NCBI GenBank assembly: GCA_937899835.1
Contig: CALCCE010000130.1
Coordinates: 1 to 62,125, forward strand
Origin: an uncultured Flavobacteriales bacterium
GTDB lineage: Bacteria > Bacteroidota > Bacteroidia > Flavobacteriales_G > Salibacteraceae
Direction of reading: 5' to 3'
Length of the DNA stretch: 62,125 bases
Shown here: positions 1-62,125 of the stretch, one piece after another
Layout: each line of letters begins with the position of its first letter
Numbering within the stretch: the stretch's first letter is position 1
Notes under the pieces: model-generated
Told to the model about the DNA's origin: nothing
Database searches by the model: none
What the model saw: only the letters and a program-made list of their open reading frames with translations
Program-made: the position numbers and the translations under genes

Positions 1-675
1 CACCCGGTGCAGTGGCACCCTCTATTAGCAGTACAAATATGTGTGGGCGGACACCACAAAAACAACCATCGATGTGGCCGGCAATTGGAAAGCTGCCCAC
101 TATCGGGTGAAAGAAAGCTACCAACCCCTGGCCATTGTGCCCGAGAAAGGAAAAAGCGATTGGCAGTTTCACCTCGCAAACGATCACCTCACCGACCAAA
201 AGGGGCGCTTGAAAATCTTCACCCTCAGCTTTGATGGCGATACCTTGTTTGAGGATCAAATGAAGTGGCAAATAGCCGCCAACAGTACCCAACCTTTAAC
301 ATCGTTGTCGCAAGCCACCCTATAGCTGTTGCTATAAATGCGGCTTGAGTGGTCTCGCAACTTTGGCAAGGCCATCAAGTGTTACACGAAGTAGCCGTAT
401 ATGCCGTTGAGCCGAAAGCATTGGCATTGCCCGTAGACGTGTTTCCCCGGGTGCAAGTAGCCAAGAAGAACCACACCTTAGAAGTAACGCTTTCGTCTAC
501 GCAGTTGGTCAAAGACCTTTGCCTGGACTTTAATGTTCCGGGCAATTGGTCCAACAACTTTTTCGATCTTTTACCCGGTCGACCGGTTACGGTGGTTTTC
601 ACTCCCAATAGAAAACTTCCGAGCGAAGACGAGCTACACCTGCTTCATTTGAATGCCCTTTTAGGAGTAGAGTAA
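1..675 (+). pseudogene. C-terminal remnant of a glycoside hydrolase family 2 beta-mannosidase, disrupted
   Basis: Two reading frames together spell the end of a beta-mannosidase. Frame 2 gives GTLY-stop-QYKYVWAD, then IDVAGNWKAAHY, the conserved segment after the LYWQ motif of the catalytic barrel, and runs to a stop at 323-325. Frame 1 resumes by 349 with EPKALALP and NNFFDLLPGRPVTVVF, the C-terminal Ig-like domain of the same family, and ends at a TAA at 673-675. The TAG at 26-28 sits exactly where the family has Trp (TGG to TAG). A frame change lies between about 320 and 348, where frame 1 also has a TGA at 346-348. The N-terminal part is off the window. Assembly error near a contig end is the alternative to real gene decay. 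Confidence 0.75.
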
Positions 676-714
676 GGGCATTGTGCCGACTGTTTTTTCT
701 CCCAGTTCGTCCAC

Positions 715-741
715 AAAAAAGCCCTCCGAAATTCGGAGGGC
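715..741 (-). terminator. Rho-independent terminator of the blaI-blaR unit
   Basis: A perfect 10-bp stem (GCCCTCCGAA, one-base loop centre, TTCGGAGGGC at 721-741) is followed on the minus strand by six T (plus-strand AAAAAA at 715-720). It lies 43 bp beyond the stop of the M56 peptidase gene. There is no T run on the plus strand, so it serves the minus-strand unit. Confidence 0.85.
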
Positions 742-783
742 CAAAGGGGATTCATCCCTGTTTCGCTTAACTGTAGGGTGGTT

Positions 784-2028
784 TTACCGTTGAGGTGCTG
801 GTGGCACTGGTGGATGAGGTGCATCATCAACCAATTTGAACATGATCGGAAGCGTTAATTGTGTCGCTACCGGAGCTCCATCTCTTACAGCAGGCTCAAA
901 GTTTTCCAGCAAATTGATTACCCGAAGTGCCTCTTCGTCACATCCGTAACCTATGCCTCGAATAATCTCAGCGCCATCAATTTCGCCGGTAGCTGAAACC
1001 CGGAATTGAACCATGACTTTGCCTTCGATGTTGGCTTCTTTTGCCTTTCTAGGATACTGAAGATTTTCGCCTAAAAACAAAGTGAGCTGAGACATGCCGC
1101 CAGGATAAGAAGGTGGCGTATCTACTTCGGCCCTGTTTTTTAAACTGCTGAGGGGTTCGCTGGCAGCATTGCCCGGCAATGGATCTTGCATTTCTGGCGT
1201 GCAAGCCAGCACAAACCAAGTACACAATACGGGCAGTACCAATGCATAGCGCCACCGTTGGCGCCAATTAGTAGGAGTTTTATAAAGCATCTTAATTCTT
1301 GTTTTTAACAGGTTTTGGTGATAAAACGCATGGCTCAAGGCCATGGCAGGAACCTGAAACGACTGGCTCAGCAACAATTCCGAATATTGTTTAGGCTGAC
1401 CGGCAGAACCATCTGCATCAGCCAGAAATTCGTGAACGGTAACCAAGCTACGCTTCACAAAGAACCAAACCGGATTGAACCAAAAAAGCACCGACACCAC
1501 CTGAAGGAACAACAGGTCGAAAGAATGGTGTTGTCGGATGTGCACCAACTCGTGGTTCACAACTATTTCCTTGGCATTTCCCGATAAGGAACCGTTGAGG
1601 AACAGGACATTTAGAAAAGAAAATGAAGGTTGCTCATCTGGTAAATACACTTCCCAATGGCTGGAATGGCGCACTTTAGCAGAGCGGAGAAACAGGCGCA
1701 TCAGGTTGGTAATTTGCCAAACCAGTCGCAGCCCCAATAGTCCAACAACTGCCCAATAACTCCACAAAAGCCACGACATCCAAGGGATAGAAGCTTGAGG
1801 AAGTGCACCAACTACCACCTCATTGAGTGAAAGTTGGGGAAGGGCCGAGGCCATTGGAGTGGGCGGCAATTCTACCAAGGGTAGCAATAGCCCCACAACC
1901 GGAATGAGCAGTAAGAACAAGCGATTCCAGGCGAACGTAGTCAGTCGATGTACACTTAGCCGATAGCAGGCATACAGAGCAGCCACCAATAAATTGGCTT
2001 CCAGGGTATAAACGAGAAAGTTATTCAT
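784..2028 (-). CDS. BlaR1/MecR1-like M56 membrane metallopeptidase with C-terminal TonB-like domain
   Basis: The 414-residue protein opens with hydrophobic segments (residues about 5-25, 36-54 and 85-105) and has a zinc-protease HELVH motif at 159-163, with a conserved downstream HEFLADADG, as in the M56 family. BlaR1-type proteins sense a signal at the membrane and cleave the partner BlaI repressor. After a last membrane segment (ALVLPVLCTWFVLACT), residues about 320-400 form a TonB C-terminal domain (YPGGMSQL, YPRKAKEANIEGKVMVQF, EEALRVI). The start overlaps the end of the blaI-like gene by 8 bp, so the two are co-translated. The signal sensed is not visible; no beta-lactamase gene is nearby. 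Confidence 0.85.
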   Translation of the reverse strand: MNNFLVYTLEANLLVAALYACYRLSVHRLTTFAWNRLFLLLIPVVGLLLPLVELPPTPMASALPQLSLNEVVVGALPQASIPWMSWLLWSYWAVVGLLGLRLVWQITNLMRLFLRSAKVRHSSHWEVYLPDEQPSFSFLNVLFLNGSLSGNAKEIVVNHELVHIRQHHSFDLLFLQVVSVLFWFNPVWFFVKRSLVTVHEFLADADGSAGQPKQYSELLLSQSFQVPAMALSHAFYHQNLLKTRIKMLYKTPTNWRQRWRYALVLPVLCTWFVLACTPEMQDPLPGNAASEPLSSLKNRAEVDTPPSYPGGMSQLTLFLGENLQYPRKAKEANIEGKVMVQFRVSATGEIDGAEIIRGIGYGCDEEALRVINLLENFEPAVRDGAPVATQLTLPIMFKLVDDAPHPPVPPAPQR

Positions 2029-2401
2029 CTTTGGCCGGGTCGTTTTGTTGTTCGCGAAGCAATCGAAGGAGTTCGTCGGTCTCTTGGAGACTTAAATTCT
2101 CCTCTTCTACAAAGAAGGAAACCATTTGCTTTAAGCTTCCGCCGAAAAAGCGGTCTAAGAGTCCTTTCGCAGCAAATTTGCTGTAGTCTCCCTTCTCTAC
2201 CAATGGATAGTATTCATGGGTTTTGCCAAAGGCATGGTAGCCCACAAAGCCCTTTTTTTCCAATATCCGAATAATGGTAGAGACGGTATTGTATGCAGGG
2301 CGCGGAGGAGGTAGCTCCTGGAGCACATCCTTCACAAACCCTTTTTTCAAATGCCAAAGCACTTGCATGACCTGTTCCTCTGCTTTGGTAAGTTCCTTCA
2401 T
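2021..2401 (-). CDS. BlaI/MecI/CopY-family transcriptional repressor
   Basis: The 126-residue protein has the family's N-terminal winged helix: LTKAEEQVMQVLW, then YNTVSTIIRILEKKGFV as recognition helix and wing, followed by a helical dimerisation region rich in Glu and Leu. Such repressors bind dyads in their own promoter and are inactivated by cleavage by the partner M56 peptidase, which is the next gene (8-bp overlap). Two AACTA...TAGTT dyads lie 14 to 49 bp upstream of the start and are the likely operators. The target could be wider than this operon. Confidence 0.92.
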   Translation of the reverse strand: MKELTKAEEQVMQVLWHLKKGFVKDVLQELPPPRPAYNTVSTIIRILEKKGFVGYHAFGKTHEYYPLVEKGDYSKFAAKGLLDRFFGGSLKQMVSFFVEEENLSLQETDELLRLLREQQNDPAKDE

Positions 2402-2414
2402 GAACCGAAGGTAT

Positions 2415-2450
2415 AACTAATTTTTTAGTTTGAAAACTATTTTTTTAGTT
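2415..2450 (-). promoter_or_regulatory. Tandem operator-like dyads for the BlaI-type repressor
   Basis: Two 16-bp inverted repeats stand side by side: AACTAATTTTTTAGTT at 2415-2430 and AACTATTTTTTTAGTT at 2435-2450. Their centres are 20 bp apart, about two helix turns, which suits two repressor dimers on one DNA face. They lie just upstream of the repressor start. Binding is inferred from position and symmetry. Confidence 0.65.
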
Positions 2451-2494
2451 AATGAGGGGAATTTTGGTGTAAGTGTCTTAAAATGAGCACTTAA

Positions 2495-3859
2495 TCAGAA
2501 TTCAATGATGCGTTCAACTTTGTTTTGTCGCAAGTAGCCGCGGATGATGTGGTGGATGTCTCGGTTGTCGTCGTAGGGTTTTACCCATTCCCGCAGATCT
2601 TCTGGCGGAAGGTGTGCTTCCGAAACCGGCACAAAGCCAAACCCTTGGTAACGCCCGTTTTCAATGAGCACTACCGAGCGCAGGTCTTCCGATTTGCCTT
2701 TATCAATCAACATCAAGTTGGGTTTTCGGTATTCCAGGTGCTGTAAAGCTTGGGCAACCCGCTCGTTGTAGCTATCGGGGTCTTCTTGTTGAAGACAGGC
2801 ACCGCGGCACTGCCGCAGCTTATAGCCAAAACAAGCATCACCGGCGGAATACAAACCGCACAACGAGTGGCACAATTCGAACCGTCGAACCATGCGTTCC
2901 AGCACGGCATTGGCCTCTGTCTTGGAAAAGAAAGAGAGGGGAGGAGTTTGATACCCTTTGATGTTTTCGATGCGCAACCGAACGAAACCTTCCAGGTCGC
3001 GCTCCGCCACAATGGCGCATTTGGGCCGCACCCGGCGTTGCTGAGAATTGAAAGGCGGTTGCTGGGTTTTGATTTCGTGCGACTCCTTGAGCAGGGCCAC
3101 CAGCTCACTGCCCGTCAATTCGTAATCCACATCGGCGATGGATTGGGCAAGGTTGGCCGATTTGCCGGTTTTGTCGTTGCGCAAATGCGTCATCACCCGT
3201 TTTTTGATGTTGTTGCTTTTGCCCACATACATCAACAGCCCCGTTTTGTTGTAGAGGTAATACACTCCGGTAGCCTCTGGTAGGTTGTTTACCTTCTCCA
3301 CATCGAGGTGTGGCGGTAGTTCCCGTGCCAACATCCTGCCCGAAGCCATAGCAATGCTCCCTTTCGGATCTGACGCAATCAATAGTTTGAACAGTTCTAC
3401 CGTAGCCAGGGCATCACCAGACGCCCGGTGCCGGGCAGTAATGGGAATATCGAGCTCTTTGCACAACTTGCCCAAGCTGTAGGAGCGGTGCCCCGGAATC
3501 AGCCGCCGGGCCAGCCGAACAGTACAAAGCCGCTTGCGATCATAAGGGTAGCCAAGTGCTTTAAACTCATTGCGTATAAAATGGTAATCGAACGAAACAT
3601 TGTGGGCAACAAACACACAATCCTGGGTGATCTTTACCAGCTGTTTGGCTACCTCATAAAACTTGGGAGCGCTGGCCACCATTTGGTTGTTGATGCCCGT
3701 GAGTTTGGAAATGTGGTAGGGGATAGGGCGCTCCGGGTTTACCAGGGTTACCAGTTCATCCACCACTTTTTCACCATCAAACACAAACACTGCGATCTCA
3801 GTGATTTTGTCGTTGGTGCTGCTTCCTCCAGTAGTTTCAATGTCGATTATGGCATACAT
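2495..3859 (-). CDS. Exonuclease (DnaQ/epsilon-like) fused to a GIY-YIG nuclease domain
   Basis: Residues about 1-170 are a DEDD-type 3'-5' exonuclease: AIIDIETTGG gives the first acidic pair, FVAHNVSFDYHFI the second block, and HRASGDALATVELF the last with its His and Asp. Residues about 193-275 are a GIY-YIG domain of the UvrC N-terminal type (TGVYYLYNKTGLLMYVGKS, KSANLAQSI, LVALLKESHEIK). The C-terminal 180 residues include a UvrC-like region with clustered Cys (CHSLCGLYSAGDACFGYKLRQCRGAC). The architecture is known as a polymerase-III-epsilon/UvrC-like fusion and suggests incision plus resection in DNA repair. It is a single gene with its own upstream region containing nested palindromes at 3899-3931. 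Confidence 0.9.
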   Translation of the reverse strand: MYAIIDIETTGGSSTNDKITEIAVFVFDGEKVVDELVTLVNPERPIPYHISKLTGINNQMVASAPKFYEVAKQLVKITQDCVFVAHNVSFDYHFIRNEFKALGYPYDRKRLCTVRLARRLIPGHRSYSLGKLCKELDIPITARHRASGDALATVELFKLLIASDPKGSIAMASGRMLARELPPHLDVEKVNNLPEATGVYYLYNKTGLLMYVGKSNNIKKRVMTHLRNDKTGKSANLAQSIADVDYELTGSELVALLKESHEIKTQQPPFNSQQRRVRPKCAIVAERDLEGFVRLRIENIKGYQTPPLSFFSKTEANAVLERMVRRFELCHSLCGLYSAGDACFGYKLRQCRGACLQQEDPDSYNERVAQALQHLEYRKPNLMLIDKGKSEDLRSVVLIENGRYQGFGFVPVSEAHLPPEDLREWVKPYDDNRDIHHIIRGYLRQNKVERIIEF

Positions 3860-3898
3860 CTGCTCTTCAAAATTAGAAAAGCATCAGCAGTAGATTTG

Positions 3899-3931
3899 GG
3901 AAAATTGGGAAAAGCTTTCCGCCAATTTTCC
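3899..3931 (-). promoter_or_regulatory. Nested inverted repeats upstream of the exonuclease/GIY-YIG gene
   Basis: GGAAAATTGG at 3899-3908 is repeated inverted as CCAATTTTCC at 3922-3931, and an inner GGAAA/TTTCC pair (3908-3920) fills the space between them. The block lies 40-72 bp upstream of the minus-strand start at 3859. It may be an operator or a hairpin; no T run follows the outer stem on either strand. Confidence 0.45.
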
Positions 3932-3940
3932 ACAAAACCT

Positions 3941-3981
3941 AAGCCCCACAGGATTCGCCAATAGCGGCACCAGTGGGGCTT
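3941..3981 (-). terminator. Probable terminator hairpin after the surface lipoprotein gene
   Basis: A 9-bp stem AAGCCCCAC/GTGGGGCTT (3941-3949 with 3973-3981) has a 23-nt loop that can form a small inner stem (GCC/GGC). On the minus strand it is followed by the weak T-rich AGGTTTTG. It lies 23 bp beyond the stop of the minus-strand gene at 4004. Confidence 0.5.
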
Positions 3982-4003
3982 CATCTAAACAAGCACGTTT
4001 GAA

Positions 4004-4627
4004 TTATTCTACCAATTGGTAGCGCAAAAGCCTACGCCGAATCTTGGTGTCGGCATTGGAGAAAAAGAAGGATTCATCGCCCACTATGCCGATACCATCG
4101 GCCCAAAAGATGTATTGAAATTGCGGATTACTCCAACTCACCGGAAAAGCCGTAATGATGGCGGTACGTTTTGCGATGACATCGAAAGTTCCGGCAGGCG
4201 TTTCCCATTCGAACCCAGGGTCTACCATTTGAGCGTAGAAATTGGTTTGGATGCTGGCATCATAAAAAGTGGAGAAGGTATCGTTGGAGATCACCGGAGT
4301 GAAAGCAACAGCCCCATCTTCAGCAATCAGTTGCTGGTTTTCTTTTCTAAGCAAACTCAAATAGGGCGCGTTGAAGTAAGTACCACGCTCTACGCGGTAG
4401 CTTTGTCCGTTGATTACCGAATCTTCATCGAGGTAGATACTATCCACATAGTTTTGAAGGGTCACTTCTCCCTGTGCGTTGGTAGAGCTCACTTCATATA
4501 CCCAATAACTGCCCGTTTTGCCAGGCGTGTATTCAGGATCAGGTTCGCAGGCAATGGGTTCGTCATCGTCTTTGCAGGCAGTAAGCACCAAGCCAGTTGC
4601 CAGCAGCAAAAAGGGCCAATTTTTCAT
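4004..4627 (-). CDS. Predicted surface-exposed lipoprotein of unknown function
   Basis: The 207-residue protein begins with a lipoprotein signal peptide ending in the lipobox LTAC. The residues right after the lipid-bearing Cys are KDDDEP. This matches the lipoprotein export signal of Bacteroidota (a Lys/Ser followed by acidic residues), which sends lipoproteins to the outer face of the outer membrane. The mature part is rich in Tyr and Phe, looks beta-stranded (GSYWVYEV, YRVERGTYF, KIRRRLLRYQLVE) and has no domain I recognise. It is monocistronic, with a hairpin at 3941-3981 behind it. Surface location is inferred from the signal. Confidence 0.8.
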   Translation of the reverse strand: MKNWPFLLLATGLVLTACKDDDEPIACEPDPEYTPGKTGSYWVYEVSSTNAQGEVTLQNYVDSIYLDEDSVINGQSYRVERGTYFNAPYLSLLRKENQQLIAEDGAVAFTPVISNDTFSTFYDASIQTNFYAQMVDPGFEWETPAGTFDVIAKRTAIITAFPVSWSNPQFQYIFWADGIGIVGDESFFFSNADTKIRRRLLRYQLVE

Positions 4628-4932
4628 GATTGAATGGTTTTTTAGGTTGAACGGGGGAGAAACGGGAGTCCAAGAATCTTAGTGCCGCTACCCAAAACCA
4701 ATCGTTTTCAAGTTGCCTGCGAATTAGTTTATTGTGTCAATAATTTCTGCACTACCGCTGCGTTGGCCTGAAATTTGAAACCAAAGAATCATGGTTAAAA
4801 CCGCTTAAGCATCCACATTTGAGGAAACTCACAACCATCAATTCCAGTAAGAAAATGGAATACTTTTTACAACGTCATCCGATTTGCCGAATCCGTACGT
4901 TACTTTTAAACACCAGAAGTTCAACCATTGCT

Positions 4933-5496
4933 ATGCCTAACCTAAAACCGAATCTTGTGAGAATCCAATTGATGTTCCTTATTGTGTCGTTTTTTATGAT
5001 CCTTCCCACATTTGGGCAAGTAGGAATGACCTTTCCCGACCTGCCGGCGGAGACTGTAGAAAACGTAAAAGAGCAACTACCCGGTTCCACCAAAGGGAAG
5101 TTTACCCTGGTAGGCATCGCCTACTCCGAAGACGCCGAAAAAGACTTGCGGTCATGGTACGATCCGGTATACAACCTGTTTATCGACAAAAGCGGCATGT
5201 ACGAGTTGATATACGATGTGAATGTGCGCATGGTGCTGATGTTTCCCGGCCTCACCAAAGTGGCAATGGACAAAGCCAAGCAAAACATGAAAGCCAATAC
5301 CGATCCCAGCCTCTATCCCTATGTTTTGTTTTATGGCGGAGAATTCAAGCCCTACAAAACCAGTTTGAAGCTAAAAGACAAAAGCAAGCCCTACATCTTT
5401 GTGTTGGACGAAAATGGAAAGATCATTTATGCCACCTCTGGCGGCTATTCCGAAAAGAAGCTCGATGAGATTGGCGAACTGGTAGAATTGGATTAG
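4933..5496 (+). CDS. Exported thioredoxin-fold-like protein without a CXXC motif
   Basis: I place the start at the ATG at 4933, since the next 27 residues form a signal peptide (LMFLIVSFFMILPTFGQ). An upstream in-frame ATG at 4819 would add 38 residues of unlikely sequence. The 187-residue protein has strands and helices in thioredoxin order: GKFTLVGIAYSEDAEKDLRSW, then KSKPYIFVLDENGKIIYATSGGYSEKKLDEI. These resemble thioredoxin-like or ATP10-like proteins, but no CXXC active site is present. A redox role is therefore unlikely; a binding or assembly role is possible. It converges with the small gene at 5617-5775. Confidence 0.6.
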   Translation: MPNLKPNLVRIQLMFLIVSFFMILPTFGQVGMTFPDLPAETVENVKEQLPGSTKGKFTLVGIAYSEDAEKDLRSWYDPVYNLFIDKSGMYELIYDVNVRMVLMFPGLTKVAMDKAKQNMKANTDPSLYPYVLFYGGEFKPYKTSLKLKDKSKPYIFVLDENGKIIYATSGGYSEKKLDEIGELVELD

Positions 5497-5520
5497 TCGC
5501 CCTTTTGAAGTAAAGCAAGA

Positions 5521-5550
5521 AAGGGCGGCATCCGTGAGGATACCGCCCTT
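5521..5550 (-). terminator. Hairpin between convergent genes, probable terminator
   Basis: AAGGGCGG and CCGCCCTT form an 8-bp stem, extended past one mismatch by ATCC/GGAT around a GTGA loop. On the minus strand it is followed by TTCTTGCTTT, a broken T run; on the plus strand by GGTATAAT. It lies between the convergent ends at 5496 and 5617 and may act on both. Confidence 0.55.
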
Positions 5551-5616
5551 GGTATAATGCTAATATCGAGTTGTATTCTTAGTACGATCTGATAAAATCA
5601 GCTCGAAATATTGCAG

Positions 5617-5775
5617 TTAGGCTGCGAGAACTTTAAGGTCAGGATATTTCTCTTTCCACATGCTCAGCGCTTGCATGTCTCGCACCGTGATGATCGTTTT
5701 ATGATCCAGCCTTACCCGAATGGTAGGGCGTGTATCTTCCACGATCGCCTTCTTACGCTTTGTTTTCTGACTCAT
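5617..5775 (-). CDS. Small basic protein of 52 residues, unknown function
   Basis: The minus strand reads an ATG at 5775, then MSQKTKRKKAIVEDTR, RVRLDHKTIITVRDMQALSM and WKEKYPDLKVLAA to a TAA at 5617-5619. The N-terminus is strongly basic; the centre looks like two strands and a helix. The reading frame has sensible codon use and its own downstream hairpin at 5521-5550. I recall short proteins like this in other Bacteroidota but know no function. The open frame on the opposite strand (5611-5796) is its shadow. Confidence 0.65.
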   Translation of the reverse strand: MSQKTKRKKAIVEDTRPTIRVRLDHKTIITVRDMQALSMWKEKYPDLKVLAA

Positions 5776-5959
5776 AATTTTGGAGTTATAACTTAATAGT
5801 CGGTTATCCCTATAACGACAATAACACCGAAATAGTTTCTTAAAAGACGTTAAAACAGCATGTAAAGGTTGGAATCCTGATGAATTTTATGTTTTTGTAG
5901 TCTCCAAAAAGCCATCATTGGCAGCTGTATTACATGAACAAGAGGCAAAGTGAATTCGT

Positions 5960-5967
5960 TAAGTTTG
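5960..5967 (+). promoter_or_regulatory. Promoter -7 box of yaaA
   Basis: TAAGTTTG matches the Bacteroidota -7 consensus TAnnTTTG. It lies 16 bp before the ATG at 5983, implying a leader of roughly ten bases. It also rules out the in-frame codon at 5950 as the start. No clear -33 TTG is seen. Confidence 0.45.
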
Positions 5968-5982
5968 CCCAAACCAAACGGC

Positions 5983-6750
5983 ATGCTACTAATCATTTCT
6001 CCTGCCAAAACGCTGGATTTTGAAACTCCTCTGGCACAACTGCCTCACTCTCAACCCGAATTCGTTTCCGAATCGGAAAAGCTCATCACCAAACTAAGGA
6101 CCCTTTCTCGCAAGAAGATTGGCGAATTGATGAGTATTAGCCCTGCACTGGCCTCGCTCAACCATCAACGGTACCAACAATGGCACAACACATTCGAAGC
6201 CGGAGAAGCCCGTCAAGCGCTTTTAGCATTTAAAGGCGAAGTTTATCGGGGGCTGGCCGCAGATACATTTTCTGAGGAGGACCTCAACTATGCTCAGAAT
6301 CACCTCAGAATCTTATCTGGTTTGCATGGCGTGTTGCGGCCGCTCGACCTCATTCATCCTTACCGTTTAGAAATGGGCACCCGGCTCCCGGTTCGCAGAA
6401 GGAAAAATCTTTACCACTTTTGGGACGATACCCTCACCAAATTCATTAACCGCGATCTGGAAACCCAAACGGAAGCCGTATTGGTCAACCTGGCCTCGCA
6501 AGAATATTTTAAAGCTGTCCACCCGCATAAGGTAAAAGGCAGAATTCTCAACATTCATTTCAAAGAATGGAAAAATGGTGAGTTGAAAGTGATCATGACC
6601 TTTGCCAAGCATGCTCGGGGCCTAATGGCTGCTTACCTGTTGCGCAACCGGATAGAAACCGCCGAGGAAATCAAAGGTTTTGATGTTGACGGCTATGGGT
6701 ACAACGATCGTTTTTCCACCGAAAACGATTGGGTTTTCACACGTGAATAG
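5983..6750 (+). CDS. yaaA: Peroxide stress protein YaaA (UPF0246, DUF328)
   Basis: The 255-residue protein starts LLIISPAKTLDF, the hallmark of YaaA, and ends with GYGYNDRFSTENDWVFTR, another family signature. Internal blocks AFKGEVYRGL, LRILSGLHGVLRPLDLI and YRLEMGT are all typical. Length matches the family (about 250-260). In E. coli YaaA is induced by OxyR and limits free iron and DNA damage under peroxide; it has a DNA-binding fold. I chose the ATG at 5983 because the homologous N-terminus begins there and a -7 box lies between it and the upstream in-frame start at 5950. Confidence 0.95.
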   Translation: MLLIISPAKTLDFETPLAQLPHSQPEFVSESEKLITKLRTLSRKKIGELMSISPALASLNHQRYQQWHNTFEAGEARQALLAFKGEVYRGLAADTFSEEDLNYAQNHLRILSGLHGVLRPLDLIHPYRLEMGTRLPVRRRKNLYHFWDDTLTKFINRDLETQTEAVLVNLASQEYFKAVHPHKVKGRILNIHFKEWKNGELKVIMTFAKHARGLMAAYLLRNRIETAEEIKGFDVDGYGYNDRFSTENDWVFTRE

Positions 6751-6823
6751 AAGCTATTTCAAGTCTTCATGAGCAACTTGGGCATCGGTCGGCTACAAGA
6801 CAGATTGCCCGGGTAGGTCGACC

Positions 6824-6831
6824 TATCTTTG
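6824..6831 (+). promoter_or_regulatory. Promoter -7 box just before the thioredoxin-family gene
   Basis: TATCTTTG fits TAnnTTTG. It ends only 5 bp before the ATG at 6837, so the transcript would be leaderless or nearly so, unless translation begins at the next ATG at 6858. Confidence 0.45.
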
Positions 6832-6836
6832 TAGGT

Positions 6837-7466
6837 ATGAAAGAGAATCGCGAAACCATGGCTCCCGTTTTGGCCGAGGCAGTTGATTACCACACCTACC
6901 GGGAGTTGATCGAAAATTTATTAGCTGAAAACAAAACTACCGGGCCCAATCAATCGGAGGCCATGGTGCAATACACCCAAATGAATCATCAGCGGATGGC
7001 TCGATGGGACAAGCGAACACAACTTTCCGAGGAAACCTTGGGGGTATTGGAAGCCATTACGCATCCACAACTTTGGGTAATCATTACCGAAGGGTGGTGC
7101 GGTGATGCAGCACACAGTGTACCTGTAATCGCCAAAATGGCCGAGTCGAATCCGAACATTGATTTGCGCCTGGTGTTGCGAGACGAGAACCCCGATTTCA
7201 TGGACCGTCATCTAACCAATGGTGGTAAGTCCATTCCAAAATTGGTGGTGCTCGATGGTGAATCGCATGAGCAACTTTGGGAGTGGGGGCCAAGACCAGC
7301 ACCCGCTCAGGCTATGGTGATGGAATACAAAGCATTACCTGATCCTCCGCCTTACAGCGAATTCGTTAAAAACGTACAGCTGTGGTATTCCCGAGACAAA
7401 ACAGTACGTATCCAACAAGAAGTAGCAGAAGGCCTTAGGGCCATTACCGTACCGGAGGTAAGCTAA
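6837..7466 (+). CDS. Thioredoxin-family protein (Thioredoxin_9-like)
   Basis: The 209-residue cytosolic protein has no signal peptide. LWVIITEGWCGDAAHSVPVI carries a GWCGD motif with a single Cys, as in the Thioredoxin_9 group, and is followed by LVLRDENPDFMDRHLTNGGKSIP with the cis-Pro loop. The helix after it (RPAPAQAMVMEYKAL) is typical of this family. With one Cys it cannot act as a dithiol reductase like thioredoxin; a monothiol or binding role is inferred. The start may instead be the ATG at 6858 (MAPVLAEAVDY), which would leave a normal leader behind the -7 box. A strong terminator follows at 7491-7520. Confidence 0.85.
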   Translation: MKENRETMAPVLAEAVDYHTYRELIENLLAENKTTGPNQSEAMVQYTQMNHQRMARWDKRTQLSEETLGVLEAITHPQLWVIITEGWCGDAAHSVPVIAKMAESNPNIDLRLVLRDENPDFMDRHLTNGGKSIPKLVVLDGESHEQLWEWGPRPAPAQAMVMEYKALPDPPPYSEFVKNVQLWYSRDKTVRIQQEVAEGLRAITVPEVS

Positions 7467-7490
7467 TTTACCTCTTTGAGTAGCAAGAAA

Positions 7491-7520
7491 AAGGCGTTTC
7501 AGAAATGAGACGCCTTTTTT
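7491..7520 (+). terminator. Rho-independent terminator
   Basis: AAGGCGTTTC (7491-7500) pairs with GAGACGCCTT (7507-7516) through one G-T wobble around a six-base loop and is followed by TTTT. It ends the thioredoxin-family gene. Confidence 0.9.
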
Positions 7521-7598
7521 GTTGTGTGCCATATAGGGGTTTCCAAGGGAATAGAAATCAATCTTGTTTTATAGTGTAGATGTTGTTGTAGTGTAAAA

Positions 7599-7606
7599 TA
7601 GTTTTG
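7599..7606 (+). promoter_or_regulatory. Promoter -7 box before the membrane-protein/regulator pair
   Basis: TAGTTTTG matches TAnnTTTG within an AT-rich stretch (7560-7660), about 55 bp before the start at 7662. No -33 TTG is found at the usual spacing, so this is tentative. Confidence 0.35.
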
Positions 7607-7661
7607 TTTATAATTTGGTTTATAAAATAAACTTAATTACTTTCGAAGAAATCAATATCAC

Positions 7662-8255
7662 ATGAAAACAGAAGAAAGCATCCAAATCATTGAAGAAATG
7701 ATCGCCACCGCCCGCAAAGATGTGGGTGGAGATGGCTATTTGTACCTCAGCTGGGGATACCTCGTATTGGTTTCCGGTATTATGCACTACCTATTGCTGA
7801 TGATCACCACCTTTAGCATGCCATGGCTACCTTGGCCTATTTTAATGTCGCTGGGGGGCATCAATCAGTTTATTTACATCTACCGACAAGAAAAAAATCG
7901 GAAACGCTCTGTTTCTGCGGTAGAGCGAATGCTGGGTTATCTGTGGGGAGCCGTTTTTATATGCCTCATTTTGGTGTTGGGCATGGTGGGCTACAAGGAG
8001 TTTATCGTAGAGCAAAACAGTCAATTGGCCTACGTGTTGGTGTTGGTGTTGTATGGTATTGGCACTTTTGTTTCGGGTGGCGTACTACAGTTCAAACCTT
8101 TGATCTTTGGAGGAATTGCCTCTTGGGTAATTGCCCTGGTTGCTTATCAGGTATCTTTTGATTTGCAATTGTTGCTCCTCTCCTTGGCCATTGTTGTCTC
8201 CTACATTCTTCCCGGGCATCTGCTGATTGCCAAACAACGCCAGCCTCATGTTTGA
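7662..8255 (+). CDS. Integral membrane protein, unknown function, paired with a winged-helix regulator
   Basis: The 197-residue protein has a charged N-terminus (ESIQIIEEMIATARKDVGGDG) and about six hydrophobic segments: residues near 27-52, 56-70, 90-110, 120-142, 146-160 and 168-186. I recognise no catalytic motif. Its last 8 bp overlap the start of a winged-helix regulator gene, so the two are translated together and probably form one regulatory unit. Similar membrane-plus-wHTH pairs are common in Bacteroidota, with the membrane protein often the main target of its partner. The function stays unknown. Confidence 0.8.
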   Translation: MKTEESIQIIEEMIATARKDVGGDGYLYLSWGYLVLVSGIMHYLLLMITTFSMPWLPWPILMSLGGINQFIYIYRQEKNRKRSVSAVERMLGYLWGAVFICLILVLGMVGYKEFIVEQNSQLAYVLVLVLYGIGTFVSGGVLQFKPLIFGGIASWVIALVAYQVSFDLQLLLLSLAIVVSYILPGHLLIAKQRQPHV

Positions 8256-8544
8256 TGCACTCGACCCCTTGCTGCACTCTCAATTGCGTTTGGCAGTGAT
8301 GTCGTTGCTGATGAACTTTGAGTTTGCCGACTTCACCTACCTGAAAGAGAAAACAGGTGCCACTGCGGGAAACCTTAGTGTGCAGATCGATAAGTTGGAG
8401 AAGGCGGGTTATTTGGATATAGAAAAGACGTATAAGGGAAAACGTCCACTTACCCGCTGCCATATTACCAAGTCAGGCATTAATGCTTTTGAGACTTATG
8501 TAAAAGCACTCAACTCTTATTTGAAACCGGATTCTCCATCATGA
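8248..8544 (+). CDS. Winged-helix transcriptional regulator (HTH_34/MarR-like)
   Basis: The 98-residue protein is nearly all winged helix: LHSQLRLAVMSLLM, FTYLKEKTGATAGNLSVQID as helix-turn-helix, LEKAGYLDIEKTYKGKRPLTR as wing, and a final helix ITKSGINAFETYVKAL. This matches the short HTH_34-type regulators that lack a ligand domain. I chose the ATG at 8248, which overlaps the upstream stop; a TTG at 8227 is also in frame but less likely. The overlap means translational coupling with the membrane protein. Target DNA sites are not evident. Confidence 0.85.
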   Translation: MFDALDPLLHSQLRLAVMSLLMNFEFADFTYLKEKTGATAGNLSVQIDKLEKAGYLDIEKTYKGKRPLTRCHITKSGINAFETYVKALNSYLKPDSPS

Positions 8545-8667
8545 GAGGCGGGCAAAATGGTTGCGGCTTGGTTTTTGTTCTTTGTGCACATCTTTTTTAA
8601 CTTGAAATAGATTTATATTCTTCGGAACTTAGCACCGTAGAAGATATTGCGCTCCAAAGACTGACCT

Positions 8668-9276
8668 ATGAAACGACTGAGACTATTTTCCTGCCTTCTT
8701 TTCGTTACCCTGCTAAGCAACTTTGCTTTGGCTCAAGACGACGACAATTCCATGAAATTCATTACCGACGGCGATATTCCCATTTCTGGATTTGCAGGCC
8801 CAATTTTAGAAATGTCCGACATCAGTGGTGATCTGGCCATATCTGGGGGGGTAGGAGCAGGCATTCTATTTTACCGCAACTTTTATGTAGGTGGCTACGG
8901 AATGCAGCTGATCAATGATCACCGCTACACCTTTCGTGCAGACTCTACGCTTACATTAGGCTATCAAACCGCTGGTGCCTGGTTGGGCTACCTCAACCGA
9001 TCCAACGACATTGTGCACATCGGATTGAGCACCAAACTCGGCTGGGGGAACATGAATTTTGATAACCGCCTGGGCAACGAAGTAGAATCGTCCAATCTAT
9101 TTTTGGTTACTCCCCAGCTGGAAATAGAGGTAAACATCGCTCCGTTTGTGAAAGTCAACTTCGGAGCAGGCGTTCGCTTAGTTTCCGGATTAGACGATAG
9201 CCAATTCTACAACGACGACGACTTTAGTAGTCCGGTCGGTTCGGTTTCCTTGTTGTTTGGCTGGTTCGACGATTAA
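8668..9276 (+). CDS. Exported protein, probable small outer-membrane beta barrel
   Basis: A signal peptide (LFSCLLFVTLLSNFALAQ) precedes a mature region of alternating glycine-rich beta strands: GGVGAGILFYRNFYVGGYGM, YQTAGAWLGYL, HIGLSTKLGWGN and VKVNFGAGVRLVSG. It ends in VSLLFGWFDD, with an aromatic residue near the end as in outer-membrane proteins. At 202 residues it fits an eight-strand barrel. No specific family is recognised. It begins 123 bp after the regulator gene and ends 6 bp before the next gene, so it may be co-transcribed with the epimerase-like gene. Confidence 0.7.
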   Translation: MKRLRLFSCLLFVTLLSNFALAQDDDNSMKFITDGDIPISGFAGPILEMSDISGDLAISGGVGAGILFYRNFYVGGYGMQLINDHRYTFRADSTLTLGYQTAGAWLGYLNRSNDIVHIGLSTKLGWGNMNFDNRLGNEVESSNLFLVTPQLEIEVNIAPFVKVNFGAGVRLVSGLDDSQFYNDDDFSSPVGSVSLLFGWFDD

Positions 9277-9282
9277 TTAGAA

Positions 9283-10101
9283 ATGAATGCGATCTCGGTA
9301 GTCGGATGCGGTTGGATGGGCTTGCCCCTGGCAAAGCAGCTAATTCAATTCGGTTATCGGGTAAAAGGCAGCGTAACCCGCGTTGAAAAGCTACCCCTGC
9401 TTCGAGAAAACGGAATTGAACCTTATCAGTTATTACTGAATCCTGGTGCAACACATCCCGTAAACCCCACATTGTGGGCAAGCGAGGTATTGATCGTCAA
9501 CATACCGCCCGGCATTCGTAAGGGCAATTCGCCAGAGCATCACTTAGAACAATTGACCAATCTGGTGCGGCTCATGGCCGAATCCACCATCCGGAAAGTC
9601 ATTTTTGTAAGTTCTACTTCCGTATATCCCGATTTAGGGCGCAAAGTGAGCGAAGAAGATGAGTACTATCCTCCCGAATCGCTTGCTGGTAAAACCCTGC
9701 GAAGGGCAGAATCCATTTTCCAGGAGTTAACCTCCGTACAAACAACCGTTTTGCGGCCCGCTGGCCTGGTGGGTCCCAACCGACCACCGGGACGATTTTA
9801 TGCAGGGAAAAAAGATATCCCAGGAGGATCCGCTCCGGTAAACCTGGTGCACCTCGACGATGTGATTGGCGCAATTCAAAATATTTTGGAGCAAAACGCC
9901 TGGGGAGGCACCTATAATTTGTGCGCTACCAAGCATCCTACCAAAGCGCAGTTCTATACCCAGGCTGCTCAATCGCTCGGCTTGCCGCTACCCCAATTTG
10001 ACCCCTTGCCAGCCACCAGATTTAAAAGTGTGGACGGCAGCAAAATAAGTCGGGAACTGGGGTTTAAATACCAACACCCGGATCCCATGCAATGGATATA
10101 A
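9283..10101 (+). CDS. NAD(P)-dependent epimerase/dehydratase-like SDR protein (YeeZ-like)
   Basis: The 272-residue protein opens with a Rossmann fold whose glycine motif is GCGWMGLPLA. VIFVSSTSVYPDLGRKVSEE carries the SSTSVY block of extended SDR proteins, and LRPAGLVGPNRPPGRF plus NLVHLDDVIGAI follow as in nucleoside-diphosphate-sugar epimerase relatives. The active-site YxxxK is not clear: EYYPPESLAGKTLRRAE lies where it would be expected and lacks the usual form. The substrate is unknown. It converges with the helicase gene, leaving only 4 bp between the two. Confidence 0.8.
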   Translation: MNAISVVGCGWMGLPLAKQLIQFGYRVKGSVTRVEKLPLLRENGIEPYQLLLNPGATHPVNPTLWASEVLIVNIPPGIRKGNSPEHHLEQLTNLVRLMAESTIRKVIFVSSTSVYPDLGRKVSEEDEYYPPESLAGKTLRRAESIFQELTSVQTTVLRPAGLVGPNRPPGRFYAGKKDIPGGSAPVNLVHLDDVIGAIQNILEQNAWGGTYNLCATKHPTKAQFYTQAAQSLGLPLPQFDPLPATRFKSVDGSKISRELGFKYQHPDPMQWI

Positions 10102-10105
10102 AGAG

Positions 10106-11998
10106 CTACATCCATTCCCAGGCCGACCGATAAGCGTCCTTAGATTCGCAATACTCAACCAATTGTTGGTAAAACCCATGTGCTCCCAACGTAGCACTAT
10201 CACCAATCATCACCAATTTTAAACGGGCTCGGGTCATGGCCACGTTCATTCTGCGGTAATCACTCAAAAAGCCGATTTCGCTTTTTTCATTGGACCGTAC
10301 CAAACTGATAAAAACCAGGTCCCTTTCCTGGCCCTGAAAAGAATCGATGGTATTGATGGTTAGTGTTAAGTTGTTCCAACCTTCCATTGGAATTTCTCCC
10401 TGAAGGTGTTTCACCTGTTCACGATAAGGGGAGATAACGCCCACCGTAAAGGTTCCCTGACTAGTGAGGCCAGCATCCAACGCTTCCAATTGGCGCAATA
10501 AAATACCCGCTTCGCCGGCATTGTAGAGGCTACGGCTTTCGGGGTGTTGCTTTTCGTCAAAACCACATCCGGCCGTGTCTACATAGGTAATGGCCGGGGC
10601 GAGCGCTGCCGGAATCTGGCGGTCTTCAATGGCTTCAGCAGCTTTAAGAGCACCCTTATAAAACTGAAGGTTTGAAAATTCCATAATGGCGGCCTCCATC
10701 CGGTATTGGGTGTTGAGCAAAGAAACCTTGGGCAGTCGTTTTTGAAGCCTTTCCAATAAAGTTTGGTTAAAACCTTGCCGTTGCGCCTCTGCCGAAAGTA
10801 AAGTAGGCGGCAATTGCAAGGGATCGCCGGCAAGAATTACTTTTCGCGCTTTCAAAATAGGAATCAAGGTAGCTGGCTCGAGGGCTTGCCCGGCTTCGTC
10901 GATCACCAGGGTATCAAAAGCGCGTTTGCGTAAATAGCGGCTGGCAGCTCCTACTAAGGTGCAACAAACCAGTTGCCCCTGATCCAATACCTGCTGCAAC
11001 AGGTAGTCCTCCATTTGTCGGGCTTCCTGAGCGATGGCTTTGGCCTCCTGAAGCAGAAACTTACGCTGCTCGCGTTCGGCTTTTCCAAACTTGCGTTTGT
11101 ATTTCAGTGCCATGGAGCGGTATTCTTCCGCTTTGCGCTTGCTGCGTTTCAGTTCTTTGTATTGTGGATGGTTGGTGAGGCGCGCTTCTAAAGTATGTGC
11201 TACAATGCTTTCATCCACCCGGCTCAAGTTGCCAATGCGTACCACTGATAGGCCGGCATTGGCCGCCCGGGTAACCAAGAGGTCGGTAGCGGCATTGCTG
11301 GGAGCGCAAACCAAAATTTGTTGTTCTGTTCGGGCAATGGTTTGCAGCAAGCCAATGAGTGTGGTGGTTTTTCCAGTACCTGGAGGACCGTGAATCACCG
11401 CAAGGTCCTCGGCGGCTATAGCCGTGGCCACCGCTTCGTTTTGTGAATCGTTTAGCCCCGGTAGGGCAGGAGTAGGGGTATCTGTAAAATGTACGGTTCG
11501 ATCTCCGTAAAGCAATTCGCGTAATTCCCGGGTGCGGTCATGCTCTGCCTTTTGAAAAGCCTTGAGGGCGAATTCCATTTCCCGAAAACTGGTCGAGTCA
11601 AACATCAGGTCGATTCCCCACTTGCCCGTGTCGTAATTCTCCGGCAGTTCGTCTTGCTGCAAAATGAGCTTCATCCGGTTTTTGTCTACCCAGTGTACTG
11701 AAGCCGCTACGGTTTGCATTTGTCCACTCAAGTCTTCGCTGAAAAGCCGCACGACCTTTCCCGCCTGAAACTGGTGAGGTGTGCCATGGTTACGGGTGCG
11801 TTCCATTACCAGAAAGGGATAATCGCCCAGTCCGTAACCACTTTCTACTGCGGCTACCGGATACCAGGTTACCCCATTTTCTACCCTTTCGGTCAACTCC
11901 GTCTTTTCAATTTTTTCCCGGTAATCGTTCCAGGCCGCTTCCCGCTCCATGGCCAGCCAGGCCTCCAATTGTGTGAGGTGCTTGATCGATGCGCTCAT
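10106..11998 (-). CDS. Superfamily 1 DNA/RNA helicase, IGHMBP2/Upf1-like
   Basis: The 630-residue protein has an N-terminal beta-rich region (about 1-170) and then SF1 motifs: Walker [11 protein letters not shown] at about residue 205, [14 protein letters not shown] as motif [13 protein letters not shown] as motif III, LNTQYRM as motif [22 protein letters not shown] as motif V, and [16 protein letters not shown] as motif VI. A coiled stretch ([20 protein letters not shown]) between Walker A and the DEAG box is the usual 1B/stalk insert of this subfamily. It is expected to unwind nucleic acid 5'-3'; the bacterial role is not established. It is divergent from the cyclophilin gene. Confidence 0.92.
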
Positions 11999-12046
11999 GC
12001 GGTGAAAGTACCAAATCTAAAGCAGGCCAAAGCCCGACAATTTGGC

Positions 12047-12054
12047 TAACTTTG
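12047..12054 (+). promoter_or_regulatory. Promoter -7 box of the cyclophilin gene
   Basis: TAACTTTG matches TAnnTTTG and lies 27 bp before the ATG at 12082, supporting that start over in-frame codons further up. No clear -33 box is visible. Confidence 0.45.
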
Positions 12055-12081
12055 CCGCCCAATTACCAAAATCAACCATAC

Positions 12082-12519
12082 ATGACCACAGCAGAAATTC
12101 AAACTCCCAAGGGAACCATGAAAGTGGAGTTTTTCGAGAAAGATGCTCCCAATACGGTAGCGAACTTTGTGAAACTGGCCAAAGATGGCTTTTACAATGG
12201 ATTGACTTTTCATCGCGTTATTCCCGATTTTGTAGTGCAAGGTGGTTGCCCCAATGGTACCGGTGCCGGTGGACCAGGGTATTCAATCGATTGTGAGCTG
12301 GACGGCGACAACCAATACCACGATCGCGGGGTGTTGTCAATGGCGCATGCTGGCCGCAACACCGGAGGAAGCCAGTTTTTCATTTGCCATAGCCGGAAAA
12401 ATACCGCTCACCTCGACCGTAACCACACCGTTTTCGGTAAAGTGGTAGAAGGTCTGGACATCATTGACCAAATCAATCAGGGCGACACCATGGATCAAGT
12501 GATCATTCACGAGTCCTAA
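12082..12519 (+). CDS. Peptidyl-prolyl cis-trans isomerase, cyclophilin type
   Basis: The 145-residue protein contains the whole cyclophilin core: [20 protein letters not shown], the catalytic-Arg block [22 protein letters not shown], the [19 protein letters not shown] block, and [15 protein letters not shown]. It has no signal peptide, so it should act in the cytosol as a PpiB-like folding catalyst. I start at the ATG at 12082, which follows the -7 box; longer in-frame sequence up to 11989 overlaps the divergent helicase gene. A terminator follows at 12551-12579. Confidence 0.95.
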
Positions 12520-12550
12520 GCGTGTAGACCTACTTACAGTATAAAAATGG

Positions 12551-12579
12551 ACGGGCTGCTGATTTCAGTGGCCCGTTTT
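12551..12579 (+). terminator. Rho-independent terminator after the cyclophilin gene
   Basis: ACGGGCTGCT (12551-12560) pairs with AGTGGCCCGT (12567-12576), with two G-T wobbles, around GATTTC, and is followed by TTTT. Confidence 0.8.
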
Positions 12580-12629
12580 CGTTGCGGTCTATTATAAGTC
12601 TTGAAACAAGCGGATTTCATAGAGGTAAC

Positions 12630-12660
12630 TTGGTAGTTCGACGGGATTCATCTACTTTTG
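12630..12660 (+). promoter_or_regulatory. Complete Bacteroidota-type promoter of rpsA
   Basis: TTGG at 12630-12633 and TACTTTTG at 12653-12660 are separated by 19 bp, matching the phylum's -33/-7 promoter (TTG and TAnnTTTG). This is the best full promoter seen in the window. It predicts a transcript start near 12665. Confidence 0.65.
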
Positions 12661-12751
12661 CCCTCCCAATTTAAAGGGATAACCGGAAATCCCAATGTTT
12701 AAAAGCCTTTCGTCATTTTCCGGAGTTGACGAGATACAAAGCCAGCCTAGC

Positions 12752-15121
12752 ATGGCAGATGAAACCAAGAAAGCTGCTGAAGAAGTGGAAAACAACACTC
12801 CGGCAGAAGAAACACCAGCTACCGAACCTGTAGCTGAAACTCCCGAAAACAAAGAACCTGAAGCTGCCACTGAAGCAGCAGAAGCACCCAAAGCAGAAGA
12901 AACTGCTGAGGAACCTGCGGCTGTTGAAGAAGTTGCTGAAGCTCCTGAAGCCGCTCCTGCGGAAGAAAAGGAAGCTCCTGTAGCGGAAGAAGCTGCTCCC
13001 GAAAAAGCAGAAGCTGCTCCTGAAAAGGAGGAAGCTGCTCCTGTAGCGGAAGAAGCCGCTCCTGAGAAAGCAGAAGAAGCTGCTCCTGTAGCAGAAGAAG
13101 TTGCTTCTGAAAAAGCAGAAGCTACTCCTGAGAAAACGGAGGAGGCTCCTGCAAAAGCGGAAGAAGCTGTTGCGGAAAAAGCCGAAGAGGCGCCAGCAAA
13201 AGAGGAGGCGCCAGCCCCCGAGTTCAAGCTTTCGGAAATTAAGCCGCTCGAAGATTTCGATTGGGACAAACTCGGTAAACAAGCCGAAGGTTATTCCACC
13301 GATGAGCGCTTGAAATTAGAAGACATTTACGACAAAACCCTCACCTCGATTGCTGAGCATGAAGTGGTAGAAGGTATTGTGGTAAAAAAGACCAAAAAAG
13401 AAGTTGTAGTAAACATTGGTTACAAATCGGACGGCATTGTTCCCGTTTCCGAGTTTCGCTACAACCCCGACCTCGACGAAGGACAGCAGGTAGAGGTTTA
13501 CGTTGAGTCACAAGAAGACAAAAATGGTCAGTTGGTGCTTTCGCACAAGAAAGCCCGCACCTTGAAAGCTTGGGACAACGTGAACAATGCCTTGAAAAAC
13601 GAAGAGGTAATCAAAGGATTCGTAAAATGCCGCACCAAAGGTGGTCTCATTGTAGACGTATTCGGCATCGAAGCCTTCTTGCCCGGTTCGCAAATTGATG
13701 TGAAGCCAATCCGTGACTACGATATGTACGTTGGAAAGGCGATGGAATTCAAAGTGGTGAAAATCAACCAGGAATTCCGCAACGTTGTGGTATCGCACAA
13801 AGCCCTCATCGAAGCCGAACTGGAGCAACAAAAAGCCGAAATTATTTCGAAACTGGAGAAAGGCCAGGTACTGGAAGGAACCGTCAAAAACATTACTTCT
13901 TACGGTGTATTCATCGATCTTGGTGGTGTAGATGGTCTGATCCACATTACCGACCTTTCCTGGGGACGCATCAACCATCCAGAGGAAATCGTGGAGTTGG
14001 ATCAAAAACTCAACGTGGTTATTCTGGATTTCGACGACGAGAAAAAACGGATTGCTCTCGGCCTCAAGCAACTTTCCAAGCATCCTTGGGAAGCACTGGA
14101 CGAAAACCTCAAGGTGGGCGATACTGTGAACGGAAAAGTGGTGGTTTTGGCCGACTACGGTGCATTCGTAGAGATTGCTCCTGGTGTAGAAGGTTTGATC
14201 CACGTTTCCGAAATGTCGTGGTCGCAGCATTTGCGCACCGCTCAGGATTTCTTCAAAGTAGGGGATGCAGTGGAAGCTGTTATCATGACCCTCGACCGCG
14301 AAGAGCGCAAAATGAGCTTGTCGACCCGTCGTTTGACCCCAGATCCATGGGAGGCGATCGAGTCCAAATACCCGGTGGAGTCTCGTCACACCGCCAAGGT
14401 GACCAACCTATCGAACTTTGGAGTTTTTGTAGAACTCGAAGAAGGAATCGACGGATTGGTACACATCTCTGATTTGAGCTGGTCCAAGAAAATCAACCAT
14501 CCAGGTGAAGTAACCAAAGTTGGTGAAGACATGGAGGTAGTAGTCTTGGAAATTGACAAAGACAACCGCCGTTTGAGTTTGGGCCACAAGCAATTGGAAG
14601 AAAACCCATGGAATGTATTCGAAACCGTGTTTACCCTCGGTTCGGTACACAAAGGAACCATTCTCAGCAAAACCGACAAAGGTGGCATCGTAGCATTGCC
14701 TTACGGTGTAGAAGGATTCGCACCCAACCGTCACTTGATGAAAGAAGATGGCAAACGGGCTGAAGCCGACGAAACCCTTGATTTCGAAGTGTTGGAGTTC
14801 AACAAAGACGCCAAGAAAATCATTGTTTCGCACACCCGCCTGCACGAAGCTGCTTCCAAAGCAGAACGCGATGCGGAGAACAAACGTCAGAAAGCCGAGC
14901 AATCTGCTACCCGCAAGAAGGTTCAGAACATGAACGAGAAAGTGGAGCGGACTACTTTGGGCGATTTGAGCGTATTGGCTTCCTTGAAATCTGAAATGGA
15001 AGATGCTGAAAAAGCTGCTAAGCCAACTGCTTCTAAAAAAGCCGCGCCTGCCAAGAAAGCAGAAAAGGCTCCTGAAGCAGAAGATGCCGGAGAGGCTAAA
15101 GAAGGCGAAGCAGAAGCTTAA
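12752..15121 (+). CDS. rpsA: Ribosomal protein bS1 with a long acidic N-terminal extension
   Basis: Six S1 RNA-binding domains lie at about residues 204-270, 285-355, 370-440, 453-528, 545-617 and 628-704. Domain 3 shows the classic form (GTVKNITSYGVFIDLGGVDG, LIHITDLSW), and domains 4 and 5 repeat it. S1 brings mRNA to the 30S subunit, which matters in a phylum without Shine-Dalgarno leaders. Residues 1 to about 155 are a Glu/Ala/Pro-rich low-complexity arm with irregular repeats (APVAEEAAPEKAEAAPEK); the C-terminal 85 residues are a Lys/Ala/Glu tail. The ATG at 12752 (MADETKKAAEE) fits the acidic arm; an in-frame ATG at 12695 would add 19 residues of different character. Mature length is 789, against about 560-620 for usual S1. 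Confidence 0.93.
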   Translation: MADETKKAAEEVENNTPAEETPATEPVAETPENKEPEAATEAAEAPKAEETAEEPAAVEEVAEAPEAAPAEEKEAPVAEEAAPEKAEAAPEKEEAAPVAEEAAPEKAEEAAPVAEEVASEKAEATPEKTEEAPAKAEEAVAEKAEEAPAKEEAPAPEFKLSEIKPLEDFDWDKLGKQAEGYSTDERLKLEDIYDKTLTSIAEHEVVEGIVVKKTKKEVVVNIGYKSDGIVPVSEFRYNPDLDEGQQVEVYVESQEDKNGQLVLSHKKARTLKAWDNVNNALKNEEVIKGFVKCRTKGGLIVDVFGIEAFLPGSQIDVKPIRDYDMYVGKAMEFKVVKINQEFRNVVVSHKALIEAELEQQKAEIISKLEKGQVLEGTVKNITSYGVFIDLGGVDGLIHITDLSWGRINHPEEIVELDQKLNVVILDFDDEKKRIALGLKQLSKHPWEALDENLKVGDTVNGKVVVLADYGAFVEIAPGVEGLIHVSEMSWSQHLRTAQDFFKVGDAVEAVIMTLDREERKMSLSTRRLTPDPWEAIESKYPVESRHTAKVTNLSNFGVFVELEEGIDGLVHISDLSWSKKINHPGEVTKVGEDMEVVVLEIDKDNRRLSLGHKQLEENPWNVFETVFTLGSVHKGTILSKTDKGGIVALPYGVEGFAPNRHLMKEDGKRAEADETLDFEVLEFNKDAKKIIVSHTRLHEAASKAERDAENKRQKAEQSATRKKVQNMNEKVERTTLGDLSVLASLKSEMEDAEKAAKPTASKKAAPAKKAEKAPEAEDAGEAKEGEAEA

Positions 15122-15185
15122 TCTAAATTGACAACCATCATTAGAAGAGGATAAACCATCCTTAACGAATGATTCTCACTGAAAG

Positions 15186-15217
15186 AAAAATCACCCTCCC
15201 CGAGGGTGATTTTTTTT
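15186..15217 (+). terminator. Rho-independent terminator of rpsA
   Basis: TCACCCTC (15191-15198) and GAGGGTGA (15202-15209) form a perfect stem with a CCC loop, flanked by AAAAA and a run of nine T. Very strong. Confidence 0.95.
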
Positions 15218-15221
15218 ATCC

Positions 15222-15229
15222 TATATTTG
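15222..15229 (+). promoter_or_regulatory. Promoter -7 box of pyrR-pyrB
   Basis: TATATTTG matches TAnnTTTG and lies right after the rpsA terminator, 13 bp before the pyrR ATG. The implied leader is under ten bases, leaving no room for a PyrR-type attenuator. Confidence 0.5.
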
Positions 15230-15242
15230 CGCCCAATCGATC

Positions 15243-15797
15243 ATGCAGCCGCGGGTTATTCTAAATAGCAGGCAATTAGAGCTCACCATCAACCGCCTTT
15301 GCCGCCAGTTGATCGAGAATCACGACGATTTTTCGAACTCTGTACTTATTGGCTTGCAGCCTAGAGGCGTTTTCCTGGCCCAGCGTATTTATCATTTGCT
15401 GCAGGAAATGACCGGATGTGATACCATCGACTTTGGGCAATTAGACATCACTTTTTTTCGGGACGATTTTCGCCGGCGAAACTCTCCCTTGATTCCCAAC
15501 CAAACGACGATCGATTTTTTGGTGGAAAACAAAAAAGTGGTAATGATTGATGATGTGCTCTACACCGGTAGAACGATTCGGGCGGGTCTTGACGCGATGT
15601 TGGCCTTCGGGCGTCCGGCAGGAGTGGAATTGTTGGTGCTGATTGATCGGCGTTTTCGACGACACCTTCCAATACAGCCCGATTATACCGGAAAAACCGT
15701 TGATTCAGTTATCTCTGAACGAGTAGACGTACGTTGGGAAGAAACCGATGGTACCAACGAAGTGATTTTGAATTCGCTAAAAAAACACGATGAGTGA
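15243..15797 (+). CDS. pyrR: PyrR-family regulator/uracil phosphoribosyltransferase
   Basis: The 184-residue protein has the PyrR layout: SVLIGLQPRGVFLAQRI, DITFFRDDF, and the PRPP-binding loop VVMIDDVLYTGRTIRAGLDA, then ELLVLIDRRFRRHLPIQPDY. PyrR proteins bind pyr mRNA and also make UMP from uracil and PRPP. The gene overlaps pyrB by 8 bp, so pyrR and pyrB form one coupled unit. The leader is too short for an attenuation hairpin, so here it may act mainly as an enzyme or regulate elsewhere (inference). Confidence 0.94.
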   Translation: MQPRVILNSRQLELTINRLCRQLIENHDDFSNSVLIGLQPRGVFLAQRIYHLLQEMTGCDTIDFGQLDITFFRDDFRRRNSPLIPNQTTIDFLVENKKVVMIDDVLYTGRTIRAGLDAMLAFGRPAGVELLVLIDRRFRRHLPIQPDYTGKTVDSVISERVDVRWEETDGTNEVILNSLKKHDE

Positions 15798-16725
15798 GTT
15801 AAGTTCCGACCACCTGCTGGGGATCAAATACCTCAACGAAGCGGACATCGAACTGATTTTTTCCACTGCCGATAACTTTAAGGACGTTATCAATCGTCCC
15901 ATCAAAAAAGTTCCCTCGCTGCGTGACATCACCATTGCCAATCTTTTCTTCGAAAACTCAACGCGTACCCGGCTTTCTTTCGAACTGGCTGAAAAACGAC
16001 TTTCCGCCGATGTGGTCAATTTTTCGGCTGCTTCTTCTTCTGTGAAGAAAGGTGAAACGTTGATCGATACGGTCAACAACATTTTGGCCATGAAGGTGGA
16101 TATGGTGGTGATGCGTCACCCTAATCCCGGGGCAGGGCTGTTTCTCTCCCAACACGTTGATTCTCGAATTGTCAATGCGGGAGACGGTGCTCACGAGCAC
16201 CCTACCCAGGCGTTACTAGATGCCTTTTCTATTCGGGAGCGTTTGGGAGCAGTGAGCGGGAAAAAAGTGCTCATCGTTGGTGATATTTTGCACTCACGGG
16301 TGGCGTTGTCCAATATTTTTTGTTTGCAAAAGCTGGGCGCAAAAGTGATGGTTTGTGGACCGCCTACCTTGATGCCCAAATACATTCAATCGCTTGGGGT
16401 AGAGGTGGAGTTTAATCTGGATAAGGCCCTGGCATGGTGCGATGTGGCCAATATGCTGCGCATTCAACTGGAACGGCAAGATACCCGCTTTTTTCCCAGC
16501 CTACGGGAGTATTCTATGCTGTATGGCTTGACTAGCGATCGGTTGAACCGTTTGGATCGGAAAATTATTGTGATGCATCCCGGCCCCATCAACCGGGGGG
16601 TCGAAATTACTTCTGAAGTAGCTGATTCAGAGCACAGCATCATACTCGATCAAGTAGAAAATGGGGTCGCCATACGCATGGCCGTGTTGTACCTGCTGGC
16701 CAGTAAAATCGAGCGCTTAGCTTGA
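15790..16725 (+). CDS. pyrB: Aspartate carbamoyltransferase catalytic subunit
   Basis: The 311-residue protein shows the carbamoyl-phosphate loop FFENSTRTRLSFELA, then SSSVKKGETLIDTVNN with the 80s-loop Ser/Lys pair, VMRHPNPGAG, DGAHEHPTQALLDAF, GDILHSRVALSN and VMHPGPINRGVEI. It catalyses carbamoyl phosphate plus aspartate to carbamoyl aspartate, the committed step of pyrimidine synthesis. Length is that of the family. Translation is coupled to pyrR. No pyrI regulatory subunit is adjacent, as expected for a PyrB of the Bacillus-like class. Confidence 0.97.
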   Translation: MSELSSDHLLGIKYLNEADIELIFSTADNFKDVINRPIKKVPSLRDITIANLFFENSTRTRLSFELAEKRLSADVVNFSAASSSVKKGETLIDTVNNILAMKVDMVVMRHPNPGAGLFLSQHVDSRIVNAGDGAHEHPTQALLDAFSIRERLGAVSGKKVLIVGDILHSRVALSNIFCLQKLGAKVMVCGPPTLMPKYIQSLGVEVEFNLDKALAWCDVANMLRIQLERQDTRFFPSLREYSMLYGLTSDRLNRLDRKIIVMHPGPINRGVEITSEVADSEHSIILDQVENGVAIRMAVLYLLASKIERLA

Positions 16726-16752
16726 GGCAGGAATTCACCCGGCAATTTGTTT

Positions 16753-16760
16753 TATATTTG
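16753..16760 (+). promoter_or_regulatory. Promoter -7 box of the STAS gene
   Basis: TATATTTG fits TAnnTTTG and lies 32 bp before the ATG at 16793. It separates this gene from pyrB transcriptionally, though no -33 TTG has proper spacing. Confidence 0.45.
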
Positions 16761-16792
16761 CTTATAAGTGCATTCTGGATAAAAAAGGTTTC

Positions 16793-17176
16793 ATGACAAG
16801 CTCAAATTTCGAAATAGAAGTTAAGGACAAGTATGTGGTGCTCCGACTGCTGAGTGAGAAGCTGGACGGCGTGATTTCTCCTGAACTCAAAACACATCTG
16901 GTGGAAATCAATTCACAAGGCCATCAGAACATAATCATCGACCTTGCACATACTCGATATTGTGATTCCTCTGGTCTGAGCGCCATTCTGGTGGGCAACC
17001 GTCTTTGCAAGAACACAGGAGGAACCTTTGTTATTTGCCAACTTCAGCCCATGGTGATGAAACTCATCTCCATTTCTCAGCTCAACAACATTTTGAACAT
17101 CACCCCAACCCTGCAAGAAGCCGTTGATTATGTATTGATGGAAATTATGGAGAAAGGGATGAAAGATTCTGAATAG
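16793..17176 (+). CDS. STAS-domain protein (anti-sigma-factor-antagonist type)
   Basis: The 127 residues form one STAS domain: EVKDKYVVLRLLSEKLDG as first strands, INSQGHQNIIIDLAHTRYCD, then the phosphorylatable-Ser motif DSSGLSAILVGNRLC, and a C-terminal helix (NNILNITPTLQEAVDYVL). In SpoIIAA-like systems the Ser is phosphorylated by a partner kinase. No kinase, phosphatase or anti-sigma gene is nearby, so the partner must be elsewhere. It probably acts in the cytosol. The next gene, a T9SS cargo, begins 35 bp later on the same strand. Confidence 0.9.
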   Translation: MTSSNFEIEVKDKYVVLRLLSEKLDGVISPELKTHLVEINSQGHQNIIIDLAHTRYCDSSGLSAILVGNRLCKNTGGTFVICQLQPMVMKLISISQLNNILNITPTLQEAVDYVLMEIMEKGMKDSE

Positions 17177-17211
17177 CCTAACTTTTACATGCCCCCAACC
17201 CCCGATTTTAT

Positions 17212-17961
17212 ATGAAAAAATTATTTACACTACTTCTTGTCTCTACCTTCTTAGCTGGCTTCCAGCAGGCTTATGCCCAATGCACGCCTGATCCGAATGT
17301 AGATAGCCTCATTGCACCAACTCCTGGTCCTTTGGCCGATGCAGAAATAAATATGGCTTACAGTTCGGTTATTACAGTTTCCGTGCCTGCCGATACTACA
17401 CTGCCGATCATTGGGGTTACGCCCATCGATTCGGCTCGAATTTCTGCCATCAATGGTTTGCCTCCTGGCTTAACGTTTCAATGCAATCCTGCTTCCTGCG
17501 GCTTCCCTGGAGGAACCTTGGGATGTATTTTGCTCTCAGGCACAGTTACTGATGCTTCTCTCATTGGCAATACCTATCCACTTTCGGGTACATTAGAAGT
17601 ATTTGCGATTGGACAAACCTTTAGTTCAGCTATCACGGGTTATTCCATTGATATTGTGGGTGGTACCAGTACCAATACTTTACAACTTACTCAAAATAGT
17701 TCATTCGAATTGTACCTCAACCAACCTAACCCTTTTCAAAATACCACCAACATTGGTTTCAACTCTCCTACAGTTGATCAATATGAGTTTCGGGTATTGA
17801 ACATGTTGGGAGAAGAAGTACACTATGAGAAAGTAGAAGCTCAAAGCGGTAAAAACAACATTGTGTTTGATGGAGCCTTTTTGCCCGCAGGCTTTTACCT
17901 CTACATGTTGAGCAACGGCAAATACAGCAGCAGTTCACGAATGATTATTTCCGATCGCTAA
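17212..17961 (+). CDS. T9SS type A sorting domain protein, secreted, unknown function
   Basis: A signal peptide (KKLFTLLLVSTFLAGFQQAYA) is followed by a Cys-containing, beta-rich domain (about 25-160; ISAINGLPPGLTFQCNPASC, GCILLSGTVTDAS), which resembles a putative Ig fold. The last 80 residues are a type A C-terminal domain: FELYLNQPNPFQNTTNIGF, FRVLNMLGEEV and GFYLYMLSNGKYSSSSRMII. That tail directs export through the type IX secretion system and anchoring at the cell surface. At 249 residues it is a small cargo with no enzyme motif. It ends 9 bp before the RNase Z gene. Confidence 0.9.
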   Translation: MKKLFTLLLVSTFLAGFQQAYAQCTPDPNVDSLIAPTPGPLADAEINMAYSSVITVSVPADTTLPIIGVTPIDSARISAINGLPPGLTFQCNPASCGFPGGTLGCILLSGTVTDASLIGNTYPLSGTLEVFAIGQTFSSAITGYSIDIVGGTSTNTLQLTQNSSFELYLNQPNPFQNTTNIGFNSPTVDQYEFRVLNMLGEEVHYEKVEAQSGKNNIVFDGAFLPAGFYLYMLSNGKYSSSSRMIISDR

Positions 17962-17970
17962 GGGCGGCTA

Positions 17971-18903
17971 ATGGAGTTTTCGCTGACCGTGTTGGGAAGC
18001 AGCTCTGCCTTACCCACTGCTACCCGTCATCCTTCGGCTCACGTACTCAACGTCAACGAAAAGTATTACCTCATCGACTGCGGTGAAGGAACCCAGATGC
18101 AGCTGCGCAAATACCGGTTCCGTTTTCAGCGCATCGATCATATTTTCATCAGCCATCTTCACGGAGATCACTATTTTGGTTTGGTAGGTTTGTTGACCAG
18201 CATGATTTTGCTGGGACGCAACAAGCCCCTCACGATTTTTGCACCTGCAGACTTAGAAGCCCTCATTGAGTCTCAGCTTGAAGGTATTCCCGCTAAGCAC
18301 CGCTTTGAAGTGTGCTACATCCCCCTGGATTTTACCCAGCCACAAATCATTCATGAAGATAAGAGGGTTACAGTGCAATCCTTTCCGGTGCAACACCGTG
18401 TGCCTACCTGTGGATTCATCTTTAGAGAACAACCGCGTTTGCGCAACGTGCGTAAACCAGCTTTAGTGGCCTATGAAATACCGCTTTTGGCGATACCGGG
18501 CATCAAGGCAGGGAAAGATTATATTACTCCGGATGGGGAGGTGATTCCCAATGATCAATTAACGGTTGATCCTCCCAACCCACGTTCATTTGCTTACAGT
18601 GCAGATACTCAATACTTGCCCGAATTGGCCGATATGTTGCGCGAGGTAGATTTACTTTATCACGAAGCTACTTTCGGCGATGATTTATTGGAACGGGCAC
18701 AAAAAACCAGGCACACAACCGCCCGACAAGCCGCTTCATTGGCAAAAGCCGCTGGAGTGAAGCAGTTGGTACTGGGGCACTTTTCAGCCCGTTACAAGAC
18801 CTTAGAAAAGCTTGAACAAGAAGCGAAAGAGGAGTTTGCCGAAGCGCAATTAGCTGTGGAGGGTACCACTTACAGTGTGGCACTGGAAACTTTTAAAAAA
18901 TAA
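17971..18903 (+). CDS. rnz: Ribonuclease Z
   Basis: The 310-residue protein is a beta-lactamase-fold nuclease: LIDCGEGTQMQLRKY, then the zinc motif ISHLHGDHYFGL with HxHxDH, the second-domain HRVPTCGFIF, LYHEATFGDDL with the Asp ligand region, and the final HTTARQAA and LGHFSARY with ligand His residues. It trims the 3' end of tRNA precursors. Start and length match the family. Its neighbours (STAS, T9SS cargo) are unrelated, so co-transcription is likely chance. Confidence 0.96.
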   Translation: MEFSLTVLGSSSALPTATRHPSAHVLNVNEKYYLIDCGEGTQMQLRKYRFRFQRIDHIFISHLHGDHYFGLVGLLTSMILLGRNKPLTIFAPADLEALIESQLEGIPAKHRFEVCYIPLDFTQPQIIHEDKRVTVQSFPVQHRVPTCGFIFREQPRLRNVRKPALVAYEIPLLAIPGIKAGKDYITPDGEVIPNDQLTVDPPNPRSFAYSADTQYLPELADMLREVDLLYHEATFGDDLLERAQKTRHTTARQAASLAKAAGVKQLVLGHFSARYKTLEKLEQEAKEEFAEAQLAVEGTTYSVALETFKK

Positions 18904-18921
18904 GTGGTTGTAGAAAGGCGG

Positions 18922-19260
18922 CTACCAATCAAACTCGTCGTCGTCCGCATCGAGAATCATCAGCGCTTCCGTGAGCTCTCCGGTCGTTTTCCGGTCGTTT
19001 TGCTTCTTAGCAATTTGCTTGCCGCGTTTGTAAACATCAATGGCGGTGTCTACCTGGTTGATTTGCTCGTAGAGCTTGCCGAGTTTATAGTAAGCTCCTA
19101 AATACTCAGGATCGAGCTTCAGCATGGCTTCAATGGTATCAATGGATTTTTGAAGCTCACCATGCTTTTCATACTCTAATGCAGCAGCGTATTGCAAGAA
19201 CGAATCAGTAGGATTCTTTTGCAACATTTCTTCGATCATTTGAAGGCGACCTTGCTCCAT
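18922..19260 (-). CDS. Small tetratricopeptide-repeat protein
   Basis: The 112 residues hold two to three TPR units: LQYAAALEYEKHGELQKSID, IEAMLKLDPEYLGAYYKLGK, and LYEQINQVDTAIDVYKRGKQ. The first 20 residues (RLQMIEEMLQKNPTDS) lead into the first unit. There is no signal peptide, so it is cytosolic. It probably scaffolds another protein; no partner is evident. It lies between the convergent end of rnz and the T9SS lectin gene on the same strand. Confidence 0.85.
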   Translation of the reverse strand: MEQGRLQMIEEMLQKNPTDSFLQYAAALEYEKHGELQKSIDTIEAMLKLDPEYLGAYYKLGKLYEQINQVDTAIDVYKRGKQIAKKQNDRKTTGELTEALMILDADDDEFDW

Positions 19261-19376
19261 GGGAATATCAATTTCACACCTAAGTTAACCAATATTCGGC
19301 CCCCTTCGGCGGTAAAGCCTAAGAAGTTGACGAAATTCTGTTGAAGTAAAGTGGGAGGCTCCGGTTTATTAACCGA

Positions 19377-22070
19377 TTAGCGGAAAAGGGTCAGGTGACC
19401 ACGATAAGCTTGTTCTCGCCCATTGCGGTCGAAGAACTCAATAGCATACACATAAACCCCTTGAGGAAGTTCATCCCCATCATTAAAACGGCGTCCGTTC
19501 CAGTAGGTATTGATATCTGACGTTTCGAAAACCCGATCTCCCCAACGGTCGTATACCTTAAACGAATAGTTGTCGGTAATGAAAATGTTTGCGATGGGTC
19601 CGAAAGTTTCGTTGGCATTGTCTCCATTGGGAGAAAATGCATTGGGAATGTAAAACGTAGTGAAGTCAGAAATAACTTGAATGTTGGAGGCGATGGTATC
19701 GGTACAACCAGAGTCGTTGATGGAAACCAATTTGATTTCGAAAAGTCCGGTATCAGAAAAGGCGTGTGTAAAGTTCAGCTGACTCGAAATGAGAACGCTG
19801 TCTTCGAACCAACGTGCCTCTATACCATCAAAGGATTGATCTACCAGATTGATTTGAGGATTCAGGTTGGTGAGCTGCGCACCAACCGGCGACCAACTAT
19901 AATCTGCAATAGGAGGGGGGAGGACTTCAATGCGACAAGGCCGAGGATCGGAAACCGTGCAGTAATCGGTGATAACGGTTATCGTAACATCTTGGCACCC
20001 TTGGTTATTGTAGGCGTGGTTAATTGAACCCGAAGTAATGGTATCGTTGGTGAAATCACCGTATTCGATCAAATAAGTATAGTTGGAATTAAAGGTTTCC
20101 AAGCTGAAAGTTACGTCCTGGCTGGGACAAACCACCGAATCGTCTACTATGAACGTAGTACTGGGAATTGGATCGACCAACAAGGTGAAATCAACCGTTT
20201 TAGGAGTTGACCCACAAACGTCACTAACCGTAAGGCTAAAAGTGGTAGTGGTGGTTGGGCTGGCTACGATATTTTGTCCCATAGCTGGACCTCCCGGATA
20301 ATTCCAATTGTAAGAATAGTTGCCGTCACCACCGGTGGCGTTGCCTACAAATACTACCGGATCGCCAGCACAAGAACCTACCGGAGGGTTGGAAAGAATG
20401 CTTGGAGATAAGGTATCTCTAACAAAAACGGTAAAGTTTTGAGTTACTGCCGGGCAGTTGTTAGCATCGGTAACGATCAAAGTATAATTAGAGGTAGAGT
20501 CACCAGTTATAGCCACCGTAGAACCCGTTCCAAGATTGGTTACATTGGATTTAATCCAGTTGTATGTATATCCTCCTACACCACCCGTTGGGGTCACTGT
20601 ATAGTTCTGGCTCACCCCATCGCAGATGGTATCGTCTGGTAGTTGAGGGACAGAAATTGGAGTAGGTTCATTAATAATAATATTGAAACTATCAGAACAA
20701 CCGGTAACGGCCTCGGTGAGGGTTACCCAGTAATTGCCTGCACACAAGCTACTATTGGTAGGCAAGGTGGTACCCGAAGGCCACAAGTAAGAATAGTTGG
20801 TACCAGCTGGAATGTTGACGTTGCCTATTCCATCACAACTACCGTTGCACAAGGCATCGTTAGCAGTAGTGGTAATGCCCAAATTGTAGAAAGGAGTGAT
20901 GGTGGCGCTACCACCGATGGTATCAATACACGTTGAACCACTGGCTACTGAAACCACATTATAGGTGGTTGGAATGAGAGGAGACACCCTCACTGGCTGG
21001 CCGGTTGCCGCATTGTTGCCGTTGGCGTCCAAAAACAAAGTGTCGTTGGTGGTACCGTCAGATATTACCACTTCCATGGGAAATTGACCAACCAATGTAA
21101 ATATGAGGTCTGCAGAATCAACACCTCCACAAATGGTGGTGTCGCCTGATACCAGTGCTACCAAGGTATCGGCAACGGTCACATAAGCCGTATCAGTGCG
21201 GGTAAGACCACAGTTGTCGGTTACGGTAACGATGTAGTTGGTGCTGTTAACAGGTCCGGCAACGGGTGCTTGAATGTTAGGATCGGTAAGTGTGCCTGTC
21301 GGAGCCCAAGTAAAGTTAGTTCCTGAAAGGGCATCCAATTGAACACTGTCGCCCGAGCAGATTTGACTGGCACCTAATTCATTGATCGGTGTGGCATAAG
21401 TGACACACAATTGTTGAATGTTAGTAGCACCTGCACCTCTGGTTGAACCGGTAAATCCCCACCAAACCATTGGATTACCGCTAAAAAAGTTGCCCACAAT
21501 GTCTCCGATGTAGGTCATGCGTAAAACGCAGTCGAAGTATACTTCAAAGGTTTGAGTTGGAGCATCCCAGCTGATTCGTACCTGATGGGGAAGACCGTCT
21601 TTAACGTTTGCGGCTCCAGCAGCCATTTGAAACGGACCGAGAATTTGGTTAGCTCCCAAATGCCATTGGTTGCCGTCTTCGTGCAGGGCGATGTGGTCAA
21701 AGGATGGATCGGCAGAGGGAGCTTGAAAATCGGTATCAAACTCTACCATAAGGCTGAGGATCATACCCGAAAAGCCCAAACTTCCACCTAAACCTAATGC
21801 CGATGATCCGGCCGGCAATTGGTGCATTACAAAACCTATTCCCTCACCACCAGCTGTATCAAAACCAAAATTGGGTTCGAAATAAATGTCGAAACTGCGG
21901 TTGAGGTTCATCTGGACGGTTGAAAACACCGAACCATTTTGGTTGACTACGTTATCGGTAAGGCGAAAACAATTTCCTCCGAGGTCGGTTGCACTTCCGT
22001 TGACCTGAAACTGGGCCAGGGCGGTAGAGGAGAGCAAACAAGCAACAAACAGACCGTATAGGTATCTCAT
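19377..22070 (-). CDS. Secreted L-type-lectin/PKD-repeat protein with T9SS type B sorting domain
   Basis: After the signal peptide (LYGLFVACLLSSTALAQ), residues about 20-225 form an L-type lectin domain: NLNRSFDIYFEPNFGF, GEGIGFVMHQLPAGSSALG, and EFDTDFQAPSADPSFDHIAL with metal-site Asp residues. Several Ig/PKD-like repeats follow (TFTWAPTGTLTDPN, YSYLWPSGTTLP, YTYNWIKSN, YSYNWNYPGGP). The last 90 residues are a gliding-motility-associated type B C-terminal domain: IPNAFSPNGDNANETFGPI, FKVYDRWGDRVFETS and YWNGRRFNDGDELPQGVYVY. It is expected to be exported by T9SS and to bind extracellular glycans. It is a single gene with a structured leader region at 22121-22248. Confidence 0.93.
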   Translation of the reverse strand: MRYLYGLFVACLLSSTALAQFQVNGSATDLGGNCFRLTDNVVNQNGSVFSTVQMNLNRSFDIYFEPNFGFDTAGGEGIGFVMHQLPAGSSALGLGGSLGFSGMILSLMVEFDTDFQAPSADPSFDHIALHEDGNQWHLGANQILGPFQMAAGAANVKDGLPHQVRISWDAPTQTFEVYFDCVLRMTYIGDIVGNFFSGNPMVWWGFTGSTRGAGATNIQQLCVTYATPINELGASQICSGDSVQLDALSGTNFTWAPTGTLTDPNIQAPVAGPVNSTNYIVTVTDNCGLTRTDTAYVTVADTLVALVSGDTTICGGVDSADLIFTLVGQFPMEVVISDGTTNDTLFLDANGNNAATGQPVRVSPLIPTTYNVVSVASGSTCIDTIGGSATITPFYNLGITTTANDALCNGSCDGIGNVNIPAGTNYSYLWPSGTTLPTNSSLCAGNYWVTLTEAVTGCSDSFNIIINEPTPISVPQLPDDTICDGVSQNYTVTPTGGVGGYTYNWIKSNVTNLGTGSTVAITGDSTSNYTLIVTDANNCPAVTQNFTVFVRDTLSPSILSNPPVGSCAGDPVVFVGNATGGDGNYSYNWNYPGGPAMGQNIVASPTTTTTFSLTVSDVCGSTPKTVDFTLLVDPIPSTTFIVDDSVVCPSQDVTFSLETFNSNYTYLIEYGDFTNDTITSGSINHAYNNQGCQDVTITVITDYCTVSDPRPCRIEVLPPPIADYSWSPVGAQLTNLNPQINLVDQSFDGIEARWFEDSVLISSQLNFTHAFSDTGLFEIKLVSINDSGCTDTIASNIQVISDFTTFYIPNAFSPNGDNANETFGPIANIFITDNYSFKVYDRWGDRVFETSDINTYWNGRRFNDGDELPQGVYVYAIEFFDRNGREQAYRGHLTLFR

Positions 22071-22427
22071 GCTAATAAATTCGGTCGGGCCTATAAGGCA
22101 GACTGAAGGTGGTCGAATTTACAGTTTTTCTCCGAACTGTAAGTGGGTTAACTACTTAGTAGGTTCGGAACTTAAATTCACAGCCAGTTTTCACTGGCTG
22201 CACAAAAATACCATTCCTTGCCTATTATTTCAAATCTCGCTGTGCGAGTTATATACAGGAAGATGCTAGTAAGCAGAGCAAAGGTTGGTACCAGCTTAAT
22301 TTTGTAGTAAATCTGCCTTCAACTCTATCCTGTGCCGTTTTTTTATATTCGTGCCGGTATATAGTCTATCGCTTCCATCGACCCAATGGTTGATAACTCT
22401 CATGAATTTCACCTCAATCCAATACAA
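22071..22427. other. Divergent intergenic region with three hairpins
   Basis: The 357 bp between the divergent lectin and oxidoreductase genes hold no convincing gene. Three stem-loops occur in a row: ACAGTT/AACTGT at 22121-22140, CAGCCAGT/ACTGGCTG at 22181-22200 (GAAA loop when read on the minus strand), and CTCGC/GCGAG at 22236-22248. A TATATTCG at 22344-22351 is one base off the -7 consensus and may drive the plus-strand gene. Confidence 0.5.
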
Positions 22428-23432
22428 ATGACCCTTCCAAGTACTTATCGCGCCCTTTGGATCGAAGAACAACCCGATGGCACTTTCAAACGCTCTATTG
22501 CTACGCTGCCCTTAGAAAATTTGCCAGAAAATGAAGTATTAATTCGAGTACATTTTGCCGGACTTAATTATAAGGATGCTCTTTCTGCAACGGGACATAA
22601 AGGAATTACCCGGAAATTTCCCCACACTCCAGGAGTTGATGCAGCCGGTTGGGTTGCACACAGCACCTCCGATAGTTTTCAGGAAGGACAAGAAGTATTG
22701 GTCACCGGCTACGATCTTGGTATGAATACTTTTGGAGGTTTTTCCGAGTATGTTCGTGTGCCTGCCGAATGGATAATTCCATTGCCTGAGGGCATTAACC
22801 TTCGAGAGGCAATGGTATTGGGAACGGCTGCTTTTACCGCCGGCTTGTCCCTTACCAAAATGGAACGGATGGGTCAAAATCCTTCTCAAGGCCCCGTTTT
22901 AGTCACTGGGGCAAGTGGAGGGGTGGGCTCCATGGCAGTGGCTATTTTAGCTCTTGCGGGCTATGAGGTCATCGCTTCCACAGGTTCGAAAGACGCCCAC
23001 GAATTTTTGAAAAGCCTTGGTGCTTCCACCATTATCGATCGGGAAGAGGCAAACGACAACAGTGGTCGACCATTGCTGCGCTCCCGCTGGGCAGGTGCTA
23101 TTGACACGGTCGGAGGCAATACGTTAGTAACCGCTGTAAAGGCCTGTTCCCGAAAAGGGAGCGTAGCCGCTTGCGGATTAGTGGCTTCCCACGAAATACA
23201 AATGACGGTGTACCCTTTTCTTCTCAATGGCATCAATCTATTGGGTGTCGATTCCGCTGAAACGGACCGTCCGTTGCGCCTGGAAGTGTGGAAAAAACTA
23301 TCCGGAGATTGGCGTATACCACAAATAGATCGCTTAGGAGAGCTCTGTTCCTTAGAAGAGATTTCCGCAACGCAAATTGATCGAATATTGGCGGGCAATA
23401 CCCGTGGGAGGGTGGTGGCTAAACTGGCTTAG
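22428..23432 (+). CDS. YhdH/AcuI-family quinone oxidoreductase (acrylyl-CoA reductase-like)
   Basis: The 334-residue medium-chain dehydrogenase lacks zinc ligands. GLNYKDALSATGHKGITRKF, HTPGVDAAGWV and GYDLGMNTFGGFSEYVRV are YhdH signatures; the NADPH fold shows VLVTGASGGVGSMAVAILAL. Family members reduce acryloyl-CoA or related enoyl compounds. I start at the ATG at 22428 (MTLPSTYRALWIEE), where homologues begin; an in-frame ATG at 22386 adds 14 residues. It converges with the SDR gene so tightly that the stop codons overlap (23429-23432, TTAG). Confidence 0.92.
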   Translation: MTLPSTYRALWIEEQPDGTFKRSIATLPLENLPENEVLIRVHFAGLNYKDALSATGHKGITRKFPHTPGVDAAGWVAHSTSDSFQEGQEVLVTGYDLGMNTFGGFSEYVRVPAEWIIPLPEGINLREAMVLGTAAFTAGLSLTKMERMGQNPSQGPVLVTGASGGVGSMAVAILALAGYEVIASTGSKDAHEFLKSLGASTIIDREEANDNSGRPLLRSRWAGAIDTVGGNTLVTAVKACSRKGSVAACGLVASHEIQMTVYPFLLNGINLLGVDSAETDRPLRLEVWKKLSGDWRIPQIDRLGELCSLEEISATQIDRILAGNTRGRVVAKLA

Positions 23433-24304
23433 CTGCCTTTGACACTCCGCACCATTTGCTCGATGGCATCCCACATTTCGGTAGGAAGCATTTCCAGCAT
23501 ATTGAATTGGCCGGCACCTTTGAGCCATTCTCCACCGTCGATGGTGATGACTTCACCGTTGAGATAACCAGAGTAATCGGAAACTAAATAGCTGAGCAGG
23601 TCGGCCAATTCGTGGTTCTCCCCCATACGGTTGAGCGGAACTTTTTTCGCCAGGTCAAACTTCTTCTTCAATTCACCAGGCAGTAAGCGGTCCCAGGCAC
23701 CTTTGGTAGGAAAGGGACCTGGAGCAATAGCATTTTGACGAATACCATATTTCGCCCATTCTACCGCCAACGAGCGGGTCATGGCTAATACTCCGGCTTT
23801 GGCACAGGCACTGGGTACTACGTAAGCCGATCCGGTCCAGGCGTAGGTGGTCACAATATTGGTTACTGTTTTGTTGCGCTGTCCCTTGTCGATCCAATGC
23901 TTGCCAAAGGCCAGCGTACAGTTGACCGAACCCTTCAAAACAATGTCGATAATAACATTAAAAGCTCGGTGCGAAAGGCGCTCGGTAGGACTGATAAAGT
24001 TGCCGGCGGCATTGTTTACCAAGCCGTCAACCTGCCCAAATTTGGCCTCTGCTGCCTCAATTACTGCCTCCACTTCATGGTAGTGACGCACATCGCAGGC
24101 TACCGGCAATACTTGTCCACCAAAAGCAGCTTCCATTTCTGCTGCCGTTTTTTTCAATACTTCCAGCTTGCGACTTGTAATCACAAGGTTAGCGCCCAGT
24201 TGAAGCAAGGCCTCACCCATAGAGCGACCTAATCCGGTGCCTCCACCGGTGATCACAATTGTTTTGTTGTTGAGAGCGCCTTCGCGCAGCATTGGTGTTG
24301 CCAT
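23429..24304 (-). CDS. SDR family oxidoreductase, 2,4-dienoyl-CoA reductase-like
   Basis: The 291-residue protein has a GGGTGLGRSMGEALLQLGA cofactor loop, NNAAGNFISPTERLS, and the block TYAWTGSAYVVPSACAKAGV. In that block the Tyr and the Lys 15 residues on match the DECR-type active site rather than the usual YxxxK. IAPGPFPTKGAWDRLLP is also typical of the DECR/peroxisomal reductase group. It likely reduces 2,4-dienoyl-CoA in unsaturated fatty-acid breakdown. A perfect 11-bp-arm palindrome at 24335-24358 sits 31 bp before its start, suggesting control by a TetR- or FadR-like repressor. Confidence 0.88.
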   Translation of the reverse strand: MATPMLREGALNNKTIVITGGGTGLGRSMGEALLQLGANLVITSRKLEVLKKTAAEMEAAFGGQVLPVACDVRHYHEVEAVIEAAEAKFGQVDGLVNNAAGNFISPTERLSHRAFNVIIDIVLKGSVNCTLAFGKHWIDKGQRNKTVTNIVTTYAWTGSAYVVPSACAKAGVLAMTRSLAVEWAKYGIRQNAIAPGPFPTKGAWDRLLPGELKKKFDLAKKVPLNRMGENHELADLLSYLVSDYSGYLNGEVITIDGGEWLKGAGQFNMLEMLPTEMWDAIEQMVRSVKGS

Positions 24305-24334
24305 GGTAGGGAAAGTATTGGTTTAAAGAGGGAT

Positions 24335-24358
24335 ATTTGTTATGCGTGCATAACAAAT
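24335..24358 (-). promoter_or_regulatory. Perfect palindromic operator upstream of the dienoyl-CoA reductase gene
   Basis: ATTTGTTATGC and GCATAACAAAT are exact inverted repeats with a 2-bp GT spacer, 24 bp in all. The site is 31 bp upstream of the minus-strand start at 24304, where a repressor would overlap the promoter. No regulator gene is adjacent. The class of binder (TetR-like) is inferred from the site's size and symmetry and from the kind of gene. Confidence 0.6.
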
Positions 24359-24393
24359 GTAAGGAAAAGCTTTGGAGCAACCCATAGATGAAA

Positions 24394-24630
24394 TTAACAT
24401 CCTGCCAGTTTGCCCAAACCTAGCCAAACTGCGATCCACAGCAGTCCTTTCATCAAAAAAAATAGGAAACCCAAGAAACCAAATCGCGCAATCCATCTTC
24501 CAACTTTAGTTCGGAGTAGCCATTGCCCAAAGCCAGAACGCTGAAACCACTGAGCGATTTTAGAATTTGAAAATCGGGCATCCCATTGCCTGATTGTAGC
24601 TTTTAATCCTGTTTGCCGATCGTTTTTCAT
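24394..24630 (-). CDS. Small basic membrane protein, unknown function
   Basis: From the ATG at 24630 the frame gives 78 residues: a basic first half (RQTGLKATIRQWDARFSNSK, then KVGRWIARFG) and one hydrophobic segment (FLGFLFFLMKGLLWIAVWLG) near the C-terminus. The Lys/Arg-rich N-terminal part should stay in the cytosol. Codon use looks natural. I recognise no family. An ATG at 24639 would add three residues. It could be a chance frame, but the pattern is that of a single-pass tail-anchored protein. Confidence 0.5.
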   Translation of the reverse strand: MKNDRQTGLKATIRQWDARFSNSKIAQWFQRSGFGQWLLRTKVGRWIARFGFLGFLFFLMKGLLWIAVWLGLGKLAGC

Positions 24631-24965
24631 GATTTGCATTACCCATCAAATGCTCGAATGGATGCAATGTTTTCGATTGGGTCGGGAAGATAAGACGATT
24701 TCTCCAAGGTGAAAACAGCAACTAATATCCTGCTATCTCCAATAATTTTTTAGCCGGCCTTTGCAGCGGTTGTCAATACGAGTTTTAAGGAGAGTTTAGG
24801 CAATAGGAACTGCAATTCCTACAACTTCAACAGGAGTCATTCATTTGGAAGTATTGGAGGTGAAAAGTGACCGGGTCCACTTAAGCGTGCACTCTTTCCC
24901 ATTTTAGAATAGAGGGGAAAATCAAGCGGAATGCCGGAATGAAAGGAATCCTAAATACCGCAGCC
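24631..24965. other. Intergenic region without a recognisable gene
   Basis: I see no convincing coding frame here. A near-perfect 18-bp palindrome, TAGGAACTGCAATTCCTA, lies at 24804-24821, and the region is AT-rich around 24720-24760. Promoters for the flanking minus-strand genes may lie here. Confidence 0.4.
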
Positions 24966-25451
24966 TCAACTGCTGTGTAGCGACTCTAAGCTTTGAAAAA
25001 GACTTTCGTCGACCACAAAACAACCAGAAGAAACCATGTTGAAGAGTTCTTCTTCACGAGTGGTTTTATACGACTTTTCAGCCGCGTAGATCCTAACCTC
25101 ATTTCCGTTGCCTTGCTGTAAGGTCTCTAAAATTTGTTGTTGCCACGCTTGCTGGGTGAGGTCCAATTGCGATTGCCTGTCTACAATTATACCAATGAGT
25201 TTAATCCGGTCGGGCATGCACTTAAAAACCTTCAAGTCCTTTGGAGTACGGTGCTCCAAAAACCGAATGTTTTGCAACACTTTCTCAAAAACCAAATCGC
25301 TGAATTGGTCGAGTAGGTTGTTGATACGATCAGAGTTTTCGTTCTTAATTTCTTCCCAAACTTCTGGGGAGATACCGTTGATCGCAAGGAAGTTGATGAA
25401 TTCCTTTTCGAAATGGGAGAGTTCCTCGAGAGTAAGCCGCCTATACTTCAT
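24966..25451 (-). CDS. Conserved Bacteroidota protein, DUF6495-like
   Basis: From the ATG at 25451 (MKYRRLTLEELSHFEKEFIN) the protein has 161 residues. FINFLAINGISPEVWEEIKN, LVFEKVLQNIRFLEHRTPKD, FKCMPDRIKLIGIIVDRQSQ and NMVSSGCFVVDESLFQSLE match my memory of the DUF6495 family, which has this length and start. The function is unknown; it is cytosolic with no membrane segment. An in-frame ATG at 25475 adds eight residues and looks worse. Confidence 0.7.
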   Translation of the reverse strand: MKYRRLTLEELSHFEKEFINFLAINGISPEVWEEIKNENSDRINNLLDQFSDLVFEKVLQNIRFLEHRTPKDLKVFKCMPDRIKLIGIIVDRQSQLDLTQQAWQQQILETLQQGNGNEVRIYAAEKSYKTTREEELFNMVSSGCFVVDESLFQSLESLHSS

Positions 25452-25590
25452 GACATATAAGTAACAGGGTGGCAAATATCCCTATCTTGATCACTCAGCC
25501 AAAGGTTTAGCCGGAAAAATATTTTCGAGGAATTGCTTTTGGAAGGGCTGTGCATTGGTTTTAAGAACATTAGGAGCCTAATTTTTTTTA

Positions 25591-26001
25591 TTATCGGTCT
25601 GTTTTCCGATACATGAACCGTTGACCAGACCAGTGCACATCGAGTGCGCATACTTTGGTATCGATCAAACCGGCTTCTAATCCCGCTAATCTTACGTGTT
25701 TCCCATTCAAATCCTGGTGCAGTGGAGAGGTCTTTTTGGGCCAGGAAATCCATAGCATACCGGTTTTAGACAATAGATGAACGGCTATTGGGAGCTTGGC
25801 TTCCAGAAAGGATGTATTGATGGCAAAAAGGTGAATGAAGTCAATCGATTCGGTTTCCTCGCCTACCCATATTATTCCTGGTGGCACATCGCCCAAAAGC
25901 TCAAAATAATAGTCAGGTGGGTTGATCAGCCACGTTTTGAGGCCCGTTTTTAATCCCAGTTTTTTCACCAGGGGAGTTTTTGAATAATCGGTGGACGCCA
26001 T
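25591..26001 (-). CDS. DUF3052-like protein
   Basis: The protein is 136 residues from the ATG at 26001 (MASTDYSKTPLVKKLGLKTG). KTWLINPPDYYFELLGDVPP and FIHLFAINTSFLEAKLPIAV, then TGMLWISWPKKTS, fit the DUF3052 family, whose members start with a xTPLxKKLGxKxG segment. The function is unknown. The gene starts 2 bp after the DinB-like gene ends, so the two form an operon. Longer in-frame sequence up to 26085 overlaps that gene and is less likely. Confidence 0.75.
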   Translation of the reverse strand: MASTDYSKTPLVKKLGLKTGLKTWLINPPDYYFELLGDVPPGIIWVGEETESIDFIHLFAINTSFLEAKLPIAVHLLSKTGMLWISWPKKTSPLHQDLNGKHVRLAGLEAGLIDTKVCALDVHWSGQRFMYRKTDR

Positions 26002-26003
26002 TT

Positions 26004-26549
26004 TTACAAAACGGAGGCTTTTCTCTCCCAGGTGCCTAAGTAGCGTTCCCGCAAAACTTTCAAGTGGTGTAATTCGTGTCCACAAACAATGAAGCCCAAC
26101 ATAGCTGCGTTGAATTCCACCCCACTTGCGGTGCCTTTAAATTGCCATTGATTGGAGGTGAGGGAGGCAAAAAACGCCATTGAACACTGACGGGTTAGGA
26201 CGTATTCTTCCAGCAAGCTTTCCATAGATCGCTTACTTGCCCCCGAGTAAGGCACGTAATCATCTTGTTCGAATCCTGGCAGCGGAGTGGTATCGTGGCG
26301 TGAAAACCGAAGTGCACGATAACACATGATCCTCTCGGTGTCTATCAAGTGCAGCAATACTTCTTTCACCGACCATTTTCCGGTGGCATATCGGTAATCT
26401 GCCATAGCTACGGGAAGTGCCCGAAATTGCTCAGGAATGTGGGTTTGTCCTTCTCTAAGGCATTGTAATAAATCATTGCCTTGTACCAGGGCAGTATATC
26501 CTTGGTAATAATCAGGAACGTCAGTTTGGTCTGGTTTGGGAATTAGCAT
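26004..26549 (-). CDS. DinB-family protein
   Basis: The 181-residue protein, from the ATG at 26549 (MLIPKPDQTDVPDYY), is a DinB/DUF664 four-helix bundle. WSVKEVLLHLIDTERIMCYR holds the first metal-ligand His, and MLGFIVCGHELHHLKVLRER the C-terminal pair, so a triple-His metal site is visible. Family members are often thiol transferases or stress-induced proteins; the substrate here is unknown. It lies in an operon with the DUF3052-like gene (2-bp gap). Confidence 0.87.
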   Translation of the reverse strand: MLIPKPDQTDVPDYYQGYTALVQGNDLLQCLREGQTHIPEQFRALPVAMADYRYATGKWSVKEVLLHLIDTERIMCYRALRFSRHDTTPLPGFEQDDYVPYSGASKRSMESLLEEYVLTRQCSMAFFASLTSNQWQFKGTASGVEFNAAMLGFIVCGHELHHLKVLRERYLGTWERKASVL

Positions 26550-26662
26550 GGGCGCAAAGTAGGAATTCAAAGTTGCAAATTCCGTTGCCCAACCGACAAA
26601 TTTGAAGCTTTCGACCAATGGTTCTATTCAGAAAGAACCGAATGAATCGACGGCAGATCGAA

Positions 26663-27250
26663 TTATTGCCATGCAATGGCCGCTGTAGTATCCCTGAAGA
26701 CCTGAGTATCGGTGCTCAGGGCCACCACAAATTGTAACAAGCTATCGCTCACTGTATCCGAATTTAGGTGAACGATAAATTCTACCGGAGCATAGCCAAG
26801 GTTCGGGTCATTGAGTCTCGCGAGTACTTCTTCGACAGTATTTTCGGTAACTTCTGTGACCCACTTTTCTGAAATGGTTACCCGCTCTGAAATATCGCTG
26901 CCTGCTGGCACATCAGCAGCAATATCGCGTAAGGTGAAAACCTGTAGATTGGTGAAAGTTTCCCCCCAGGTTTCTACAACATCGCACGTGAGGGCATAAG
27001 CAGCCTGGCCCCAGTAATAGCGATAGGCCTGCGTTTCTCTTTGTCTTTCGATGTTGAATTGCAAGGCATAGGAATCAAGAGAAACGACATCGCCGGGAAG
27101 TTCTGCCCAAACGCCATCTTCTCTGGTGACAAAATCTACTGCTAAACCGGATGGTTGAAAACAAATCTGATCCTGATCACCACAACAGTTGATTCCAGTA
27201 GACAGAAAAAATATGCAAACTAAGGCGAGGTAGAGGATTTTTCGGGGCAT
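26663..27250 (-). CDS. Exported protein of unknown function
   Basis: The 195-residue protein has a signal peptide (KILYLALVCIFFLSTG) followed by INCCGDQD. The Cys pair lacks a proper lipobox because Asn precedes the first Cys, so lipidation is doubtful. The mature part is beta-rich with acidic loops (GLAVDFVTREDGVWAELPGD, ISEKWVTEVTENTVEEVLAR, FIVHLNSDTVSDSLLQFVVA). No family is recognised with confidence; short Bacteroidota proteins with a CCG signal end (DUF5034-like) are a possible match. It is monocistronic. Confidence 0.7.
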   Translation of the reverse strand: MPRKILYLALVCIFFLSTGINCCGDQDQICFQPSGLAVDFVTREDGVWAELPGDVVSLDSYALQFNIERQRETQAYRYYWGQAAYALTCDVVETWGETFTNLQVFTLRDIAADVPAGSDISERVTISEKWVTEVTENTVEEVLARLNDPNLGYAPVEFIVHLNSDTVSDSLLQFVVALSTDTQVFRDTTAAIAWQ

Positions 27251-27346
27251 GCGCTTTTAACGGCTAAGGGTTTATGCCCGAATAGATGCAACTTTATTGC
27301 ATGAGGGTTGGTGAGGAAGCGAAAATGCTTTTAGAGCGGGGTAGTT

Positions 27347-27904
27347 TTACTTCGTAGCTCCGTCAGTATGGCTCTTTTTATAGGCTTCAAACAGCGATGC
27401 ATCGATGATTTGCGTATCCACCAACAGGGCGTCTTTATATTGCTCAATGCGGTAAACCTTGCCTTGGTAGTAAAATGTTCGAACGGTTAAGTCTCCTTCA
27501 TTGGTTTCAGTGGATTCCAATTCCCCTTTTTCGTTGAAGAACTGCCATTCACCCGATTTTTTTCCCTTCAGGTAATGGGTGCTGCTGCGCAATGTACCAT
27601 TGAGGTAGTAGGCCTTTTGAGGTCCGTCCAACACACCGTTTTTCCATTGCATCACCTTTTCTTGTTTCCCATTCTCGAAAAAGCTGAGGTATTCACCATC
27701 CCGTTGGTTATTGTTGAGCAACACCCGGTAGCGCTCGGCAATTTGACCGTTTTCATGATAGTTGGTAATCCACTTACAGGAGCAAGAAGCCGGTGTTTCG
27801 GTGCTTTGTTTCACTTGACCGTTGGCATAATGCGTAGTGGATTGGCCGAAAGCAACAGAAACGGTTAGTAAGGATGCACAGAGGAGAGTGTATAAATGGC
27901 GCAT
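27347..27904 (-). CDS. MORN-repeat (YwqK-like) exported protein
   Basis: From the ATG at 27904 (MRHLYTLLCASLLTVSVAFG) a signal peptide is evident. Residues about 22-150 contain MORN-variant repeats of the kind YxNGxxxxxxxxxxGxxxGxWxxYxxNGxL: TTHYANGQVKQSTET, TNYHENGQIAERYR, LSFFENGKQEKVMQW, AYYLNGTLRSSTHYLKGKKS and WQFFNEKGELES. YwqK-like proteins have unknown roles in Bacteroidota envelopes. An in-frame ATG at 27934 adds ten residues. Total 185 residues. Confidence 0.85.
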   Translation of the reverse strand: MRHLYTLLCASLLTVSVAFGQSTTHYANGQVKQSTETPASCSCKWITNYHENGQIAERYRVLLNNNQRDGEYLSFFENGKQEKVMQWKNGVLDGPQKAYYLNGTLRSSTHYLKGKKSGEWQFFNEKGELESTETNEGDLTVRTFYYQGKVYRIEQYKDALLVDTQIIDASLFEAYKKSHTDGATK

Positions 27905-28090
27905 AAACAATATGTTTCCTTTCAAAAATAGCAATTATTTCACCTAAAGAGCCATTTCGATGGTGCTCACCCTAAAAGACGCTTTTCTTCGTGAGGGTTG
28001 CCTAAGTGGGCATGGTTAAAACAATCTGGAACATGGACAGGTAAGTGATAATTTTCCCGAACAAATGAGAAACAGGCGTGTTTATTTGGT

Positions 28091-28324
28091 GTGTTAATGG
28101 TCATAAAAGCCATAATGCCACGATCGAAGCAACTCATCAACAACCGTTTTATTCTTGCCAATTCCTTTGTAGTTGGGCTTATACCTGCTGTAAACGACAT
28201 CTTTGGTAAACCCCGTAGAAATACGGTGTTCTTTAAGAGTGCAAAATGCACCGCTCTTGAAGAATTATTCAATGGAAGTTCTGAGGAATCTATCGATCAA
28301 TTTGTGCGGTTTGAACTTCCATAG
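28091..28324 (+). CDS. Doubtful small open frame, possibly a gene remnant
   Basis: A plus-strand frame (GTG at 28091; open from 28052) gives 77 residues with ordinary composition (FILANSFVVGLIPAVNDIF, FFKSAKCTALEELFNGSSEE, QFVRFELP). No family is recognised. A minus-strand frame at 27967-28272 overlaps it and looks less natural. It could be a decayed gene fragment or a leader of the sigma-factor transcript. Confidence 0.25.
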   Translation: MLMVIKAIMPRSKQLINNRFILANSFVVGLIPAVNDIFGKPRRNTVFFKSAKCTALEELFNGSSEESIDQFVRFELP

Positions 28325-28421
28325 TGGAAGGTAGGACATCATTTTTTAAGAAAAATTGTGACAACAAGAGAAAACCAGAGGCGTTTAACTGACGATCGCG
28401 AAGAGAAAGACTAAGTAAAAT

Positions 28422-28441
28422 ACCTAATCAGCAAATTAGGT
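28422..28441 (+). promoter_or_regulatory. Inverted repeat upstream of the sigma-factor gene
   Basis: ACCTAAT and ATTAGGT are exact inverted 7-mers with a 6-bp spacer, 91 bp before the sigma-factor ATG. This is an operator candidate; no -7 box with a good -33 partner is seen in the region. Confidence 0.35.
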
Positions 28442-28531
28442 GATACACACAAAAATATTTGGCCGTCTATTTCGACTTTTGTAATAGTGGTATAGCGGCC
28501 ACACCAATGTAGCAAAACACCCTCTTATATA

Positions 28532-29392
28532 ATGAGACAACTAAAAATAACCAAGCAGCTTACCAACCGGAACAGCCGTTCCATTGAGAAATACCTGACG
28601 GATGTATCTCGCCAGGAGATGATTACTGCGGAAGAAGAGGTAGAGCTGAGCACCAAAATCAAGGAAGGCGACATGCAAGCCTTACAGAAATTGGTGAATG
28701 CTAACTTGCGTTTCGTTATTAGTGTGGCGAAACAGTACCAGGGTAGCGGATTGAACTTGGAGGATTTGATTGCAGAAGGAAATATCGGACTCATTACAGC
28801 AGCACAGAAATTTGATCATACCAAAGGATTCAAATTCATCAGTTATGCCGTTTGGTGGATTCGTCAAAGCATTCTCAACGCCATATCCGAAAATTCCAAA
28901 ACCATTCGATTGCCTCAAAACAAACTGGGCCACATTCGCAAGCTAAACCAGGCGCAAGCTAAACTTGAGCAGGAATTGGGCCGCCTACCTACGCATTCTG
29001 AGTTGGCTGATATGCTGGAGAGCAACGCCACAGACGTAGAAAATCTGGCCATGTATGCTCAAAAGCAAATATCTGCTGATGCACCCATGGTGGAAGGCGA
29101 AGACAACAGCTTGCTGAGTGTCTTGAAAAATGATGATGCTCCTGTGCCCAACAGCCACTTGATTTTGGAATCACTTCACACTGATCTGGAGCGTATCCTC
29201 ACCACCTTGAAAGGTAGAGATGCAGACGTAGTACGTCTTTCTTTTGGACTGGGTGGTCGGGCGCCAATGTCACTGGATGAGATTGCCCGGTACTTCGGAC
29301 TCTCGCGGGAACGCATTCGCCAAATACGCGAAAAAGCCATCAAGCAATTGCGCAGGCGTCAAAATCTCGACTTGTTATTGCAGTACCTCTAA
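28532..29392 (+). CDS. rpoD: Primary sigma factor of the Bacteroidota type (RpoD/SigA)
   Basis: The 286-residue protein starts MRQLKITKQLTNRNSRSIEK, the form of primary sigma in this phylum, which lacks the long region 1.1 of E. coli sigma-70. Region 2 reads FVISVAKQYQGSGLNLEDLI and GFKFISYAVWWIRQSILNAI; region 3 reads RLPTHSELADMLE; region 4 ends LSRERIRQIREKAIKQLRR. It directs RNA polymerase to the TTTG/TAnnTTTG promoters seen elsewhere in the window. It is monocistronic, with a long upstream region and a strong terminator. Confidence 0.97.
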   Translation: MRQLKITKQLTNRNSRSIEKYLTDVSRQEMITAEEEVELSTKIKEGDMQALQKLVNANLRFVISVAKQYQGSGLNLEDLIAEGNIGLITAAQKFDHTKGFKFISYAVWWIRQSILNAISENSKTIRLPQNKLGHIRKLNQAQAKLEQELGRLPTHSELADMLESNATDVENLAMYAQKQISADAPMVEGEDNSLLSVLKNDDAPVPNSHLILESLHTDLERILTTLKGRDADVVRLSFGLGGRAPMSLDEIARYFGLSRERIRQIREKAIKQLRRRQNLDLLLQYL

Positions 29393-29423
29393 GAGAGCCT
29401 GTTAAATAATTAAAATCTTTCGA

Positions 29424-29457
29424 GAGCCGATTTCTTTCAGGAATCGGCTCTTTTTTT
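29424..29457 (+). terminator. Rho-independent terminator of the primary sigma gene
   Basis: GAGCCGATTTC (29424-29434) pairs with GAATCGGCTC (29441-29450), with one bulge, and is followed by seven T. It lies 31 bp after the sigma-factor stop. Confidence 0.92.
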
Positions 29458-29476
29458 GTTTCGTTCGGTGATTGAA

Positions 29477-30394
29477 TTAAAACAAATACTGGAAAAAGCT
29501 GAACAATCGGTCGTTGCCGAATAGCAACCACGAAATGAAAATGATGGCCATGACGCGGGTTAGCGCCAATACCTTGAAATAAAAAACATTGGGCGATTTT
29601 AGCGCAAAGGTGAGGACAGGGAGTACCAACCCAATAATCATTAAAAACCAATTCTTAGCAAGGCTGTTGCGCGGTTGGTAAACTTGCAAACCGCTTGGCG
29701 TTTGCACCGCCACTTCTGCTACATCAAAAAAAAGGGGTGTGGTTTTCAATTGTGCAGTTTGGCCATTTCTTACCGCATGGTAGAGTTCTCTCGAAACCTG
29801 TATGCCTGGATGTTCTTTGAAATTGAGTCGGTATTGAACCCGGTTAGCACTTGATTCTCCTTCTGCAGCAGCAGCAGGACCTGCGTGTAGGGTTACTTTT
29901 TCAATTGAAGTTTTGTAGAGATCAAAAGGCATGGCCACTTCAATGGCTACCATCAAGCCCAAAATCACACTCAAGATGGAAATGACCTGGGTAAAGCGGT
30001 AAACTTTTGAACCAAGCAAGCGATGGTAGTGGATCATGAAGGAACGTTCGGCCATCTTTTGACGCCTCAACAGCCGTCTACGCGCTTTTTCCAGATGCCT
30101 ACGTCGATCTTCATCCGTTTTAGGATGCTCGTACCGGTCACGTTCGTTGCGCTTGATTTCCTCGGGTGTATACTTTGGCTTGGGTGGCCGAAGGATTAGT
30201 GCCCGTTTGGGATAACGGTGGTTGTAGAGTGCATTGTAAGCCTCGGTGAGCAAAACAAATTCCTCTTGGGCGTCTTGCGAAGGATTGGTATCAGGGTGCA
30301 ACAATTTGGCCTTTCGGCGAAAAGCTGCTTTGATCTCCGGTTTGGTAGCATTCCGATCGATCTCTAAGATCTGATAATACGAAGCCTTTTTCAT
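29477..30394 (-). CDS. Membrane-anchored J-domain protein
   Basis: Residues 3-65 form a J domain: YYQILEIDRNATKPEIKAAF, then RRKAKLLHPDTNPSQDAQEE with the catalytic HPD motif. A long basic helical linker follows (RRHLEKARRRLLRRQKM). One hydrophobic segment lies near 130-150 (VISILSVILGLMVAIEVAM), then an extracytoplasmic beta-like domain of about 90 residues (VQYRLNFKEHPGIQVSREL), and two more segments near the end (LMIIGLVLPVLTFAL, ALTRVMAIIFISWLLFG). The J domain should recruit DnaK to the inner face of the membrane. The client is unknown. Confidence 0.9.
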   Translation of the reverse strand: MKKASYYQILEIDRNATKPEIKAAFRRKAKLLHPDTNPSQDAQEEFVLLTEAYNALYNHRYPKRALILRPPKPKYTPEEIKRNERDRYEHPKTDEDRRRHLEKARRRLLRRQKMAERSFMIHYHRLLGSKVYRFTQVISILSVILGLMVAIEVAMPFDLYKTSIEKVTLHAGPAAAAEGESSANRVQYRLNFKEHPGIQVSRELYHAVRNGQTAQLKTTPLFFDVAEVAVQTPSGLQVYQPRNSLAKNWFLMIIGLVLPVLTFALKSPNVFYFKVLALTRVMAIIFISWLLFGNDRLFSFFQYLF

Positions 30395-30492
30395 GACGTA
30401 GCGAAGTGGGTCGAGGTGGGACAGCTGACCCCTTCATTATAATAGATGCTAAGATACGCGAAAAGGTTGGGTGGCTTTTGAAAAACTATTCC

Positions 30493-31716
30493 TCAATTTG
30501 AAGCAGGCAACAGCAGCCACATTTTGCCGTAATGGTGCAGGTTACCAGCTGCTTTTCCACCCTCGGAGCCCGCTCCGCAATAGAGGTCGACATGTCCTGG
30601 ACCCTTGATCGCTGCTCCCCGGTCTTGCGCCAACACAACTTGCCATTGGTGACCCACCAGGCGGCCATTTTTCAACTGTGGAATTTCGGCAAGCAATACG
30701 GCTCCATAGGGGTAGATTTTAGGGTCTACCGCTACGCTATGAAAGGGGGTGAGGGGCAAGCCAATAGAACCAGACGGAGCAGCATCAGTAGGGGTGAAGA
30801 AGGTGTAGGAGGGATTCTGCGCCAACATGATTTTTAAGGAATCGGGATGGGCTTCAAAATACTTGCGAATGGCAGACATGGAAATCTCGGATGGCGGAAC
30901 AACTCCCCGTGCCACCAGTAATTTGCCAAGACTGCGGTAGCGGTGGCCATTCTTCCCTCCATATTGCAACATTTGTGGTTGACCATATTCCAATTGCAAG
31001 TAGCCAGAGCCTTGCACCTGCAAAAAATAGACGTCCAGTAAATCGCGTGCCCATGCAATTTCGAGGCCGTGATTGGCCAGGGCATTTTCTATATCGATGG
31101 CATAACGACTGGGCAACTGGCCTTTGCCTTTCGGCTTGCGGTAGATGGGAAATTTATAAATACTGTCTGGTCGGCTGCGGGCGGAAATAACCGGAGAGTA
31201 GTACCCCGTAAAATGCACATTTCCCAGGCTGTCTTCGCCAGCACTTTGCAGCAAATGAAAAGTACTGTCAAGCCAAACGGTATCGGCTTGGTAGCTCAAC
31301 AAGTGCTGCAACACCTGCTTCAGGTCATTTCGATTCCATGTACCGTAAGATCGGTTTTTCGAAAACCGATTCAGGTAAGCCAATTGTTGGCGCAAACCTT
31401 GCCTCACAGCGGCAGAAAGCAATACGTACCGAGCTTGGATGCTCCTTGCTTCAAAAAGCTGTTCAAAATGGGGGCCGTTCAGGTCTTTACCGTTTCCTTC
31501 GAAATCGTAGCCCTGGCCCAAATGGGCTTGGGTGGCTTCGTCAGTGGTAAGCGATGATGGCTTCAGTTTAACGCTGTCCGTCAATGTAGAAGTCGTATCG
31601 CTGGAAAGCGTATCCGAAGAGTTTTGGTGCACGGCTGTTTCAGGGACATTACAACTGGTGATCAGGAGAAGAAGCAGTACACCCCAGCGTACTTCGAAAG
31701 ATTGGAACAACACCAA
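30493..31716 (-). CDS. mltA: Membrane-bound lytic murein transglycosylase A
   Basis: A lipoprotein signal ends in LLITSCNVP. Residues about 90-260 hold the MltA domain (FTGYYSPVISARSRPDSIYK, FPIYRKPKGKGQLPSRYAID, AWARDLLDVYFLQVQGSGYL). The C-terminal 3D domain contains VVLAQDRGAAIKGPGHVDLY, in which the Asp of AQD is the catalytic residue of the family. At 407 residues it is longer than E. coli MltA by an N-terminal low-complexity Ser/Thr stretch. It cleaves peptidoglycan to 1,6-anhydromuropeptides at the outer membrane. It follows the LEA-type lipoprotein gene by 6 bp and is probably co-transcribed. Confidence 0.94.
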   Translation of the reverse strand: MVLFQSFEVRWGVLLLLLITSCNVPETAVHQNSSDTLSSDTTSTLTDSVKLKPSSLTTDEATQAHLGQGYDFEGNGKDLNGPHFEQLFEARSIQARYVLLSAAVRQGLRQQLAYLNRFSKNRSYGTWNRNDLKQVLQHLLSYQADTVWLDSTFHLLQSAGEDSLGNVHFTGYYSPVISARSRPDSIYKFPIYRKPKGKGQLPSRYAIDIENALANHGLEIAWARDLLDVYFLQVQGSGYLQLEYGQPQMLQYGGKNGHRYRSLGKLLVARGVVPPSEISMSAIRKYFEAHPDSLKIMLAQNPSYTFFTPTDAAPSGSIGLPLTPFHSVAVDPKIYPYGAVLLAEIPQLKNGRLVGHQWQVVLAQDRGAAIKGPGHVDLYCGAGSEGGKAAGNLHHYGKMWLLLPASN

Positions 31717-31722
31717 ATCCTG

Positions 31723-32316
31723 TTAATTCCCGAAATCTTTTGTCACTGGTAAATACCCAGGGTAGGAGAGTGGGAACTGACCAATCATAATGGTCGGCTT
31801 TATTTTCAGTTTTACCCGTGTGGGTTGACCACCAGCATCAGACAGGTTTAAGGCAAAGTTGATGAGCTTGTCGCGACTATCGGAGCTCATTAAATCCCGA
31901 AGGTCGGTATTTACCCGAATGGGAATAATCGCCTTTCCGTTGTTGGCGGCAATGCTTACACGTTGACTCATGGATCCTCGTGCAATTTCCGTGTTGTCAA
32001 TTAAAGCAATCCAATCAAAATTATTCATGGTAGCCTGAATCGGATTCGGGTTGCGCGCTTCCACATTCAAAGTAAAACTAAGGGGTAGGTTGCCAGAAGC
32101 AACGGCCGCGGTAAGCTTGGTAAGGTCCATGAATCCAAAGTCGCCAATGGAGTTCTTAGAAGAAATAGAAATGCCCGCCAGTTCAGGTGATGCGAGGTTT
32201 TTCATTCTAAAATCGCATTTAGCAAAGGATTGCATTTCTTTCAGTGCTTTGCAACCAGGGAGCACAAAAATGCCACAGAGCAGGCAAAACCAGAGAAAAG
32301 GAGTTTTAAAGTTCAT
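31723..32316 (-). CDS. LEA type 2 (WHy)-domain lipoprotein
   Basis: From the ATG at 32316 a lipoprotein signal ends in IFVLPGCKAL. The 197-residue protein then has the type 2 LEA/WHy fold: LPLSFTLNVEARNPNPIQATM holds the conserved NPNP element. DNTEIARGSMSQRVSIAANN and IPIRVNTDLRDLMSSDSRDK follow, and KIKPTIMIGQFPLSYPG closes it. Bacterial members are poorly understood, with a presumed stress or envelope role. It lies 6 bp before mltA, in one operon. Confidence 0.85.
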   Translation of the reverse strand: MNFKTPFLWFCLLCGIFVLPGCKALKEMQSFAKCDFRMKNLASPELAGISISSKNSIGDFGFMDLTKLTAAVASGNLPLSFTLNVEARNPNPIQATMNNFDWIALIDNTEIARGSMSQRVSIAANNGKAIIPIRVNTDLRDLMSSDSRDKLINFALNLSDAGGQPTRVKLKIKPTIMIGQFPLSYPGYLPVTKDFGN

Positions 32317-32365
32317 TCGGTACACAGCAGATTAAGGAATAAAGATAACCAAACCTCCAAGTTGG

Positions 32366-33280
32366 TTAAGACGGTTTAGACAATACGGATGCCAAAAATT
32401 GGGCGACACCCGCCTGGTCATCCGGATGAAACCATTGGTAAAACGGATCATTTCGAAACCACGTGAGTTGCCTTCTCGCAAACTGTCGGGTATGGGCTTT
32501 TATTTTTTCGATGGCCTCTTGTTTCGAAATATTCCCATCGAAATGTTCGAACCACTCCCGGTAACCCACGGTTTGCAGGGAGTTCAGGTCCTTCTTCGGA
32601 TAAACGGATCGGGCTTCGGCTTCCAAGCCTGCGGCTACCATAGCGTCCACCCGTTGGTTGATGCGTGCATGAAGCTCGGCCCTTGGGCGGTCGAGGCAAA
32701 GGCCTACCATCTGGAAAGGGCGTTTTTTGGGTTGGGCCTTTCGAAACGAAGAATATGGAATACCACAGCTTTTTACTACTTCCAGGCCCCGCAGCACCCG
32801 TCGGGGGTTTTGTCGGTCCACTACCGCGGCATATTCCGGGTCCAGTTGTTCCAATTCTTGGAATAGCACCGATAAGCTTTCGGTGGCCAACCTGTGATTG
32901 AGTTTTTCGCGCACCTCAGCATCGATCTCCGGCATGGGGTCAATGCCAGCACAAACGGCTTTGAGAAACAAGCCAGAGCCACCGGTAAGGATGACGCGAT
33001 CGTTTTTGGTAAATAACTTTTCCAGTAGCGCCAGTGCTTCTTGTTCATACCGCCCAGCGGTGTAAGGTGTTTCCAAAGGCAGAAACCCCAGGAAGTGGTG
33101 CGGCACTCCTTGCCATTCTTCTGGCAAAGGACGGGCGGTTCCAATGCTAATCTCTTGATAGAACTGTCGCGAATCTGCTGAAAGAATTTCGCACGCCCAT
33201 TGTTTTGCGAGTTGAATGCTCAGTTCGGTCTTGCCTACTGCTGTAGGCCCGGCAATGACCACCAGGGTAGGAGGAGCCAT
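32366..33280 (-). CDS. miaA: tRNA dimethylallyltransferase
   Basis: The 304-residue enzyme starts at the ATG at 33280 (MAPPTLVVIAGPTAVGKTEL). The P-loop GPTAVGKT, ILSADSRQFYQEISIGTA, VILTGGSGLFLKAVCAG and IKAHTRQFARRQLTWFRND are MiaA signatures. It adds the isopentenyl group to A37 of tRNAs that read UNN codons. Codons further upstream are in frame (to 33337) but add sequence that does not fit the family and overlap the neighbour. It is 10 bp downstream of the pRiA4b-type gene on the same strand. Confidence 0.96.
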   Translation of the reverse strand: MAPPTLVVIAGPTAVGKTELSIQLAKQWACEILSADSRQFYQEISIGTARPLPEEWQGVPHHFLGFLPLETPYTAGRYEQEALALLEKLFTKNDRVILTGGSGLFLKAVCAGIDPMPEIDAEVREKLNHRLATESLSVLFQELEQLDPEYAAVVDRQNPRRVLRGLEVVKSCGIPYSSFRKAQPKKRPFQMVGLCLDRPRAELHARINQRVDAMVAAGLEAEARSVYPKKDLNSLQTVGYREWFEHFDGNISKQEAIEKIKAHTRQFARRQLTWFRNDPFYQWFHPDDQAGVAQFLASVLSKPS

Positions 33281-33290
33281 AAAATGGAGC

Positions 33291-33830
33291 TTAGGAAGCG
33301 TTATCCTCCGATTCAGGGGCTTCCTGATCGGGATCAAAATAATCGAGGTCTTTTAACTGCTCTGCGAGGTTGGACAAGGCCATGTTTTCCAAGTCGTCGT
33401 CTTTGGCCTTGCTGTATTGGTCGGGAGCATCGCCAAAATACTGTACCAGGCGCGGATAGTCCACTCCGGCGGGAAGGGTGTTTACTTCCACCACTTCAAG
33501 GTAAAAGCACCACATCAACAAAAAGTCGAATACGTAGAGCAGGCGGTCGCTTTTGGCGGCAATCAGTTGTCCCAGGGTGGTTTGGTGCATGGTGAGAATC
33601 GGATTTTCAGACCGCTCGTCGTCCATGTCAAAAAGGGCTACTTCTTGTCCCTTTTCCCAGGTGGCATTGCTCAGGTAAAAAGAAGCCATTTGGGAATTGT
33701 CGAATTCAAAAGCCTGTTGAATGGCACCATGTAGCACCTCAAAGGTTTGATCCGAACGGATTTCAATGTCTCGAAACACGTCCTCTTCGTGGTCGATCAC
33801 CACCCTTAGTCGAAATACCGATGGATTCAT
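33291..33830 (-). CDS. Plasmid pRiA4b ORF-3-family protein
   Basis: The 179-residue protein has the family's beta start [20 protein letters not shown], then [40 protein letters not shown], and [19 protein letters not shown]. The C-terminal 40 residues are acidic ([16 protein letters not shown]). Despite its name the family is chromosomal and not mobile here. The 4-bp overlap with cca and the closeness of miaA suggest a role tied to tRNA maturation, but that is inference. Confidence 0.85.
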
Positions 33831-35278
33831 GATTTGTTTTCCTGAAAGGTTGAATCTTGATGGACAGATAAACCCATGCTATCCGCTTTTGCCAGCATAA
33901 ACGTGCGCGCAGCTTCATACTCGTTGGGAATTTCCCCGTCGAGGATGGCATCGCGGATGGCTTGCTTCAAATCGCCAACCGCGCGGCAGGGTTTTAGGTC
34001 GAAGGTCTGCATAATTTCCGTACCGCTAATCGGTGGCTGCCAATTGCGCAAACGGTCTTTCTCCTCCACCTCCCTTAACTTTTGGCGCACCAATTCGTAG
34101 TTTCTTTTGTAGCGTTTTACCTTGAATTCATTTTTGGAGGTAATGTCCGCTTCACACAGCATCATCAGGGCCTCCAGGTCATTACCGGCCTCAAAAAGCA
34201 AACGACGAATGCCCGAATCGGTGACGGTGGTTTTGGTAAGGGCAATCGGCCGTAAGTGGAGTTGAACCATTTTTTGTACAAACTTCATTTTGTGGTCGGT
34301 CGGCAGGCGCAGTTTGCGGAATATCTTAGGTACCATACGCGCCCCTCGATCTTCGTGCCCGTGGAAGGTCCAGCCCGCTTGTGGATCGAAGCGTTTGGTG
34401 GCTGGTTTGGCAATGTCGTGCAGAATGGCGGACCAACGCAGCCAAAGGTCTTCCGAGTGCATGCTCAGGTTGTCCAGCACTTGCAAAGTGTGGTAGAAAT
34501 TGTCTTTGTGGCTTTTGCCATTCACGGTTTCAACCCCATGCAGGCTTTGCATTTCCGGAAAAATCAGTGGCAACAATCCAGTATCAAACAGCAGCCGGAA
34601 ACCGACTGAAGGAATGGGAGAGCGCACGATTTTGTTCAACTCTTCGGTAATGCGCTCCTGAGAAAGGATGTCTACCCGATCGCGGTTCCGCTCAATGGCG
34701 GTCAACGATTCTTTTTCAATTACGAAATTGAGTTGCGAGGCGAATCGGATGGCCCTCAACATCCGCAAAGGATCGTCCGAGTAGGTAATGTCAGGATCGA
34801 GTGGCGTGCGAATGATCTGATGGTCCAAATCTTCGAGCCCGTTGAAAGGGTCGTACAACACCCCGAAATCTTCGGGCTGAAGGCTTAGCGAAAGCGCGTT
34901 GATGGTGAAATCCCGGCGTTTTTGATCATCTTCGAGGGTACCATCCTCCACGATGGGTTTACGAGAGTTACGCTGGTAAGACTCTTTTCGGGCGCCTACA
35001 AACTCTACTTCCCATTCGCCCCAACGCAACATGGCGGTTCCAAAATTTTTGAAGTAAGAAACCTTCACTTCAGGGCCTCGTTTTTTGGCTACTGCCCTGG
35101 CCAATTCAATGCCGCTGCCTTCCACCACCACGTCAATATCCTTGCTCGGGCGAGCAAGCAATAAATCGCGCACAAAACCACCAATCACAAAGGCGCGGAG
35201 ATGAAGTTCTCCCGCAGCTTCACTGATGGCACGGAACACCGGGTGCTCCAAATGGTCGTCAAAGCGGTGCACTGACAT
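33827..35278 (-). CDS. cca: CCA tRNA nucleotidyltransferase, HD-domain type
   Basis: The N-terminal polymerase-beta fold reads [20 protein letters not shown], with VVVEGSG, then [13 protein letters not shown] and the flexible loop [20 protein letters not shown]. The HD domain follows ([37 protein letters not shown]), and a C-terminal helix region reads [20 protein letters not shown]. Length 483 is typical. The enzyme adds or repairs the 3' CCA of tRNA; the HD domain may act as a phosphodiesterase. The 4-bp overlap with the pRiA4b-type gene suggests translation coupling. Confidence 0.94.
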
Positions 35279-35303
35279 GGTAGGCGAAAAAAATGTTGTG
35301 GGG

Positions 35304-35894
35304 TTATTCCCTGATGATCTTGATTTCCCCGTTGAGGGCCAACTTAATGATGGAGGACGCTCCTGAGGTTTGCTTTTCCTGTTGGCGCAAATTTACCACA
35401 TAATCTACCCCATCCAAAATTAGGGAATCAATGTCGGCAAAGCTTTGTGGAGAAGGCATGCCGCTGCGGTTGGCCGAGGTGGAAACAATGGGCCGTCCCA
35501 GTTTTTGAATCAGGCGTTGACAAAAAATATCTTTCACAATTCTAATGCCTAAGCTACCGTCTTCGGCCAGTAAAACCTCTGGCAAATTCACCGGGTTGGA
35601 ATAAATGATGGTCAGTGGTTTCTCGGAAAGGTCGATCAAGTCCCAGGCAAGGGCTGGCACTTCTTCTACATACCGATTGAGCATTGCATCGTCGGCCACC
35701 AAAACCAGAAACGTTTTGGCGATGGGGCGGTCTTTCAGACTTGCCACCTTTTCGATGGCCTCCACCCGGGTAGCATCGCTGCCCAAGCCCCAAATGGTAT
35801 CGGTAGGGTAGAGCAGTGTACCTCCGGTATCTAAGGTCTCTACCGCTTTGCCAATTTCGGCATGCATTTTTGGATCAGGAGTGTTTTTAGGCAT
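35304..35894 (-). CDS. L-threonylcarbamoyladenylate synthase (Sua5/YrdC-like)
   Basis: The 196-residue protein starts at the ATG at 35894 ([20 protein letters not shown]). [71 protein letters not shown] and [16 protein letters not shown] are the YrdC-fold signatures. It makes threonylcarbamoyl-AMP for t6A37 in tRNA. It overlaps the VOC gene by 8 bp. It lies close to cca and miaA, giving a tRNA-modification cluster. YciO-like members look alike; the Lys-Arg-Thr pattern favours the TsaC/Sua5 role. Confidence 0.88.
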
Positions 35895-36270
35895 CGCCGG
35901 CAAAGGTCAGAACATAACCGTTCAAATCCATGATGGTGAATTCGTTGGTACCGTAGAAAGTCGTATCCAGATCGGAAACGATCTCTACTTTTTCTTCCAA
36001 CTCTTCATATAGCTTTTCCACGTGGTCTACATCAATGTAGATGGTGCCTGAACCTCCCACCGCGCGACCTGATAGTTGGTTTACTGCTCCGGTGAGACTG
36101 GAAACGGTTTGAAACATGATGGCGACTTCCCCCCGTTTGACCATGGCCCAATCATAAGGGCCTTTCTCCGGTACGGTAGAAACCACTTCAAAACCAAGAA
36201 TATCGCGGTAGTAAGCCGCCGTTTGGTTTACATTGTTCACCATGAGGTTGGGGGTGAGGCGTTTCAGCAT
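35887..36270 (-). CDS. VOC-family (glyoxalase/bleomycin-resistance-fold) protein
   Basis: From the ATG at 36270 the 127-residue protein has the paired beta-alpha-beta-beta-beta modules of the VOC fold: RLTPNLMVNNVNQTAAYYRD, ILGFEVVSTVPEKGPYDWAM, then YIDVDHVEKLYEELEEKVE and EFTIMDLNGYVLTFAG. The substrate is unknown. An in-frame ATG at 36279 adds three residues. Its stop overlaps the Sua5/YrdC gene by 8 bp. Confidence 0.88.
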   Translation of the reverse strand: MLKRLTPNLMVNNVNQTAAYYRDILGFEVVSTVPEKGPYDWAMVKRGEVAIMFQTVSSLTGAVNQLSGRAVGGSGTIYIDVDHVEKLYEELEEKVEIVSDLDTTFYGTNEFTIMDLNGYVLTFAGDA

Positions 36271-36313
36271 AGGGCACATCGATTATGGCTACAAAAGTGA
36301 GGGAATTTCCGGA

Positions 36314-37330
36314 TTATTCCACCCCCTTCCAAGGCAAATCCTTCAGGGCTTTTTTCAAGGCAAGCGCAGAAAGCTGATGCATGCAGTCCAATTGGGGCAA
36401 CCGACAGGTATTGCTCACACATGGGGCGCAATCCAAACCCGGAACCCGAACTACTTTTACGGGTGCTTCACTTAGCGGACCCGTATTTTTTTCGTTGCCA
36501 GCACCAAAAATGACCAGAATAGGGATTTCAACTGCTGCAGCCAGGTGTGCTGGTCCTGAGTCGGTACTCACTACCAGTTGGGCCGCTTTCACCACGCGGG
36601 CCAGTTCAGGCAAAGTGGTGGTACCGGCCACCGATTGCGCGGGAAGATCGGCTAGGGCGGTGACAATGGAATTCACGTGTGCCACATCGGATGGGCCTCC
36701 AACCAACACCAAGGGCAATTGAGTTTCGAGGTGAAGCAACCGGGCAATTTCGGTCGCTTTTTCTACTGGAATTCGGCGGGATTCGGCCACCGAATTGGGG
36801 TTGAACACCAAATATTTTTCCGGCAACTGGTTCAGATCGGGTGTTTGTTCCAGGGTGGTTTGTAGCGAAGGAATACCGACTGACTTTCGTTTGGAAGGAA
36901 AAGATTGCCAAAGCAAATCGAGGTATTCTTCGGAGCGGTGCTGACCATCGGCTTTGGAGAAACTTCGGGTAAGCCAAATGGAGCGCCCTTCTTTCCGATA
37001 ACCAAAACGCTGGCGGCTGTTGGTGGCCCAACCCATTAGGGCCGAAGAAAACGAATCGGGGAGGCAGAAAAAGAACTGATAGCGCTCTTTGCGCAGGTTT
37101 CGCCCAAATTGCACGGCTCCCATAGGGCCGGGAAAATCTGCTTTGTTGAAAGGGTGTATCTGTCGCACACCCGGCAGCATTTCTGCCAACCCCACCAGGT
37201 TGCTTTTGACCACTACGTCAATGCTTGCTCCGGGAAAAGTGGTGCGTAATCCTGACAGGAAGATTCGCGCCATGAGCAAGTCGCCCAACCAGTTGGGGAG
37301 CCTTACCAATATCTTAGTTGGGGCACTCAT
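36314..37330 (-). CDS. Glycosyltransferase family 9, heptosyltransferase-like (WaaF-type)
   Basis: The 338-residue protein begins TKILVRLPNWLGDLLMARIF, the N-terminal signature of ADP-heptose:LPS heptosyltransferase II. KYLVFNPNSVAESRRIPVEK stands where WaaF has its PGAEWGxAKxWP segment. VVSTDSGPAHLAAAVEIPIL carries the conserved DSGPAH donor-site block. A Cys cluster (GLDCAPCVSNTCRLPQLDC) matches other GT9 proteins. It probably adds a heptose-like or other sugar to LPS in the cytosol. The start may be the next upstream ATG at 37336. Confidence 0.88.
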   Translation of the reverse strand: MSAPTKILVRLPNWLGDLLMARIFLSGLRTTFPGASIDVVVKSNLVGLAEMLPGVRQIHPFNKADFPGPMGAVQFGRNLRKERYQFFFCLPDSFSSALMGWATNSRQRFGYRKEGRSIWLTRSFSKADGQHRSEEYLDLLWQSFPSKRKSVGIPSLQTTLEQTPDLNQLPEKYLVFNPNSVAESRRIPVEKATEIARLLHLETQLPLVLVGGPSDVAHVNSIVTALADLPAQSVAGTTTLPELARVVKAAQLVVSTDSGPAHLAAAVEIPILVIFGAGNEKNTGPLSEAPVKVVRVPGLDCAPCVSNTCRLPQLDCMHQLSALALKKALKDLPWKGVE

Positions 37331-37360
37331 CGCCACTACAAATTTGGCAAAAAGGAACGA

Positions 37361-37789
37361 TTACCGGAAACGTGCCCGTTTCTTGCGGTAATAATTGGTC
37401 TTTACCTTGATCCAATAGTACTCAAGGGGATAGAAACGCAGGCCCAATACAATGAAGGAATTGCCCAACAGAAAGACCAACCGGTGGGTTCGTTCCACCA
37501 GGTCGTCCCTGAAAATGAAGCCAATGAGCAAGATACCGACCAGGGAGATTAAAATTTTGGGGATCAGTTGTCTGAAGGGCTCTACTTCCATCATGATGTT
37601 GAGCATCACTACCAAAATGGACATGTTGAGGATGTACTCGTTGCAAATGACTTCCCACCGAATTCGAGGGTTGCGAGGTTCGTAAATCATGGATACGAAA
37701 TCCCAACCCGGATCGGTAAGCAACCAAACGAAAAGCCCTTGAATAAGGCTAAACAGGGTGATCTTAGCAATTTTATTGAGCAGTACCAT
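37361..37789 (-). CDS. Small membrane protein, unknown function
   Basis: The 142 residues have about four hydrophobic segments: near 8-24 (TLFSLIQGLFVWLL), 52-66 (LNMSILVVMLNIM), 76-92 (ILISLVGILLIGFIF) and 103-118 (LVFLLGNSFIVLGL). The C-terminus is very basic (KVKTNYYRKKRARFR), so it lies in the cytosol. It sits upstream of the WaaF-like gene on the same strand (24-bp gap), so it may share its transcript. No family is recognised. Confidence 0.7.
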   Translation of the reverse strand: MVLLNKIAKITLFSLIQGLFVWLLTDPGWDFVSMIYEPRNPRIRWEVICNEYILNMSILVVMLNIMMEVEPFRQLIPKILISLVGILLIGFIFRDDLVERTHRLVFLLGNSFIVLGLRFYPLEYYWIKVKTNYYRKKRARFR

Positions 37790-37882
37790 CGTTGGGCGTT
37801 GTCGCTATACCTTTGGGCAATGTACCATCAGGATCAGGACTACAAGGTACACCAATTCTAAATTGGTTTTGCGGTGTAAAAC

Positions 37883-38689
37883 TTATACCGCCACATCGAA
37901 TTCACGCAGTGCTGAATTCAAAGAGGTTTTTTTGTCCGTACTTTCTTTTCGGGTGCCAATGATCAAGGCACAGGGAACCTGATAATCTCCGGCCGGAAAT
38001 TTTTTGGTGTAGCTTCCAGGAATTACTACCGATCGGCTGGGCACCACGCCCCGGTACTCTTTGGGCGATTCACCCGAAACATCGATGATTTTAGTGCTTT
38101 GGGTAAGCACTACATTGGCCCCTAAAACGGCTTCTCTTTCTACCCGAACACCTTCTACTACGATGCAACGGGAGCCAATGAAACAATTGTCCTCAACCAC
38201 CACCGGAGCGGCTTGCAGGGGTTCCAAGACTCCGCCAATGCCAACACCACCACTTAGGTGAACGTTTTTACCGATTTGTGCACACGACCCCACGGTGGCC
38301 CAGGTGTCGACCATAGAGCCTTCGTCTACAAATGCTCCAATATTTACGTAAGAGGGCATTAGTATAACTCCAGGGGCCACATAAGCACCGTAACGAGCAA
38401 TAGCATGGGGAACCACCCGCACACCGAGTTCGGCGTATCCGGTTTTGAGTTTCATTTTATCGTGAAATTCAAAAGGGCCAACTTGCAGGGTGGTCATTTT
38501 TTGAATGGGAAAGTAGAGTACCACTGCTTTTTTCACCCATTCATTCACCTGCCAGCCATCGGCAATGGGTTCAGCACAGCGCAACCGGCCTTTGTCGATT
38601 TCTTCGATCACTTCACGAACAGCGGCAATGACGTGCTTTTCTTTCAGTAATTCCCGGTTTTCCCAGGCTTCTTCAATGATGGCTTGCAT
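37883..38689 (-). CDS. dapD: 2,3,4,5-tetrahydropyridine-2,6-dicarboxylate N-succinyltransferase
   Basis: The 268-residue protein has the left-handed beta-helix hexapeptides of DapD: VAPGVILMPSYVNIGAFVDE, GSMVDTWATVGSCAQIGKNV, HLSGGVGIGGVLEPLQAAPV and VVEDNCFIGSRCIVVEGVRV. The N-terminal helix region (IIEEAWENRELLKEKHVIAA) is standard. It succinylates tetrahydrodipicolinate in lysine/diaminopimelate synthesis. Length matches the family. It is monocistronic. Confidence 0.97.
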   Translation of the reverse strand: MQAIIEEAWENRELLKEKHVIAAVREVIEEIDKGRLRCAEPIADGWQVNEWVKKAVVLYFPIQKMTTLQVGPFEFHDKMKLKTGYAELGVRVVPHAIARYGAYVAPGVILMPSYVNIGAFVDEGSMVDTWATVGSCAQIGKNVHLSGGVGIGGVLEPLQAAPVVVEDNCFIGSRCIVVEGVRVEREAVLGANVVLTQSTKIIDVSGESPKEYRGVVPSRSVVIPGSYTKKFPAGDYQVPCALIIGTRKESTDKKTSLNSALREFDVAV

Positions 38690-38761
38690 ACAGGGTCAGG
38701 TTTTGAGCAAATGTAAGGTTTCATCGGGGATGAAGAAATGAACCTAACCCGAGTTTTTGGC

Positions 38762-38769
38762 TATTTTTG
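38762..38769 (+). promoter_or_regulatory. Promoter -7 box of ruvX
   Basis: TATTTTTG fits TAnnTTTG and lies 20 bp before the ATG at 38790; it overlaps the in-frame upstream extension (from 38757), arguing against the longer start. Confidence 0.45.
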
Positions 38770-38789
38770 CCCTCGATAAAGCCGATTTT

Positions 38790-39227
38790 ATGGGACGCAT
38801 CCTGGCAATTGATTACGGAAAAAAACGGGTAGGCCTGGCTACAACAGACCCCCTGCAACTCATTGCCAGTGCCCTCACCACGGTGGCAGCCAACGAAACA
38901 ATGGCGTATTTAAAGGCCTACTGCGACCGGGAAGAAGTAGAACGTTTTGTGGTGGGCTTGCCCCGCAGGTGGAACAACGATGCTTCGGAAGTAGAGTCGG
39001 CCATTCAAGCTTTTGTAGGACGGTTGAAAAAGCAGTTTCCCGCCATTCCGGTTGACCGTGAAGATGAGCGGTTCACCTCCTTGCTAGCGACCAGGGCCAT
39101 TCGAGACAGTGGTGTGAAAAAGAAAGACCGGCAAAACAAAGGATTGGTAGACCAGGTGAGTGCTACCATTATCTTGCAGAGCTATTTGGAACGAAAAAAC
39201 AATGCCCCCGGGCGTCCTAATTTGTAA
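38790..39227 (+). CDS. ruvX: Putative pre-16S rRNA nuclease/Holliday-junction resolvase-fold protein (YqgF)
   Basis: The 145-residue protein starts MGRILAIDYGKKRVGLATTD, the YqgF signature, and has VERFVVGLPRRWNNDASEVE, then VDREDERFTSLLATRAI and the final KGLVDQVSATIILQSYLE. The RNase H-like fold's acidic residues (D of AIDYG, E and D of DREDERF, D of LVDQVSA) are present. In E. coli it processes the 5' end of 16S rRNA. It precedes def by 12 bp and is probably co-transcribed. Confidence 0.93.
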   Translation: MGRILAIDYGKKRVGLATTDPLQLIASALTTVAANETMAYLKAYCDREEVERFVVGLPRRWNNDASEVESAIQAFVGRLKKQFPAIPVDREDERFTSLLATRAIRDSGVKKKDRQNKGLVDQVSATIILQSYLERKNNAPGRPNL

Positions 39228-39239
39228 ACAATTCAATCG

Positions 39240-39842
39240 ATGATATTACCCATCGTTGCCTATGGCGATCCAGTGTTGAGAGCCGAAACCCAAGAAATCA
39301 CCAAGGATTATCCAGACCTGGATAGGTTGATCGACAACATGTTTGAAACCATGTACGCAGCCAACGGCATTGGTTTAGCTGCGCCCCAGGTTGGGCTGGA
39401 CATTCGCATGTTTATCGTCGACCTCGATTCGGTGGCCCAGGATGCCGAAGAAGTAGAAGATCCGGAAGAGCGCGAACGCCTCTTGCAATACAAAGGGTTT
39501 AAAAAGGTCTTCATCAATCCCATCATCCTTGAAGAAACCGGCGAAGAGTGGCCTTTTGAGGAAGGTTGCCTGAGCATTCCCAACATTCGGGAGGAAGTGA
39601 AGCGACAAGACACCATTCGTATTGAATATGAGGATGAAAATTTTAATCTTGTAGAAGCGCAATTTGATGACATGGCGGCACGCGTCATTCAACATGAATA
39701 CGATCACATCGAAGGCGTCTTGTTCACCGACAAGCTGAACCCGCTCAAAAGGCGCTTGCTTACCCGTCGGCTGGCCAACATCAGCAAAGGAAATGTGAAA
39801 GTGGATTACAAAATGCGTTTCCCGCAGCGCAAGGGAAGGTGA
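39240..39842 (+). CDS. def: Peptide deformylase
   Basis: Three metal-site motifs are intact: GIGLAAPQVG, EEGCLSIPN with the Cys ligand, and IQHEYDHIEGVLFTD with HExxH. It removes the N-formyl group from new proteins. At 200 residues, it has the insertion around residues 65-85 (SVAQDAEEVEDPEERERLL) seen in Bacteroidota deformylases. It follows ruvX closely; the TPR lipoprotein gene follows after 68 bp. Confidence 0.97.
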   Translation: MILPIVAYGDPVLRAETQEITKDYPDLDRLIDNMFETMYAANGIGLAAPQVGLDIRMFIVDLDSVAQDAEEVEDPEERERLLQYKGFKKVFINPIILEETGEEWPFEEGCLSIPNIREEVKRQDTIRIEYEDENFNLVEAQFDDMAARVIQHEYDHIEGVLFTDKLNPLKRRLLTRRLANISKGNVKVDYKMRFPQRKGR

Positions 39843-39910
39843 AATAATCCTACTTTGCCTGTCGTTAGTGCTCAAGTCTACCGATTGCCCAACGCTAAAA
39901 ACCAACCAAA

Positions 39911-40501
39911 ATGATTCGCACCTTAGCCCTTTTCTCCTCCGGATTGCTCCTTACCTTACTTGTTGCCTGTGGTGGTGGCACCTCAGGTGGTGATGGAAAT
40001 GCTTCGACAACAGATTCGCTTTCGAAGATGGAACTTACCGATACCATTGCCAAACTCGAAAACCAACTGGTGAACCAAACCTCTTTGGAAATTGATGTGG
40101 AAAAGGCGCAGTACGTGGTCGGTTACTACAAGGAATTTGCCGATCGTTTCCCCGAGGACGAACAATCGCCCGCGTTTTTGTTCAAGGCAGCCCGTGTATT
40201 GATTGGCTTGGGTTCATACCAACAAGCCATCAGCTATTTTGAACGCATTAAAACCCATTTTCCCGGATACGACAAACGGGGTGACGCCCAGTTTTTCATT
40301 GGTTTCGTCTACGATGAGCATCTGAATCAAATGGGCAAGGCCAAGGAGAATTATGAAATGTTCCTGGAAAAATACCCCGACCACAACATGGCCGATGATG
40401 CTAAAGCGTTGATTGAAAAATTAGGAATGTCGGACGAAGAGTGGTTGCAAATGGTGCAGGAACGCAACGCCAAAGCGGCCGACAGTACTCAGGTACCTTA
40501 A
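39911..40501 (+). CDS. TPR lipoprotein (BamD/CpoB-like)
   Basis: A lipoprotein signal ends in LLTLLVACGGG, with no acidic export signal after the Cys (GGGTSGGDG), so it likely stays periplasmic. Residues about 60-185 form TPRs of the outer-membrane-assembly type: YYKEFADRFPEDEQSPAFLF, ISYFERIKTHFPGYDKRGDA, FFIGFVYDEHLNQMGKAKEN and FLEKYPDHNMADDAKALIEK. The repeat style resembles BamD and CpoB/YbgF. A partner role in envelope assembly is inferred. It converges with cdaA, 11 bp between stops. Confidence 0.85.
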   Translation: MIRTLALFSSGLLLTLLVACGGGTSGGDGNASTTDSLSKMELTDTIAKLENQLVNQTSLEIDVEKAQYVVGYYKEFADRFPEDEQSPAFLFKAARVLIGLGSYQQAISYFERIKTHFPGYDKRGDAQFFIGFVYDEHLNQMGKAKENYEMFLEKYPDHNMADDAKALIEKLGMSDEEWLQMVQERNAKAADSTQVP

Positions 40502-40512
40502 ATAGGGAAGCG

Positions 40513-41304
40513 CTACCGCAGTTCTTTTTCCAAGGCTTCCGGCAGTTGTCCGGAATTCACTTCTTGCAATTTTCCTCGGCTCACCAACGAGATATGGCCA
40601 GTTTCTTCTGAAACCACAATGGCCAGTCCGTCGGTATTTTCGGTGATGCCGATGGCCGCACGGTGGCGCATGCCCAAGCGGCCGGGCAGGTTCGACCTTT
40701 CTGATACCGGCAAAACATTGCTGGCCGACAAGATGGTGTTGCCATCGATAAGAACGGCACCATCGTGCAAGGGGCTGTTTTTGAAAAAGATACTTTCCAG
40801 TAGATCGGCAGAGAGCAGTGCATTGAGCTTTTTGCCACCCGAGGTATACATGTCGAGTGCGGTGAAGCGGCTGATGATGATCAGGGCGCCACAATGATCT
40901 TCGGCCATGCGGGTTACTGCCCGGGTCAGTTCTTCAATGTCGAGGTTGCTGGGCCGGTCGTTGCGTTTCCAATTGATCAAACGGTTGAGCCAGCCCTTTT
41001 CGCTAAATCCGGTAGTGCCCACCAACAATAGAAACTTGCGCAGCTCTTGCTGGAAAACAATGATGAGTGCAATGACCCCCACACCGATAAATTGCCCCAA
41101 AATCTCGGAAAGCAGGTTCATTTGCAGGGCTTCTACCAATTTCCAGAACAGGTAGATGGCGAAAATGCCGAGAAAGATGCGAATGGCTACCGTACCTCGA
41201 ATCACGATGTACAACTGATAGATCAAAACGGCCACCAACAGGATGTCCACCACATCTTGCCAGCCGAGCGTGATAAAGGTCAATATGGCAGAAAATACAC
41301 TCAT
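40513..41304 (-). CDS. cdaA: Diadenylate cyclase CdaA
   Basis: Three membrane segments occupy residues about 3-90 (FSAILTFITLGW, VVDILLVAVLIYQLYIV, IGVGVIALIIVFQQELRKF). The DAC domain follows: HCGALIIISRFTALDMYTSG, LHDGAVLIDGNTILSASNVL with the DGA motif, and SNLPGRLGMRHRAAIGITEN with RHR. It makes cyclic di-AMP at the membrane. Its start overlaps the folP stop by 4 bp, so folP and cdaA are coupled, a common order in this phylum. No CdaR-like YbbR protein is adjacent. Confidence 0.96.
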   Translation of the reverse strand: MSVFSAILTFITLGWQDVVDILLVAVLIYQLYIVIRGTVAIRIFLGIFAIYLFWKLVEALQMNLLSEILGQFIGVGVIALIIVFQQELRKFLLLVGTTGFSEKGWLNRLINWKRNDRPSNLDIEELTRAVTRMAEDHCGALIIISRFTALDMYTSGGKKLNALLSADLLESIFFKNSPLHDGAVLIDGNTILSASNVLPVSERSNLPGRLGMRHRAAIGITENTDGLAIVVSEETGHISLVSRGKLQEVNSGQLPEALEKELR

Positions 41305-42167
41305 ACCGTGGTAGAAGGCAAGGCGCCCACAATTTTTATGGCTTGCACTGCCTCTTTTACATCGTGAACCCTGAGCATGTTTGCCCCTTTCATCAAGGCA
41401 ATGGTATGCGCAGCCGTGGTGCCGTTAAGAGCAGTTTCAGGCCGTGTGCCGAGTACTTTATTGATCATCGATTTGCGGGAAACCCCCACTAAAACCGGAC
41501 TTTCTAAAATTTGAAATTGTGGTAAATCTTGCAGCAGTTGGTAATTGTGCGCAAGGTCTTTTCCAAAACCAAAGCCGGGATCTACCACCACATCTTTGGC
41601 CCCCAGCAAACGGAGTTTTTCCAGTTGGCGGGCAAAAAATAGCATGACCTCTTCGGTAACATGGGCATACTCCGGTTGCTCTTGCATGGTTTTGGGCTTG
41701 CCTTGCAGGTGCATCATCACGTAGGGAATGCCCAGCTGTGCCACGGTAGCCAACATTGCATCGTCATAGGTGCCTCCGGAAATGTCGTTGATGATGGCTG
41801 CCCCACGGTCCGCAGCTTCAGTTGCGATGTTGCTTCTGTAGGTATCGACAGAAAAAATGGCTTCGGGAAAAGCAGCTACTAAGGCCTCCAGGACCGGAAG
41901 CAATCGTTGGGCTTCTTCAACTTCGGAAATTTCGTCGGAGCCCGGCCGGCTGCTCATGGCTCCCAGGTCGATGATGGTAGCACCTTCCTGAAGCATGATT
42001 TCGGTTTGCCGAAGGGCAGAATCGGGCTTTTCAAAGCGGCCACCGTCGAAAAACGAATCGGGGGTGAGGTTCAAAATGCCCATCACTACCGGAGTGCTAA
42101 GCGAAAGCAGCCTTCCCCGGCAATTGATGGCCCTCTGCGGCCAAAAAAATGTATCTTGCGAACCCAT
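41301..42167 (-). CDS. folP: Dihydropteroate synthase
   Basis: The 288-residue TIM barrel shows VVMGILNLTPDSFFDGGRFE, the DLGAMSSRPGSDEI loop, SVDTYRSNIATEAADRGAAI, INDISGGTYDD and VVVDPGFGFGKDLAHNYQLL, with KSMINKVLG and NGTTAAHTIALMKGANMLRV at the end. It condenses pABA with the pterin diphosphate in folate synthesis. The start is 28 bp from the divergent DUF1599-like start, and the stop overlaps cdaA by 4 bp. Confidence 0.96.
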   Translation of the reverse strand: MGSQDTFFWPQRAINCRGRLLSLSTPVVMGILNLTPDSFFDGGRFEKPDSALRQTEIMLQEGATIIDLGAMSSRPGSDEISEVEEAQRLLPVLEALVAAFPEAIFSVDTYRSNIATEAADRGAAIINDISGGTYDDAMLATVAQLGIPYVMMHLQGKPKTMQEQPEYAHVTEEVMLFFARQLEKLRLLGAKDVVVDPGFGFGKDLAHNYQLLQDLPQFQILESPVLVGVSRKSMINKVLGTRPETALNGTTAAHTIALMKGANMLRVHDVKEAVQAIKIVGALPSTTV

Positions 42168-42195
42168 TTTTCCGGTAACCTCTCAACTGATTTTT

Positions 42196-42744
42196 GTGGC
42201 CAATACCGACCAGCAATACGATGCGGCAGGAGCCAAATGTAAAGACATTTTCCTGAAAAAAATGCGTGACTATGGTACCGCATGGCGCATCCTACGGGTG
42301 AGCTCGCTCACCGATCAACTGTTTATCAAAGCCCAGCGCATCCGAACCCTGGAAGAAGGAGGTGTTTCTAAAGTAGGCGAGGGGATAGAGCCCGAATTTG
42401 TGGCCATGGTGAATTATGCGGTGATGGGCCTCATACAAATGGAGATGGGCAACGATGGCCCGATTGAACTGGAGCATGCCGCAGCAGAAAAAGCCTACGA
42501 TGCGCAAATGAGTGCTGCTAAAGCGCTGATGCAGCGCAAAAACCACGATTATGGTGAGGCATGGCGCGACATGCGCGTGAGTTCCCTCACCGATTTGATT
42601 CTGATGAAACTCCTGCGGGTGAAACAAATTGAAGACAACCGTGGGAAAACCCTCATTTCTGAGGGAATCGATGCCAATTACCAGGACATCATCAACTATT
42701 CGATGTTTGCCCTCATCAAATTCCAGGAAGCAGAAGTTAATTAG
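42196..42744 (+). CDS. DUF1599 protein with two copies of the domain
   Basis: I place the start at the GTG at 42196 (VANTDQQYDAAGAKCKDIFL), since homologues begin with a short acidic lead before the CxDxFxxKMxDYG block. ATG codons at 42127 and 41995 are in frame but overlap folP. The 182 residues contain two related halves: KMRDYGTAWRILRVSSLTDQ with MVNYAVMGLIQ, and RKNHDYGEAWRDMRVSSLTD with IINYSMFALIK. The function is unknown; the pattern is that of an all-alpha NTP pyrophosphatase-like or MazG-like fold, but this is not established. It lies divergent to folP. Confidence 0.87.
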   Translation: MANTDQQYDAAGAKCKDIFLKKMRDYGTAWRILRVSSLTDQLFIKAQRIRTLEEGGVSKVGEGIEPEFVAMVNYAVMGLIQMEMGNDGPIELEHAAAEKAYDAQMSAAKALMQRKNHDYGEAWRDMRVSSLTDLILMKLLRVKQIEDNRGKTLISEGIDANYQDIINYSMFALIKFQEAEVN

Positions 42745-42813
42745 TTGTTAAAGATATCCCGCAGGTCCGAAAGGGCCAGTAAATTCGAAAACGACCTAAA
42801 AAAGTAACCTGAC

Positions 42814-44112
42814 ATGAAATACCTGAGTTGGATCTCCCGCCAGTTAGTGGGTTCTCTCTTCATCGTTTCCGGCCTCATCAAGGCCAACGATCCGCTTGGA
42901 TTTAGCTACAAGCTACACGATTATTTTGCCGCAGACGTATTTGATTTGCCTGGCTTGGAGCCTTACGCTCTGGGGTTGGCCGTTTTCATCTGTGTATCGG
43001 AAATTCTGTTGGGTGTGGCCGTGTTGATGCGGGCCCAAATGGTGCTTTCGTCCATTTCGTTGTTCGTAATGATCGTGTTTTTCACCTTCCTTACCTTCTA
43101 CAGTGCTGCTTACGACAAAGTAACCGATTGCGGGTGCTTTGGAGATGCCTTGAAACTCACACCCTGGGAGTCGTTCACCAAAGACGTAGTGTTGTTGGTG
43201 TTTATCCTCATTATTTTAATCGACGAATTGGGCTTGAAAAGAAATCGACCCGAAGACCAGGGAGGTGTCTTTAGCGATGAAGTCACCTTTGGCGTGTCCG
43301 TTGTACTGATTGCCCTCTTTTCCTTCGGTGTCATTAGCTGGGGAGGGCCGGTGTGGTTCACCTTGTTGCTGTTGGCCATTGTTTACGGCTTACGCAAAGC
43401 AGTGAAAATCGCCTCGATGGATTGGATCATTGCCGGTTTTGCTGCGGTATACTCCTTGGGCTTTTCTTATTACTGCATAGAAAACCTACCGATTCGCGAT
43501 TACCGTCCCTATGCCGTAGGCAAGAGCATACCCGAAGGCATGAAAACGGCTGAGGAATTGGGGGTGCCAGCTCCGGTATACGCCAACATGTACATCATGA
43601 AACGCAAGTCTACCAACGAAACCTTTCAGATGAATTCCAACGATTATTTGGTAAAGGAAGTGTGGAAAGACCAGGACCTGGAATTGGTAGAAGCCACCGA
43701 AGAGGTGATCACCATTCAGGAAGGCTACGAGGCGCCCATCCACGATTTCAATCTGATGAGCAAAGATGGCAATGACGATACGGACCTGATTTTGGCGCTG
43801 CCACGGGTGTTTCTCTTGATTTCCAAAGACATCAGTATTTTGGAAGAAGGCAACATGGCAAAGGTGAAACAACTGGTGACCGATGGGCAGGCCCAAGGCA
43901 TCCCAACCGTGTTGCTCAGTTCCACCAATTTCGAAGAGCAGGAAGCCTTTATGCAAAAGCACGGCATCGAAGTTCCATTCTACCAGGCGGACAATACCAC
44001 CCTCAAGACCATTATCCGGGCCAACCCGGGGATCGTGCTACTCAAAAATGGGGTGGTGAATGGCAAATGGCACCACAACAACACGCCTTCCCTCGCTGAT
44101 TCCGGGGCCTGA
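42814..44112 (+). CDS. DoxX/MauE-like membrane protein with thioredoxin-like C-terminal domain (BT_3928 type)
   Basis: The 432-residue protein has DoxX-like membrane segments: RQLVGSLFIVSGLIKANDP, ALGLAVFICVSEILLGVAVL, VLSSISLFVMIVFFTFLTFY and DVVLLVFILIILIDE. DCGCFGDALKLTPWES holds a Cys pair facing the membrane. Two further helix pairs follow to about residue 225. The last 180 residues are extracytoplasmic with a thioredoxin-like core (VFLLISKDISILEEGNMAKV, IPTVLLSSTNFEEQEAFMQK) and no CXXC. A quinone or thiol-redox role is inferred from DoxX/MauE relatives. It ends 17 bp before the permease gene. Confidence 0.85.
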   Translation: MKYLSWISRQLVGSLFIVSGLIKANDPLGFSYKLHDYFAADVFDLPGLEPYALGLAVFICVSEILLGVAVLMRAQMVLSSISLFVMIVFFTFLTFYSAAYDKVTDCGCFGDALKLTPWESFTKDVVLLVFILIILIDELGLKRNRPEDQGGVFSDEVTFGVSVVLIALFSFGVISWGGPVWFTLLLLAIVYGLRKAVKIASMDWIIAGFAAVYSLGFSYYCIENLPIRDYRPYAVGKSIPEGMKTAEELGVPAPVYANMYIMKRKSTNETFQMNSNDYLVKEVWKDQDLELVEATEEVITIQEGYEAPIHDFNLMSKDGNDDTDLILALPRVFLLISKDISILEEGNMAKVKQLVTDGQAQGIPTVLLSSTNFEEQEAFMQKHGIEVPFYQADNTTLKTIIRANPGIVLLKNGVVNGKWHHNNTPSLADSGA

Positions 44113-44129
44113 ACCATGGGAGGGCTTCG

Positions 44130-45209
44130 GTGATTGCCTTTGTGGTTCGGCGGCTGTTGTATGGCCTCCTGGTTTTGCTGGGAGTGATTGTGGTCGTATT
44201 CCTATTGTTCAATGTATTGCCTGGCGATCCGGCCCGTTTGCTGGCCGGGCAACGTACCGATGCCGAAACCCTGGCTGCGATCAACCGCGATTTGGGCTTG
44301 GACCGATCCATGGGCGCCCAGTTTCTCATCTATTTGAATGATTTGTCACCGGTTTCGATACACCAAACTGAGGATCCGGCTACCGCCCTTCATTTTTCAG
44401 AAGAAAAATATTCCGGGGTATTGTTGTTTGGCGTTGGTGGAGGGCATCAACTGGCATTGAAATACCCCTATTTGCGGCAATCCTACCAAAGCAGGCGAAA
44501 AGTAGCGGATATCATTCGCGAAACGCTGCCCGAAACTGCGGTATTGGCCTTTGCCGCGGTGTTTTTCGCTACTACCTTGGGCATTGGATTGGGTTTATTT
44601 GCTGCTTTGCGCAAAGGCAGCTGGTACGACAACCTGGCCTTGATCTTGTCTGCGCTGGGCGTTTCTGGGCCCACTTTCTTCGTAGGTATTCTAGTGGTGT
44701 GGGTAGGCGCCTACCTCTTGGGCGAGTATACTGGCTTTAACCTTACGGGGAGCTTGTATACGTTTGACGAATACGGCGATAAGGAGGTGTTGAGCCTCAA
44801 AAACCTTGTGCTACCCGCCTTCACTTTAGGATTAAGGCCCCTGGCGGTGGTCGTACAACTGACCCGTAGTTCGGTGCTGGAAGTACTGGAACAGGATTAC
44901 ATCCGCACCGCCAAGGCCAAAGGCCTGGGCTTTATTGGCCTGGTGTTTCGGCATACCTTAAAAAATGCTTTGAATCCGGTGCTTACCGCCATCTCCGGCT
45001 GGCTGGCCAGCCTCATGGCCGGGGCCGTATTTGTAGAATACATCTTTGGATGGAAGGGCATCGGCAATGAGATCATTTCCGCCCTGGATCGCTACGACTT
45101 ACCAGTGATTATGGGATCGGTATTGGTAATTACTACGATATTTGTGGCCATCAATCTACTGGTCGACATTGCCTACGGGTTTCTCGATCCGCGGGTGAGG
45201 TTCAGCTAA
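44130..45209 (+). CDS. Binding-protein-dependent ABC transporter permease, DppB-like, without a partner
   Basis: The frame starts at a GTG at 44130 (VIAFVVRRLLYGLLVLLGVI); an ATG at 44116 is out of frame. The N-terminal segment carries the permease start RRLLYGLLVL and LFNVLPGDPARLLAGQ. An insertion of about 45 residues follows (SIHQTEDPATALHF, GHQLALKYPYLRQ). The inner-membrane domain has the coupling EAA-like loop YIRTAKAKGLGFIGLVFRHT. The family exports or imports peptides or nickel together with a second permease, two ATPases and a binding protein; none are adjacent. It begins 17 bp after the DoxX gene and ends 17 bp before tpiA, so the cluster is co-transcribed. Confidence 0.9.
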   Translation: MIAFVVRRLLYGLLVLLGVIVVVFLLFNVLPGDPARLLAGQRTDAETLAAINRDLGLDRSMGAQFLIYLNDLSPVSIHQTEDPATALHFSEEKYSGVLLFGVGGGHQLALKYPYLRQSYQSRRKVADIIRETLPETAVLAFAAVFFATTLGIGLGLFAALRKGSWYDNLALILSALGVSGPTFFVGILVVWVGAYLLGEYTGFNLTGSLYTFDEYGDKEVLSLKNLVLPAFTLGLRPLAVVVQLTRSSVLEVLEQDYIRTAKAKGLGFIGLVFRHTLKNALNPVLTAISGWLASLMAGAVFVEYIFGWKGIGNEIISALDRYDLPVIMGSVLVITTIFVAINLLVDIAYGFLDPRVRFS

Positions 45210-45226
45210 ACACCTACATCACAAAC

Positions 45227-45985
45227 ATGAGAGAAAAGATTGTTGCCGGAAACTGGAAGATGAATAAAAACCGCACCGAGGCCAAAGCTCTGGTGAGCGA
45301 GTTACTGAAAGAATTCAAGCACAAACCTGCACCAGGGGTAACGGTGGTAGTGGCTCCTCCAATGCCTTTTACGGGCGAGGTGGTGGATCAAACTGCTGGT
45401 ACGAGTGTGCAGGTAGGCGCACAAAATTGCCACCAGTCCGAATCTGGGGCATACACGGGCGAGGTAGCCGCAGAAATGCTCAAATCCATTGGTGTGCAAT
45501 ACGTTATCTTGGGGCACTCCGAACGCCGGACCTACTACGGAGAAACCGATGCTTTTGTGGCCGCAAAGATCGATCGTGCGCTGGAGCATGATTTGGTGCC
45601 CATTTATTGCTGCGGTGAATTGTTGGAGGAGCGCAAAGCAGGTCGCCATTTTGAAGTAATTGAAGCACAACTAAAAGCGGCTTTGTACCACCTTCATCCT
45701 ACGGAGATGGCCAAAGTGGTGATTGCTTACGAACCCGTTTGGGCTATCGGCACTGGCGAGACCGCTACTCCTGAGCAAGCCCAGGAAGTACACGCCTTTA
45801 TCCGTCAAAAAATTGCCGATCAATACGGCCGTGAATTGGCCGAAGGGTGTGCTATCCTCTACGGTGGCAGTTGCAAGCCTTCCAATGCACAGTCCTTGTT
45901 TTTACAACCCGATGTGGATGGTGGACTCATTGGCGGAGCATCGCTAAAGGCCGCTGATTTTGCTGCCATCGCCCATTCCTTCTAA
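45227..45985 (+). CDS. tpiA: Triose-phosphate isomerase
   Basis: The 252-residue TIM barrel carries VAGNWKMNK with the active-site Lys, YVILGHSERR with the His, and AYEPVWAIGTGETATPEQAQ with the catalytic Glu loop. ILYGGSCKPSNAQSLFLQPD is the phosphate loop; Cys replaces the usual Val of YGGSVKP. It interconverts dihydroxyacetone phosphate and glyceraldehyde-3-phosphate. It ends 2 bp before prmA. Confidence 0.97.
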   Translation: MREKIVAGNWKMNKNRTEAKALVSELLKEFKHKPAPGVTVVVAPPMPFTGEVVDQTAGTSVQVGAQNCHQSESGAYTGEVAAEMLKSIGVQYVILGHSERRTYYGETDAFVAAKIDRALEHDLVPIYCCGELLEERKAGRHFEVIEAQLKAALYHLHPTEMAKVVIAYEPVWAIGTGETATPEQAQEVHAFIRQKIADQYGRELAEGCAILYGGSCKPSNAQSLFLQPDVDGGLIGGASLKAADFAAIAHSF

Positions 45986-45987
45986 TC

Positions 45988-46824
45988 ATGGATTACGTAG
46001 AAGTAGCTTTTCGGGTGCATCCTGCGCATCCCGGGCGCGACCTCTTGGCCGATGCCCTCGGAGAAATTGGCTTTGAAAGCTTTGTAGAAGAAGGGGAGGA
46101 GCACCTGTTGGCCTACATCCTGGCCAGCGACTTTGACGAAGACCGCTTGAACAAGCTGGATTTCTTGCAAGAAGCCTGGTTAGAAACCAGTTGGAGCCAC
46201 AAAATTATTGCTGGTCAAAACTGGAATGCGGCTTGGGAAAGTCAATTCGAGCCCATTGCCATTGACACCCGCTGTCGGGTACGGGCCAGTTTTCATCCCA
46301 ACGACGGAGCTTTCGATCACGACCTGGTGGTGGACCCTAAAATGGCCTTTGGAACCGGGCACCATGCTACTACCTTCCAAATGCTGGAACAATTGTTGGA
46401 ACTGGACGTAGACGGGAAAACGGTGTTGGACATGGGATGCGGAACGGGTGTATTGGCCATTTTAGCGGCTCAACGAGGGGCTACCGAGGTGGTGGCCATC
46501 GATATTGATGCGTGGGCCTATGAGAATACCTTGGAAAATGTGGCGCGCAACCTCAATCGGGAACTCGTTGTTCTTCAAGGGGATGTGGGCCACTTGGGCA
46601 AACGCTCATTTAATGTTATTTTAGCCAATATCAACAAAAATGTGATCCTGAGTGATCTTTCGAGCTACGCGCAGCACCTTGCCCCCAATGGTGATTTGCT
46701 GATGAGTGGTTTTTATGAAGAAGATGCGCAAGATCTCATTCAACTTGCTGGTCCGTTGGGCCTACAAGTTGTTCGACAAGGTGTCCGCAACCGATGGGCA
46801 CTGCTTCATCTGAAGAAAAACTGA
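45988..46824 (+). CDS. prmA: Ribosomal protein L11 methyltransferase
   Basis: The 278-residue protein has a substrate-binding N-terminal domain (residues 1 to about 90) and a SAM-dependent methyltransferase: MAFGTGHHATTFQMLEQLLE, VLDMGCGTGVLAILAAQRGA as the SAM loop, then AIDIDAWAYENTLENVARNL and FNVILANINKNVILSDL. It trimethylates Lys and N-terminal residues of L11. It directly follows tpiA with a 2-bp gap. The next, giant gene begins 10 bp later. Confidence 0.94.
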   Translation: MDYVEVAFRVHPAHPGRDLLADALGEIGFESFVEEGEEHLLAYILASDFDEDRLNKLDFLQEAWLETSWSHKIIAGQNWNAAWESQFEPIAIDTRCRVRASFHPNDGAFDHDLVVDPKMAFGTGHHATTFQMLEQLLELDVDGKTVLDMGCGTGVLAILAAQRGATEVVAIDIDAWAYENTLENVARNLNRELVVLQGDVGHLGKRSFNVILANINKNVILSDLSSYAQHLAPNGDLLMSGFYEEDAQDLIQLAGPLGLQVVRQGVRNRWALLHLKKN

Positions 46825-46834
46825 TCGTCTTTCT

Positions 46835-49800
46835 ATGCCCTTGAATCGACTCTCTTGGCTGCCACTCCTGGTTTTATTGTTCCTCGCTTCCGTTAGCCAG
46901 GGGCAAATCACCATCAAAAAATTCACACAGGATTCTACCATCTTTCTGGAAGAAGTAACCACCCTGCTCACCGATTCCCGAAAAAAGGAGGGAAAAGATT
47001 TTATTGAGCAGTTTACCCCGGTTTGGCACGGTGGCGTATTTACCGAGCAAGAGCGCAAAGAGGTATACCGGATTTGTGATTTTATGCTCAAAAAGAAAAT
47101 GCGGCCTTTCCCAGATTTTGAGTCTTTTCTGTTTTCCCTTATCAGTTTTAAGAATTCGAAGCAGCCGCCTGAAAGTTTCAAAGCCTGGATTTCGAGCCTG
47201 GAAACCTTGATTGATGGCCGTAGTAGACGAAAATTTACCGACTACCTGTCGTTTTGTAACAACCTCTTTTCTGAAAACCTGGTATTTTCTTCGGCCACCA
47301 CCAAGTGGCAATCCGATAGCCGCGATTATTCTTTTGAGATTGATAAGGGGCGGCCCAAAATTGTTTTTCCGTCCCTGCGATTGGCGTGTTATGCCAAAGG
47401 CGACAGTTCGGTGATTCAAAACACCTCTGGCGTTTATTTTCCGATTGACAAAAAGTGGATCGGAAAAGGAGGTAAAGTGACTTGGGAACGGGCTGGATTC
47501 AAGGCCGATCAGGTTTTTGCGGAGTTGAACAATTATGTGATCGAAACCAAAAGGTCGACGTATACGGCCGATTCAGTGGTATTTACCAACACCATTTACT
47601 TTGATCAACCGCTGATAGGAAAGCTTTCTGAACGGGTATTGGCCAACGTAAAACCAGAAAAAGCATCGTTTCCAAAGTTCGATTCTTACAGCAAGCGACT
47701 CAAAATTACCAACCTCATACCCAGCCTCGATTACGATGGTGGTTTTGCCCAGTATGGGGCTAAATTCATTGGATCGGGTAACGAAGAAAGATTGGCTCAG
47801 CTCATCATCAAACGGCATGACAAACCTTTTTTGATTGCTGCTTCTATTCAGTTCACCATCCGGGTCGACCGGATTGTCTCCCGGCGGGCTCAAATCACCA
47901 TTCGCCTTGATCAGGATTCGATCGTTCATCCGGGTTTGTCGCTACGATTGCTGACCAATGAGCGCAGAGTTACCCTCATTCGAGAGAATGAAGGGGTGTC
48001 TAAGAGTCCTTATTTCAATACCTATCACCAGATCGACATGTTTTTCGAGGCCCTGTACTGGAACATCGACGATCCAATCATCAAGTTGGGTCCCATTCCG
48101 GGTAGTTCAGACCGTACTGCGTTGTTCGAGTCGGACGAATATTACCGTGAGTACCGCTTCGACCGACTTCAGGGACTGGAGATGACCCACCCCTTGGTGC
48201 GTATTAAAGATTGTGCGGTAAAATACGACACCAACTTCCTATCGGCCCGAGATGTGTCTTTTTGCATGAAAATTTCGGAATCGCAGGCCCGACCGATGTT
48301 GATGAAACTCTCGAATCAAGGGTTTCTCACCTACGATTATAACACCGATGAAATTTTGATCAAGGACCGTTTGTTCAACTACATCCTGGCGAAATCAGAA
48401 CAACGGGACTATGACGTGATTCAGTTCAATTCTTCCTTAGAACGCCGGGACCAAACCGACAATAACGCCACGCTCAACCTTCTGAATTATGACATGACCA
48501 TCAACGGGATCAAAAAGATTTTCTTGTCGGATTCGCACAACGTGTTTCTTCGTCCCGCTGGTCGAACGATTATTCTGAAAAAGAACCGGGATTTTACCTT
48601 CAGTGGCATTATTAACGCGGGGCGTTTCGAGTTTTTCTGTCGCGACAACAGCTTTAGTTACGACGATTTTAAGATAGACATGCCCAATGTTGACTCTTTG
48701 CGCTTGAGCGTTGAGGTGGGACAAAAAGACGAATATGGCCGACGGAAAAGACGGCGGGTACGCACGGTGATTGAAAACATTACGGGGGAACTGTTGATTG
48801 ACCGACCGGGGAATAAATCGGGGTTGGAGTCTTTGTCCGAATATCCCATTTTTAAATCGTTGGAGGATTCTTACGTTTTTTATCAGCGGGCAGAAGTGCA
48901 AGGTGGAGTATACAAGCGTGACAATTTTTACTTTCACCTCGAGCCCTTTGTGTTCGACAGTTTGGATAATTTCCGAAAAGAGGGAATTCGGTTTGATGGT
49001 ACATTCCAGTCGGCAGGGATATTCCCCGATTTTGAGGAGACACTTACCCTGCAACCGGACTATTCTTTAGGGTTTGTGCGTTCCACGCCCAAGGCAGGTT
49101 TTCCGATTTACGGTGGTAAGGGAACCTACAAGAAAGAGATCAACATGAGCCATGAGGGACTGCGCGGAGATGGTACTTTAAAGTACCTCACTTCGACGGC
49201 AGAGTCGGACGATTTTATATTTTTCCCCGATTCTACCAACGGCGTGGCCCACAACCTGGTGATTGAGGAGCAAATGGGTTCGGTGCAATTCCCACCGGTT
49301 ACAGGTGCCGACATTTACTTGCATTGGGAGCCATACCGAGACCAAATGGCCTTGCGCAATACCAAAGAACCTTTCATTTTTTACGATGGTAACTCTAACC
49401 TTGATGGAAACCTCAACCTGCAGCCATCGGGCCTTTTGGGCGGTGGTTTGTTTGCCTTTGCAGAAGCGGAGTTGGAATCGGAAGAGTTTAAATTCGAGTT
49501 TTCTGAATTTTTTGCCGATACGGCGGACTTCCGGCTGAAAACCAAGAACGACAACCTGGATCAGCTTTCTTTCTCTACCAATAATGTGGATGCGCACATC
49601 GACTTTGCCAATCGGAAAGGGGAGTTTGTTTCCAACGGTGGTGGTTCCTACGTGAACTTCCCGGTCAACCAATACATCGCCTACATGGACCGCTTCACCT
49701 GGTACATGGACGATGATCAAATTGAGCTTTCTGCCGGTAAAGGCAAAACCAAAAGTGCAAATGAGCTGGCTTTTGAGGGATCCCGGTTTATATCCACCCA

Positions 49801-51304
49801 CCCCAAACAAGACTCACTCGATTTCTATTCGGTGGCAGCACGCTACGATTTGGCTTCGCACATCATTAATGCGAAAAAGGTAGAGTTCATTTCGGTAGCG
49901 GATGCCCTCATCTATCCGCGGGATGGAAACGTGGTGATTGAGGCCAAAGCGAAAATGCAGCCGCTGGACAGTTCCAGTGTGGTAGCCAACTCCATTACCA
50001 AATACCACAAACTGTACAATACCAACATCAACGTCTATGGCAAGCGGAATTACGCCGGTTCAGGGTATTATGATTATGTGGACATTGAGAAAAACAAGCA
50101 AACCATTCACTTCACTACCTTGTCGGTAGATACCGCGGCACAGACCTACGGTACCGGTACCATTTTGGAAGAAGAGGCTTTCACCTTGAGTCCGAAATTT
50201 GAGTACAAAGGCGACATTCGCTTAGAGGCGAGCAACAAGTTTTTGAGTTTCAAAGGCAATACCCGAATTTTCCACGATTGCGAAAACTTGAGCCGACCCT
50301 GGGTGCGATTTACCGCCGAAATTGATCCGGAAGAAATATACATTCCGATTGATTCCAGCTTGCGGGATGAAAACGGTGGCAAGTTGGCCTCTTCGGTTAT
50401 GATCAATCGGGATTCGATTCATTTGTATTCCACCTTTGCCAGTCCGCTAAAAAGACGAAACGACTATGAGGTGTTGCCGGCCTTTGGATTCATGGTTTTC
50501 GATACCGAAGCCAACGAATACAAGATATCGAACCTCAGCAAGTTGAATACTCCTTCTTTGCCCGGTAACCTGTTGAGCCTGCATACTTCTTATTGCCGGA
50601 CCTACGCCGAAGGAAAACTCGATTTTGCGGCCAACCTGGGTAGGGTAGAAGTAACTCCGGTAGGCAACATCAACCACAGTTTTGACGACGACAAGCTGAG
50701 CTTTGATTTGATGATGCTCATCGACTTTTTTATGGCCCCCAACGCCATGGATAAGATGGCCAAGGCAATAACGTCTTATCCCGATTTGAAACCGGTGAAT
50801 TTTGAACGGCAGGTGTTTGAACGGGGCTTGTATGAATTGGTAGAGAAAAAAGATGCCGACAAGCTCATATCGCAGGTGGCACTATCGGGGCAGTTTCGGA
50901 AGTTTCCCAACGAGCTAAACAAAACCTTGTTTTTGTCGGAAGTGAAAATGAAATGGAACCCCGAAACCAGTTCTTACGTTTCATACGGTCAAATTGGATT
51001 GGGAAGCATCTTTAAAGAGCAAGTACACAAAATGGTAGATGGCCGCATTGAGATCATCAAAAAACGCAGTGGCGACATCATCAACATTTACATCGAGCTC
51101 GATCGAAAAAACTGGTACTTCTTTAGTTATCGCAGCAACCTCATGCAGGCAATTAGTTCTGATGCGGAGTTTAACAATGTGATCAAGGAAATGAAATCGG
51201 ATAAACGCAAACTGAAGCCCGAAAAAGGCAAAGCGCCTTATTCTTTTATCATGAGTTCTGAACGGAAAAAGACTGAATTCCTTCGAAAGTTTGATTCCTT
51301 GTAA
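46835..51304 (+). CDS. Giant exported beta-rich protein of 1489 residues, unknown function
   Basis: A signal peptide (LPLLVLLFLASVSQGQ) leads into a very long chain without membrane segments, and without any catalytic motif I can see. Strand-rich blocks alternate through the middle: FDGTFQSAGIFPDFEETLTL, YLHWEPYRDQMALRNTKEPF, DGNLNLQPSGLLGGGLFAFA, EFVSNGGGSYVNFPVNQYIA and VEFISVADALIYPRDGNVVI. They resemble the jelly-roll strands of LPS-transport OstA-like proteins, but the match is loose. The final 100 residues form a compact block (MVDGRIEIIKKRSGDIINIY, then a Lys-rich tail). It follows prmA by 10 bp and precedes plsY by 37 bp. A role in the outer membrane or periplasm is inferred only from the signal and fold. 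Confidence 0.8.
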   Translation: MPLNRLSWLPLLVLLFLASVSQGQITIKKFTQDSTIFLEEVTTLLTDSRKKEGKDFIEQFTPVWHGGVFTEQERKEVYRICDFMLKKKMRPFPDFESFLFSLISFKNSKQPPESFKAWISSLETLIDGRSRRKFTDYLSFCNNLFSENLVFSSATTKWQSDSRDYSFEIDKGRPKIVFPSLRLACYAKGDSSVIQNTSGVYFPIDKKWIGKGGKVTWERAGFKADQVFAELNNYVIETKRSTYTADSVVFTNTIYFDQPLIGKLSERVLANVKPEKASFPKFDSYSKRLKITNLIPSLDYDGGFAQYGAKFIGSGNEERLAQLIIKRHDKPFLIAASIQFTIRVDRIVSRRAQITIRLDQDSIVHPGLSLRLLTNERRVTLIRENEGVSKSPYFNTYHQIDMFFEALYWNIDDPIIKLGPIPGSSDRTALFESDEYYREYRFDRLQGLEMTHPLVRIKDCAVKYDTNFLSARDVSFCMKISESQARPMLMKLSNQGFLTYDYNTDEILIKDRLFNYILAKSEQRDYDVIQFNSSLERRDQTDNNATLNLLNYDMTINGIKKIFLSDSHNVFLRPAGRTIILKKNRDFTFSGIINAGRFEFFCRDNSFSYDDFKIDMPNVDSLRLSVEVGQKDEYGRRKRRRVRTVIENITGELLIDRPGNKSGLESLSEYPIFKSLEDSYVFYQRAEVQGGVYKRDNFYFHLEPFVFDSLDNFRKEGIRFDGTFQSAGIFPDFEETLTLQPDYSLGFVRSTPKAGFPIYGGKGTYKKEINMSHEGLRGDGTLKYLTSTAESDDFIFFPDSTNGVAHNLVIEEQMGSVQFPPVTGADIYLHWEPYRDQMALRNTKEPFIFYDGNSNLDGNLNLQPSGLLGGGLFAFAEAELESEEFKFEFSEFFADTADFRLKTKNDNLDQLSFSTNNVDAHIDFANRKGEFVSNGGGSYVNFPVNQYIAYMDRFTWYMDDDQIELSAGKGKTKSANELAFEGSRFISTHPKQDSLDFYSVAARYDLASHIINAKKVEFISVADALIYPRDGNVVIEAKAKMQPLDSSSVVANSITKYHKLYNTNINVYGKRNYAGSGYYDYVDIEKNKQTIHFTTLSVDTAAQTYGTGTILEEEAFTLSPKFEYKGDIRLEASNKFLSFKGNTRIFHDCENLSRPWVRFTAEIDPEEIYIPIDSSLRDENGGKLASSVMINRDSIHLYSTFASPLKRRNDYEVLPAFGFMVFDTEANEYKISNLSKLNTPSLPGNLLSLHTSYCRTYAEGKLDFAANLGRVEVTPVGNINHSFDDDKLSFDLMMLIDFFMAPNAMDKMAKAITSYPDLKPVNFERQVFERGLYELVEKKDADKLISQVALSGQFRKFPNELNKTLFLSEVKMKWNPETSSYVSYGQIGLGSIFKEQVHKMVDGRIEIIKKRSGDIINIYIELDRKNWYFFSYRSNLMQAISSDAEFNNVIKEMKSDKRKLKPEKGKAPYSFIMSSERKKTEFLRKFDSL

Positions 51305-51341
51305 TTATTTTATCTACTTTGCGGGCAACGCTGCCTGATCG

Positions 51342-52004
51342 ATGCTTCCGGCCGATAATATTGTAGCCCTGTTGCTCGCCTATTTGCTGGGGTCAATACC
51401 GACCGCCGTTTGGGTAGGGAAGGTCTTTTATAAAATAGACGTTCGCGAATATGGCAGTGGTAATGCCGGAGCTACCAATACCTTTCGGGTTTTAGGGATA
51501 AAGGCAGGAATTCCCGTTTTACTTTTCGATGTTTTTAAAGGTTGTGCTGCGGTTAGCTTTGTGCGGTTTTTCACCGATTATCATCCCGATTCTGCTGCTT
51601 ATGTCAACTTTCAGCTGGCTTTAGGGGTGTGTGCCTTGTTGGGGCACATCTTTCCGATTTATGTTGGTTTTCGTGGAGGAAAAGGCATTGCGACCCTACT
51701 TGGCATTATGATTGCCGTGCACTACCAGGCCGCCTTATCGGCTGCAGGAGTGTTTTTGGTAATTTTTCTTTCTACCCGCTACGTTTCGCTCGGTTCGATG
51801 CTGGCGGCAGTGAGTTTTCCATTTATCGTAATATGGGTATTCCATTCACGGATTCCTTCCCTCATCATCTTCTCTTTGTTCATTGCCATCATGGTGTTGG
51901 TGACCCACCAAAAAAACATCGAGCGGTTGTTGAAGAAGGAAGAGTCGAAAGCGAACCTTTCCTTTAAAAAACGTAATAAAAAGCAGGATGCAGAGAATGA
52001 TTAA
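51342..52004 (+). CDS. plsY: Glycerol-3-phosphate acyltransferase PlsY
   Basis: The 220-residue membrane protein begins LLLAYLLGSIPTAVWVGKVF, then REYGSGNAGATNTFRVLG with the GSGNxGATN motif, GHIFPIYVGFRGGKGIATLL with the second, and VSLGSMLAAVSFPFIVIW with the third. About five hydrophobic segments are present. The C-terminal tail is basic (HQKNIERLLKKEESKANLSF). It transfers acyl from acyl-phosphate to glycerol-3-phosphate at the inner membrane. A CTACTTTGC near 51316 is a weak promoter candidate. Confidence 0.95.
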   Translation: MLPADNIVALLLAYLLGSIPTAVWVGKVFYKIDVREYGSGNAGATNTFRVLGIKAGIPVLLFDVFKGCAAVSFVRFFTDYHPDSAAYVNFQLALGVCALLGHIFPIYVGFRGGKGIATLLGIMIAVHYQAALSAAGVFLVIFLSTRYVSLGSMLAAVSFPFIVIWVFHSRIPSLIIFSLFIAIMVLVTHQKNIERLLKKEESKANLSFKKRNKKQDAEND

Positions 52005-52009
52005 CTTTG
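52002..52009 (+). promoter_or_regulatory. Promoter -7 box of the PD40/SPOR giant gene
   Basis: TAACTTTG fits TAnnTTTG and lies 58 bp before the ATG at 52068, overlapping the plsY stop region. It gives a leader of about 50 bases. No -33 TTG at proper spacing is seen. Confidence 0.4.
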
Positions 52010-52067
52010 TGGCGGCTGACTCGTACCATATATTTAAACATTGACCTACAGCGGAGTAGACAACCCC

Positions 52068-55000
52068 ATGGCGTGCATGCGGCTGATCCTTTCATACCTT
52101 CTTTCCACCCTCCTTTTTCTCGTTTGTTCGGTAGCTCCTGTCATCGGCCAGGATATTGCTGAACTGGAGAAAACAGCGGACGGCTTTTTTGAAAAGCAAC
52201 AATATGCGGAAGCACTTCCTTTGTATTCCCAACTGTTGGCCAATTTTCAGGAAAATCCCGACTACAACTACCACTATGGTACTTGTGTGTTGTATGCCGA
52301 GGAAAATAAATTCGATGCTATTTCTTACCTGGCCTTTGCTTGCAAAAGCGAGGAGGTACCAGCAGAAGCCTATTTCCAACTGGGCAAGGCCTACCAGCTC
52401 AACTACGAGTTTAAGCGGGCATTGGTAGCCTACGAAAAGTTTAAATCCAAAACCAACGGCAAGCAACAGGCACAATACAACGTAGAACGGGAAATTGAAA
52501 CGTGTACCAACGGACGTAATCTGCTCCGTAATATTTCCGACATCAGCGTTACTGAGAAGAACAGTTTGAAATTAGAAGACTTCGCTAAAGCTTACAACAT
52601 GGAGGCTTTTGGTGGAAAAATCATTCGCAAAACCGAAGACTTCAAATTGAAGTACGACAAGAAGATCGACGAAGAGTCGGTGATGTACTTTCAAAAAAAC
52701 AGCGACTACATTTACTTCTCGAGCTATGGTGACAAAGGTGAAAATGGTCGGGATATCTACTTCGTCAAGCGCCAACCCAATGGCGACTGGTCCGACCCCG
52801 AACCGCTGAGTAGTGTCATCAATACGCCTTACGACGAACACTATCCCTTCATCCATCCCAATGGCAACAAGCTTTACTTTGCCTCCAAAGGGCACAACAG
52901 CATGGGCGGCTACGATATTTTCGAAACCACCCGCGACCCCAACACCGGGCGGTGGAGCAAGCCCGTGAACCTGGACTTTGCCGTCAATACGCCCGACGAC
53001 GACTTTCTGTTGATAACCGACGAAGAGGAAAAGACCGCCTACTTTGCGTCTACCCGTGAGAGTGCCCTGGGTGAAGTAACCGTTTACAAGATTCACCTGA
53101 ATCGGGTGCCTTTCAATGAAACCTTGATCAAAGGGCAATTCAAATCGGAGGAAAGCCTTTCGGCCACTATTACGGTATTAGATGCTGAAACCGAAAAAGA
53201 GGTAGGCATCTACCAAACCGATCGGAAAACCGGCGAGTATGCCATCAGTTTGCCAAATGGTGGAACATTCCTGTTTGTGGTGGAAATGAAAGGCAGCTCT
53301 ATTGCCCACAAGAGTTCGCCCATTAAACTGCCCAAGCTGAAGAATCCGCGTCCGCTCAAGCAGGAGATGCAGATCATTCGGGACGAAAAGGATTACGAAA
53401 AACTCTTGGTGAACAATGCCTTCGACGAGCAATTGGATGTAGAGTTGGCATTAACCGCCGAGTTGCTCCGCCAGAAAGCCAGTTTGAATGTGGGCGACTC
53501 GCCTCCGCCTCCCGGCCCTGGTCCCTCGCTCACCATTGTGGATGACGAGAACAACACAGCACCAACCGGAGCTGCACCCCTGGATGAAGGAGACGACCCG
53601 GAACCCACGGTTGTTGAAAACGAGGAGCCTGCTGTAGCGGAAGTCACAGAAACGCCGGTGGAGGATACAGAAGAAGGAGCTACCCCGGAGAACGAACCAA
53701 CCAACGATAATACATCCCCTTCGACTACTGATGAAGTGGCGACCGCTGCTGGTGATTCGGAAACCAATGTTAGCGTGGCAGCTGCTGCTCCCAGCCTGGC
53801 ACAAAAAGCTTACGCCAACGCCCAACTGATCGAAGACCAGGTGACCGCCTTAGAAACCAGTGCCGGAATTGCCTTGGCCCTTTCTCAGGAAAAAAGCTCG
53901 GCCGCCAAAACCAAAAATGAAGCGGCAGAAGCCATTCTGGGTACCCTTAGTTCGGTGCGCAACAAAGAAGAGAAGCAAAAGAAATCGGACGAAGCTTACA
54001 TTTTAAAGAAGCAGTCGCAACAATTTAGCGAAGAAGCCAAACTGGCCATTGAGCTTTCCGAAGAATTGGAAGCATTGGCGCAAGAGCGCTCCCAACAGCA
54101 AATTACCGCAGAGCAATACGCCCGTGAAATAGAAACGGAAGCGGGCACTGCGCCCGAGTCAGAATTGCAACGCAAGCTGGAAAAATCGGCCGAATTGGTA
54201 GCGCAGGCCAAAGGACCTACCAGTGTGGAAGAATTGATGGCCGAACGCCAAAAGGATTCGGAGGCCAAGCGCAACGAAGCCCTCGCTGAGTTGAAAAAGG
54301 CGCGGGAGTTGGAAGAAGAAGCCCGCCGATTGGAAGAAGAAATTGCCTATTTCAACACCGAATCGGAAGACCGCAAGAACAAAGACATGGCCGAGCAGCT
54401 CAAGGCGCAAGCCGCCGAGTCGGAAGCCAGTCTTGCCGAAATTAGAAGCGAACAACAGCAAGGCGGCACCAAAGCCGTGCGTTTGAAAGAAGAAGCGGAG
54501 CGCTTTGCCATGATGGCTTCGGTGAGCGAAGACCTCAACGAGGCGGCCAACTCGCCCAACCCTCCGGAGCCGGTTGAAATGTCTTCCGGTGACAAACAAA
54601 ACCTCCGCAGCGAATTGACTTTGGTGAGCAACCAAGTAGAGGAGGAACGCACCGATCTGGTGATTCCCGGAGCGGAAGACATTTTTATTACCGACACTGA
54701 AATCGATCAATTCGATGACCTTGAATCGGTGGTAGCAGTTAATGGTTACGACGATCCTGATCCGATCGAATCGCCACCTCCTGCTGCGGCTGATCCCGAT
54801 CCCACACCGGCTCCTGAAGCGACTGCTGATCGGATAGCGGATGCGGATCCCGCCACGACTACGCCGGAAACCGAAACCCCAGCCACTGATGAACCGGCTC
54901 CGGTAGTGGATGCAGCAGTGCTGATGGAAACCATTGCCGACGATTTTGAACCCCGTTTGTTTGAACAAGAGGCAGAAAGCGATGAAATGGTGCGCGAAGC

Positions 55001-58000
55001 TGCCAAAGCCGAAATTTATTCTGAATGGGCGCAACGCCTGGAATTGGAAGCGGGCGCTTTGCGCCAGCAACTCACCAGCAGTGCGGAACCCGATCCTGAG
55101 TTGGAGCAACGCATTGCCCGCTTGGACGGCGAAGCCCGCCGGAAGCGCAAACTGGCCGATGAGAGCTACGAAACCATTGCCGCCATGAGCGATAGCAATG
55201 ATGCCGAAGCACTGGCCGAAAATGCAGGTAATGGGGAACAAGAGGCAGAAAGCACCGATAATGAAAACCTGGGCTTCAGCGTTTCGGTGGATGCCCCTTC
55301 CAACTACACCGAAAGTTTCGAGAATCAGGTAGCGGAAGCCGAGGCTATTCCTGAGGCATCGGAGCGGGAAGCAGCTCTGGCACAAATTCACAACAATTGG
55401 CAATCGGCCATTGATGAGGAAATTGGTGAATTGCAAGAAAGCCGGCCCGAAGCCAGCCCCGCAGAGCAAAACATCATCGACGATCGGATTGCCCGACTGG
55501 AAACCGAATCGCAAACCCAGGCCGAAGAAGGGGCACGCCACAGCGAATCGGCCCTGGCTTTGGCGGATGCTTCCCCCGAAGCAAGCCCCAATGCGGAACT
55601 GCCAGCGGGTGAACCGGAATTGGCTACCGCCGACAATGTATCCGATACACCTGCTGCTACCGACGAACCACCGGCAGAAGAGCCCGGCAGCAACCTGGAC
55701 GACCAAACCATTGTGGTGGAAATACCGACCGACGATCCGGCGGTAGTAGCCGATGCAGTTGATCCTGCCAATGGTGATGCAACACCCGATCTGGAAGTCA
55801 CCGATCCGTTAGAAAATGGAACCGATACCGAGGGAGATTTAAGCAATGCGACTGAAACCGACGAACCGGTAGTAGCAGAACCTGAAACCGAAGTGGGAGC
55901 CCCTGCTATTGACACCGAAACACCCCAAGATCCTGAACCGGCCCTGGCCGATAATGCCGGTACCGAAAGCGAGGCAGACCCCACTCAGGCGCTCACAGAG
56001 GGAGAAGGCTTGACGGATGATCCTTTTACGGAGGTTGGAGCAGAAGACACCGACCCGGCTGAAGGCAATGAGGTAGCCACCGTTGATCCGGCGGACATCG
56101 ATCCTACCAACCTTGATCCGGCAACCTTGCCCATTTCTGCCTACGACCAAACTTTTGAAGGTCGCCTGGACAACCTGAGCGATCAACCCGAAGATCGGGT
56201 GATTGTAAAACGACTGGAAGTCAACCGGGAGTGGCTCACGGCCATCAATGGAGAAATCGACCAACTGGAAGAGGAAAAGGTGGGGGAGACCGATACCGAA
56301 ATTTTGCGGGAGTATGATGCTCGCATTGTAGGGCTGAAACAAAAAGCGCTGATGCGAGAGGCTGAAATTGCTTCGGATGAACCCAAAGCCGCAGAAATAG
56401 CTGCCTTGGCTGAGGCAGAAGAAAACCTTCCTGTAGAGGTTGCCGTTGGCAATTCGGCCATCGACGATGCCTTTACCGACGAGTTGTCGGAGATCAACCG
56501 TATCCCCGACGACCAACGCCGGAAAGCAGCCGAAGCCGACCTCTACAACCGTTGGGCCCAGGCCATTGATCAGGAAGTAGATCGTTTGAAAGCCGAACCT
56601 TCAAGTGATGAACCTACCGTTGTAGTGGAGCGTCAGAACCAGATTGCCGCTCTACAAAACCAGGCCAAGAGCCACCGCCAGCAAGCTACGGTGAGCCAAA
56701 CCCAGGCCAACGCATTGGCAGCAACCGTAGAGCCGAATGCCGTTGAAACCACCGACCCGGCAGGAACGGCTGACCCTACCGATCCTGGAGCAGTATCGGC
56801 CACCGCCACCTTGCCCGAACCTACCGATGAGCCCGTGCCTGCCACCCTCGCCGGATTGTCAGAAAGTGAAATTCGTGAATTGGAAACCACCATTCCCGAT
56901 CGGCCGAGCCTTGCCCGTACCTACCAATCAGATGCCCAATCGCTGGACAAAGATGCCTTCGACCTTGATAACGAAGCGGCCGACCTAAGGAATCAAGCGA
57001 ATGCAACCTCCAACACCGAACAAAAAGCTGACCTGAACCGGGAGGCACAACTTTTGGCACAAGATGCTCAAGACAAGCGACTGGAAGCAGTTGCCTTGCG
57101 GGAGCGCGCCCGTCGGATAGAGGTAGCAGAAGACAAGATTGTGAATGCGGTGCCCGGTGAAGTGCCCGAATCGGAAAAAGAATTGGCGCGTGCCGAGCGT
57201 TTGCAAGCCGAAGCCAAAGCCCGTCAAGCCCAGGCCGACACCGCCAGAACAGAGGCCGAATCGACCAACAAGCGCAAAGAACGGGAAGCCCTCATTGCCC
57301 GGGCCAACGGCTTGGAGCAACTGGCAGTAGAAAAGCTGGCCGAATCGGAGGAAAGTTTTGCTTTGGCCGCCGATTTGGAGAAAGCCGAAAAAGATGCTTT
57401 GGAGCGTTCTTTTGTCTTGAAAGATGCCCAGCGCGTAGCCTTACCCGAAGTGCGTACGCCATTGCCCGATGCAGAAGTGCCACGGGTGACGGCCATGCCG
57501 GAGTTTCTTAGCTATTCCGTGAAGCAGCAGCAATCTGCTAAGGTGTACCGAAAAGCCGCGATGATGTACCGATTGGCCGAAAACCTGGAAGCCGAAGCCG
57601 AGGGGGATAAAGTCGAAATGCAGGACCTCATGCTGGCCAGTGCACAAATAACGGACGAAAGCGCCAGGCAGGCACAGCTGGACCGGGCCAGGCAATTGGG
57701 CGAACGCCGTCAGCAACGCCTGGCTCAAGCCGATTCGATCAAAACCGAAGCGGCCTCCGTAGAACGAAAAGCCCTCTACCTGGAAAACGAAGCCAACCGC
57801 TACTTGTTGAAACAACCCGAAACGGTGTACATGGATATCCTGGCTTACAACGCCCGGGTGGACGTAGGTGCGCCTTCGGTAGTGGCGGTGAACACTGTAG
57901 CGCCTGCCGGTGGAACGAATCCTCCGGTTGTTGCTAACCCGGCCGTTGAAAATGAGGAGCCCGAAGTGGCCGGAGCGGTTGCGGTAGGTGGAAACGATAC

Positions 58001-59258
58001 CAGTCCGGAAAATAACCCCGCGGAAGATCCTGTGGCTGGAACTCCCGGCAATGAACTGGCCGACAACCCTCTGGCCAACGACCCTGTAGCTACGCCAAGA
58101 ACTGAAGTAGAACGCCCACGTGCCATTCAGCCCATGAACCTCAACCAACCGGTGAATGTGGCTACCATCGACCGCGTGCCGGATCGGGTAGAAGCGCCCA
58201 TCTTCAGCAAGGTTGAAGAGACCACTTCGGTATACAACGACACCAAGCCGATTCCAGAATTGAGCGACCTGCCCGAAGGACTGGTCTTCAAGGTGCAGAT
58301 CGGTGCCTTCCGCAACCCGATTCCGCAAGATATTTTCAAGGGCTTTGCACCCATTGCTGCCGAGCCTACCGATTTTGGTGTCACCCGTTACACCGCAGGT
58401 TGGTTCGGTGCTGAGTCCAATGCAGTGACGGCACGCGATGCCATTCGCACCATCGGCTATCAAGATGCTTTTGTGGTGGCTTACTTAAATGGAGAACGCA
58501 TTTCCATGGCCGATGCCCGTCGTCGGGCAGGCTCGGCTGCACCAGCAGCCGTTGCCGCAACTCCTCCGCCAGCGACAACCGGCGGAGCACGGGGGGGCGT
58601 GGTGAATTCCACACCGGGCGTAGCCAATGCCGTAGAAGGTATCAACGGTTTGTTCTACACCGTGCAGGTAGGCGTCTTCTCCCGCGAGGTGAGCGCCAAC
58701 GACCTGTTCAACATCGATCCTTTGGTGAGCGAGCAAACCAGCAACGGAGCTTACCGCTATTCCACCGGAATCTTTAGCAGTGTGCCCGAAGCTACGGTGC
58801 GCAAAGATCAAGTAGTGGGAGTAGGGGTAGCCGATGCTTTCGTAACGGCTTATTACAACGGAAAGCGCATAACCGTGGCTGAAGCCCGCCAGCTGGCCAA
58901 CGAAAACGGGCCAAACATCTTTACACAAGTGGGCGGAGGAACGGCTCCGGCTCCCGCCGATCCTGCCCCAACGGCTCAAGCGGGAGACATCACCTTCAAG
59001 GTGAATTTTGGCACCTACGCTGCCGATGTGCCCGTGAAAGATGCGGCCATCTTGCTATCGTTACAGTCCCGTGGAGTAGACCGCCAGAAAGCAGGAGGTG
59101 AGACCACTTACCTCATTGGTGATTTCAGTTCTTACGCTGAAGCACAAGCCCTGCAACAGGAAATTGAAGCAAAAGGAAAGGCTGGAATCACTATATTAGG
59201 GTTCGAAAACGGGCAAGCCATCAACCTGCAGGAAGCCATACAAAAATCTGGATCATGA
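52068..59258 (+). CDS. Giant PorE-like envelope protein: TPR, PD40, CRD, coiled coils, helical repeats, three SPOR-like domains
   Basis: The 2396-residue exported protein starts at the ATG at 52068 (the ATG at 52077 is an alternative; a TTG at 52041 is less likely). Domains in order: signal peptide (1 to about 27); TPRs (35-151; FFEKQQYAEALPLYSQLLAN); PD40 propeller (208-345; YIYFSSYGDKGENGRDIYFV, KLYFASKGHNSMGGYDIFET); carboxypeptidase-regulatory-like domain (348-421); acidic Pro/Thr/Glu linker; coiled coil (575-841); four 80-residue helical modules (958-1041, 1078-1166, 1358-1447, 1465-1551); a second coiled coil (1621-1928); and three SPOR-like domains (2072-2155, 2195-2275, 2306-2391). 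TPR-PD40-CRD is the PorE order. SPOR binds denuded peptidoglycan glycans and here stands in place of OmpA. Its stop overlaps clpS by 4 bp. Confidence 0.85.
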   Translation: MACMRLILSYLLSTLLFLVCSVAPVIGQDIAELEKTADGFFEKQQYAEALPLYSQLLANFQENPDYNYHYGTCVLYAEENKFDAISYLAFACKSEEVPAEAYFQLGKAYQLNYEFKRALVAYEKFKSKTNGKQQAQYNVEREIETCTNGRNLLRNISDISVTEKNSLKLEDFAKAYNMEAFGGKIIRKTEDFKLKYDKKIDEESVMYFQKNSDYIYFSSYGDKGENGRDIYFVKRQPNGDWSDPEPLSSVINTPYDEHYPFIHPNGNKLYFASKGHNSMGGYDIFETTRDPNTGRWSKPVNLDFAVNTPDDDFLLITDEEEKTAYFASTRESALGEVTVYKIHLNRVPFNETLIKGQFKSEESLSATITVLDAETEKEVGIYQTDRKTGEYAISLPNGGTFLFVVEMKGSSIAHKSSPIKLPKLKNPRPLKQEMQIIRDEKDYEKLLVNNAFDEQLDVELALTAELLRQKASLNVGDSPPPPGPGPSLTIVDDENNTAPTGAAPLDEGDDPEPTVVENEEPAVAEVTETPVEDTEEGATPENEPTNDNTSPSTTDEVATAAGDSETNVSVAAAAPSLAQKAYANAQLIEDQVTALETSAGIALALSQEKSSAAKTKNEAAEAILGTLSSVRNKEEKQKKSDEAYILKKQSQQFSEEAKLAIELSEELEALAQERSQQQITAEQYAREIETEAGTAPESELQRKLEKSAELVAQAKGPTSVEELMAERQKDSEAKRNEALAELKKARELEEEARRLEEEIAYFNTESEDRKNKDMAEQLKAQAAESEASLAEIRSEQQQGGTKAVRLKEEAERFAMMASVSEDLNEAANSPNPPEPVEMSSGDKQNLRSELTLVSNQVEEERTDLVIPGAEDIFITDTEIDQFDDLESVVAVNGYDDPDPIESPPPAAADPDPTPAPEATADRIADADPATTTPETETPATDEPAPVVDAAVLMETIADDFEPRLFEQEAESDEMVREAAKAEIYSEWAQRLELEAGALRQQLTSSAEPDPELEQRIARLDGEARRKRKLADESYETIAAMSDSNDAEALAENAGNGEQEAESTDNENLGFSVSVDAPSNYTESFENQVAEAEAIPEASEREAALAQIHNNWQSAIDEEIGELQESRPEASPAEQNIIDDRIARLETESQTQAEEGARHSESALALADASPEASPNAELPAGEPELATADNVSDTPAATDEPPAEEPGSNLDDQTIVVEIPTDDPAVVADAVDPANGDATPDLEVTDPLENGTDTEGDLSNATETDEPVVAEPETEVGAPAIDTETPQDPEPALADNAGTESEADPTQALTEGEGLTDDPFTEVGAEDTDPAEGNEVATVDPADIDPTNLDPATLPISAYDQTFEGRLDNLSDQPEDRVIVKRLEVNREWLTAINGEIDQLEEEKVGETDTEILREYDARIVGLKQKALMREAEIASDEPKAAEIAALAEAEENLPVEVAVGNSAIDDAFTDELSEINRIPDDQRRKAAEADLYNRWAQAIDQEVDRLKAEPSSDEPTVVVERQNQIAALQNQAKSHRQQATVSQTQANALAATVEPNAVETTDPAGTADPTDPGAVSATATLPEPTDEPVPATLAGLSESEIRELETTIPDRPSLARTYQSDAQSLDKDAFDLDNEAADLRNQANATSNTEQKADLNREAQLLAQDAQDKRLEAVALRERARRIEVAEDKIVNAVPGEVPESEKELARAERLQAEAKARQAQADTARTEAESTNKRKEREALIARANGLEQLAVEKLAESEESFALAADLEKAEKDALERSFVLKDAQRVALPEVRTPLPDAEVPRVTAMPEFLSYSVKQQQSAKVYRKAAMMYRLAENLEAEAEGDKVEMQDLMLASAQITDESARQAQLDRARQLGERRQQRLAQADSIKTEAASVERKALYLENEANRYLLKQPETVYMDILAYNARVDVGAPSVVAVNTVAPAGGTNPPVVANPAVENEEPEVAGAVAVGGNDTSPENNPAEDPVAGTPGNELADNPLANDPVATPRTEVERPRAIQPMNLNQPVNVATIDRVPDRVEAPIFSKVEETTSVYNDTKPIPELSDLPEGLVFKVQIGAFRNPIPQDIFKGFAPIAAEPTDFGVTRYTAGWFGAESNAVTARDAIRTIGYQDAFVVAYLNGERISMADARRRAGSAAPAAVAATPPPATTGGARGGVVNSTPGVANAVEGINGLFYTVQVGVFSREVSANDLFNIDPLVSEQTSNGAYRYSTGIFSSVPEATVRKDQVVGVGVADAFVTAYYNGKRITVAEARQLANENGPNIFTQVGGGTAPAPADPAPTAQAGDITFKVNFGTYAADVPVKDAAILLSLQSRGVDRQKAGGETTYLIGDFSSYAEAQALQQEIEAKGKAGITILGFENGQAINLQEAIQKSGS
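54940..55190 (+). repeat. Helical module, copy 1, in the giant protein
   Basis: The module encodes LFEQEAESDEMVREAAKAEI, YSEWAQRLELEAGALRQQL and ELEQRIARLDGEARRKRKLA. Copies are compared by the pattern F-x-x-x-L, a WAQ/W-Q helix, and an RIARL-type helix. Confidence 0.65.
55301..55565 (+). repeat. Helical module, copy 2, in the giant protein
   Basis: Encodes NYTESFENQVAEAEAIPEAS, then HNNWQSAIDEEIGELQ and NIIDDRIARLETESQTQ, matching copies 1, 3 and 4. It is separated from copy 3 by an acidic Pro/Thr linker. Confidence 0.65.
56141..56410 (+). repeat. Helical module, copy 3, in the giant protein
   Basis: Encodes YDQTFEGRLDNLSDQPEDRV, NREWLTAINGEIDQLEEEK and YDARIVGLKQKALMREAEIA. The helix order is as in the other copies, though the W is followed by LTAIN instead of AQAI. 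Confidence 0.65.
56461..56720 (+). repeat. Helical module, copy 4, in the giant protein
   Basis: Encodes DDAFTDELSEINRIPDDQRR, YNRWAQAIDQEVDRLKAE and NQIAALQNQAKSHRQQATV. Closest in form to copy 1 (WAQ helix). Confidence 0.65.
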
Positions 59259-59563
59259 AATTCGACACTCCCTGGTTCTCCGACACCGACGAAGCGGTTT
59301 TAACCGAGCCAGAAGTTGCTACCGACGAATTAACCGCTTCTGGTTTTTCACTCATTCTCTACAACGACGACGTCAATACATTTGATTTTGTGATCAAAAC
59401 CTTGGTAGAGGTATGTGAACACGATGTGTTGCAGGCCGAGCAATGTTCCATCATTGTGCACACCAAAGGCAAATGCGATGTGAAAAACGGAGCCTACGAA
59501 AAGCTGGAACCTATGTGTGTGGAAATGCTACGCCGGGGACTCAGCGCTAAAATCGAGAAATAA
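59255..59563 (+). CDS. clpS: ATP-dependent Clp protease adaptor ClpS
   Basis: The 102-residue protein has the ClpS core: FSLILYNDDVNTFDFVIKTL with the NDDVNT N-degron pocket, VCEHDVLQAEQCSIIVHTKG, and CDVKNGAYEKLEPMCVEML. The acidic N-terminal 28 residues are a typical flexible arm. It hands N-end-rule substrates to ClpAP. Its ATG overlaps the giant gene's stop by 4 bp (ATGA), so it is translated with that gene. Confidence 0.96.
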   Translation: MKFDTPWFSDTDEAVLTEPEVATDELTASGFSLILYNDDVNTFDFVIKTLVEVCEHDVLQAEQCSIIVHTKGKCDVKNGAYEKLEPMCVEMLRRGLSAKIEK

Positions 59564-59580
59564 ACCTTTTCGATCTTTCC

Positions 59581-59600
59581 TGGATGGTGATCACCATCCA
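59581..59600 (+). promoter_or_regulatory. Perfect 20-bp palindrome before the M48 protease gene
   Basis: TGGATGGTGATCACCATCCA is exactly self-complementary. It lies 20 bp before the M48 protease ATG at 59621 and 17 bp after clpS. No T run follows it, so it is not a terminator; an operator or mRNA hairpin is likely. Confidence 0.6.
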
Positions 59601-59620
59601 CTTCTCTTAGACAGCATACC

Positions 59621-60418
59621 ATGAAGCAAGTAGCCTTAACCCTGGCAGTGATTCTATTGATGAGTGCCTGTGGAAAAGTACCCATCACCGGAAGGAAACA
59701 AATCAACCTCTTGCCTGAAACTACCCTCATGAGCATGAGCGTAGCCAATTACCAAGAGTTTCTAAGCACCAACAAAACCCTCAGTTCCAATGCCAACAAC
59801 CAGGCGCAAATGGTGCAACGGGTAGGGCAGCGCATTGCCTCAGCGGTGGAAACCTACCTTAAGAAGCACGGCCAGGGCAAGCGGGTGAAAGACTACAAAT
59901 GGGAGTTTAACCTGGTGCAGGACGATGCGGTGAACGCCTGGTGCATGCCGGGTGGAAAAGTGGTGTTCTACACCGGTATTTTGCCCGTGACCAAAGACGA
60001 AGAAGGCCTGGCGGTAGTGATGGGCCACGAAATCGCCCACGCCATTGCACGGCACGGCAACGAGCGCATGAGCCAAACCCTGGCAGTGCAAGCGGGTGGG
60101 GTAGGCCTGGGTGTCGCGATGAGCGAAAAGCCAGAGCTGACCCAAAATCTTTTTATGCAAGCCTACGGTTTAGGCTCTAACCTGGGCATGTTGGCCTTTT
60201 CGCGCAGCCACGAATCAGAATCGGACAAAATGGGGCTCGTGTTCATGGCCTTGGCCGGGTACAATCCTGAAGCCGCAGTAGGTTTCTGGCAACGCATGGC
60301 CGCTTTGGGCGGACAAGCTCCCCCCGAGTTTTTGAGTACGCACCCCAGCCACGATACCCGTATTCAAAACATCCGCGAATTTCTACCGGAAGCCAAAAAG
60401 TATTACACCCCAAAATAG
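59621..60418 (+). CDS. M48-family metalloprotease lipoprotein (BepA/LoiP-like)
   Basis: A lipoprotein signal ends in ILLMSACGKV. NAWCMPGGKVVFYTGILPV leads into AVVMGHEIAHAIARHGNERM with the zinc HExxH motif, and ESDKMGLVFMALAGYNPEAA holds the third ligand Glu. THPSHDTRIQNIREFLPEA is the usual C-terminal helix. Members guard outer-membrane protein quality from the periplasm. The 265-residue size is right for the short form without TPRs. It is 57 bp after clpS, with a palindrome between, and 29 bp before the NfeD gene. Confidence 0.93.
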   Translation: MKQVALTLAVILLMSACGKVPITGRKQINLLPETTLMSMSVANYQEFLSTNKTLSSNANNQAQMVQRVGQRIASAVETYLKKHGQGKRVKDYKWEFNLVQDDAVNAWCMPGGKVVFYTGILPVTKDEEGLAVVMGHEIAHAIARHGNERMSQTLAVQAGGVGLGVAMSEKPELTQNLFMQAYGLGSNLGMLAFSRSHESESDKMGLVFMALAGYNPEAAVGFWQRMAALGGQAPPEFLSTHPSHDTRIQNIREFLPEAKKYYTPK

Positions 60419-60447
60419 TACTTTAGTGGGGTCTGCACTTAACTCCA

Positions 60448-60915
60448 ATGACCCTAACCGTAATTATCCTCATCATTGTTGCCGGCCTGGCCTTCGTTTT
60501 GGCGGAGATTCTGGTATTGCCCGGCGGGGTAGTGGGAATCATGGGTTTTGCCCTGATGATCACCGGGATTTATTTTGCCTACGGATTGGATACCAACACC
60601 GGGCACTTCGTGTTGACCGGTACGTTGGTACTGACGGGCGGAATCAGCTACATGGCCTTTAAGAGCAAGACCTGGAAGAAGGCTACCTTGCACACCAATG
60701 TAGCAGGCAAGGTGAACACCTTGAACGAAACGCCCGTGCAACCGGGCGACAAAGGGAAAACCACTTCGCGGTTGGCCCCCATGGGTACCGCAAAAATCAA
60801 TGGACATTACTTAGAAGTCAAATCACACGTGGCCTACCTCGACCCCAACACTCCGGTGGAAGTGGTGAAAATTGAAGGTGGCCAAATTACCGTTAAACCA
60901 AGCCTAAATGAATAA
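60448..60915 (+). CDS. NfeD-like membrane protein
   Basis: The 155-residue protein has two to three hydrophobic segments ([57 protein letters not shown]) and a C-terminal OB-fold ([39 protein letters not shown]). NfeD proteins work with flotillins; this one overlaps floA by 8 bp. The short form without a ClpP-like protease domain is typical when the gene is paired with floA. Confidence 0.92.
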
Positions 60916-61945
60916 CCTGTTAACCATCCTTCTGCAATCTGACGGCACCAGTCTGGGTGTGATGATTGCCATTGCCGTAGCCTCTCTGGTGGGCCTTTGG
61001 ATCTTCTTCTATTTTGTGCCGGTTGGCCTGTGGTTTTCCGCCTTGCTTTCTGGTGTGCGCATCTCCCTCATTCAGCTGGTGTTCATGCGCTGGCGGAAAG
61101 TACCGCCTTCCGTCATTGTGAAGGCCATGATCAACTCCAGCAAAGCCGGGCTTTCGCTGAGCCGCGATCAACTCGAAGCCCACTTTCTGGCCGGTGGAAA
61201 CGTCATCAACGTAGTGAACGCCTTGATTTCGGCCGATAAGGCCAACATTGGGTTGGACTTTAATTCCGCTACTGCCATTGATCTTGCCGGTCGGGATGTG
61301 TTTGAAGCGGTACAAATGTCGGTGAACCCAAAAGTGATCGATACTCCACCGGTAACTGCGGTAGCCAAAGACGGTATTCAATTGATTGCCAAAGCGCGGG
61401 TCACTGTTAGGGCCAACATCAAGCAATTGGTGGGTGGTGCCGGCGAAGACACCGTGTTGGCGCGGGTAGGTGAGGGCACCGTTTCGGCCATCGGCTCCGC
61501 CGACAGCCACAAAGCCGTGCTCGAAAATCCTGACAGTATCTCCAAAATCGTATTGAGCCGCGGCCTGGATTCCGGTACCGCTTTCGAAATTCTTTCCATT
61601 GATATTGCCGACGTAGACATCGGCAAGAACATCGGTGCCGGGCTGCAGATCGACCAGGCTGAGGCCGATAAGAGCATTGCCCAGGCGAAAGCCGAGGAAC
61701 GCCGTGCCATGGCGGTTGCTGAAGAACAGGAAATGAAAGCCAAGACGCAGGAGGCGCGTGCCAAGGTGATCGAAGCCGAGGCTCAGGTGCCCATTGCAAT
61801 CTCCGAAGCCTTCCGAAGTGGCAACCTCGGGGTGATGGATTACTACAAGCTGAAAAACATCCAGGCCGACACCACCATGCGCGACAACATTGCCAAACCT
61901 CCCGGAGGCGGCAACAAAGGCAGCAAGGGCAGCAGCGGTTCTTGA
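60908..61945 (+). CDS. floA: Flotillin-like protein FloA
   Basis: The 345-residue protein has an N-terminal membrane anchor ([20 protein letters not shown]) and an SPFH-like core: IRISLIQL-type start, [20 protein letters not shown], and [37 protein letters not shown] and [20 protein letters not shown] are signatures of FloA. A long helical stalk ([20 protein letters not shown]) and a Gly/Lys/Ser tail end it. FloA scaffolds membrane microdomains. Its start overlaps the NfeD gene. Confidence 0.95.
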
Positions 61946-61971
61946 TTCTTTGCTGAATAGACTTTTTGATG

Positions 61972-62004
61972 AGGCTGACCTTGAAACGAGGTCAGCCTTT
62001 TTTG
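61972..62004 (+). terminator. Rho-independent terminator of the clpS-floA unit
   Basis: AGGCTGACCT (61972-61981) pairs with AGGTCAGCCT (61989-61998) around a 7-base loop, followed by six T. It closes the run of plus-strand genes. The remaining 120 bp of the window hold no gene I can see. Confidence 0.92.
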
Positions 62005-62125
62005 TGATGTTTAGGCACCAAGGTGCGAGAGTAACATTCTAATCTGGCCCTTTTCTGATGCCGGGAGGAGAGGGGGGGCTCTTCCAACTTTCGTTTTACA
62101 GGCGTTTGCATCATTGCCATGTTGG

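Follow-up and report, generated by a model that had tools for sequence, protein, structure and literature searches.

The window analysed here is a stretch of 62,125 nucleotides from an uncultured Flavobacteriales bacterium, and at 52068-59258 on its forward strand it holds a gene for a protein of 2396 amino acids, counted from the ATG at 52068 chosen in an earlier sequence-only reading and lying in a single uninterrupted open frame that runs from 52041 to 59258. This protein, referred to below as the giant, has a signal peptide, a TPR domain, a PD40 beta-propeller, a carboxypeptidase-regulatory-like domain (CRD), a long spacer, and three SPOR domains, in this order. On the same strand upstream lie U1489, a conserved protein of 1489 amino acids and unknown family (46835-51304), and directly upstream the acyltransferase PlsY (51342-52004). 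Downstream, also on the forward strand, are ClpS (59255-59563), an M48 metallopeptidase that by eye is an apparent lipoprotein (59621-60418), NfeD (60448-60915), and the flotillin FloA (60908-61945). The stop codon of the giant overlaps the start codon of clpS (ATGA), and from TIM at 45227 to FloA at 61945 the genes all share one strand and either overlap or are separated by short gaps; TIM and PrmA, like PlsY and ClpS, are also neighbours of the giant. A profile of U1489, made from 18 of the 31 U1489 proteins over 1,400 amino acids, found no match in the PDB. The gap between plsY and the giant gene carries, at 52006-52036, the sequence TTTG-N19-TATATTTA, which we take to be a Bacteroidota-type promoter motif. 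Since a looser pattern is found in the window about as often as expected by chance (3 found against 2.76 expected), and since the exact form, searched with up to one mismatch (1 found against 0.23 expected), was written after the sequence had been seen, we treat this putative promoter as a lead only.

The head of the giant was modelled with AlphaFold from 32 sequences (mean pLDDT 92.5, pTM 0.85), and the model goes from TPR helices to a short propeller and then to a beta sandwich. The TPR domain (model residues 3-125; 52155-52523) is supported by Pfam, by AlphaFold, and by fold matches, the short PD40 propeller (model residues 131-320; 52539-53108) by Pfam, hhalign, and AlphaFold, and the CRD (model residues 324-424; 53118-53420) by Pfam in relatives, hhalign, and AlphaFold. 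From the strands of the model we read three clear blades and extra strands in the propeller. When 32 of the 41 available N-termini were scanned with Pfam, TPR_16 was found in 22, the window's included, PD40 in 26, and CarboxypepD_reg in 7, the window's own not being among them; the CRD is also backed by predicted beta strands at the expected place and by colinearity with PorE. In comparisons of the head with PDB folds, TPR domains filled the match lists and therefore the propeller and the CRD were hardly tested by VIA-align.

The three SPOR-like domains that the sequence-only reading had placed at the C-terminus are borne out. They lie at 58281-58502, 58650-58871, and 58989-59222. Pfam SPOR (PF05036) scores 36.9 bits on the isolated C-terminus of the window protein, above the cut-off of 21, and each of the 35 C-termini scanned out of 37 available (L064 and L071 were left out), that of the window among them, matched it at E <= 0.01. 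The AlphaFold model of the tail has three SPOR-type units with a mean pLDDT of 84.6 and a pTM of 0.44, and we take this low pTM to reflect flexible joins between the units. The beta-alpha-beta-beta-alpha-beta arrangement of the SPOR fold is present in the model; domains 1 and 2 have a shortened first helix or none. Solved SPOR domains are among the structural matches, namely those of CwlC (Z 7.4, rmsd 2.3, 69 residues aligned), RlpA (Z 6.9, rmsd 2.4, 70 aligned), DamX (Z 5.6, rmsd 3.2, 76 aligned), and FtsN (Z 4.8, rmsd 3.5, 75 aligned); values of Z below 8 in VIA are not decisive alone. The top row (Z 7.5) is an exported Burkholderia protein without SPOR in its title, and unrelated folds appear from about Z 6 down. 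Foldseek with the SPOR model gave no match at E <= 1e-3. By sequence, the three domains stacked into one profile found the CwlC SPOR domain at E 1.4e-6, and SPOR2 alone found nothing in the PDB. One alignment of SPOR segments took 31 of 36 computed segments, these coming from every third row.

The available text of PMC6895207 describes the SPOR domain of RlpA as binding peptidoglycan glycan that is stripped of stem peptides, the denuded glycan of the septum, with contacts through Q270, A273, and F274 and at position 276, and with three arginines that make up a basic patch. The spacing Q-x-x-A-F-x-N of SPOR1 is that of Q270, A273, F274, and N276 in RlpA. In SPOR1, Q2077, A2080, F2081, and R2107 are invariant in 35 of 35 sequences and N2083 is present in 29 of 35. 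In SPOR2 the glutamine, Q2200, and an arginine or lysine at 2230 are each found in 35 of 35 and a phenylalanine or tyrosine in 34 of 35, the alanine in only 10. SPOR3 keeps the fold but not the contact residues; the window protein has N2313 and a glutamine stands there in 16 of 35. Because of these counts SPOR1, and perhaps also SPOR2, looks fit for binding denuded glycan. The giant thus shares with CwlC, RlpA, DamX, and FtsN the SPOR fold and, in its domains 1 and 2, the contact glutamine, but differs from them in carrying three SPOR copies on a huge scaffold with a TPR-propeller head and in the short or missing first helix of those two domains.

Between head and tail is the long spacer that the sequence-only reading had also described, 1,555 residues (476-2030; 53493-58157) in which acidic proline-rich linkers alternate with proline-poor segments. 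The proline fraction is 0.13-0.19 in the linkers and at most 0.04 in the other stretches, and the fraction of lysine and arginine is at most 0.01 in four of the five linkers. A repeat of 80 residues is present in four copies, at residues 956-1037 (54933-55178), 1080-1162 (55305-55553), 1359-1436 (56142-56375), and 1465-1547 (56460-56708); these four copies of the window were chosen by eye and then used as the profile. With it, copies were found in 19 of 40 proteins of relatives and in 37 of the 100 full-length members described below, the window's included, with one copy in 10 of these members, two in 16, three in 7, and four in 4. A coiled coil in the spacer was rejected as an established fact, the periodicity z being 0.1-1.6 and that of the TPR control itself only 0.6.

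The signal peptide covers about residues 1-27 (52068-52148) and is type I by eye (VIG/QD). In a simple motif search with regular expressions, an AxAQ-like site was found in 70 and a lipobox-like motif in 2 of the 100 full-length members, and in the window protein FLVC does not fit a lipobox. Beyond the N-terminal signal sequence no membrane anchor was seen in the giant. A cytosolic location was rejected because of the signal sequence across the family, as judged by eye and by the motif search, and the earlier proposal of an exported protein thus agrees with what is seen in the window protein and its relatives. FtsN-like proteins retain an inner-membrane anchor; in the giant only the N-terminal signal sequence could serve as one, and in 70 of 100 members this has an AxAQ-like end. 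When the whole protein was scanned with Pfam, PD40 was above the cut-off (E 4.3e-8) and SPOR was below it (13.6 bits against 21), and therefore annotation at these cut-offs sees only PD40 in the giant. No OmpA match was found by Pfam in the window protein, and OmpA is not among the four families matched by the 35 C-termini.

In a search of 60 genomes of relatives, own genome included, some match was found in all 60 and a match at E <= 1e-60 in 49, mostly in frames of about 1,500-2,300 amino acids. Separate matches, with about 31-51% identity, cover the head (roughly residues 1-500) and the tail (roughly 2031-2395), and the middle is mostly unaligned. Both modules are present in 36 of 40 fetched loci; of the other loci, L059 and L076 are cut by contig ends and L056 (1579 amino acids) and L058 (1183 amino acids) have the head only, no Pfam SPOR being found in the tail segments scanned. 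The survey for homologues with the same domain order, which had been suggested together with the sequence-only reading, yielded at least 100 full-length proteins with both modules (36 from the relatives, 62 from the best 80 of 351 named loci, G103, and the window's own), at least 95 of them distinct at 97% identity, the window's included. With 95 distinct full-length members collected, the giant is not a chance frame. These 95 range from 1482 to 3197 amino acids in total; the head module has a median of 441 (sd 22), the tail module a median of 368 (sd 60), and the spacer varies from 641 to 2324 (sd 230). The spacer is thus variable in length and the ends less so, as is expected of a tether. 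Among the best 80 of 351, the record titles are of metagenome-assembled genomes labelled Flavobacteriales, Crocinitomicaceae, Vicingaceae, Cryomorphaceae, and Fluviicola, and also Bacteroidetes, Bacteroidia, Bacteroidales, and a small number of other labels. Among 296 genomes sampled from the phylum, with the first few candidates per genome scored, strong matches were found only in the window's genome (head 623 bits, tail 420) and in G103 (head 509, tail 282), which indicates that the family is confined to certain lineages. The proposal that this is an undescribed envelope system is consistent with the open-access literature searched, in which, judged by the titles listed, no description of the family was found, and we know of no experiment on it.

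The sequence-only reading had likened the N-terminus to the T9SS protein PorE, and this likeness is confirmed. The order of TPR, beta-propeller, and CRD in the giant head is that of PorE (PG1058 of P. gingivalis; PMC7192894, PMC5053529, as far as their available text goes), and hhalign of the head against 15 PorE-like proteins gave a probability of 100 and E 1.5e-39 over all three domains, the aligned giant head being about 100 residues shorter than that of PorE, mostly in the propeller. According to the same available text, PorE is also, as the giant is predicted to be, an exported protein scaffold with a wall-binding end. That reading also took the SPOR domains as a replacement for OmpA within a T9SS protein; this further claim is not supported. 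The giant reaches 84.9 bits with the curated PorE model NF052230, over residues 211-404 only, against a cut-off of 600, and 99.2 bits with the CHU_0125 model NF053607 against a cut-off of 620. Its own genome has a separate PorE-like protein (G000:C304), a frame of 698 amino acids that scores 515 bits over positions 4-627 of the 648 in the PorE model and has OmpA, PD40, TPR, and CarboxypepD_reg by Pfam. Among the 60 relatives the PorE model matches in 59 at E <= 1e-60 and in 54 at E <= 1e-100, although only 2 pass the cut-off of 600 bits and the weaker matches may be paralogues. In an IQ-TREE tree built on TPR and PD40, the giants together with the intermediates and short forms described below, 36 rows in all, form one clade (99/99), apart from 13 PorE rows and two PD40 paralogues from the window's genome. 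A 60% fill filter removed two PorE rows and left 51 of the 53 input rows; the family rows are 14 giants of the first set (12 of the 100 full-length members, L056, and L058), 9 giants of the second set, 2 intermediates, and 11 short forms. The giant family is therefore separate from PorE, and it differs from PorE also in having a spacer of 1,555 residues, in having SPOR domains with neither an OmpA_C match nor a lipobox, and in coexisting with a PorE-like protein. With the OmpA-like proteins of the CHU_0125 family it shares an alignable PD40 region, but no OmpA domain was found in it. According to the available text of PMC7192894 the OmpA_C domain of PorE binds the stem peptide, and since SPOR domains bind stripped glycan, a swap of the two would not be an exchange of equivalents. 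For PorE homologues, C-terminal extensions are reported in PMC5053529, in whose main text, as available, "SPOR" occurs 0 times.

A recurring clpS and nfeD-floA neighbourhood, of which the sequence-only reading had said nothing, was seen when the window's own gene set was looked for on the same strand, within 9 kb, in loci with enough flank. U1489 is present in 30/36 loci of relatives and in 33/57 named loci, the latter here and below among the best 80 of 351; PlsY in 27/39 and 18/63; ClpS downstream in 35/38 and 53/75, mostly within 100 bp; the M48 metallopeptidase downstream in 21/36 and 32/67; NfeD in 23/35 and 3/64; and FloA near the giant in 21/32 and 2/57. Much of the shortfall of FloA in the relatives is because only 37 of the 60 have FloA at all in a whole-genome search at E <= 1e-60. 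FloA is absent at this threshold in 16 of 49 giant-bearing relatives, and four relatives have FloA without the giant. In 30 of the 33 relatives with both genes a single contig carries the two, with FloA just downstream, as read from match coordinates and in one case (G019) from frame length; in the remaining three, all of one genus (G036, G038, and G040), they fall on separate contigs, and the giants of the first two hit the contig end. The two named loci with FloA, counted in the locus flanks and not in whole genomes, are both copies of relatives already counted. The family gene was not flagged around 7 other FloA loci, in 6 genomes of the same class, or around 13 of other classes, and in a few of these regions FloA itself went unflagged, being masked by longer frames that overlap it. 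The presence of ClpS and M48 in one run of genes with FloA suggests that envelope or protein quality control may be a common theme.

Two distant genomes have a TPR-PD40 protein of 475-477 amino acids directly before NfeD and FloA. A family search of 60 genomes of the order to which they belong gave 23 matches at E <= 1e-30, of which 22 fall into size classes (G358, with 656 amino acids, was left out). Eleven are short forms of 467-506 amino acids, which the family SPOR profile does not match. Two are intermediates of 637 and 822 amino acids whose SPOR-like tails match this profile at E 1.5e-38 and 9.4e-20, respectively; Pfam SPOR gives 27 bits in the longer and is not listed in the shorter. 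Nine are giants with frames of 1615-2462 amino acids, L263 and L266 being cut by contig ends. FloA adjoins the family gene in 12 of the 20 FloA-bearing genomes, namely with 8 of 9 short forms, both intermediates, and 2 of 9 giants; in the other 7 giant-bearing genomes FloA is on a different contig, one giant (G374) being cut by a contig end. The two intermediates (L270 and L271) and two of the giants (L262 and L267) are directly before clpS-nfeD-floA, and the window adds M48 after clpS. In the tree the short forms are nested next to the pair of intermediates (98/92 and 100/96), a placement that suggests a lost tail, but alternative trees with the SPOR-bearing forms as one clade (p 0.22) or with all giants together (p 0.53) were not rejected. 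Since the short forms have no detectable SPOR domain, wall binding would not be needed everywhere. A head that stays beside nfeD-floA whether or not a SPOR tail follows points to a family core job that goes with the head and the flotillin neighbourhood, with SPOR and spacer as a lineage-dependent anchor. What marks the family is this head together with the clpS and nfeD-floA neighbourhood, and not T9SS.

The explanation that we consider best overall, with a probability of about 0.5, is that the giant is a soluble protein of the periplasm, a scaffold by which a protein-binding head is anchored to peptidoglycan, and that it serves an envelope process of NfeD and FloA. As its signal sequence suggests, it would be secreted to the periplasm without lipidation. 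Its SPOR domains, of which SPOR1 keeps the known glycan-contact residues and SPOR2 some of them, would from the chemistry of such domains bind glycan stripped of stem peptides, probably septal, such glycan being enriched at division sites. The TPR-propeller-CRD head would hold a protein partner, and the acidic spacer of variable length would provide reach and not a specific surface. From the periplasmic side it would probably serve a process of membrane organisation, envelope protein quality control, or control of wall synthesis. With its gene beside floA in many relatives, the giant may tie the flotillin membrane machinery to the cell wall. In a more specific form, which we hold only tentatively, the giant would be a periplasmic arm of this machinery, its head, tethered by SPOR domains and by a spacer of anything from almost no residues to about 2,300, coupling NfeD-FloA membrane domains to septal or remodelled wall, and the tether would have been lost or acquired in lineages where the head stayed by floA. 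In the operon described in the available part of PMC11222466, nfeD is first and floA second and no periplasmic wall-binding member is named there; in our genomes the giant gene is upstream of this pair, often with clpS and M48 in between. The same text has FloA-NfeD of S. aureus stabilising unfolded clients and the soluble domain of NfeD lying on the cytoplasmic side, where it binds FloA. Since that contact is cytoplasmic, a periplasmic head could not touch such a complex directly, and any link would be through membrane parts or indirect. In B. subtilis, loss of flotillins alters peptidoglycan synthesis (PMC7360373, in its available part); this is compatible with a wall-bound partner without demonstrating one.

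Whether the position beside floA has functional meaning is the question on which one alternative turns. The giant could be a conserved envelope gene in a housekeeping neighbourhood that does not work with FloA, and TIM, PrmA, PlsY, and ClpS as further neighbours, the 16 of 49 giant-bearing relatives in which FloA is missing, and the scarcity of FloA near the giant in named loci (2 of 57, best 80 of 351) would all fit this. We nevertheless consider it doubtful, since two orders have the family gene in front of (clpS-)nfeD-floA, with versions of about 470 to more than 2,000 amino acids. A division protein of the FtsN, DamX, or DedD type, brought to the septum by SPOR and acting with its head or spacer on wall synthases or hydrolases, would account for three SPOR domains, the first with contact residues, and for the binding of such domains to denuded septal glycan (PMC6895207, available text). 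It is unlikely, however, as apart from the signal peptide no membrane anchor was seen, SPOR-less members exist, a SPOR protein can, as RlpA illustrates, be something other than a division activator, and the window genes scanned beside the giant (44130-61945) include neither a division gene nor a T9SS gene.

The last result bears also on a role as a T9SS or gliding accessory, in which a PorE paralogue would anchor a part of the secretion or gliding apparatus to the wall by its SPOR domains, although in other loci only the window's gene set was tracked. The homology of the head to PorE favours such a role. GldL is present in 60 of 60 relatives, and being in every relative searched it is uninformative there; it is also in 20 of the 22 second-order genomes with the family. 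But a PorE-like protein is encoded separately in the same genome, the PorE model matches in 59 of 60 relatives, the family clade is apart from PorE, and two genomes without GldL keep a short form, which is a weak point against T9SS because both belong to one genus. Thus we regard an accessory of this kind as improbable. A general stabiliser between outer membrane and wall, similar to Pal or CHU_0125, is suggested by the 99-bit relation of the head to the CHU_0125 family and by the long tether, which would be periplasmic; it is very unlikely in our view, since the giant is far under the CHU_0125 cut-off, neither a lipobox nor an OmpA domain was found in it, and no outer-membrane anchor was seen.

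The soluble, wall-anchored scaffold in the service of NfeD and FloA is therefore the reading that we prefer. An exported giant family exists in several lineages of Bacteroidota and is set apart from the PorE of T9SS. Its length series, from 467 to 3197 amino acids, is a natural experiment on the length of tether that the envelope needs. If the link to FloA is functional, bacterial flotillins, which the available parts of the cited literature describe as acting on the cytoplasmic side, would gain a wall-bound partner in the periplasm, and this link is testable in tractable Bacteroidota, including those that have only the short form.

The greatest lengths observed in the family of the giant, whose members share its TPR-PD40-CRD head, were 2833-3197 aa and these were found at the loci L121, L126, L128, and L131. 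Two other members, of 1579 aa (L056) and 1183 aa (L058), have retained both the head and the position at clpS-nfeD-floA, and the Pfam scan of their tail segments did not find SPOR in the segments covered. In the 63-bp gap preceding the giant, the forward strand carries TTTG-N19-TATATTTA at 52006-52036, which resembles a promoter of Bacteroidota; a looser form of this pattern occurs across the window at chance level.

The window's genome also encodes a 705-aa protein (contig C259, L189, 667-2781) in which SPOR domains are present, DUF6089 passes at 28 bits against a cut-off of 23.2, and OMP_b-brl is matched weakly. This protein is a further SPOR-bearer of the genome, perhaps located in the outer membrane. 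A tandem pair of additional PD40 proteins was seen on contig C95 of this genome (L186, 1014-6947), the 1091-aa member having OmpA and the 857-aa member having no OmpA among its listed matches.

Upstream of the giant, at 46835-51304 on the forward strand, lies the gene for U1489, a 1489-aa protein whose start resembles a signal sequence. Despite the absence of matches to it in Pfam (nothing over the cut-off), NCBIfam, and the PDB, mean column identity was 52% in an alignment of 18 sequences. It was found in 11 of 296 genomes sampled across the phylum and is commoner there than the giant. U1489 is a large uncharacterised family, and its gene adjoins that of PrmA.
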